A stretch of 64,000 nucleotides of DNA from Gavia stellata (Eukaryota; Chordata; Aves; Gaviiformes; Gaviidae): assembly GCF_030936135.1 (NCBI RefSeq), contig NC_082620.1:744001-808000 (forward strand), given 5' to 3'. The position numbers and the translations under genes are program-made. This document shows positions 1-64,000 of the stretch, piece after piece. The notes under the pieces are model-generated. The model was not told the origin of the DNA. It searched no databases and saw nothing but the letters and a program-made list of their open reading frames with translations. The first letter of the stretch is position 1, and each line of letters opens with the position of its first letter.

Positions 1-739
1 AGTTATTTCTTCATCACGTGACAAAAGGTTATGATGTCAAGATTAAGGAAGAGACCGGCAAGCTAGTTTCAAGTCTGATGGTGCATCCAGACAAAAGGAT
101 TCTCCTATTCCTAAGGCTTCATAACTTAGAGGATGGGGTAGAAATTTATGACCTGCACAGTGGAAAGCCAGGGGAAGAGATACAAGGCAACTTCAGAGGA
201 GATGCAGATACATTTTCTACACTCCTCCTTAGAGGAGCACCAGCTTGGGACATTTTACTTTCCTGTATTTGTCTTTAGTACTAAAGTCTGCTCACACCCA
301 GGCTGCTGGCTGGCTGCAGAACAGCCCTAAAAGTTCTAGAAACCAGAACCAAGTCTTGCCAGACTGGCGTAAGGGACAAGGCTTCAGTAAAACAGCCTAG
401 AATTAGTCTGTTACAGAAAAAGTCATCACAAGCATGCCTGGATTTTAAACAAAAAAAAATTAGAAACAGTAAACAAAATAAAAAACTAGTACTGATCAGT
501 GTTTTCTGATAATACATAATTACTCAAAATTAACTAGTTTAACTGAATTGAGGGAGCACTGGGGAATAAACACTAACATTCTCATCTCACACAGGGATCG
601 TGTGGGGGAGATGGGAGTGCAGGGCATTTGTCATTATTGCGAAAACAAATTTTAAAATTTGTATCTTTAGTTTGATTTAAACATTGCTTTTAGTATGACA
701 TCAAACACCAGCTTTGCAGAAGGGGCTCTGGAGGGACGT
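1..739 (-). other. CDC42: CDC42 distal 3'-UTR (ubiquitous isoform), cut by the window edge
   Basis: Sequence directly after the TGA at 740-742 on the minus strand is AT-rich and holds no convincing coding exon. CDC42 mRNAs have a 3'-UTR of roughly 1 kb or more in other vertebrates. I see no AATAAA on the minus strand here, so the UTR probably runs past the left edge. Confidence 0.6.
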
Positions 740-15325
<14,586 letters not shown>

Positions 15326-15353
15326 CTAGTAGACTATCAACTCCAATGAGAAC

Positions 15354-18300
15354 CTAGAAGAAAAGAGAGATACACATATTTAGATGTTTCTCATTCTCAC
15401 TAGACAGCAGTACATGTCATTGATGAGCTTCGACTGGAGCCCAAAGCACTAAGAGCACATATGGAATCATAAAATGAGACATTCCTAGATGAATTGGTAG
15501 ATTCTTTCTCTCTATCACACACACAAGATAGGAAGCTGCATATTTCCATAAAGGCAAATACCTCCTCCCTACAGCTAGACCCCTCGACTGCAAACAATTG
15601 CCAAACACCACCTAAGACTATGTTTGGCATGGCCACTTTTCTACATTGGGAAGAAGGACTAGGTAAATTCGGTGTGGTTTTTTGCTAGTTACCTAGTAGT
15701 GAGGGAGAGGAGTCTTAAGACCTTTCCAGACTGTTTTTAATGCATGGAAGCATCCTGCCTTAGATGTACTGAAAGGGACCAGTCTAAGCTTGAGTCTCAA
15801 TAGCTGCTAAGTAATATACATGCCTCCCAAAAGATCCTCCCTCTGCAGAGCACTTCAGTAAAGAAAGCTCAGCAGGAAACACAGCAGTCTGAGCTTTGAA
15901 ACTAGTTTACAAGATAAAAATAAGCAGGTACAGACAAAAGTAAACATGATTAATTCCTCCTCCCCCTGCCTTTTTTGTTGTGTGTTTTTTTTTCTTTTTT
16001 TGAAAGCCTAAGTACAGTTCTACAATCTTTTGGTTAAGATCACTACTTAACATGTACCTTTAGCCCCACTTTGAAGTGGCTAACAGAACTGAGAAGTTCA
16101 GCAGGGCATCAGGTTCCCAAGGAATCTTATTACTCTCCAGCCATTACAAAATCATGATGCACCCAGCTACTGTCCCAGCACAGACTTCAGCACATAAACA
16201 AAAATCAGTATTTGCCATCAATACATCCTCCAAACATTAGTTAGCTACCTCCCATGCCAGACACAGCTGCCTTTCATTAATATATTACTTTAATTAGCCA
16301 AGTACCAGGCCTCTGGCCATTCATTCACATACAGGTGTGAAATCCTGACCCCAGCAAGCCTAGTGGCAAAGCTCCCACTGACTATCAACATTTCCATATT
16401 ATTGGAAGTACTTTTACTTACAGCAGCAAAGACTTGCAAACCAAGTTACCCCCTGCCAGGATGTGGGGGGAGAGGACAAGAAGAGACATCCACTGCAGCA
16501 GATTCACCCTCAGAACGGTGGCAATGCTTTAGCCTAGCAAGGACATTGCCATGGCTCTCAATTCTGGGTAACTATAAAAAAATTGAATTGATCCCTACTG
16601 AACTATGCATTTGGGCACCTCCTGGGGACTTCACTTCTCAGAGTGATCTGGAAGAAATACAATGCAGTTCCAGGTTTTTGAGCATTCTGGTCATAGGTAG
16701 CAACATGATTTGATACTGCACATCACATCGTCATGCTTGCAAGGAAAGGTAATTGCTAGCGACTCAAACCAAAACTTATACCACTAGCTTTTCTTCACAT
16801 GCTGCAGGGATGCTCAAAGGTTTAGACAGAGCCAGCTAACTTCATAATAAACATCCTCAAAAGTTCCTAAAAACAGTACTTGTAGGAGAATACTAATCAC
16901 CACGATTCCCACAAGCCACAGAGATCCACAGCAGTCAATTTTAGGAAGTAGCAGCAAAGAGTCTTTCTCAGAGCAGGGCACTAGCCAGCATCCGGTACGC
17001 CACGCACTCACAACACTGCTATCTATACATCTTTTTTTCAGCAGATACAGACACAATGAAGGATTTGCGTAGGCATCAGGCGTTATCACCAGTCCTCTAT
17101 TTGGTGCTGTATTTCAATATCAGAATAATAAAATCTGTTGATTTACGCAGCAGACCTCAGTTTCACACAGAACGATCAGCAGCATGCGCAGCGAAACCAT
17201 ATTAACTGGCCCTTCATTAATACAATCGTTTCCATTTCAAAAGACACGTTCTGTATTCAGGCCAGCTCAAGTGTTTATATCTAAGTAATATTAGTCAATA
17301 TTGCCTCAACTGCAGAGGTGCTCACATAGTTCTGCCTTGCAATGCTGGTGGCACTGATCACAGAGAAAAAGTCACATTTTAGAATAAAAAAAATCACCAG
17401 AAAGAAAGCAGGCAATGGAACAGAGCAGCTCAGTACAAATTAAGAAAGGCTTCATGCTCAAAACAAAGGTGGAAAGGGATGAGTCACTTGTTAAATAGAT
17501 TTTAAAAGGAAAACACATCCAAACAGTCTGAGGCCTAGCTAACCAAATCAAGCAACTAAAACCAGCCTAAACTACCAGCGTGCCTCGCTACCTTGCCAGC
17601 CTTATCCACACAGTAAGGCACCATCATCTGCCTTTTGTTTTGGGATTTGCCCAAACACAGCCATTCAGCTGTGTCGCTGCACAGCACAGGTAGCAGCCTT
17701 CGTGAATTCCTTTCAGAGTTAATAGATTTAGTACAAAACAACTCTCCACACTGGGTTGCCCAGTCACTTCTTGTATGCTTTTTCAATTTCAACTGGAATT
17801 CATTACACTGCCTACCAGACTCAGGGAATCTCTGCTCCGGCTGTCCTTGCTCACCCCAGGTGATAGCACAAGAGGACAAGCACATCCACCTCCAGCTTAA
17901 CCACACTGTGCAGCCACCCCTGCGGAGAAACCTCATCTCCCTTCCCACCCCACCCTCCCCCTGGCAGACACCTCCTCCTCCTCCCTTCTGTATTCCTCCC
18001 CTCCCTTCCTGCTCTACCTCCTCTTCTACCCTCTTGCCCCAATTATTTGTATTTCCTTGTTTACCCATAATTTGCAGGTTACACACCTGCTTCAAGACAG
18101 CCTTTCCAGAACCCAGCAAGCACACTAGAGGAAAAATCCAGACTCTGAAGCACTTCCTATGCATTGCAACATACCAATCCATGAGTAACTATAAATCTTA
18201 AAATGCTGTATATGCACCCGTACAAGAAAAGCTCGCATACGCCTTTGTAAAAAAAAAAACAAAATATGTGTTTAGTGTTACTTTTTAAAAAACTCATTAC

Positions 18301-21300
18301 TCCAGAGAGCATCAAGCAAGCAACAAAATGAAACCACAGTATCAGAAAGCACATCAGATCACATGGCTGTACTGCAAATCTCCACTTCTTTCTGTCCTCA
18401 GACGCAGCTCAAGTCCCCACACTGGCTCTGGGAGAGAAGCTGCTGTACTCTGATAAGGGCTCAGGTCAAAGACTCCAGCTAAGACAAAGCACAAGCTGTA
18501 CACACGCGCCTTACACGCAGACCACATTATTCCCATACAGTCAATTCTGACTCTTGCAGCGATTGATCAACTTTAGCTACATAATTACTCTCGTACAGTA
18601 GAGAACACCAGCAGTTCAAATTAAGAGTATTTCCTATAAAAGCACTGCTTAAATGTGTACCACACTACACTGGGTGTGAGCGTGAGGCAAAGGCTCTGAA
18701 CTCAAAACCACACGCCACCTTTTCCCACCAGCTGACCTGATCCTTTAAGCTTTCTGGCAGTGGAACAAAACAGAGAGCAAATAACCCGAGGCCTCACTCT
18801 GGAGCATAAAGCAGAACCTGAACCGCACAACAGGGGAGCTGGAAAAGACTGAGGGGGTTGTTTTCTTTTTTTTTCCTAAAGGAATAAGTTAAAAAAAATC
18901 TACCATGAAAAACATTGAACTGGCCCACTAGAAGGTCTCTACGTACCAAGCAACTACCACTTTCTCACACAGTTGTTTAATTCCCCCCCCCCACACCCCA
19001 TTAGACACTTCAGTATTACATCTTTAAAGGACCAAAACACACTTGAGCACACCTTTAGGTAAAGAGATCCCCTCACCCTTTTTTTAAATGGATATGTAAC
19101 TTTATCTTTAAATACTGAAATAAGATAGCCTAAGTTTTAAACAGATTTAGAGTCTTAAGCACAGGCCTCCAAAGTCTTACCAGTGGAAAAGTGGAGTTGT
19201 TGAATAAGTTATTTTACTTGGATTAGTAGGCTTTCTAGATTAGCTGGATGAGCTACTTTGTTTTCCACTTCTAAGAGTTCCACAGAACACAGCTGAAAAC
19301 AGGCTCATTTTTAGGGAGCTTAGATGCACTATCCTGGGACCTACTCTTCCATAGGAAAAACTTTAAAGACACATACGTCATTAACTTGTGGTTTAAAAGC
19401 AATTTAGTCCAATATGAGATACAACTAGAGAATAACTCACCCCTACAGTGCAACGCCAAGGGAGGCAGAAACAAAGAAGTTACAAGAGGTTTGGGTTTGT
19501 TCCCCCTCCAAAGTAGCCTAATAAAAGGAAGTCTGCATATACAACACCCAGCAGGACTAGAAAACACTCCAAGTAGTTATAAGTATCTGAGGGTATTGAC
19601 ACAGACTGGAAAGCGCTGAAGTCATCTCAGTTTGAGTGCAGCGAGTGGATTGAGCCATGTAATTGTGAGCCATCTGGCCAAGCCCAGAGGGGAGAGCTGA
19701 TGAAGACTGGTAATGTAATGCAAATCAGTATGACTTGGTTCTGTTCAACAAGCTCTAAAGCCTTCTTTTTTAAAAGACTGGATTATTTTTTCAAATCTTT
19801 TTGTATTCTAATCATAAAAACTCCAGTGCTTCAGTAAAGTACATGTTAACTGATCATACTTCTAATATTTGTTGGATTTTAACCTGTTCAGCACATGATC
19901 ACACCAGCAGGATTTCACAGAACTCAACAGTATTCTGGAGAACCAGGATCTAGCATCCCGGAAACTGAATTACAAAGCCCTGTAAACTTTGGCAAATTCA
20001 TCGGATGGCCCTATTCCAGACTCAATAGGCCCATTTTACAGAATTTCGCTTTAAAGCTCAGTTACATTTTTATGAAAGACAGCTCGTCTGCATTTAGGAT
20101 TAATCCCAAAAAGCAGTTACTGACACATGCAAGTGCTGCAATGAACAGTCAACTGAAGGCTCCAGTGGGACGTTGTGGATAGGTAATCCTTCCCAGTGCA
20201 AAGGAAGATTTGGAATTTTGCACATTCTCCACCCAGGCCTGTACACACATAAGACTACAGTGACAGATCACAGAAGGCTGACGAAATCCATGGTACCTAT
20301 GGCAGGTTCCCATTTACTAAGCACAAGTTGCAAGGAATGCTGTCCCAAATGCACCCTGACACTGAGGGCCACAAGCCCTCTTGTGCAAGCCTGATTTTCC
20401 CATCTTAATGGCAAACACATGAATGTGGTGTTACTATGGGAGCTTTTTAGTTTTAAAACCTGTCTGTAATTCAGAGTAGCTGCAGTATATTGTAGTAGTT
20501 GTATGAACTACTGACTGAAAAATTAAGTGAAATTCTGTGGGTCTTCGTACACAATCAGTGTTGCCTCCTAACCAAGGGGTAAGGTTCTGCATGATCTTGC
20601 CTTCACTCTTGCTGTACACGCAATTTGAAGCAGAAACCGCAAGCCTTCAAGCTTGTTAAGATTCCTTTTCTTTTTAAGCTACTGAAGTCTGTTTTTAGGT
20701 TAAAATGTGTACATTCTCCTAGCCAAAGGAAACCGAGCTGTCAAATCTGTCTACACATCCTGCACTAGTTTCCTGTCGAGCCTCAGCAGCACCACGACTT
20801 CCTCTCAGGCAGGACTGAAACTGCTGCCATTTCATCACAGGTACTGGCTAAACGCAGCTTGCTGCGAGCAACTGCCGGCTGATGACCAAGAACCATTTCA
20901 TGATGCTCTTTAGTATACACCATTAACTCACGAGTTGAAGCTTTACCAGTCTGTCACAGCTTCCAGATCTTGTTTGAGAGCCTGCTCCACATCGCAAGAA
21001 AACAGAGCCATTTCTGAAAACTACATTTTTTCCCCCCCAAACAATGTAATTTTACAGTAAACAGGTTATTCACCTAACTCCTGTGGGGTCAAAGCACTCA
21101 GGAGGCCACAATGAAAGGAACAATATTCACAGGATTTTACTTATGATCTCTGTTAACCACTTCTACCCTTCCACACTACTTTCATGTCATATTTATAAAA
21201 AAACCACATTTCTAAATAAAGTATTTGTTTGTATTTGATAATTTGTTCCTAGCTTAACTAAACCCATTTCAAGGCACCCTTGCCCTGCCATTTCAAGGTC

Positions 21301-24300
21301 CTTGCCCTCTACCACCTCCTCTATCCCTACTACAAACTAACACTTTTGCTTTTCAAAGCCACAAGTCTCCCAAATCAGGGGCACCAAAGAGAGATAATCA
21401 GCTACTACGAACCAAGCAATCAAGTTTTCCCCACCAGAGATACCTACCAGCATTATATGGAGCAGGTAATAATTGCATGTCTGTATTACAAACCTGGCGC
21501 AGTGAACACTTCGTCACAAAGATCACTGCATACAACACACCAGTTCTCTGCAAAGATCACAAACCACTAATGAAGAGACTGCACAAGTTCAGCTGTCAAC
21601 TGTGGAGTTAAAAGACCTTGGACTTCTTGGTACACTGATATCGTTGCACACCTATGATGCAAAACACCAACAGAAGCTGCTCTCTGATTAAGAGCTGAAC
21701 TCCAGAAAGACTAACCGACACAGAAGGCAAAACTGGTTTCAAGATCAGTATTACCATGGCCAGTGTTCTGCTCTGCAGGTGTACAGAAGCCATTTACAGA
21801 AGTTACCTAAATCTTCCAGCCCAAAGCCCACCTTTCAGCCTGCTAGGCATCTTCTTCATGAAGATCTCACCCCAGAACTAAACACATCTGCCACTTCTAT
21901 GCTAATAATGTGGTAAATGAAATTTAAAAGAATACATTATGCTCTAAACCACCTGGTGCCCAAGATCACCTACCTGCCTGTCTTCCCCACAGCTCAGACT
22001 GCTGCAGGCACACAAGCTATATACAGAAATGCATTTGCTCCCAAAGGTTCCAAATTGAGCCTAAGGCCTGGGTATTTCATTTCTTAAACAGAGCTTAGAA
22101 AGACTGTCAAACCACAAACCAGCACAGGAGCTGCACTCCCTTAGAACAAGGCAAACCATGAAGAAGAAGGCAAACCATGAAGTCCAAGGCAAAACCTGCA
22201 AAAAGCAGAAGGGACAGACTGAAGAAACAATCTTGTATCACATCAGTTCAGGATCTTGAAAAAGATATCCGTTTTAAGCTTTTTTTTTTTTTTCCACTGC
22301 CACAAACAAGTCAAACAATCCTTTAAAACCTATCTCTGAATTTGCACTCCACAAGGGAGAACTATCTCCAAAAAAACAGCATTACTATTTGGTTTATATA
22401 GAAGGTGTCTAATTACGAGACATACAGCTAAAAAAGCTCCATTGTGCTACAAGTTGTCAAGACGGACGCAAGAATTCGGGTAAAGATCCAGACCTGCAGC
22501 CGGCAGGTCTCAATCTGAGGCAGAAGAGACTCACAGCAGCAGAGCACACTGGTGGGGTCCGTCTCACATGCCTGCCCACACCACAGTCTCGACCTGGTGT
22601 TGGGCACAAGAATGGGAAACATTTAGGCAGGCCCACAAAAGCCAACTTTATGAAGAGACACAGGACGAGAGATCACCGACATAACCGGACCGGCACCATG
22701 AGAGACCTAATTGGGCTCTCAGGCTGATGTTGTTCTTGAATCCCACAAAATTTGCTATCATTACGGGAATCCCGGTTTGAGATAAAGTATGTGTCTGGGA
22801 TCTTGGAGTATCTGAGTCTGCCACTCGACAGAGCTTGTGTATCCCAACACCTCTGTGGTTTTGAAGCACCTGTTTCTGGACAAGTCACTATGAATTACTA
22901 AGGAAGAAGTAAGAGAGCTCTTCTCCAAATGCAACTGCCTGAGATCAACCGATATTTTCTACACTTCAACGCAACTTTCTTTTTCTAATTATGTAAGAAT
23001 TGACAGCTATTTTGCATATCTTCATAAAGGCTCCTCACAACAAACTGGTGAGGCAGACACATACACAAGATAGGAAGTGAAGAGAGCTGGGTGGGGGAAT
23101 TTTAAAAGCCTGAACCTAAACTACCAACACATTTCAAGTTCTGTAACTTCAAAAAAAGGGGAAAGCCATGTCATCCCATTTTAGTCCTAAGTTCAAAACA
23201 AGAAAGCTGCCCGTGCAGGCCAGTCGGATAGAGTATGACTCAGTGGGCTCTTTGCTGCCACACCAGCTACACTGCGGTGCAGCCATGCCCACACCTGCCT
23301 TAGCAGCGGCACTGCCCATCTGTCCCACTTCACCGCTCAAAACAACTACCTTAACTTTATCACAAACTCAACGGGAAAAAGCAAAAGTGTCAACTTCTCT
23401 GTTATCACTCTGGTTAAGGTTACACTGTCAAAACCAGCCATCAGCACTGGGAAAACCTGCCCCAGATTAAACACTGGGAAGTATGTGGGCTTATGTTAAG
23501 TCCTTTTTTGTCAAAGGCATTTTAATCTTACATTATTACTCTTCGCTTTCATACTCTGCAGGAAGCTGTTTTACTCTACCATGTAACAAAATCCTGTTCA
23601 GTATTTTAATACCACATTAAAAACCCTATCTTTATTAGCTTAGTCTCATACTGTTAATATTTAAAAATACAAGCTGCACCTATACTCCTATTTGTGCATA
23701 CTAACAGATCACAGCGCACATTAGCCTCGATGTTTCTCTCCCCATACCCATGGCCAACTACATTTAACAGTGGTAAAACAGACACTGGCAGAAGTTCCTC
23801 TATTTTGAGGCACATTTTTGCATAATGGAAAGCACCCTGCATTTACATCAGTTGCAACAGATCACCCCTCACTCCTGTGATGCTCAGGGAACGGGACAGT
23901 TGCGGGTGCTCCACGCACACAGCCCAAAGGGTGCCTTGAGGATGTGGTGTGTTTCGGGGGGGATGGCGCAGGCTGAGTAGCAACATACTGTCTGAGGACT
24001 AAAGAGTTGAAGCTTTGTTAAAAAAACATTCCCAAAGAGACTTTTCCCAGCCACTGAGCTACCTTGGTGTTTCTATTAAAACTAATGAAGTAGCTGGAAA
24101 GCTCGCTAACACCAGGACTGAAGCGGGAGAGGTTGCCCCGCACCTCTCCCCGCACTCACCTAACCAGAGCAGCTGGAACCACCCTCCCTTGCACGGCAGA
24201 AGGCAAGCCACCCGCAGCGTCGTGATCACGGCCGAGGCGGCAGGACCAAGAGCCTGTTGGGCAACTGGCAGCTTCTCGGCAGTAGGTAAATGCAGAAGAC

Positions 24301-27300
24301 GCTCAAGAAGTAATAACAGCCCCCACTCCAGGACACAGAAGAGGATCCTTCTGAGAGGAACTAAGCCTTTAGCTCAGCAACACTTCACAAGCACTAAAAA
24401 AACCCCAAAATAAATCACTAAACTCAAGCTAACTGCTCAAACGCACCAAGGTGAACCACAACCAGAGCACGCTCGCTGCCAAATCCAAGCCCTGTATGCA
24501 GCCCTCCCACAGCAAGCCCTTTTGCATTCAGCTGTTTACCAACCACAGCTGGCCCAACATAAACAGCTACACCAGTTGATGAAGTGGCAGATGCCTTCTT
24601 TCCTTACATCCAAAGCTGCAGAAGCATTTTTGTCATTTTTTCCCCAAAACAGAACACTGTTGGCCAAAAACATAGCACAGCATCTTTCAACTTGAGAAGA
24701 GTCGAGCAATTCAAAACAGCTTGTTACAAAGCCAGACAATTCTGCCAGCCTTAGCTATTGCTGTGAGTCTGGCACCACAAGCGACAGCAATCCTCTCCTG
24801 TTGTACCCGGCAGTCTGCCTCTGGGCCCCGGCTAGTCCCACTCCACTACACAGTTTAAGGTTTGCTCTAACACCGTTATTAGCATGGTAAAAACCTTCAC
24901 CCTGCCATAGTTTGGTCTACACTTAGAAAACATGCGCTGATACCAGGCAATCTGACCACAGGCACAGAAGTCTTAGTACAGATGAGCTGGCATCTGCACA
25001 CCACCGCCAGACAGAAAAGCTCAAAGGAAGCCCCTGCGTTACTTTAATAAAAAAGGGTTTGGTTTTTCACGAGACCAGAGGACAGCGCATGGAACAACTC
25101 TCCTGCTCGGAATTATGCCGTAACGTTCAAAAGTAATGGGGTGAATTAGCAGCACAAGAGCTTAAAATAGAACAACGGTTTTTAAAAGCTTTTGCAAAAC
25201 TAACTCTTTGTTTTCTCTTTATGAAATGTCACTTGTTTAGAAGAAAAGTCAATACATTAAGAACAACTCCTTTACTGATGAGGAAACAGGACAAACAGTA
25301 CTTTGAAGTCTTAAAACTCTTTAAAACAGAAGTCACTATCTGAAACTCAAAGGGAAGATTACAAAGATCAATTACACAACAGCAGTATTGAAACTCTCGT
25401 ACTCGCTATTTGAAGTTTACTGCACACACAGGACTGCATGAACAAGCCCAGTTCTTCTACCCAACAACCACCCACCACCAGAAGCTAGGAATATCTTGCT
25501 TTAATGCCATTTTTGTCACTTATCTCAGGCATTTACCTGCACACCATCATAAAGATGCAGCAGGGGCTGCAAGAGGCAGCTAACCACTACATACATACTC
25601 AGGGAGGAATAACTTTGTGCCGGGCTTTAGCCCTAGGAGATACTCTGGTGAAAAGGTTTTACCCACCATTTCTAGGGGTAATCCTTTCTGACGGATACCC
25701 TTAGCTAGCAGGGTGTAAGCTATTTTAAACAGGGCTTGAAGGAAGCCACCTAATTAAATGACGATAGGCTGCAGAAGTGTAAAGATACTTTAAATTTCTT
25801 TTAAAACTCAGCATAAGAGCTTATCTAGTCAGTAAGTTGTTTTATTTGTCATATATTAAAGACTAAAAATAGGGGGGTTTACACCTGCATTTAGCGTAGT
25901 GGGGTGAGAGGAGCCAAGGCAGAAGTCCACAATATGCTAAGTGGTTAAAGAGAGCTTCTTGCTACCTGGAGTACCAGAAACTAATTTCGCTTCCGCTTAA
26001 TTTGACAGCACCTTCACCTTCTACAAAAAGGTGGGGAATGGAGCCTCAAGAGCAAGGATGACTACGTCCCCCTACAATTCGGCCTTACAGGCTATTGCTC
26101 TAGAAGCTCAGATCACTGAAATTCATATGATCGAGCCTAACAACAGCGTGAAAGCTCGGCTGACCGCAAAAGGCAGGCAGAGGAAAGAGAAGGCTAAAAT
26201 ACACAAGCCCATAGATGACTTTTAAAAGCTGTGAGCACTCACATTAGCGTAAAACAGATTACACACACCTCAACTGCAGTGATGCATATTCATTTATGGT
26301 ACAAGTTCTCAGGAGCCAGAAGCAGAGCTGGAACCCGGCTACATCAATATGCTATATTAACTTTGAAGATTGTAGGGTAACAGATAGCTGTTGAAAAGAT
26401 TTTAATTAAGATGTCCGGCTGTCTATGCTCATAAGACTTGGAAATTTATTTTAGTACTGCAGCTGCATTTTAACCAGAAGGAACTTTTACAACAGGATTA
26501 GCGGTCAACTTCATGCTGCACTTCACATCGGCCTTCCATATGCTTTACAGGAAAGTAAGAAAAGCACAGTTGCACACTCATCAGGGAAACCCCTAGGAGT
26601 TTCAGATGGGCTTCGTTTCTGTTTACTATTGTTCTTTTAGTAGAAGATCTACAGTTGCCATTCTAGATACTCCAGAGACTCTAGGACTTCCAGAACATAT
26701 CTATATAACAGTGAAAACACAATAAACGCCCCAAAACCAGCCATCAGTTTCAGACAAACAAATAACCCCAAAGCAGGACATATAATGAACTAAGAGCATC
26801 AGTTGCAGGTCATGAATAACCAAGTTCAAAGTATGCAAATCTAATGATTAAAATTTCTGCCTAGAACATGTTACCAAACTGCAAACATGTTTTATCTTGC
26901 ATCACAGTAGTTTTTATTCCCTGCCAAGACTTAAAAATCCTTTTCCTCATTGCTACTGAAGCATATAACAAGAGAACAGTTTAAACACAGAATCATTTCT
27001 ACAGTCAGCAACATACTGATCCAAGTCTTCTGTGTGTCCGTAAGACCTGTTTCAAATATACTTTTGCCCATACTGCCTTCCCCATAATCCTACACTAACA
27101 AGAAGGAACAGTTTACAAAGCAGAACAACAGATTCTCCACATATAGCTAGCTGAATGCAAAGGCTTTCTATCTAAAGTTGGTTTTGCATAAGAACCTTTT
27201 GCCAACTGAAAGGGAAAAGCTTTAAGTGCTTTACAGAGTTATTCTGATTAGCAATACAAGGAGCTTGATCCAGGTTTTAAATACCCTTCCAAAAAAAACG

Positions 27301-28645
27301 ACGTTAGGGGCACTGCGATTTAACACTTTGAATAAAGACAGCTAGCACCTCCTTTCCTAGGAGAGAAGCAGCACAGATGAACATGAGACAAAGACAATCA
27401 CAGATGGCCAGACTGAACTACTTCTGACTACACAGTTGTCATCTAACATGGCCTCCTCTTGCCCATGCTTTTATCGAAAGAGGGTAGCAAAGCCACTCTG
27501 GCTCCACCGGCTGCAATACCCACACAGACAAGGCAACAGGAATTCTGACCATTTTGCAATTCTTCATCAAGCACAGGTTTCACAATGCTGGTTGTTATGC
27601 TCACAGCTACCTGGCTATATGAGTGTCTCCCACTGTTGCCACCAGCTGCAAGTTCTACTTGCTTATAGGAAAAAAACACTACTGAGGTCCAGATCACTAA
27701 AACAAACCTTTAAAACACAGCTAGGTGACGTGCTGCTGTAGTATATACCTCCTGATGAGATTTCGAAGAAGAAACGCATGTCAACACCAACCCTCAAAGT
27801 AGCACTGGCTCCTACCCTAGCCAAAACCAGCGACATCTTTGGCGCTGTATAACGACAGCTATGGGACAAGGCTTCGAGTAACCCAACGACCGCGCAGCTA
27901 GGGAGGCAAAAGCCAAGAAGCGCCTCCCAACTCCTTTTCGTGTAGGAACTGACTTTTTGCAGCCCATACACCTTAAGCTAAGCCTTCCACAGTGCCTGCC
28001 CCCCCGCTGCGGCTCAGCGCTACAATGGTGCTCGGCGCTGCTCGCCTGAAAGAAGCCGGAGAGCCCAACCTGCAGCCCCAGAAGCACAAACTGACCCTCG
28101 GGGTTTTTCCCCCACAGCCCCCGAGTGCAGCCAAGCCACCCCGAGGAGCGGGAAGCCGCCGCAGCCAGGGCAGGGCAGTCCCCGGGGGGAACGAGGCCCG
28201 GGCCCCCGCGACGGCCGATGCACCCAGCCCAGGAGCGGGAGCGCTTCCTGCCGCCGCTCCCGAGCGCCGAGGGTCCGGCCCCCGCCCGCCGCGCCAGGAA
28301 GCGGGGGAGGGGAGAGGAGGGCAAGGCCCGGCACCGCCGCCCCCCGGCAGACCCGACCCCACGAAGGCCGAGCTCCCCCCCCACAAAACAGGCACCGGTG
28401 GGGGGGGGGGGGGCTCCGCGCGAGCCCGCTCCCCCCACTCCCCGCGGCCTTGGGAAGGGCCCACCCCGCGGGCGGCTGCCTGGGGAGGCCCCGCACACAC
28501 ACCGCGGGCCCCGGGAGGGCGGCTCCCGCACGACGGCGGCACCGGCCGGCCGTGCCAGGCCGGAGGACGGGGAAAACGGGGTGGGTGGCCGCGGAGGGGG
28601 GGGGGGTCGCGGCGGTACCGTGCCCGCCCCGGCGCGGCCGCTCAC
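15354..28645 (-). other. CDC42 intron 1, no gene seen
   Basis: A 13.3-kb intron between the noncoding exon and the first coding exon. It is AT-rich for most of its length and becomes CpG-rich from about 28.0 kb. I see no coding exon, RNA gene or recognisable transposon. A polypyrimidine stretch lies at 17930-18040; open frames on both strands over it look like chance products of the CT-rich composition. A short duplication (a GGCAAACCATGAAG unit) occurs near 22145-22180. Confidence 0.6.
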
Positions 28646-28735
28646 CTCAGAGTCTCCGCCGGGCGTTGGCAGCTCGCTGCGGGGTCTCCTCGGCTGAGGC
28701 ACAGGGGCACGCTGCCGGCTGACGTCACCACGCAG
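28646..28735 (-). promoter_or_regulatory. CDC42: CDC42 noncoding first exon and core promoter in a CpG island
   Basis: A clean splice donor (CTGAG then gtgag) ends a GC-rich exon at 28646 on the minus strand. It fits the noncoding exon 1 that joins the 5'-UTR part of the second exon (acceptor AG at 15355-15354, exon from 15353). A full palindromic CRE, TGACGTCA, lies at 28720-28727, and the surrounding 28.0-29.0 kb is a strong CpG island. The exact transcription start is not visible; the upper boundary is approximate. Confidence 0.75.
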
Positions 28736-29024
28736 CGGAGGGCCGGGCGGGGCGGTGGCGAGGGGCGCGGCCGGAGGGGAGGGGCGGAGCGCGGCCGACA
28801 CGGGGCGCTGCTCGGCTGGCACGCCCCGCCACGCCCCGCCCCAGCGCGGGCGCGCGCTGCCCCCGCGCGGGAGCGCGCCCCGGTACCCGCGGAGCCGTCC
28901 CCGGCGCGGCGGGGGGAGCCCGGCTGCCGGCCGGCCCGCACCCGGAGAGGCCCGTCCACCCGGGGGGAGGCCCTGGGCCGTGCCTGCAGCAGCCCCCGCG
29001 CCACGCATGCGCCGCCCTGCGTGC

Positions 29025-29830
29025 CCCCCGGGGCTGCGGGACCCCCCCACCGTGCATCTGCACCCCCGTGCATGCACCCCCGGGGCTGCGGGACCCCCCC
29101 ACCGTGCACCTGCACCCCCGTGCATGCACTCCGGGGGCTGCGGGACCCCCCACCCTGCACCTGCACCCCCGTGCATGCACCCCGGGGGCTGCGGGACCCC
29201 CCACCCTGCACCTGCACCCCCGTGCATGCACCCCGGGGGCTGCGGGACCCCCCACCCTGCACCTGCACCCCCGTGCATGCACCCCGGGGGCTGCGGGACC
29301 CCCCACTCTGCATCTGCACCCCCGTGCATGCACCCCGGGGGCTGCGGGACCCCCCCCCCTGCAGCACCTGCACCACCGTGCATGCACTCCGGGGGCTGCG
29401 GGACCCCCCACCCTGCAGCACCTGCACCACCGTGCATGCACCCCGGGGGCTGTGGGACCCCCCACCCTGCACCTGCACCCCCGTGCATGCACGCCGGGGG
29501 CTGAGGGACCCCCCCACCGTCCATCTGTACTCCTGTACATGCACCCCGGGGGGCTGCGGGACCCCCCACCCTGCAGCACCTGCACCACCGTGCATGCACC
29601 CCGGGGGCTGTGGGACCCCCCACCCTGCACCTGCACCCCTGTGCAGGCATCCCGGGGGATGCAGGACCCCCCCACCATGCATCTGCACCCCCGTGCATGC
29701 ACCCCGGGGGCTGCGGGACCCCCCACCCTGCACCTGCACCCCCGTGCATGCACCCCGGGGGCTGCGGGACCCCCCACCCTGCAGCACCTGCACCCCCGTC
29801 CATGCACCCCGGGGGCTGCGGGAGCACACG
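29025..29830. repeat. GC-rich minisatellite, 51-54-bp unit, about 16 copies, upstream of CDC42
   Basis: Marker GCTGCGGG (or a close variant) recurs at 29033, 29085, 29137, 29188, 29239, 29290, 29341, 29395, 29449, 29500, 29553, 29607, 29658, 29710, 29761 and 29815. Spacings are 51-54 bp. Units come in two main forms: 51 bp (CTGCACCTGCACCCCC core) and 54 bp (CTGCAGCACCTGCACCACC core). Almost every unit carries the palindrome GTGCATGCAC. The array starts about 300 bp upstream of the CDC42 first exon. Confidence 0.95.
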
Positions 29831-32800
29831 GAGAGGACGAAGTCTCTCATACAGGGTGCATGTGTGTCCCTGCATCACCTTTTCCAAATTCCCTAAGTTT
29901 TTTCTTCCTTTTTTTTTCTGCCTGGAGCTGAAGCTGAAACAAGAAGGGCCAAAGAGCCACAACTGCTCCTGTTGGGAGAGCCCCCCGGGCTGGGAGACGA
30001 CCCCGCAGTGCAGCGGGCACTCACAGGGCTTATAACCAAATCCCCTTAAACCCCCTCAAATAAAATATAAACTACCCTTCAGGAACAAGAGCGCAAGGAG
30101 AAAATCTCCAGGCACTCCCAATTTGAAAAGCAGGAGCCAAAATCTGGCCTGAAACAGAAAAATTGTTTCGAGTAATTCAACTTTTAACAGCCAGGACAAC
30201 CTGCCAGTCTTAGGGCCGGCAGCCCCCGGAGTCAGCGAACGTTGGCTCTGGGGAGCACCCAGGAGCGGGTCAGACCTTAAGAGCATCTTTCTGCCGGCCC
30301 TTTTAAACGAGCCCTGGTTTACCTGCACGTCCAAAAACGGAGCAAAAAACTGCTCTGCCCAATGCTAACGGCGTCAGAAGCACATCCGTGTCTTCTCCAA
30401 ATATTGTCCATCCCTGGGGATTTCGGAGCGAGCCATTGCCTTCAGACCGGGTTCACTGCTGCTCTGAGCGCTCACAAAAGGAAGAGGGATATTTCCCAAA
30501 TGAATTTTCAAGATGAAACCATGAATGGAAGCAAAGTCTTGTAGGAGACAGCTGATTTTTAACCTTTTTATCTGGGAAACGCATTATGAACTGCAGCCGG
30601 AACAGCAGCCATGAGCCTGCAGCCTCTGGTTCCGCCTCGTTCACTCCTTAACTACCTGCTTGTTCCTCCAAAGCAGACGGCACACGCTCGCCCAAATGAA
30701 AGGCTTGAAAAACACGTAGGGCCAAGATACAGCCCATACCTCATCTGCAGACAACCTCTGCCCTCCAGCACCGTATCCCGCTGACTCTTCCCAGCTGATT
30801 TTTGGGTGAAATCCCTGCACCGTCGAGCCAAAAACCCATAAAGGCAACAGCTCGGTAGAGGCTGAGCCGAGTGGATGAGATCGTGAACCTGGAGGGACTT
30901 GAGGAGTCCTCCGCAGAGCACCGTCTCCTCGGTTCTCCAGAAACTCATCCTCACTGCAATCATTGCAGGAGGCTCCAGCTCATCTTCCTGCCACCGGCTC
31001 CATCCTCGCCCACCTTCCAGAGGATGGGTTGCTTGGCTCTGCAGGAGCACCTTCCAGCATTTCTGATGTTGCCTCAGTTCTTTGGGTTTAATTAGATCAA
31101 AAACCAGCCGAGATGGCAATGCCGGGTGAGCTGTTTCGGGGGAACGGTTCCCCCTTTCCAGCATCACCTCCCTGTACCGCAGTGGGACCATTCGGCAGCC
31201 ACGTCCCTGCTTCCCGCAGTGTAGACAGCACCGAGCACGAGCCCACCATCTCCATGTCTTGCCTCTTCATAACTTCTGTATATTTGCACACAAAGATACG
31301 GCCACAGTGGTTCTGCTCTTTTGGGGCAAATCCAAGAAAAAGACTTGCCAGCACCCAGAGGAACTGCAGGGCACCGGGGAGTTACGGGGTACGGAGGGTC
31401 AGGGGTGTTTGCTGGAGATGTAGGAAAGCATGCGTGAAATCCCACCAAAGGCCAGCGCGTGAAATTCCAAGCTACGGAGGTCTACGGACATCACCCCGTT
31501 CCCCTCGTGCATGTCATTGTACAGACTCTAATGATGGGAAACAGAGAGAAAACTGGGGCAGGAATCCCCTCTTCCCAGAGGAGCATAAATCAACACATGT
31601 GAAGATGTCTGGTGTTGCTGTAATTAGCACCATGGCAAAGCCCATGCAGTAATTAACTTTCTCCCTTCCAAGTTAAGATTTAATAACATGCACTAAAATA
31701 AGACCTGGGGTGATGAAACAAGCAGGGAAAAAAACCCGTCAAATTAAACACTTGTGACTCGATAAGGAATTAATTATACCCTGGTCTAATAATAATAATA
31801 ACACCACATTGCTTTTAATCTGCCCTTGTGCTCCAAGTGAGAGAGGGTGATCTGGGAAAAGGTGCTTGAAACGTCCCGCATTGACTCTGAAGGTTTCTGC
31901 CAACCACGCTGGGACGGGGCTGGGTTACTGCATCTGGCAGAGCTGGGAGAAGAAAATCTAGGACAAAAAAAATCCTGGGCTGCCAGGGAGCTGTCTCAAA
32001 CCTGCCATCCTAGCAGGGAACGGCTCTTCCCATGGGGAATCAGTGCTGCCAGCAGCCCCGAGCATCTCTCAAGGCAACTCCCAGGGTGCGCCGGGGGTGT
32101 GGGGATCGGAAGAGAGGGAGACTGGAGGCTGGAGGAGAGGCTGTGCCCTGCCAAAGGGGGAATGAACCGCAGCCATGGCAAGACCCAGTGATGGTGCTGG
32201 TCTCCAAGGGTCTCTTGGGGACGCAGAGAGGACTTCCCTCCCCTTGGCAGAGTCACTGCAGCACCTAACCCGAAGCAGTAGGTTCAGACATTGAGATGGA
32301 GAGGCATTGAGTCGAGGGTGACCTGGGAGAACGCGGTGCTGCAGCATCCTCCTCTGCAGGACTCCAGCTGGACACCCAACCCCCTCCCAGCTGCAGGTGA
32401 GGACCAGGAGGAGCAGGACGCTCTGGGGATTTGGTGTAAGATGAACAAATCAATGCTAGAAAGGGAACAAGGAAGTTTAGAGGAGTTAAAGAGATTATTT
32501 TGAGAGCGTATGCATGAACCAATCCAAGCCTGATGCACAGATTTAGCCCCGAATTGTGTCAGGCATCACCCAGCAGAGCTGAAGGCAGCGGTGTCTTCCT
32601 CAGCAGTGGGTAAGGAGGGATGGGGCAATGCCTGGGAAGGTCACTTGGAGCTGAGTGACCACCTGGAACAAGCAAGCCCCCAGGAAGGTGAGCAACTGCT
32701 GCACCCAAGGCCGTGCCATGGGGAACAGAGGACACCGCTCTTCCATCACCATCTCAGAAGTGAGGAGAGCTCAACTGCAAATGTGGGTGGAGGTGGTGCC

Positions 32801-34044
32801 TCTTGGTGGAGCCCAACCGCAAGTGTACTTGCGGTTGGGCTCCACCAAGAGACACCACCTCAACCCTTCGTAGGCCCAGACCAATTCCCCTTCCACAAAT
32901 GGTCCCCAACGTTCACACGTCACCAGCACAGGAGGAGGCTAAGGCCAGTGTGCACATGCAATGCCTTGAGCAGCACGTAAGGTCACTACATTGTCATCTC
33001 AGGGCAGTGAACAAGTCATGGGAGGATCCAACTAGATCTGACGTTACATGCCAGGATCCAACCTGGACATCTTCTTCTCCATCAGTACATTCCCACCTTG
33101 GCTCCTTGCAGAGCAGGCGAGCTCCTGAAGGAGCCCTGTGCAGCTTGGCAGAGGGAGAACAGCTCAGCAGCTCTGATCTCTGCCTCTCCCCAGTTCTTGG
33201 TGGAAAAAGAGAGGCTGGAGTTGTCCTACCAGCCCCACATGCCACCAAGTCTCCCTGGTAAAGCCAAAGGGATGCTTGCCATGCAGACAGGACACAGGGC
33301 CTGTCTTGGAGGTACATCCGAGATCGATTTTTTTATTTTCTCCACTGCCCTGGCACAGAGGCATTCAGTATCCCCGCACATTCCCATCTCACCCTGGCAG
33401 CTCAACCACTCAAAGCCAAGGGGAACACACGAGGACTGTGAAACACCCACCTTTTGAAAAGCACCTGCAGCCTGCATGGCACTTTTGAGGATGCTCTTCC
33501 CAGACAAGAGAGCTCCAGGTCACCCTGTGTGACAGACTCAGAGGTTTGGACCAGCTGGGACAGAGACCAACAGACTCAGGTCACAACAGACCTTTCTGGG
33601 GGGGGTTTCAACTGCCAGGCCAGAGAGCTTCCTAAATATAAGCATTCTAATGAGGGGCAAAATCCAGCCCTGAAATCATTACCTGCCGCAGGTAGTCACA
33701 GTGAGGTACACCAGAGCCGGACAGGTAGGACATATTTTATAGCATTATCACATGTGCCCCAAGCGTTTTTGCTTTTTGCCCCAAGCCCTCTTGGAATTGA
33801 CTCCACCTGATATTATCTGCCTCTCGCTACAGCTTGGCATAAGTCAAAGAAATAAATTACTCAATTACTAGAAAATCCAGTAAGACTGAATGCAGAATTA
33901 GTCTCGTTAAAGCACAGAGCAAGTACTGGCGGCATCAGCATTTTTGTTTTTTGGTCTCTTTCCTTGCCCTGCCTTTGGCAGCATGCAGGCACTGCGTGTC
34001 CTCACGCAGGGACTCTGCACAGGGGTCCCGTATGGTCACTTGTG
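29831..34044. other. Intergenic stretch between CDC42 and C1orf50, no gene seen
   Basis: About 4.2 kb of moderately GC-rich sequence. The open frames on both strands are short or overlap each other and match nothing I know. A short (TAA)n run lies near 31786-31803 and a 70-bp inverted repeat at 32791-32860. The 3'-UTR of C1orf50 must occupy the right end on the minus strand, but I could not place its poly(A) signal with confidence. Confidence 0.6.
32791..32860. repeat. Near-perfect 70-bp inverted repeat
   Basis: Left arm 32791-32824 and right arm 32827-32860 are reverse complements over 34 bp with one mismatch, separated by 2 bp (GT). The arm core reads CTTGGTGGAGCCCAACCGCA on the left. Such a structure could extrude as a cruciform or fold as an RNA hairpin. 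I see no sign that it belongs to a known element. Confidence 0.95.
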
Positions 34045-37576
<3,532 letters not shown>

Positions 37577-37791
37577 CACCGACCGGCCAAGCCCCGCCCC
37601 TTCCGCCCAGCGGGGCGGAGCTTCCGCCGCGGGGCGTGACTACGGCCGGTGCTGGGGCGGGGCTACAGGCGGCGCGGCTGCGGGCGCTGATTGGTCGGCG
37701 GGCGGGGCGCGGCGGCGGGGGCGGGGCGCCGCGCGGCCCGGTGCCCGGTTCGGGGGCGGGGCGTCCGCGGGCGCGGCCCCGAGGCTCGGCC
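37577..37791. promoter_or_regulatory. Bidirectional CpG-island promoter of C1orf50 and P3H1
   Basis: Only 215 bp separate the start codons of the two divergent genes. The interval is very GC- and CpG-rich, with repeated GGGGCGGGGC-type GC boxes and no TATA box. Both genes must start transcription inside it. The head-to-head arrangement is also found in mammals, from memory. Confidence 0.8.
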
Positions 37792-40700
37792 ATGGCGCTG
37801 CCCGCGCTGCTGCCGGTGCTGCCGCTGCTGGCGCTGCTGGCGCGGGCGGCGACACCACCGGAGCCGGTACCGGGGCCGGTACCGGCCGACCCCCCGCTGC
37901 CGGCGCAGCCCCCGGATGCTCTGTTCGCCGCCGGCGCCGAGGCGTACGCTCGGGGCGACTGGCCCACCGTGGTGCTGCAGATGGAACGGGCGCTGCGGGC
38001 CCGGGCGGCCGTGCGCTCCCGCTTGGTACGATGTCGCCTGCGCTGCGCCAACGCCACGGCCGTACCGGCGGAGGGGGCCGAGCCCCAGCCCGAACCGGTG
38101 CTCCGCGACCTGCTCTTCTTCCGGGGGCTGCTGCGCCGCGCCGCCTGCCTGCGGGGCTGCGGGCCCGCCGCGCCCTCCCGGTACCGACTGAGCGACGAGC
38201 TGGACCGCGAGTTCAGCAAGCGCAGCCCCTACAACTACCTCCAGGTCGCTTATTTCAAGGTGCGGGACCGGCGGCGGGAGCGGGGAGGCGGCGGGGGGGG
38301 GGGGCGGCGGCGGCGGGACCGGCAGCGATCCCGGGAAGGGAAGGGGGGTGTCTCGGTGCGGCGGGATGCGGGATGGGGGGGATGCCCGGGGGGATCCCGG
38401 GGCGGGGGGGACCGAGAGAACGGGGCGGGGGCGATCCCGGGGAGGGGGGGGGGGGGCCGGGACCCGGGAGGGGGTCGGTTGGCCGCCCCGGCGGGGTGGG
38501 GGGTGTCGGACGGCGGCCCCGGGCCCTGCCCGCCCCTCCCCTGCCCCCCCCCCCCGCAGTGCCACGTCGGAGCTCGCCGGAGCCTCCCCCGTCACCGCCC
38601 TCCGCCCCGCTGCGGGACCCCCGTGATGCCCCGGGGACGGGGGTCCCCTCTGCACCCCCGGGGGGGGGGTCCGCGCCGTGGGGCGGGCGCTGTCTCACCC
38701 CCCGTCCCTCCCAGATGAACCGGCCGGCGCAGGCGGCGGCAGCGGCCCACACCTTCTTCGTGGCCAACCCCGGGCACCAGGAGATGAGGCAGAACCTGGA
38801 GTACTACCACGCCATGGCGGGGGTCCGCGAGGGTGACTTCACCGACCTGGAGGCCAAACCCCACATGGTGAGACCCCCCCCACCGCCTCCGCTTCGGGCA
38901 ACCCCTCCAAAACACCCGTCCGCTGCTGGGCCTGGGGTAGTCACACCACGGCTGGTGGCTCGGCAAAGCTCCCGAGATGCCACCTTGGTGCTGTGAGGTC
39001 CATCCCGTGGGGACAAGGCACCCCGGGTGCTCCGTCACGGGGAGCGGGGCGTTGAGCTCCCCCCCGTCATTTCTCATCCCTCTGCAGAGCGAGTTTCGGC
39101 TGGGTGTCCGGTTTTACACAGAGGAGCAGCCGGCCGCCGCCATCCTGCACCTGGAGAAGGCGCTGGAGGAGTATTTTGTGGCGGACGCCGAGTGCCGCGC
39201 GCTCTGCGAGGGACCCTACGACTACGAGGGCTACAACTACCTGGAGTACAACGCAGACCTTTTCCAGGCCATCACAGGTGAGAACCACGCGTGCTGTGTC
39301 CTGTATGAAGAGCTGGGGACAATCCTGGGGGGTGGTGGTCCCCAAAGACCTGGGGGGTGGTGGGTCCCCAAAGAGGGCAAACCCCACCCTAGGTTTTGCT
39401 AGGAGGAGCGTGGCCAGTAAGCGGCAGGAGGTGTTTGCCCACGCTCAGTGCTGGGGTTGATGCCCAGGAACCCTCCGCATTCCAGACAGACATGGAGAAA
39501 CAGGAAAGGGACCATCAGAGGGTCACCAAGACACAAGGGTGGGAGGCTGAGGATGGTCACTCCTTCCCCAGAAAGCAGCCCAGCCCTAGTCTCACAGAGG
39601 TGGGCGACCACCATCCTTGAGGGTTTCCACCACCGAAAAGCTGCCAACAGCCTTGCGGCGAGGAGGAGGTTGGCATGGAGACCCCCAAGGTCCTGTCTAC
39701 CACCCCTTGGGTGACCATGTGCAGTGACACCAGTGTTTTTTCCACCAGATCACTACATGCAGGTGCTAAGCTGCAAGCAGGGCTGTGTTACGGAGCTGGC
39801 CTCCCAGCCCGGCCGGGAGAAGCCCTTGGAGGATTTCCTGCCCTCGCACTTCAACTACCTGCAGTTTGCCTACTACAACAGTAAGCACCTCGTTGCCCCG
39901 TTCTCCGTTGGCCATTGGCACTGACATCGTGCTCTGCACTGGCCGTTCTTCACGGGCGGAAATCATAGACTCACAGGACGGTGTGGGTTGGGAAGGGACC
40001 TTCAAAGATCATCTAGTCCAACCCAAGATGCAGGGATGTTTTGCGCGAGACCACGTTGCTCAAAGCACCGTCCAACCTGACCTTGAACGCTTCCAGTGGT
40101 GGGGCATCCACCACTTCTCTGGGCAACCTGCTCCAGTGTTTCACCACCCTCATCATAAAAAAAAATCCTCCTTATGTCCCACCTAAACGTGCCCTCTTTC
40201 AGTTTAAGACCATTGTCCCTTGTCCTGTCACTACAAGCCTTGGTAAAAAGTCATCTCCATCTTTCTTGTAAGCCCCCTTTATATATGGAAAGGCTACAAG
40301 AAGGTCTCCCTGGAGCCTTCTCATCTTCAGGCTCAACAACCCCAGTCCTCATTGGAGAGGTGTTCCAGCCCTTGGATTGTTTTTGTGGTCCAACTCTGGA
40401 CCCACTCTAACAAGTCCATGTCCTTTTTGTGCTGTGAACCCCAAAGCTGGATGCAGTGCTCCAGGTGGGATCTCATGAAATAGAGGGGGAGCATCACCTC
40501 CGTTGACCTGCTGGCCACGCTTCTTGTGATATAGCCCAGGATACGCTTGGCTTTCTGGGCTGCAAGCGCACATTGCCAGCTCACATGGGATTTTTCGTCC
40601 ACCAGTACCCCAAAGTCCTTCTCCACGGGGCTGCTCTAAACCTATCCATTCCCCAGTCTTTACTGATACTGGTGGAGCACTGCCTACTTGACCTTCCTGA

Positions 40701-43700
40701 AGTTCATAGGATCATAGAATCGTTTAGGTTGGAAAAGACTAAGATCATGGAGTCCAACCATTAACCTAACGCTGCTAAGTCCACCACTAAACCGTGTTCC
40801 TAAGCACCTCATCCACATGTCTTTTAAAAACCTCCAGGGATGGTGACTCTACCACCTCCCTGGGCAGCCTGTTCAATGTCTGACAACCCTTTCAGTGAAG
40901 AAATTTTTCCTAATATCCAGCCTGAACCTCCCCTGGGACAACTTGAGGCCATTTCCTCTCCTTCTATCGCTAGTTACGTGGGAGAAGAGACCAACACCCA
41001 CCTCCCCACAACCCCCTTTCAGGCAGTTGTAGAGAGCAATGAGGTCTCCCCTCAGCCCCCTCTTCTCCAGACTGAACACCCCCAGCTCCCTCAGCCGCTC
41101 CTCATCAGACTTGTGCTCCAGACCCCTCATCAGCTTCATCGCCCTTCTCTGGACACGCTCCAGCACCTCAATGTCCTTCTTGGAGTGAGGAGCCCAAAAC
41201 TGAACACAGGATTCGAGGTGCAATTCGAAGTTCGCACAGGTCCGCTCCTCCAGCCTGAAATGTGCCACAGGAGAGCTGGGTCTTGCTGCGCCTGGTTGCA
41301 AGAACCCTCCATGTCACTTTAGATGCTCAGTTCCCCGGCATCTTCGCTTTCCAAGTGAAATAACAGCCTAGAGAAGTGTTTTCTTTTTCTCCTGCCAGCT
41401 ACCCGCCTCTTCCTCCAAACCACAGAGGCATCCTCCCCCTCCAGAACAGTTAGTTATAACCCAGGCAAATATACCCAATTTTGTTTTATTTTTTATTCAC
41501 CTCCTTAGAAAAAACTAAACTGTTTCTGTGCAAATTTCTCCAAAAGGACGGGAAAAAAAAATGAAGTCCAAGAAGACTGAAAGGCGTGAAAGTGGGTCAG
41601 GATGCTTAAGTGGCTGAAAATTGCAGGTTAGCTTAGAAGTGGTTGGGTCTTTCTGCCTGGAAATAGGTTTCAAGATGTTTTCCAAGTGAGAAAACTACCC
41701 AAGCAGTGGCCCTGATTTCTGGTGAGATGATTTCTGGAGGCAGGAGAGCGCCTCGGACTCTTAATTTGGCCTTTGTGGCAGCAGTTGTCTTTGCTCCAGG
41801 GTATCTGCCCTACTTGGGAGACCCTTTGGAGAACAAGGACTTTCTCTCTTGTTTCTCCTCCATATCCGTGTTTGCTCTGTCTCTGATGCTCTTGGACGTG
41901 CTATAACAGCCCCGTTTCTCTTTGCAGATGGGAATTACGAAAAAGCCATTGAATGCGCCAAAACCTATTTGCTCTTCTTCCCAAACGACGAGGTGATGAA
42001 CCAGAATTTGGCCTATTACACTGCTGTCCTGGGGGAAAACCTGGCAGGACCCATCCAACCCCGAGAGGTGAGCGACCAGCTGAGCTGAGCCATTGCAGGG
42101 ACATCTTCTCCCCTCCTTGGGGACCTTTGCAGAGGTTTGGGAATCTGCTTTGGATGGGTCTGCTCTGGTCCAGCCACCCTTCGGTGGCAAGGTGGAGGGG
42201 AATGGATGGATGCAAGACCCAACAAGCTGGAAAATAGCTGAGAGACTGAAAAACATCACTAACAAGATATCTGTGGCTAAGTGAAGGCTTGATGGCTTGC
42301 ACAAATGGACCAGCTCTTGTGGGAGAGGTTTGGGAGAGGCAGACGGACAGGCTTTTTAGGAGGGTCTAAGCCCACCTCTGCTGCAGACTTCTACAACTGA
42401 CGTGTAATTGCTTAAAAAGGGGAAGATTTAGCTTCAAACCAGCTGGATCTGGATGCACGGGTGCTGCCTGGGAGGTGGTAGGCAGGGATGGAGGTCTCTG
42501 CCCCATGTCAGGAGGAGCAGGGAAGGGAATCTGCTTCTAAAGAGCTTCCTGCAGGAGGGACGTGCCTGTGCCTCTGTCTCCCCCGTCCTCTCCCCAGGGC
42601 TCATCCACACGGGACAGGGAAGTTCATGCAGGATGGGGAAAGCCACTTGCTTCCCGGCTGCCAGAGGGACTGGGAAACCAGGGCTGCGGGTCTGGAGCAA
42701 GGACTGCGGGAATGATGTAAACCCTGCACCCTCCTGTCCTTGCTCAGGGTCTTTCCAGAGCCCTCGTGCCGTGCCCTCACCCCGTCCCTCTGCCCCTCGC
42801 CACAGGAGATCCAGGCATACCGCGAGCGAAGCCTGATGGAGAAGGAGCTGCTCTTCTTCAGTTACGACGTCTTCGGCATCCCCTTCGTGGACCCGGTGAG
42901 TGGTGCTGGACCAGGCTGGACACGGTGGCCAGGTGGAAAGGGGATGAGGTGTCTGCGTCCCAGCCAGATCCTCGTCCAGCTCCTGATGCGGTTGTTCTTC
43001 TGGCTGCAGGACACATGGACACCCGAAGAGGTGATACCGAAAAGGCTGCGAGAGAAACAAAAGTGAGTGCTCTCCCAAGCTGATGGCCAAGCCTACCCAA
43101 CGGGGGGACCGACGGGACGTACCCCTCTTCCTCCCTGGGATTTGGGCCAAGGACCATGGCCATGGAGCTGCTGCCAGGGGGGGTTTTTGGTGTTGGGGCT
43201 GGGAGAGGCTGCTGGAGGGCAGAACTTTGCTCCCCATCGGCCCTTGGGGTGATGGGGATGGCTAGGTCATCCCAAGCAGCCTGGGGTAAGGGATGCGTTG
43301 AGATGATTCTCTCCAGCCTTGGGCTTTGTCACCGGCCCCTGGAGACAACTTGTCCTGCCCTTGTCCTGGTGCCCCTCGTTGGCGACGCGGGGACTGTGGG
43401 GTGGTGGAGCTGATGGCTGCCACATGCCCAGGGTGGAGCGGGAGACGGCGGCGCGCATTTCAGAGGAGATCGGCAACCTCATGAAGGAGATCGAGACGCT
43501 GGTAGAGGAGAAGGCCAAGGAGTCTGCTGATATGAGCAAGTTCATCCGAGAAGGTGCAGAGGGCCGGGAGGGGAGGTGGGATGGGGACCTCCATGTTCCC
43601 TGCTGCCAGCTCACGGTCCTTCCACGTGGGTGGTGGCAGGACCACAGCTTCCCCCAGCGCTGTACCCCAGAGTTGGTGGCACCCATCCCTGTGCCCTCCT

Positions 43701-45751
43701 GATCCTGTTTGCACTACAGGTGGCCCCTTGGTGTACGAAGGAGCCAGTGTCACCATGAACTCCAAGACCCTGAACGGCTCCCAGCGCGTCGTGGTGGACG
43801 GAGTCCTTTCCGCTGAGGAGTGCCGGGAGCTGCAGAGACTCACAAACGTGAGCACAGGGACGGGAGGAATGGGCAGGGATGGGGCAGGCGATGCTGAAGG
43901 GTCCCATCCTGCGGCTCAGAAGTAACGCCGATTGGGTTTTGCAGGCAGCTGCCTCAGCCGGGGACGGCTATCGTGGGAAGACATCTCCCCACACCCCCAG
44001 CGAGACCTTCTATGGCGTGACTGTCCTCAAGGCCCTCAAGGTTAGGGTGCCTGTGGGGAGCGGGGAGAAACAGGCTGTGGGGACAAGGAGGGGGGGTTTG
44101 AAGGCAGGCAGCTGCCCGTGCTTGCCCAACCTGCCTGGGGCTGAGCCTGTGTCCTGTCCGTCCCCCACAGCTGGGCCAGGAGGGCAAGGTGCCCCTGCAG
44201 AGCGCCTACCTCTACTACAACGTGACGGAGAAGGTGCGACGCATGATGGAGTCCTACTTCCGCCTGGAGGTCCCGCTCCACTTCTCCTACTCCCACCTGG
44301 TGTGCCGCACGGCCATCGATGGTGAGCACGGCCTCAGAGGAGCACAACCCAAGGAGAAGCAAGTCTCCTTCAGCCTCTTATCCTGTCTGGGTCCCTTCCA
44401 ACAGCTGGGGTGGGCTGGTCTTGGACTTTCCCTTGGAGACCTCCTTGCTGCTCCCTAACCTGCTCCTTTTCCCAAAAGGGAGGTGTGGGGAGCTTGTCTC
44501 TAAGCCCGGTTTGGGAAGATGAGTAGCTCTGTTGGTTGCCTCCAGTGGGGCAGCTGGCTTCATGCCATACTGGATTTCAGCACCCGGAGGCATTTGGGAT
44601 TGGGTGCTGGGAGAGGCTGTGTCTGGAGGGCCCTGGAGATGCCATGGGACAAGTCAACGGAGGTTTGTGCCACCTGAATGGCCTCTCATGGTCCACGCTT
44701 CAGCGAGTGGAAGGGCTTTAGGCTACAGGTGACTTTCTTGTCACCTCCAAGCACATGGTGCTTGGGGACAGACCCCGGACCTGCAGGGACAAAGGGATTC
44801 TGACGCGCCAGGTCTTGTTCCACCCTAGAGAAACAAGAAGGCCGGAGTGACAACAGCCACGAGGTGCACGTGGACAACTGCATCCTCAACGCGGAGGCCC
44901 TGGTGTGTGTGAAGGAACCTCCAGCCTACACCTTCCGGGATTACAGGTACCAGTGGTGTCTATCAGCCAGAGCTTCCCCACCTGAGGGCACCGTGGCTCG
45001 GTGGCACCTGGGTCGGGAGGAGCAGGATGGGAGGACAACCCGAGCTGGGCTCTCCTGCCTCTGGCTCTTGCTGTGGTGTTGGGGGAGCTCCCAGTCGCTG
45101 GAGCTGTGGCCTGGGGTGATGGTTGTCACCTCCCCTTGTCCCCTGCTTCCTTTAGTGCCATCCTCTACCTCAACGGGGACTTTGAAGGAGGAGCTTTCTA
45201 CTTCACCGAGTTGGATGCCAAGACGGAGACCGTAAGTAGCTCAGCTCCTTGAGGATCCATGCGTGACCCCGACACCAAACCCAGCTCCTGCCTGCTGGCT
45301 CCGTCCCCTCTGCCACCGCAAGGGATGAATTTGGGCTGGGGGGGACCAACTCACCCCTTCGCCCGCTGGGTGCATCCTGACCGGGGTCTCCCATCCATCG
45401 CAGGCGGAGGTTCAGCCACAGTGTGGTCGTGCCGTGGGCTTTTCCTCCGGTTCAGAGAACCCCCACGGGGTGAAAGCCGTGACCAAGGGCCAACGCTGCG
45501 CCATCGCCCTCTGGTTCACCCTGGACCCTCGGCACAGCGAGAGGGTAAGCTCCCCACCCCCGGCAGCAGGTGGGTTTTTGGGGGGGGACAATGGCCATGC
45601 TTACCCCCGTGGGTCTGCCCCACAGGAGCGCGTGCAGGCGGACGACCTGGTGAAGATGCTTTTTGGCACGGAAGAGGGGGATTTGCTGCGGGAGCCAGAG
45701 CCGGAGCAGGAACCGCCGGCTGCTGTTGCGGTGGGGAAGGATGAGCTGTAA
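37792..45751 (+). CDS. P3H1: P3H1 (leprecan), collagen prolyl 3-hydroxylase 1, fifteen exons
   Basis: An ER enzyme that, with CRTAP and cyclophilin B, 3-hydroxylates specific prolines in fibrillar collagens and acts as a chaperone. Exons: 37792-38259, 38715-38867, 39088-39277, 39749-39880, 41928-42067, 42806-42895, 43010-43062, 43432-43553, 43720-43847, 43945-44040, 44171-44321, 44829-44946, 45156-45231, 45404-45544 and 45626-45751. They sum to 727 residues (human about 736) and all phases agree. Residues 1-21 form a signal peptide. The N-terminal half is the leprecan TPR-like region with cysteine motifs ([43 protein letters not shown]). The C-terminal half is the Fe(II)/2-oxoglutarate dioxygenase domain: HVD with His588 and Asp590, distal His660 in NPHGVKAV, and Arg670 for 2-oxoglutarate. 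The protein ends in the ER-retention signal KDEL. The acidic tail before KDEL is shorter than in human. Identity is certain. Confidence 0.97.
39959..41300 (-). mobile_element. Older CR1 LINE copy in P3H1 intron 4, split by a younger CR1
   Basis: Minus-oriented. The left part, 39959-40705, starts with the octamer tail and 3'-UTR (GGGACCTTCAAAGATCATCT) and encodes CR1 RT C-terminal segments on the minus strand, such as [20 protein letters not shown] and [16 protein letters not shown]. Its 5'-ward sequence stops at GAAGTTC (40699-40705) and resumes at GAAGTTC (41227-41233), going on as CGCACAGG then CTCCTCCAGCCTG, which is further CR1 sequence. The younger copy lies between the two. The outer 5' limit near 41300 is approximate. 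Confidence 0.85.
40706..41226 (-). mobile_element. Younger CR1 LINE inserted into the older CR1
   Basis: A minus-oriented, 5'-truncated copy with the octamer tail at 40706-40722. It encodes the CR1 RT end on the minus strand ([46 protein letters not shown]). It is flanked by a 7-bp direct repeat GAAGTTC (40699-40705 and 41227-41233) that looks like a target-site duplication. It resembles the CR1 at 7941-8520 closely. Confidence 0.88.
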
Positions 45752-46095
45752 CGTCCCATAGGGACCAGGACGTCCCTGCCGGGACCAGCGACACCAGCGT
45801 TGTGGCTTCAGGCTGCTCAGCCGTGGGGCTGCTGGACGGGACCCCCCTCTGCCCCCAGCCGACACGGGATGGGGAATTGGGGGATGCCCTGCACCACCCC
45901 TGCAGCATCCAGCATCCTCCCTGCGGAGCTGCCGCTTGACCTGGGGGTGTCACAGAGACTCTGGGAGGGGTGACATGGGGGACAAGGGAGGGATGCTCTT
46001 TTGGGGGTGAGGACCCGGTGCCACGGTAGCACACACGTGCCTTTCCGCTCGGCTGAACCTGCGGCTATTTAAGTGCCTTCTGCAGAAAATGGGTG

Positions 46096-46101
46096 AATAA
46101 A
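46096..46101 (+). terminator. P3H1: P3H1 poly(A) signal
   Basis: AATAAA lies 345 bp after the P3H1 stop codon, in GGGTGAATAAAGG, followed by a T-rich stretch (GGTTTTTTTC) that fits the downstream element. It is the only canonical signal close after the gene. Confidence 0.8.
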
Positions 46102-47104
46102 GGCGGTTTTTTTCTAAGCTGTTGCTTGGTGAGTGGGGTCTGGCGGCTGCTGGTGGCCGGTGTTGGGATGCATCCGTACCTCCTTGCAAATGCTTACCCA
46201 AGGGTTTTGCAGCCCTGCAACCCCAGGAAGGGTTTTTTCTGGGGCCAAGGAGGACTTTCTGAGGGGCAAGCAGGTCCCATGGACGCTGCAACCCCTACAT
46301 AAGCCCCACAGCATCCCCTGGACCCTGCTCCTGCAGCGTGGGAAAGGACCCACGGATTTTGGGGAGGAGGGAACCGTCCTTGAACAAGAAGGACATTGAG
46401 CACCCTCGCACCCCCCGAACAGGGCATCAAATTGTTCCCGTGGGTGTCCAGCCCCGGCCATTACCATAACCATCCAGGGAATGTGAGTAAATAAATCCTG
46501 CCCCACGCCACCGGAGCCGGGCACCCCCATAATATTTGGAGAGGGCGTAGGGCAGGCCCTGTTCAGCATCGCGGTGGGAGGGGGCGGTCCTGGGGGTCGG
46601 TTTCTCTGGGATGAATGGATGGTCCTGCTGGTGGTTGCCCACCATCCCGGTGTCCGACCCCGGCCGGCCAAGCGCGTGAGCAGACTGCTGATGAGGCCGG
46701 GGCGGTTAACGATTGCCAGGTCCCAGGGCTGCCGCTTGCTTGGTGTCACCGGGGTGGTGGCACGTGTCCCCCCCCCACAGCCCATGTCCCCACTCCTGCA
46801 GGGGGGACGCCGCCGTCAATGCCGGCCCTTGTTGATGCTGCGGTGGCATGCCAGATTCCCCCCGCGGAGAGGTGAGGGTCAGGCCTGGCGGCGTGGGGGG
46901 CATGACCCCCTCTCAGCTCCCCTGCCAAATTCCTGGAGCCACCCCCGGGGCCTCTGTGGCTGGAGGGGGGGTCCCGGCCCACGGCAGGAGTGCAAGGGGT
47001 CGGGGATGGGGTGGGGGCTCACCTCCCCCAGTCCCCCCTCTCTGCCTCCCTTGGGGACCCCCATTTTCCCATCTCCCTCCACTGTCGCTTGGGGGGTCCC
47101 ATGT
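46102..47104 (+). other. Spacer between P3H1 and the CLDN19 upstream minisatellite
   Basis: About 1 kb of GC-rich sequence after the P3H1 poly(A) signal. No conserved exon, RNA gene or recognisable transposon is visible; the open frames on both strands look like products of base composition. Confidence 0.55.
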
Positions 47105-48995
47105 GCCCCAAGACCCAAATCTCCCCCCCAGGACCCAAATACCCCCCACGCCCCAAATCTCCCCCCCAAGACCCAAATCTCCACCCCACCACGACCCAAA
47201 TCTTCCGCTCCGCAGACCCCAAATCTCCCCCCAAGGCCCCAAATCCCCACCTCAGACCCCCAATCTTAACCCCCCCAGACCCAAATCTCGCCCCCCTCTG
47301 ACCCAATTCTTCCCCCCAGGATCCAAATCTCCCCCCCCCAGTCCCCAAAATCCCCCTCAGACCTCAGATCTTCCCCCCCGAGGACCCAAATCTCCCTCCA
47401 AGGCCCCAAATCCCCCCCTTACACCCCAAATCTCGCCCCCAGGCCAGAAATCCCCCCCTCAGACCCCAAATCTCAACCCCCCAGGCCCCAAATCTCCCCT
47501 CCAGGCCCCAAATCCCCCCCTCAGACCCCAAATCTCCCCCCCAGACCCCAAATCTCATCCCCCCAGGCCCCAAATCTCTCCCCCAGACCCCAAATCTCAT
47601 CCCCCCAGGACCCAAATCTCCCCCTCAGACCCCAAATCTCATCCCCCCAGGACCCAAATCCCCCCCTCAGACCCCACATCTCAGCCCCCCAGGACCCAAG
47701 TCTCCCCCCCAGGCCACAACTCCCCCCCTCAGACCCCAAATCTCAACCCCCCAGGCCCCAAATCTCCCGCCCCTCCGACCCAATTCTCCCCCCCAGGATC
47801 CAAGTCTCCCCCCCCAGGCCCCAAATCTCCCCCCTCAGACCCCAAATCTTCCCCCCCCCCCAGGCCCCAAATCTCCCCCTCAGACCCCAAATCTCATCCC
47901 CCCGGGCCCCAAATCTCCCCCCCAGGCCCCAAATCTCAACCCCCCAGGCCCCAAATCTCCCGCCCCTCAGACCCAAATCTCCCCCCCAGGATCCAAGTCT
48001 CCCCCCTCAGACCCCAAATCTTCCCCCCCCAGGCCCCAAATCCCCCTCTCAGACCCCAAATCTTCCCCCCCCAGGCCCCAAATCTCCCCCCCTAGGACTC
48101 AAATCTCCCCCCCCGGGCCCCAAATCCCCCCCTCAGACCCAAAATCTCAACCCCCCAGGCCCCAAATCTCATGCCCCTCAGACCCAAATCTCCCCCCCAG
48201 TATCCAAGTCTCCCCCCCCAGGCCCCAAATCTCCCCCCTCAGACCCCAAATCTTCCCCCCCCCCCGGGCCCAAATCTCCTCCACAGGCCCCAAATCCCCC
48301 TCTCAGACCCCAAATCTTTCCCCCCAGGCCCCAAATCTCATCCCCCCAGGCCCCAAATCTCCCCCCCAGGCCCCAAATCTCTCCCCCAGGCCTCAAATCC
48401 CCCCCCTCAGACCCCAAATCTCATCCCCCCAGGCCCCAAATCTCATCCCCCCAGGCCCCAAATCTCCCCCTCAGACCCCAAATCTCAACCCCCCAGGCCC
48501 CAAATCTCCCCCTCAGACCCCACATCTCATCCCCCCAGGCCCCAAATCTCTCCCCCAGGCCTCAAATCCCCCCCTCAGACCCCAAATCTCAACCCCCCCA
48601 GGCCCCAAATCTCCCGCCCCTCAGACCCAAATTTCCCCCCCAGGATCCAAGTCTCCCCCCCCCAGGCCCCAAATCTCCCCCCTCAGACCCCAAATCTTCC
48701 CCCCCCAGGCCCCAAATCTCCCCCCCAGGATCCAAGTCTCCCCCCCCCAGGCCCCAAATCTCCCCTCTCAGACCCCAAATCTTTCCCCCCCAGGCCCCAA
48801 ATCTCCCCCCCTAGGACCCAAATCTCCCCCCCCCGGGCCCCAAATCCCCCCCTCAGACCCCAAATCTTCCCCCCCCAGGCCCCAAATCTCCCCCCTCAGA
48901 CCCCAAATCTTTCCCCCCCAGGCCCCAAATCTCCCCCCCCGAGGTCCCAAATCCCCCCCTCAGACCCCAAACCTCCTCCCCCCGGCCCCAAATCA
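47105..48995. repeat. C-rich minisatellite (about 1.9 kb) upstream of CLDN19
   Basis: A long array built from variants of CCCCAGGCCCCAAATCTCC and CCCTCAGACCCCAAATCT, about 19-20 bp each, often alternating as a dimer of about 40 bp. The C runs are 4-9 bases long, so the minus strand is a dense series of G runs with strong quadruplex potential. The long open frames over it (Pro/Ser-rich on plus, Gly/Trp-rich on minus) are repeat artefacts. Confidence 0.97.
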
Positions 48996-49132
48996 CCCCC
49001 CCCACCCCACTTCCCCCCCGGACCCAATCCCCCCCCCCCCCCGATCCCTCCGCATCCCCCACAGCCCCCCCTCCCCCTCAGGGCCCACCTCGGCCTTTTC
49101 CCTCCTCCCTGCACGCTCCGCGCCAGCTCCGC

Positions 49133-49270
49133 GGGGGCGTGGCTGGGGTGGCGGGGGCGTGGCCGGGGGCGTGGCCGGGAGGGGCGGGGGCGTGGCGAGG
49201 GCGTGGCCGGGAGGGATGGGGGCGTGGCCGGGGGCGTGGCCGGGAGGAGCGGGGGCGTGGCCGCGGCGGC
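49133..49270 (+). promoter_or_regulatory. CLDN19: CLDN19 proximal promoter with an array of GGGGCGTGGC boxes
   Basis: Roughly nine to ten copies of GGGGGCGTGGC(C/G)GGG follow one another just upstream of the CLDN19 start codon at 49317. The core GGGGCGTGGC fits the GT/GC box bound by SP and KLF factors. There is no TATA box. Function is inferred from position and motif only. Confidence 0.6.
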
Positions 49271-49316
49271 GGGCCGTGGCGGGGAGCGCGGCGCGGGCAG
49301 GCGCGGGGCGGCGGCG

Positions 49317-52045
49317 ATGGGCGGCGGGGCGCGGGAGCTGGCCGGGTACCTGGCGGCGCTGGGCGGGTGGGTGGCAGCGCTGGCGGCGGCCGTGCTGCCT
49401 CAGTGGAGGCAGAGCTCGTACGCGGGGGACGCCATCATCACGGCCGTGGGGCTTCACGAGGGGCTGTGGATGAGCTGCGCCGCCCAGAGCACCGGGCAGG
49501 TCCAGTGCCGCCTCCACGACTCGCTCTTCTCCCTCGACGGTGGGTACGGGGGGGCCAGGGCCCCGTGGGGATGAGCCCCGCTTCCTTCCTCCGTGGGTCT
49601 GACCTCCCCTAAGTGTCTGGGCTGCCCTTGCCCCTTGCGAGTCTGAGTCCCTCTATGGGTTTGACCCCCCCCGTATGGGTCTGAGCCCCTCTGTGGGTTT
49701 GACCCCCCTCCCTGATATGGGTCTGATCCCCTCTGTGGGTTTGAACCCCCCTTGTATGGATCTGAGCCCCTCTGAGGCTTTGAACCCCCCCCGCGTATGG
49801 GTCTGAGCCCCTCTGTGGGTTTGAACCCCCCCCCTGTATGGGTCTGATCCCCTCTTATGGGTTTGAACCTCCCCCATATGGGTCTGAGCCCCTCTTATGG
49901 GTTTGACCCCTCCCATATGGGTCTAAGCCCCTTTTATGGGTTTGACCCCCTCCCTGATATGGGTCTGAGCCCCTCTGTGGGTTTGAACCCCCCTTGTATG
50001 GATCTGAGCCCCTCTGAGGCTTTGAACCCCCCCCGCGTATGGGTCTGAGCCCCTCTGTGGGTTTGAACCCCCCCCCATATGGGTCTGAGCCCCTCTTATG
50101 GGTTTGACCCCTCCCATATGGGTTTAAGCCCCTTTTATGGGTTTGACCCCCTCCCTGATATGGGTCTGAGCCCCTCTGTGGGTTTGAACCGCACCCCCCC
50201 TCCAACAGGTCTGTACCCTGTCCATGTCTGAGTGCCCCCGTGGGTCTGAGCTCCCCTGGCCCCTCCAGTTGTCTGAGTCCTCGGCAGGTCTGAGCCCTTC
50301 TCACACAGCCCCCCAGCCATGGGGCTGAGCCCCTCTAATGCGCCTGACCCCCCTCGGAAAGGTCTGAGCCCCCTTTACCCCTCCACTGATCTGAGCCACA
50401 ATGTGGGTCCAAGCCTCCCCCCTCCACCCCATGCGTCTGAGCCCCTCTTGGCCTCCAACACCCCCACCCCGGCTCTGAGCCCCCCTTGTCCCCATCGGTT
50501 TGAGCCCCTTTGTGTGCCTGAGACACCCCCCCCACCCCTGTGAGTTTGAGCTCCAGGGTGGGCTTTCGGAGACCAACAGTGCCCCATGGGGACATCGCAA
50601 CCCTGCTGGGGCTGTGCATCACCCCTGTGGCATTTGGGGACCGTGGTCCCGCTGTGGGCAAGGCGTTTCCCAGCCCAGGAAATCACGGCGAGGATGAGTG
50701 TGGCCGGGAGGAAGGTCAGGGAAGGCATCGGGAGCGGTGAACCCAGTTGAGCTGAGGTCTCCCCACCAGCCGCGTGGGGAAGGGGTGACACTGGAGCCAC
50801 GCAGCGAGGACAGGGTTAAGGACAGGTTCATCCCCTCGTGGGACGAGGTGACCTTGCTTTCCCAGACCGGCTGTGGCCGAAAGCACACGCTGGCGAGCGG
50901 CTTTTCTTCCCCCCCCCCCCCCCCCCCCCCGCTGCCTTGCAGTTCACATCCAGACCTCCCGGGCTCTCATGGTGATTTCTCTCCTCCTGGGCTTCTTCGG
51001 CATCATTGTGAGCGTGGTGGGCATGAAATGCACCAAAGTTGGCGAAGAGGATCCCGTTACCAAAAGCCGCATCGCTGTTGCTGGAGGTGTCCTCTTTGTC
51101 CTCTCCGGTAAGGCAGCTCCAGCCTTTGCACCGCTCTGATACAGAAGACCTCCAACACCTTTTAAAAGCTGTTTGATGGAGGAAGGGGAGAGGTTTGGTG
51201 ACGGGCTGGGTGTTGCTGGTGTTCAACGCTTGGTGTCTAGTTGAAGTTGGCCCTGCTCGTTGCAGGGGGGTTGGACTAGATGACCTCTAAAGGTCTCTTC
51301 CAACCCCAACCCTCTTGTGATTCTATGGCCAGGTCTGTGCACGTTGGCCGCCGTGTCCTTGTATGCCACACAGGTGACCTACGAGTTCTTCGAAAAGAGC
51401 ACCGTCCCCATCAACGCCAGGTAAGAGCCCGGCTCAGGGCGTGCTCTTTACCTGAATCCCAGCTTGTCCCTGCGCTTCCCATAGGACCACCTCTTGCCGG
51501 TTTTGACTACATGTGGGGTCATAGGCAGATGTGCCACACGGTGTGGGACCTATGCCACCCCACAGCTGCCATATCGCAGAAGGTCTCTCCCCAATGCCAA
51601 AGCTTTAGTCGGTACCACCGCCGACTTTGCACTGGGACAGAGTAAGAGCGCTCACATGGCGTTTCGGCCCAAGGGAGGATTAAAGCACTGGGAAACCTGG
51701 TAGCTGGATCCGGCCAACGGGAAAAATGGGGATGGCCAGAGAGGAGAAGACCCAACATCTGCCTCGACGCCGCCCGTAGCCTCATCAGGGCTTCGAGCAT
51801 CCTTGTGTCCACGGGGTCTTCATCTCAATTTGCACCTCTGCCTTTTCTGCCCCCCCTCCCTGATGCTCCCCTCTCTCTCTCGCCACAGGTACGAACTTGG
51901 CTCTGCTCTCTTCATCGGCTGGGGGGCCGCCAGCCTCACCATGCTGGGGGGCTCCCTCCTGTGCTGCTCCTGCCCCGCCAAGGAGCGGCGAGGACAGCAG
52001 TACTACCGGCAGTCGCAGCCTTCGACGGCTCGGGAGTACGTCTGA
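49317..52045 (+). CDS. CLDN19: CLDN19, claudin-19, tight-junction protein (four exons)
   Basis: A four-span tight-junction protein; in mammals it works in kidney thick ascending limb, peripheral myelin and retinal epithelium and pairs with claudin-16. Exons 49317-49539, 50943-51107, 51333-51420 and 51889-52045 give 210 residues, the same size range as human claudin-19. The claudin signature is complete: Trp30, GLW (49-51), Cys54 and Cys64 in the first loop. The stretch [14 protein letters not shown] and STGQVQC match claudin-19 specifically, as does GMKCTKVG after the second helix. The protein ends AREYV, the PDZ-binding tail of the long claudin-19 isoform. The N-terminus is more Gly/Ala-rich than in human. 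Exon 2 has a 21-C run in its acceptor tract, and exon 3 is preceded at five bases by a CR1 3' end. A weak poly(A) signal ATTAAA lies at 52765-52770. Confidence 0.96.
49655..50200. repeat. Minisatellite with higher-order structure in CLDN19 intron 1
   Basis: The basic unit of about 36 bp is a TATGGGTCTGAGCCCCTCTG half followed by TGGGTTTGAACCCCCC. A larger block beginning CCTGATATGGGTCTGA recurs at 49711, 49953 and 50154, so groups of units have been copied together at spacings of 242 and 201 bp. Weaker, diverged copies (GTCTGAGCCCC) go on to about 50530. Confidence 0.93.
51246..51327 (+). mobile_element. CR1 LINE 3' end abutting CLDN19 exon 3
   Basis: The sequence GGGGTTGGACTAGATGACCT, then CTTCCAACCCCAACCCT and the terminal octamer ATTCTATG (51320-51327), is a standard CR1 3' terminus in plus orientation. 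Exon 3 starts at 51333, so only GCCAG separates the element from the exon. Confidence 0.9.
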
Positions 52046-53204
52046 TCCCTAACCCTGCCCTCCTGCCGCCCAGCGCCTCCCTCCCCTCCCAAAAACCGGC
52101 AAGACCCCGGCGCTCCCACCCCCGTGGTCCCGGATGCCCCATGAGACCTTTTTCTCCTCATCATATTCCAGGTTTCAGCACCGTTTGCAGCGCCATCCTC
52201 TAAAATAGGGGGGTTTGGGGTCATAGCTCCCGTATCCATCCTTGTCAGACTCCCCCCGAGCCGGGCAGGTTGGCCCCTCCGGGGTGGCCGGGACCGTGGG
52301 TGGCTGGACCGCGTCCGTCTGTCAGGCGGATGCTGCGGAGCGACGGCAGCAGCGGGGCGATGCCGGTCCCCGCGGGGGTGTGCTGCCCAGAGGTGCTTTG
52401 TGCTGTGACCCCCCCCCGCCCCGGCATCCTGCAGCCCTGTTTTTGGAAGCAAGCGAGGAGCAAAGCCGGCGCTCGGTTTTCCCGGGATGAAGCTGCTGCC
52501 CACCTCCATCAGACCCAGCCCAACCCGGGGCTCGAGCATCTCCGCGCCCCGCTTTTGACAGAGGGATGCTTTCGGGGTGCGAGCGTTCCCCTGCCTCATT
52601 GCTACCCAAAAGCAACATTTTTAAAATTATTATTAATTCTTGATTCGAGCCCAGTCGCTGGTGCTCCAGCTGAGCTCTGCCAGCTAAAATCTGCCCTGGG
52701 CTCGTTTCTCACCAGGCACAAGTATGTGGCCTCGTTAAGCAGAAGAAGAACTGGCGCTGGTCAAATTAAAGCAGGCAAAACGGGGCTTTGAACACAAAGC
52801 AGTGGTTTGTTTTTATTTTTGGTGCCCAACGCAGCTATTTCAGGTAGCAGATGGACAGACCCATGAATTTTGACGCCTCCCCGCTGTGTCCAAATCCCTC
52901 TTCCCCCGACAGGATCCCCTGGAGCGGGCGGTGAAGTCTTCAAATGCCGACGTGCTAATTGCCTCCACCTCCTTGTACCTCCTCTCGACCGCTACTAACT
53001 GCTCTGCAAACGCCGCAGCTCCAATTTCATCCGTAAATCCCCCAAAAACCCTCCGTATCTCCATCCGTCCATCCATGTTGCATGTGCTGTGCTGGCTAAC
53101 CTGCAGGAAAAAACAGTGGAAATGATCCAAAGAGCTTGATTATATATTTTTTATTATTTTTTTTTTAAATCCCTATTAGCTGAAGTAGCTGATTTTTTTT
53201 TTTT

Positions 53205-53345
53205 TATTTTGCTCTATTTTATTTCCTTTTACTCTATTATTTTACTCTATTTTATTTTATTTTGCTCTATCTTATTTTCTTTTACTCTATTTTATTTCAT
53301 GTTACTCTATTTTATTTTATACTCTTATCTTATATATACTCTTAT
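53205..53345. repeat. T-rich imperfect tandem repeat
   Basis: Repeated TTTTATTTTACTCTA-like units over about 140 bp, with variants containing GCTCTA and ACTCTT. It looks like an expanded simple sequence. Confidence 0.8.
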
Positions 53346-55994
53346 TTTATGCCCATGCACTGCTTTGGGTCCCGGTCCGTGCGGGAGGGGAAGCAATGCT
53401 ATTTTTGCCCTGGGGGGGGTGATTTCTCTCTGTCCCGCATGACTAACAGCCCTCTTTCTCTTTTAAATTGCAGACCCCCTGTAAAAATGTCTTCTTCACC
53501 CATCAGGGGAGAGCAGTGCTTATAGTCTGTCTTCACCCATCAGGTGCTTGGTTGGCTGAACCCAACTTACGGGGTTCCCTTCCAAAAACACACAGCAAAA
53601 GCTACTGCAGTGCGGATTGAAAAGGAAACTCGTGCTTTAAAAACCCCAAAAAATCACTCAAAAAGGCGTTTTTATATCAAGAGTACAGTGTTGTGTAGAA
53701 GAATGTTTTTATTCTTTTAATACAAAATTGCATTAACTTTTCTATGGGATGCATGGCCGTGGGAATGGGACCGGTTGGGATTTTTCAACGCATTTTTTTT
53801 TGCTGATTGTTTGTACTAAAAATTGTGACTCAATGGTATTAAAATATTTCCGATCATGGGCATCTTTCTAAAATCGTCTCTTTGTTCTCCCCGTTTCCAA
53901 ATCTGAACCAGTCCCCTGCCAGGGACTCCTTTCCTGGCTCAAAGCAACTTCTGCAGCATGGTCCAGGCAGGAGATTCTCCCCCATGCCGAACGGTTTTTG
54001 CCCTCCTGGGCAGGTGCTGGCCAAAGATCTTGAGTCTTTTGCCATGTGTTGCTCTCGAAGGAGGGGATGTGGCTTAAGAATTGCTTAATTTAAGGCTAAA
54101 CCCATGGAAAAGCCCCGATGTCCCGTGCAGCCCGGTTGCACCCAGCGTCTCCTGCTTGCAGCCGCCACTTGGTACCTCCGCAGGGCTCTTCCCAAGGCTG
54201 AAACGCCACCAGCATCCTCCTCTCGTTGCCCCTCTTACGGACCCTCAAAACTGGGCTCTCCCTTATTTTCTCCCATTTTCCAGGAATTCAGGGCTGGCTT
54301 CTGCCTAACCGGGCACTTTCCTAATTTAAACTGATTTTTGCTTTCCCCGCGGAGGGGCAGGACCCCCCTGTGATGGTTTTCCTTGGGGGATGATGCTTTC
54401 CATCCAGGTTTTTGCACAGCCAGTGTCTTAGCTCAGCATCCTCGTCCTGCCCGTGGCACCTGATCCACAAGTACACCCCATCCCCTCTCCGAAAGACAGG
54501 ATTTGGGGTCATTGGTGGCTCCCGTGACATCTCCACGGGTCACCCGAGGACTCCCTGGGAATGGACGTGCAGGCTGGAAGCACATCAAAGCCAGGGGGTG
54601 GGAAAATAGCTGAGCAGCGATAACGTGTTCGGGGGTATAAAGGCCCCCACTGTCCTCTGGACAATCCCTCGTGTGTTTTGCACAGGGCAAAGCGGGATAA
54701 AATATGGGAACGGGACGCCGGGATCACTGCGGTGCGTGGGATCCGCCTCCACCCACATTGCGTCCAGGCTAAAACACGGATCCCCCCCCCCCCCAACACA
54801 CTTCTTTTATTTAATAAAACCGGTATAAGGAACAATATTTAGGTTTCTGGTCATACCTCTCGCTTGCTTCCAAGGCCCTGTGAAATAATACTCGTTTTTG
54901 AATAGGCAGAAATAAGGGAAGAGGGAAAATGACTCCCCCAGACGCCAAGATCGCAGCAAATCTCACCAAATTGCCACGGCACTGAAATTCCACATAAATA
55001 ACGGAGTGGGATAAAAAAAAATCGCCTTTTTTTCTTAAAGAAAAATAAATTATTAAAATTAAAATTCCGTTTCAGCGCCCTTTGTTATATTTAGCACGAA
55101 TATGTTTCTGCGGCTTCGTTGCCCACGGCCGGGGGCCCGCGGCCGGTCCACACGCAGAAGGGCTTTTCTCATGCCTCTGAGCCATGAATGGCTTAATTCA
55201 ACGATGTTTTTATTCATTTTTATTGTTTTTATTCATTTTTATTTGTTGGCCTGCCCCACCAGCATCTACAGAGTCCTCTCCACCTCTTTGAGATGGTCCC
55301 ATCAAAGAAAACATCTTTATTTCTTTTTTTTTTCCGTGCCGCAGCAGCGTTCCCCTGCGCAACCTGTGCTAAACCACAAAGATTCAGGGCTCCTATCAGC
55401 ACCATTTTTTTTAACACATGGGTTTTACAAACCTAGTGGGACACAAGCTCTCATCTTCACCTTCGTTAACCAGGGAAATGATCTTTATTATTCATTGATC
55501 GATAGATCTACCCCTCTGCCTGGATCTTTTCAACCCTCCAAAAGGTTTCAATTGAGAATCGACAAGGCAGATCAGTTTGATGTATAATAAACTGACTGTT
55601 TAGAGTAAAAAGTAAAAATAAACCTATTTTATCGGTGTCGCCAAGGCACGCACCTGCAGTTTAGTGCTGCGTGGGGTCACACCAAAATTTCACGTGCCAC
55701 GGATGTCCAAGTACCAGAAATTCCCGAGCTGCAAATGTTGGAAAATGAAGGTGCGCAAACCCTCCTGGATGTTTTCAGCACTAATTCGCCGCTACATGCC
55801 CAAGCCTTGGACCTGCCATGTGCCAAAATCCCGGGAAAACAGGATAACCCAAAATAAAGCCACAGCAATCGCATACGTCAAGCGCCCGGGTGCCTCTGCG
55901 GGGCTGAAGCTCGAGGATTTGCCGAGACCCTGGTGCGCTGCCAAAATCCCCGCAGCTCCATGCTGCGGAGGATTAACTGGAGGGGAAAAAACCA

Positions 55995-56081
55995 ACCCAA
56001 AACAAAGCGAAAAAACCCAAAACAAAGTGAAAAAACCCAAAACAAAGCGCAAAAACCCAAAACAAAGCGCAAAAACCCAAA
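55995..56081. repeat. 20-bp tandem repeat, about 4.4 copies
   Basis: The unit CCCAAAACAAAGCGAAAAAA recurs at 20-bp spacing with A/C and C/T variants. It lies in the intergenic stretch and is likely a young local expansion. Confidence 0.9.
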
Positions 56082-58397
56082 AGTGCATCTCAAATATAAC
56101 CCATGAAATGGAAACAGGGACGTGTTTTCGGGGTCTAGGAGAGGAGGGTGTAGTGATGGCTGAGAGCCGCGGGGCACAGCTGATCCCAGGGGTGCTCGGA
56201 GGATGCCGCAACACGATGCTTTGCGAGAAAGCGAGAGCAAAAGCGCTGTTTTTCCCACTAGTAGGGGATCAGGGAGCGAACCTGGAGTGGTCAGGGCAGC
56301 TCCAAGCGCCAGGCAGCCGGGGTGCCACTTCCCAGGGTCACCGAAACCTCCTTGGGGGCTGACCGGACACGTTATCTGAGCCATAACCACTGCAGTGGTT
56401 ATCACTTGGTTTCCACTTAATGGAAAAAAAGAAAAAGGGTCTTTATTACTGGCTGCATGCCTGGCCGAAGGGTTTTACTTCTCCTCCTCGCATTTTAGCT
56501 TCTATCTCCAGCCACCTCCATCCCTCCGACTCTCTTGCACCAGTCCTGGGGACCCAACATATCTTGGGTCACTCACTCCTAGGCGGTAATTAAAAGGTCT
56601 AATTAAAAAATGTGGGCTATTCGCCTGGGACACAGAGTCCCCCACCTGGGGAGTGTTCCCAGCGGGTTCCCCACAGGTTTCCCCACGTGATATTTTTTTG
56701 GGGAGGCTCCATTTCCAACCTATTACCGTTTTAACCACGGGGATGCCCATCACGCTGTGGAGCGCAAAGCCCAGCTGACGTGCCTTGGAAAAACCTTAAA
56801 TAGCCCAGCAGAGGCTCCGGCAGGTGCTGCATTTCCCCGACTCCATCGGGTGGGTCAGGATCGCATCCCGTCGGCACTTGAAAGCCTTCGAGACCCACGA
56901 CCCCAGCCCCAGTCAGCGGCGACAAAGAGCTTTTGCCATCGTCCCACCCCAGCAAGGATGAGCCTGCGGTGAAGGTAACGCTCCCCGCCCCGAGCCCCTT
57001 TTTATTGCTAACAGGGTTCAGAGCTGGTTTTTGCCAGGGTTAAGGATTTCTTTCTTCTCTTTTTTTTTTTCTTGCTCATATAACTCAAATGGCTGAACAG
57101 ATTTTCTTCAAAGGCTCCAAAACAGCCAGGGTCTAGTGAAAAAAACCAACATTACGGAGAATTAGCTCAGAAGGGAGTCTGGGAAATTAAAAAATACTGT
57201 AAATTGGGGTCTGAGAGGCTGCCTGTTAATAACATATGCTCTCAGAGTGAAGCTGATGGAAATGCTCAAAGAGACGGGGTGAGTCGTACCTCTGCTCCCA
57301 GCAACGTCCCTAGAGAGGATGTCGTGGGAGACGTTGCACACTGGCTGTGGGAACCGTGACCCTCCTTCCCACCTCTGCCCCACGGGGAAGCCTGCGCCAT
57401 GCCAGGGCGGGCAGCATCTGGCTGAAGGTCACAAACTCCACCATAGTGAAGAGTCATCACCCTACGATAATTAACCCCTGCAGCTCAGAGACCCATCCGG
57501 TCTCATTAATTAGCCCACTCATGGGAACCCCTCTGCCCAAAGGGCTGTTGCAGCGGTTGCAACTTCAGGCACTAAACTATTTAGCATCTTGAGTTGCAAA
57601 ACAGCAAAGCGGGATTCACGGCCAGGCTATGGAGATACGATGTCCTCTGCTCCATACCTTGGGCACAGCTCCCCTCTCTGCAAAGTCCCTCCATCTCTGG
57701 CAAGAAAGGAAAAGAGATGGTCCCATCCCCTCTGGCCTTTGGAAAGCCTTGGCAGCACCCAAGGGCACCCACATCAAGCGCCAGCAGCCGTCACCCACCT
57801 CCGTAATGGGAGATGCTTTCTTTGGGCTTGCCGCTTGAGATTAGGACATCTCCATGGGACACTTGCTTGTGCTCCAGCCTGGATGTTTCAACACTTCATT
57901 GCTTTTCTTCAAAAAAAAAAGGCAAGAAAAGGCAGGTGATCCTCCCACCGAACCACATGGATGTGGGGATGGAAGCATCACGAAAATCTCAGGGTATCAG
58001 GAGCCACATGCTCAGATCACAGGCTTTGACAACGATAGTTGTTTGACATTTTCCAGCAGCTCTTGATTCCCAAAAGGCAAGTGCTAGTGGTTGGCAACGT
58101 CAGATGATGTATTGGGAAGAGAGGACGTCTAGAGAGCAACCCCGTATGGGTATGTCTCCACTGTGAAATTAATGTATCTCTGAAGGCCCTGTCTACATGC
58201 AAACCTGGTGGCCCAACCTCAGCTGAGGGTATTGAGCATTTTGGCAGCACTGAGGACCATGAGATGGGCCCCAGATGACTCATAGGGATCCAGCGGCCAC
58301 CCTGGCCCAGGTGCCACTTTGTCCTTGGTGGATCAGGCACCTGGGAAGTGGCCAGAGCAGAGGTGGCGGACATCTCTGTGCCCTTGCAGGTGACCCC

Positions 58398-61150
58398 ATG
58401 AGCGCAGCCTTGCAGATGACGGCGTTTGGTCTTGCTCTTCTCTCAACCGTCTTCCTGCTCCTTGCCACATGCACTGACTGCTGGATGGTGAACGCTGATG
58501 ACAGCTTGGAGGTGAGCAGAGAAACCATCTTCAAGGTTAGCAGCTGGAATCAAGGTGGGCGCCTTGACATCCGTGGGGTTGCTCCACGTCACCCTGGACT
58601 TGGAAAGGGGATATGGTGGGACAAACCCACTGCTTTCTGTGTGAGTTGGAGGATTAGAGAGAGAGAGAAATGCTGGAGCAGGAGGAGACAGAGAGCAGGG
58701 TATGGGTGGGGAGTCACCAGAACGTGTCCAGCTGTGGTGGTGAGAGCCTGAAGATCTGCCTTGCAGGGCTGGGATACCCCTGGGGAGCTGGGGTGCTTTT
58801 TGGTGCTTTTTGCTTGAATTTCTTTCTCCTGCTTCCAGGTAAGTCACAAATGCCGGGGGCTTTGGAGGGAGTGTGTCACCAACATGCAGGATGGGGTCAG
58901 GACCTGTGACCAGTATGACTCCATTTTGGCAGACCATCCAGGTAAGCTGGCATGGCCTGGAGGCATTTTTTAAGTTCCCAGCTGTTTTCCCTCTTCCCTT
59001 TTCGAGAAGATGATCCTCGTTGCAAAGGGCTGACCTTCATCCGCTAGCAATGCAGGCCCAGGGTTTCTCTTGGTCTCCTGCCCCATCAGCACAGCCTGGA
59101 CAGCAACCCATGGTTCAGCCAGATCTGCCATGGGGTCACCAAGCAGGAGAGAGGCCACGAAGCTGTGCCACCTCACAACAAAGGTGTTTTGGCACACAGA
59201 GCCCAGGCACAGCTCTTACCCCCCAGTGCATGGTGGGATTCGCAACCCCTTGATGTTGCATGCAGGGCTGAGGACCATTCCCACTGGCCAAGGACTTGCG
59301 TCCTCAGCTCATGGACAGTCATATTGTGGTATGGAGACTTCTCCTGGCCTGCACAGGGCACATCAGGCCCTGCACAGAAGAACCCTTGTGTAGGGTGATG
59401 ACATGGGACAGCACAGATTCAGGCAGCGGAGAAGGGAACAAGAAGTCAGCATAGAGTAAGTGGGGCTGCTGTGCTGCTCTGGAGGGAGCTTTGTAGGGAG
59501 AAGTCACGTTGCACACAGCTGGTGATGTGACCCATGCCAGTTCTTCTATTTTTCATCGGTACGTTGACATTTGCTGTTCAAAACACCGGCTACACAACTT
59601 GGAGGAAAAACCAGACAGTCTGGACAGCAGCGTCTTCTGCCCAAGCCCGGGGAAGAAGGTCTTGAGTAGGTGACCACATCCCAGGTGCTGATTGGTGCAC
59701 CTTAAGTTGTTTGGTTTCTTGAGCTGGTCTAATAACGGGCTTATTAAGTCCTGTTGCAAGGTTTCAGATGAGCCTGGTGAGCTCCTTGCCTACGGCACAC
59801 GGCAGGCATGGCGTTGGTGGCTCTCAGTGCGGACATCTCCTACGGACATGCCCACTGGTGAGCTGGATGACTCTAGCAGGGACACAGGTAGCGATCTGGA
59901 GTGGGGAGACCAGTTCCTCTGACCACTCCTCAGTCCCCTTTCCAGTTTTTTTTCCTTCCCTGCCCAGTGAAGATCGTGGTGACGCGGACCCTGCTGATCA
60001 CAGCGGACCTTCTGGCCGGCCTGGCTTTGGCTACATTGCTCCTTGGGCTTGACTGCATCAAGTTCCTCAAGGAAGATCCTCGTGTCAAACTGAAGATGTG
60101 CTACGGGGCCGGTGTCATCCTCAGCATCGGGAGTGCGTGGCTGGGAAAGCTCAAGGGGCAGATGGACCTCGTGTCCCACGGGGAGTGGGGGGGATGCAGA
60201 GAGCTAGGGACACCCCCTCAGAGGGGTCTTGGGGAGCATGGGGGGGTTGGATGGTTCTCTCTTAACCAGCCCCATTCCTCCTAGGCATCCTGGGTCTTGT
60301 GGGCTCCGTGTGGTATGCAGTGGATGTCTACGTGGAGAGGGCCACGCTGGTGTCGCACAATATATTCCTGGGAGTCCACTATGACTTCGGGTGGTCGTGC
60401 TGGCTGGGGATGGCTGGCTCGACGGGCTGCTTCGCGGCATCCGTCCTGCTGACCTGCTGCCTCTATGCCTGCGCAGGTCAGTCTGCCCTGTCCCACCCCA
60501 TCCCACCTCCAGTAGCTTTTTGCCCTGCAAGGATGTATGTGGGGTGAAGGAGCAGCTCAGAGGGTGCAGGCGCTTCTCGCAGGGTCCAGCCAAATCAAGG
60601 GGAACCCTTCGTGTCCGACCTGTGCACCTTGGCGGGGGAGGCTGGGTCATGCCAGGCAGGACTGGGCTGAGTGAGGATCCCATAAGCCCCGTAAAGGCAC
60701 GGAGGAGGGGTAGAAATGCTCCATCTACATCTGTGGGACCTCGAGGTCCTGGTAAAGGTGTGTTGATGTCTATCCAAAGCAGTGGCCGTACTGGAGCTGT
60801 GTCACTGTGACCAGCCAAAGCCTGAGCCGGTGGCCACAGGGATGTGCAGGCGAAAATCTGACCGTCCCACCACCGGGGACGTGGGACGGGTGATGCCTCG
60901 CCAGACATCATCCCCAGCCCTGGTCCCACTGGGTGGAAGTCGACCCCACAGCGCTGGCTGTCCGGGTTCATTTCTCCTGCCGTGTCCCCAGGCTGTGGCA
61001 CCCCTCGACTCCCCCTGCTATTGCCGGCCATGACACAACCCCAGCTCTTTCCTGGCAGACCCCAGCACCCGCCGGCAACCCCAGAGGTCTCCCCAGCCCC
61101 GGGGCCAAACGGCCACCAGCAAGATGTACGCCATGGACTCCCGCGTGTGA
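58398..61150 (+). CDS. Claudin-16-like tight-junction protein (five exons)
   Basis: A complete claudin closest to claudin-16 (paracellin-1), which forms a cation-selective paracellular pore for Mg2+ and Ca2+ in the mammalian thick ascending limb. Exons 58398-58511, 58839-58941, 59968-60132, 60285-60476 and 61059-61150 give 221 residues; borders are GT/AG and phases agree. The claudin signature is Trp29, GLW (45-47), Cys50 and Cys61. Claudin-16-specific stretches are [48 protein letters not shown] and [20 protein letters not shown]. The C-terminus KMYAMDSRV parallels human KMYAVDTRV, a PDZ-binding end. The acidic residues of the first loop are kept; GLWREC replaces human GLWWEC. The start ATG matches the shorter mammalian start; an acceptor-like TTGCAG at 58384-58389 suggests an upstream noncoding exon. 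It could be the CLDN16 orthologue or an extra paralogue, so I give no symbol. Confidence 0.93.
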
Positions 61151-61213
61151 TGGCCAGCAGCACCTCCCATGCCCGGCCCCGCTGTGGGATGCTCTCCCGC
61201 CCAGCCTGACCCC

Positions 61214-61219
61214 ATTAAA
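61214..61219 (+). terminator. Poly(A) signal of the claudin-16-like gene
   Basis: ATTAAA lies 64 bp after the stop codon in CCCATTAAAGCACCG, followed by a GT-rich stretch. The 3'-UTR would be very short, under 100 bp. Confidence 0.7.
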
Positions 61220-63324
61220 GCACCGTCACCTACACTGGGACGTCTCTGTGATTGCTTTAAGGCTCTATTGCAGGGTCCACGCGAGCTGTAGCATCAGTGG
61301 CTGCAAAAAAAGCAAGGGTGCTGCAGAAGTCACCCACAGAGGGGGCTTTTTCCCCCACTCCCAGACAGGTTTCACAAAAACAAACCCCAGAAAAGTGTTG
61401 CTTTAAGAAAAGATGCCCCCAGGTCCCCTGGGGAAGCTGTTGGGACACTGAGGGCAAAAGACCTCCTCAGACATTGCTCAGCCGCTGCTTTGGAGGAATT
61501 TAGCGAAAACCCTTTTCTGCACAGAGCAACACTGACTCCACGTGGCTGGCGGCCCCGATCACTCACGCACCAGCCCGCTGGAAACTGCCCAGGCGCTCAG
61601 AAATTTGGCAGCGGAAGGTTTGCATTTAAAAACTGGGTAAAGCCAGTAGCATTGATTGTTACCATGGGGTTATCGGTGGAGGAACTCTGTAGCCGTACGT
61701 GGCAGGCACAAGGAGGTGAGTCGGTTTGACGCCTAATGGAGGTGCTCTACCTGCTAAGTAGAGTTTTTAAGTCCACACAAAAAGAGAATTCAGTTTTCCA
61801 AGTGAATTATCATCCTTCTTCACTTGCAAAGCATTATGAAAACAAACCAGAACCCAAAAACACCAACCACCCTCCAGTTGCTGACTGAGCCGTCTGTCCC
61901 CAGGGAAGACGGGGACAGCACTTCAAATCTCGCACAAAGCTGAAAGGCAGCAAACCTCTGTTTTATTGCAGCTCCCGCTTTGGGTACGATGCAGGAACAC
62001 ACTGGCCAACTGCTGTGTCCCACAGCATGGGTGCAAGGCTGTCAATATCATTGGCAGCAGCTGATTTATTAAATTACTAACATTTTTTTTGGAAAGGCTA
62101 ATAATTTTTCCCCAGGGACCTGAAAAAAAAGAAATCCAATCACTAAAGCTGTGTGAGAAATAAAGAGCATGACTGAGTTTGCTATTAAACAGCAGGATGT
62201 CTGTGGTCCACAGGACGGACAGCGGACACATTTAGAGGATGGGCAGTCAGAAGTGTGTTAGAAGGTATTTAGAGCAAAACCAAAATGCATGGGGTCATTA
62301 ACGGCTGGCACTTGAGCACGCAGGAAAACAATTAAAGAGCAAGCATTTGCATGATACAAGCACAGAGCTCATTAGCGCATAGAAAGGAAAGCTCTCAAAA
62401 TCTGCCATCAACCATACCCCACCCACCGGGCGCTCCTCGATGGCAGCCGCGTTCCTTACCCGTAGTTTACAACTGGTGTTACTAGAGCACAGCACCACGA
62501 GCTGCGGGACTGGGGGAGGCTGAGCAGCAGCGACCAGAAGAAACAGCTCTAGCGCCGGTGGAGCAGCCCCAGCACTCCCCTGGCTCTCACTGTGGGGTTG
62601 AAGAGCCACGAGAGCCGGTTTTGCTGCGAGGTGCAGCTCAGTTTCTGCGTGGCACAGCTCAGTTTCCGCGTGGCTAGTCACCGCAGGGACACGAGGAGCC
62701 CGCCACCACCCAGAAAGGCTTCCAGGCAGCAGGCTGGGTTCCCCAGAGGCAAAGCAGCGCACACGGAGCCACACAACAGCTAAGCCAAGCCCCTGCACAC
62801 GCCAGGCTGCTGTTGGAGGCTCTGGATTTCAAACCCAGCTGGGAACCCACATTTTTCCTGGGTTTTCCCTGGATTCCCCTTCCCGCACACCAGCAACTCT
62901 GACAGTGACTCAGCTGTAAAGACGTCGCACCCGCGTCGTAAGCGGTCAAGAGCAGCGGTGCTCTGCACATCCCAGGGACAAGGGCGGGGGGTTTGGTTTG
63001 GTTCGGCACCCTCACACCACCTCAGTCTTGCGAGGGCTGTGTTCCAGCAGGGACACAGCTGAGCTGCTCCAGCAAAGAACTCTTGGGAACGCACCGGACC
63101 GGCAGCGAGCACCTCCTCTCCTCACTCTCCGGGACCTCCCACCCAATTGCAGTACGGCTCAATTACGTTTTAATTTTTTTACTTTTTTTTTTTTTTTGCA
63201 TTTTACCCCAACAGTGTGGATGCTGAAGAAATAAAGCAGTCATTTTTTTTCCCCAAACCTTTCATGAACACTTAACTTAAAACCTTTCATCCCAAAGTGG
63301 GTTTAAAAGGACCACGCACACAAG
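61220..63324. other. Intergenic stretch between the claudin-16-like gene and YBX1
   Basis: Convergent genes flank this 2.1-kb stretch. I see no exon, RNA gene or recognisable transposon. Open frames are short and overlap on both strands. Confidence 0.55.
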
Positions 63325-63705
63325 GTAATTCTTTAAGACCTTTATTAACAGATGCTTGCAGTTTGACTTGAAAAAATCAGGTGTATATTTCATACAAATT
63401 AAAAATGAGGTTCTTAAAAATCTCAACTTGACCAGATATGAAACAATTTAAAAACCTTTAAAGGTATATTGAGAAAAAACAGGTTTTTAAAAAACGTGTT
63501 TATCGTTTCCAAAAGGAGACTTCTTTAGGTAAAAATAATAAAAACCCCATGCTGCATAGATAATGCAGATAGTTCTAGTAATCTGGTCAACAGCAAAAAG
63601 CAAGCACTTAAGGTCTTCAGTTCCAATTCTTTTGTTCATTTCTTATTGCTGGAATTTCATTTTCTTTTCTTCTTCATTTCTTAAGTCTTTTCTTTGATGA
63701 CTAAA
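63325..63705 (-). other. YBX1: YBX1 terminal exon (3'-UTR only)
   Basis: YB-1 is a cold-shock-domain protein that binds DNA and RNA. This exon lies after an acceptor (TTTTTCAG) on the minus strand. It matches what I remember of the vertebrate YBX1 3'-UTR nearly base for base: ATGAAATTCCAGCAATAAG, GAACTATCTGCATTATCTAT, GCAGCATGGGGTTTTTATTA, TTGTTTCATATCTGGTCAAG and GTTAATAAAGGTCTTAAA. The poly(A) signal AATAAA is at 63346-63341. In mammals the stop codon sits in the preceding exon, so this exon should be noncoding even though a 20-codon frame is open at its start. The coding exons lie to the right of the window. Position and strand next to CLDN19 match human. The 3' cleavage point is approximate. 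Confidence 0.92.
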
Positions 63706-64000
63706 CTGAAAAAGAGGAGAAAACAAAAAAAGGATGATCAGACAGGTGCCAGGGGCTTGTACAAGTGTTCGGTCTACCAAGACTCACCCGCAAGTCACAA
63801 ATTCTCGGTGAGCTACCTTTCACGCACACGCAGAAAAAACCCCACCAGCCACAGCTCTAGTGAGCGCACTGCACTCCACCAGACCAGCAGCCCCCTTTCA
63901 GTGACCAAACCTGCCACCTTCCACGCCAAACAAACGCGGAGGACTCCCGAAGGAAAAGACACGGAATTTAAGCACAAAAGGAATCCCGCCTACACCTCTC
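63706..64000 (-). other. YBX1: Part of the last YBX1 intron
   Basis: Intron sequence running to the window edge. The preceding YBX1 exon (which would carry the stop codon) is not present here. Confidence 0.7.

Follow-up and report, generated by a model that had tools for sequence, protein, structure and literature searches.

The claudin-16-like gene that lies beside CLDN19 in Gavia stellata raises the question of whether it is the bird CLDN16 itself, moved next to its partner, or a second gene of the same family. We analyzed a window of 64,000 nucleotides (contig NC_082620.1, positions 744,001 to 808,000, forward strand), to which all coordinates refer.

An intact claudin-16-like gene lies downstream of CLDN19

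The initial annotation described CLDN19 and an intact claudin-16-like gene in tandem, about 6.3 kb apart on the same strand. Both genes were recovered in this arrangement, with 6,352 bp between the CLDN19 stop and the claudin-16-like ATG on one shared strand. The features of the locus are as follows.

39088..45751, + strand: P3H1, partial; exon at about 39.1-39.3 kb, C-terminal KDEL and stop at 45737-45751
49317..52045, + strand: CLDN19; four coding exons (49317-49539, 50943-51107, 51333-51420, 51889-52045), 210 aa
58390..58397, + strand: splice-acceptor-like site, gtgcccttgcag/GTGACCCC-ATG, directly before the claudin-16-like start codon, read from the sequence
58398..61150, + strand: claudin-16-like gene; five coding exons, 221 aa
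58398..58511, + strand: claudin-16-like coding exon 1, MSAALQ... to ...ADDSLE
58839..58941, + strand: claudin-16-like coding exon 2, encoding the first extracellular loop and bearing the diagnostic residues
59968..60132, + strand: claudin-16-like coding exon 3
60285..60476, + strand: claudin-16-like coding exon 4
61059..61150, + strand: claudin-16-like coding exon 5, with the C-terminal PDZ-type tail SRV, then stop
61214..61219, + strand: ATTAAA, possible poly(A) signal 64 bp past the claudin-16-like stop, read directly
63340..64000, - strand: right window edge, which from its resemblance we take to be probable YBX1 3′ UTR

The CLDN19 model has GT/AG introns and no internal stops. Its top solved-structure match is mouse claudin-19 (3x29, E 3.9e-78; runner-up claudin-4, 1.4e-46), and the Pfam match also supports the identification. 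Upstream, the P3H1 exon matches prolyl 3-hydroxylase 1 (8k0e, E 6.8e-30), and the assignment is completed by a leprecan TPR Pfam match and the KDEL-stop. In the claudin-16-like gene every intron is GT/AG and the reading frame is open throughout, up to a protein end reading ...KMYAMDSRV; with all exons open, a pseudogene is ruled out. The acceptor-like site before its start codon suggests that the gene may also have a 5′ non-coding exon.

Several other elements were noted in the window. A C-rich tandem repeat of about 1.9 kb (47106-49004; period about 20, also 42 and 85) lies upstream of CLDN19, a period-33 GC-rich tandem repeat (CGGGGGCGTGGCCGGGAGGGGCGGGGGCGTGGC, GC-box-like) occupies 49132-49284, immediately 5′ of the CLDN19 start codon, and a further tandem array (periods 81, 201 and 242) is found in CLDN19 intron 1 at 49641-50190. 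Minus-strand exons at 6700-10300 are CDC42-like, one of them being assigned to the Ras family by Pfam (E 1.7e-5); we presume that they belong to CDC42, whose position next to P3H1 would be unlike the human order as we take it to be. At 28-29.5 kb the GC content peaks at about 0.8, possibly marking the promoter of this CDC42-like gene. Open frames such as 8106-8531 (- strand) and those around 40828-41200 resemble fragments of reverse-transcriptase-type repeat elements, presumably CR1-like.

The protein belongs to the claudin-16 family

The claudin-16-like protein clears both Pfam claudin cut-offs (PF00822, 50.8 bits against 26.7; PF13903, 43.3 bits against 29.1) and carries the W-GLW-C-C motif of the first loop (DCW...C). 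Its orthologue in Phalacrocorax carbo (94% identity, 100% query cover, E 3.7e-136) is predicted to have four transmembrane helices, and the structure model of this orthologue finds mouse claudin-15 as its top solved fold (E 1e-3, TM 0.52/0.64), with a mean pLDDT of 69.7, a usable helix bundle and most of the first loop below 50. Because the first loop is predicted at low confidence, the loop changes described below are not placed on a pore model. In a tree that included three outgroup rows only, 56 CLDN16-type rows split from CLDN19, CLDN3 and CLDN15 at 100/100. A plasmid collection yielded no match, a result with no bearing on a bird gene.

CLDN16-type genes form two clades, both present in birds

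Three homologue searches, from which the best 120 of 249, 253 and 242 matches were taken, gave 196 distinct proteins; 55 of these and the window protein made up the 56 tree rows, with three outgroups added in the rooted tree. We refer to canonical CLDN16 as clade A and to the claudin-16-like proteins, including that of the window, as clade B. In the unrooted tree, clade B (26 rows, lamprey and window gene included) and clade A (24 rows) were each set apart at 100/98, and six chondrichthyan rows formed a third group on the A side (100/96). Both clades held when the outgroups were added (B 99/97, A 100/98). The root then landed among the shark rows, a position that we do not trust because the outgroup branches are very long. 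Profiles built from both groups scored 102 of the 196 proteins closer to A and 94 closer to B.

The window gene groups with six other bird claudin-16-like rows at 100/98, in a clade that also contains crocodilians, turtles, squamates, frogs, sturgeon, eels, bony-tongues and the elephant shark. No mammalian protein fell in clade B among the matches listed: all 36, identified as mammalian, like the sauropsids, from their record names, were closer to A by at least 87 bits, in searches where a mammalian clade B gene of low conservation could hide outside the best 120 matches of each. The record listings show both paralogues, on contigs that differ in length, in the goose Anser cygnoides (8.7 and 27.3 Mb), the lizards Hemicordylus capensis and Eublepharis macularius, the frog Mixophyes fleayi and the elephant shark Callorhinchus milii. 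Clade A CLDN16 is found in Anser, Coturnix, Cuculus and other birds.

These results bear on the two readings offered by the initial annotation, one of which was that the partner genes CLDN16 and CLDN19 share a locus in this lineage. That the window gene is the bird CLDN16, relocated beside CLDN19, would fit the plain "claudin-16" name of some bird entries (P0001, P0006, P0007) and the single CLDN16 mentioned in the available parts of the chicken papers. Yet a clade A CLDN16 exists in birds as a gene of its own; its Anser version shares 61% identity with the window gene and 78% with gorilla CLDN16; and the window gene falls outside the clade of mammalian and bird CLDN16 at 100/98. Its neighbouring claudin is CLDN19, whereas adjacency to CLDN1 would mark a CLDN16 orthologue. 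With both genes present within single species, the relocation is refuted, and we give it practically no credence. The concern that a tree might place the gene outside the CLDN16 clade thus proved correct as to the CLDN16-orthologue clade and mistaken as to the CLDN16 family (A and B), within which the gene lies.

An assembly misjoin, also envisaged at the outset, could have put a CLDN16-type gene next to CLDN19, since the adjacency in the window is known from one assembly and the C-rich repeat at 47.1-49.0 kb is of a kind prone to assembly failure; that repeat, however, lies upstream of CLDN19 and not between the two genes, and the window contains no gap letters. Against a misjoin stands also a gene model of Vidua macroura (P0195, "claudin-19 isoform X2"; cluster of five member sequences), which runs through CLDN19 to the equivalent of the end of exon 3 in the window and continues into the claudin-16-like protein. 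Whether a transcript or a prediction artefact, this fusion means that the two genes adjoin on one strand there, and a misjoin is thereby made very improbable. An in-frame fusion of the Vidua type is ruled out in the window itself, where joining CLDN19 exon 3 to the acceptor at 58390..58397 is out of frame and gives an immediate stop after exon 3.

The duplication predates crown jawed vertebrates

The other reading of the initial annotation, that birds carry a second claudin-16 paralogue, stood as to the paralogue; its restriction to birds did not, as both trees and approximately unbiased (AU) tests point to a much wider lineage. The AU tests rejected a duplication confined to birds (p 1.5e-122) or to sauropsids (p 8.4e-84), as well as one confined to chondrichthyans, with all chondrichthyan proteins held together (p 1.8e-4); the groups were chosen after the first tree had been seen, so that these p values are generous. 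Of the two elephant shark copies, P0065 (10.2 Mb contig) falls in clade B and P0185 (20.3 Mb contig) in the chondrichthyan group. Given the placement of these copies and the AU rejections, the A/B split is, as judged from the protein sequences, older than crown jawed vertebrates. Callorhinchus_B forms a long branch in both trees, and the seven A-side chondrichthyan records (six elasmobranch, one elephant shark) prefer A modestly, by 5.8 to 33 bits. The lamprey protein branches between A and B and is nearly tied in profile scores (-7.4 bits), so that the split cannot be tied to a particular round of duplication.

We consider it probable that the window gene is a second ancient CLDN16 paralogue that arose through the early vertebrate genome duplications and is not the orthologue of human CLDN16. 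These duplications are the likeliest origin of clades A and B, a view that leans on the human gene order, which we take to be P3H2, CLDN1 and CLDN16 on 3q28 and YBX1, CLDN19 and P3H1 on 1p34. According to this model, an ancestral block in which a P3H gene lay together with claudin genes of CLDN1/7/19 and CLDN16 type would have been copied in the early vertebrate genome duplications, one copy giving rise to P3H2-CLDN1-CLDN16 and the other to P3H1-CLDN19-claudin-16-like. The order P3H1-CLDN19-claudin-16-like observed in the window corresponds to one side of this proposed block. The second claudin-16 would then have been lost in mammals, to judge from the best 120 matches of each search.

The same two clades could also have come from a tandem or segmental duplication that was earlier than, or independent of, the genome duplications, with one copy either moving next to CLDN19 or persisting there and differential losses later. 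The tree gives the age of the split and not its mechanism, the placement of the lamprey and of the root is ambiguous, and human CLDN1 and CLDN16 are, as we understand it, divergent, whereas CLDN19 and the claudin-16-like gene share a strand in the window. Block duplication, on the other hand, predicts at no extra cost the match between neighbours, with P3H1 here and, presumably, P3H2 by human CLDN1-CLDN16, and we regard a separate tandem or segmental event as unlikely.

Clade B has changed residues in the first extracellular loop

To compare residues by clade we used 24 A and 25 B rows of the tree. The positions D104, D105, E119, D126 and E140 of human CLDN16, which we take to be important loop acids, are without exception occupied by acids in the window gene (D34, D35, E49, D56 and D70). 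Among positions that we assume to be affected in human disease, G191, A209, F232 and G233 are unchanged in the window gene and L151 is likewise Leu; the site of L145 is Ile in all 25 B rows. The site of human E133, corresponding to E63 in window numbering, is one of several near-fixed differences between the clades, being Gln in 24 of 25 B rows and acidic in 23 of 24 A rows. In the alignment, this site, the second residue past the loop cysteine, lies opposite an acid of claudin-15.

The GLW motif could be read in 182 of the 196 proteins and the loop charge in 138. The residue following GLW is Trp in all 94 A proteins and in all 10 non-sauropsid B proteins, and Arg in all 78 sauropsid B proteins. 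The mean net charge of the loop is -6.7 in clade A (n=71, -9 to -5) and -4.1 in clade B (n=67, -6 to -3), with overlapping ranges. As the window protein has a charge of -4 and the charge is -5 or -6 in each of the ten B proteins from outside the sauropsids, the drop in negative charge is mostly sauropsid. At the C terminus, where the window protein ends in SRV, the commonest tail is TRV in clade A (83/102) and SRV in clade B (51/94), many of the B proteins without SRV being partial or alternative models.

An in-frame insert of 8-25 residues right after ADDSLE, in the first extracellular loop, was seen in 13 of 77 readable clade B proteins, all from species whose names mark them as birds (passerines, two parrots, a woodpecker and a shag). 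The shag insert matches the translation of the start of intron 1 in the window (claudin-16-like region 58398-58580) and so continues past the exon 1 donor, and a second in-frame GT occurs at 58536 in this intron. The insert could be either a splice variant or a gene-prediction artefact; odd lengths at the same stretch occur in 3 of 84 clade A proteins.

Published expression data and the two clades

The gene itself is already known, as databases carry it as "claudin-16-like"; what is noteworthy is how old it is, that it adjoins CLDN19 and how its loop has changed. No literature on a second claudin-16 lineage was found among the titles and abstracts listed, which came from a collection with few subscription journals. 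Avian work on mineral handling, in the parts of the papers available, borrows "CLDN16" from mammals and measures one gene. Between two time-points of shell formation, "CLDN16" changes in the chicken shell gland (validation-table values +5.378 and +3.212; PMC6347800), and a hen strain given low phosphorus has less of it in the kidney at week 19 (PMC11812262). The accession used for chicken CLDN16 in PMC6347800 and PMC12009728 is XM_426702. Read in one frame, the shell-gland primer given in PMC6347800 yields TLLIAG; the peptide LLIAGL is present in 9 of the 102 A proteins and in none of the 94 B proteins. Because the primer peptide is confined to clade A among the fetched proteins, we infer that XM_426702 belongs to clade A.

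For clade B, the sole report found in the literature, as far as the texts were available, concerns eel larvae, where "Claudin-16-like isoform X1" shows a fold change of -7.9 between non-viable and viable larvae (PMC8227761); the clade B eel protein P0070 goes by the same name, and the match is by name only. Expression of a bird clade B gene was found in none of the accessible texts, and protein or electrophysiology data on clade B in none of the literature searched. If birds have two claudin-16 genes, one of them adjoining CLDN19, the avian CLDN16-CLDN19 system of kidney and shell gland may be half-measured. Clade B is in addition a candidate gene loss in mammals, and the two clades, as sister claudins that differ at a few fixed loop sites, provide natural material for finding the residues that set cation selectivity.

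A possible second partner for CLDN19

According to a review, claudin-16 and claudin-19 interact physically, and their co-transfection yields a highly permeable junction; the selectivity of claudin-2 depends on Asp65 (both PMC4214347, available in part). The claudin-16-like gene may be co-regulated with CLDN19, as the initial annotation proposed, and the two proteins may pair. As a tentative proposal, to which we attach somewhat less than even confidence, the window gene would encode a four-helix tight-junction claudin with a PDZ-binding tail, which would join strands and could form, together with CLDN19, a paracellular pathway for cations. This pathway would pass cations less selectively than that of CLDN16 and CLDN19, since an acid of the pore loop is gone (E63Q) and sauropsids have acquired a base there (W48R).

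The same changes could also be read differently. Claudin-14 has been described as a modulator or barrier for claudin-16, and the clade B claudin could conceivably be such a modulator or barrier instead of a cation pore, or have no role with CLDN19 at all. The less negative loop of clade B and the Arg after GLW in every sauropsid sequence read would agree with this; the five acids attributed to CLDN16, all acidic in the window protein, and the retained PDZ-type tail speak against it, and we hold a modulator or barrier to be plausible, if short of probable. A broader and rather doubtful scenario is that non-mammalian vertebrates keep a second claudin-16 which, with the adjoining CLDN19, makes up an ancestral two-gene unit for the paracellular transport of divalent cations, the sauropsid pore having been retuned by W48R atop an older E63Q. 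Mammals would have lost this gene, leaving CLDN16 and CLDN19 on different chromosomes, and the Vidua fusion would be read-through from shared control.

Returning to the cation-pathway proposal, the locus can be compared with the CLDN16-CLDN19 channel of the mammalian thick ascending limb. Here too CLDN19 has a claudin-16-type candidate partner, which in this locus is encoded by the adjacent gene; the partner in the mammalian channel is CLDN16, whereas here it would be the paralogue of CLDN16. Compared with CLDN16 (paracellin-1) of clade A, the window protein belongs to the same family clade, with 61% (Anser) and 64% (gorilla) identity, and both have a PDZ-type C-terminal tail (SRV in the window protein, TRV in CLDN16) and acids at the five loop sites. 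It differs in reading C-D-Q-Y where clade A CLDN16 mostly has C-D-E/D-Y and, together with other sauropsid clade B proteins, in the W48R change from the Trp of clade A. Unlike clade A CLDN16, the gene is a separate ancient paralogue adjoining CLDN19 and is absent from the 36 mammalian records among the matches listed. Database entries called "claudin-16-like" (e.g., Gallus XP_024998463.1, P0030) are orthologues of the window gene that were named by similarity, in listings that mention neither an ancient second lineage nor a CLDN19 neighbourhood.
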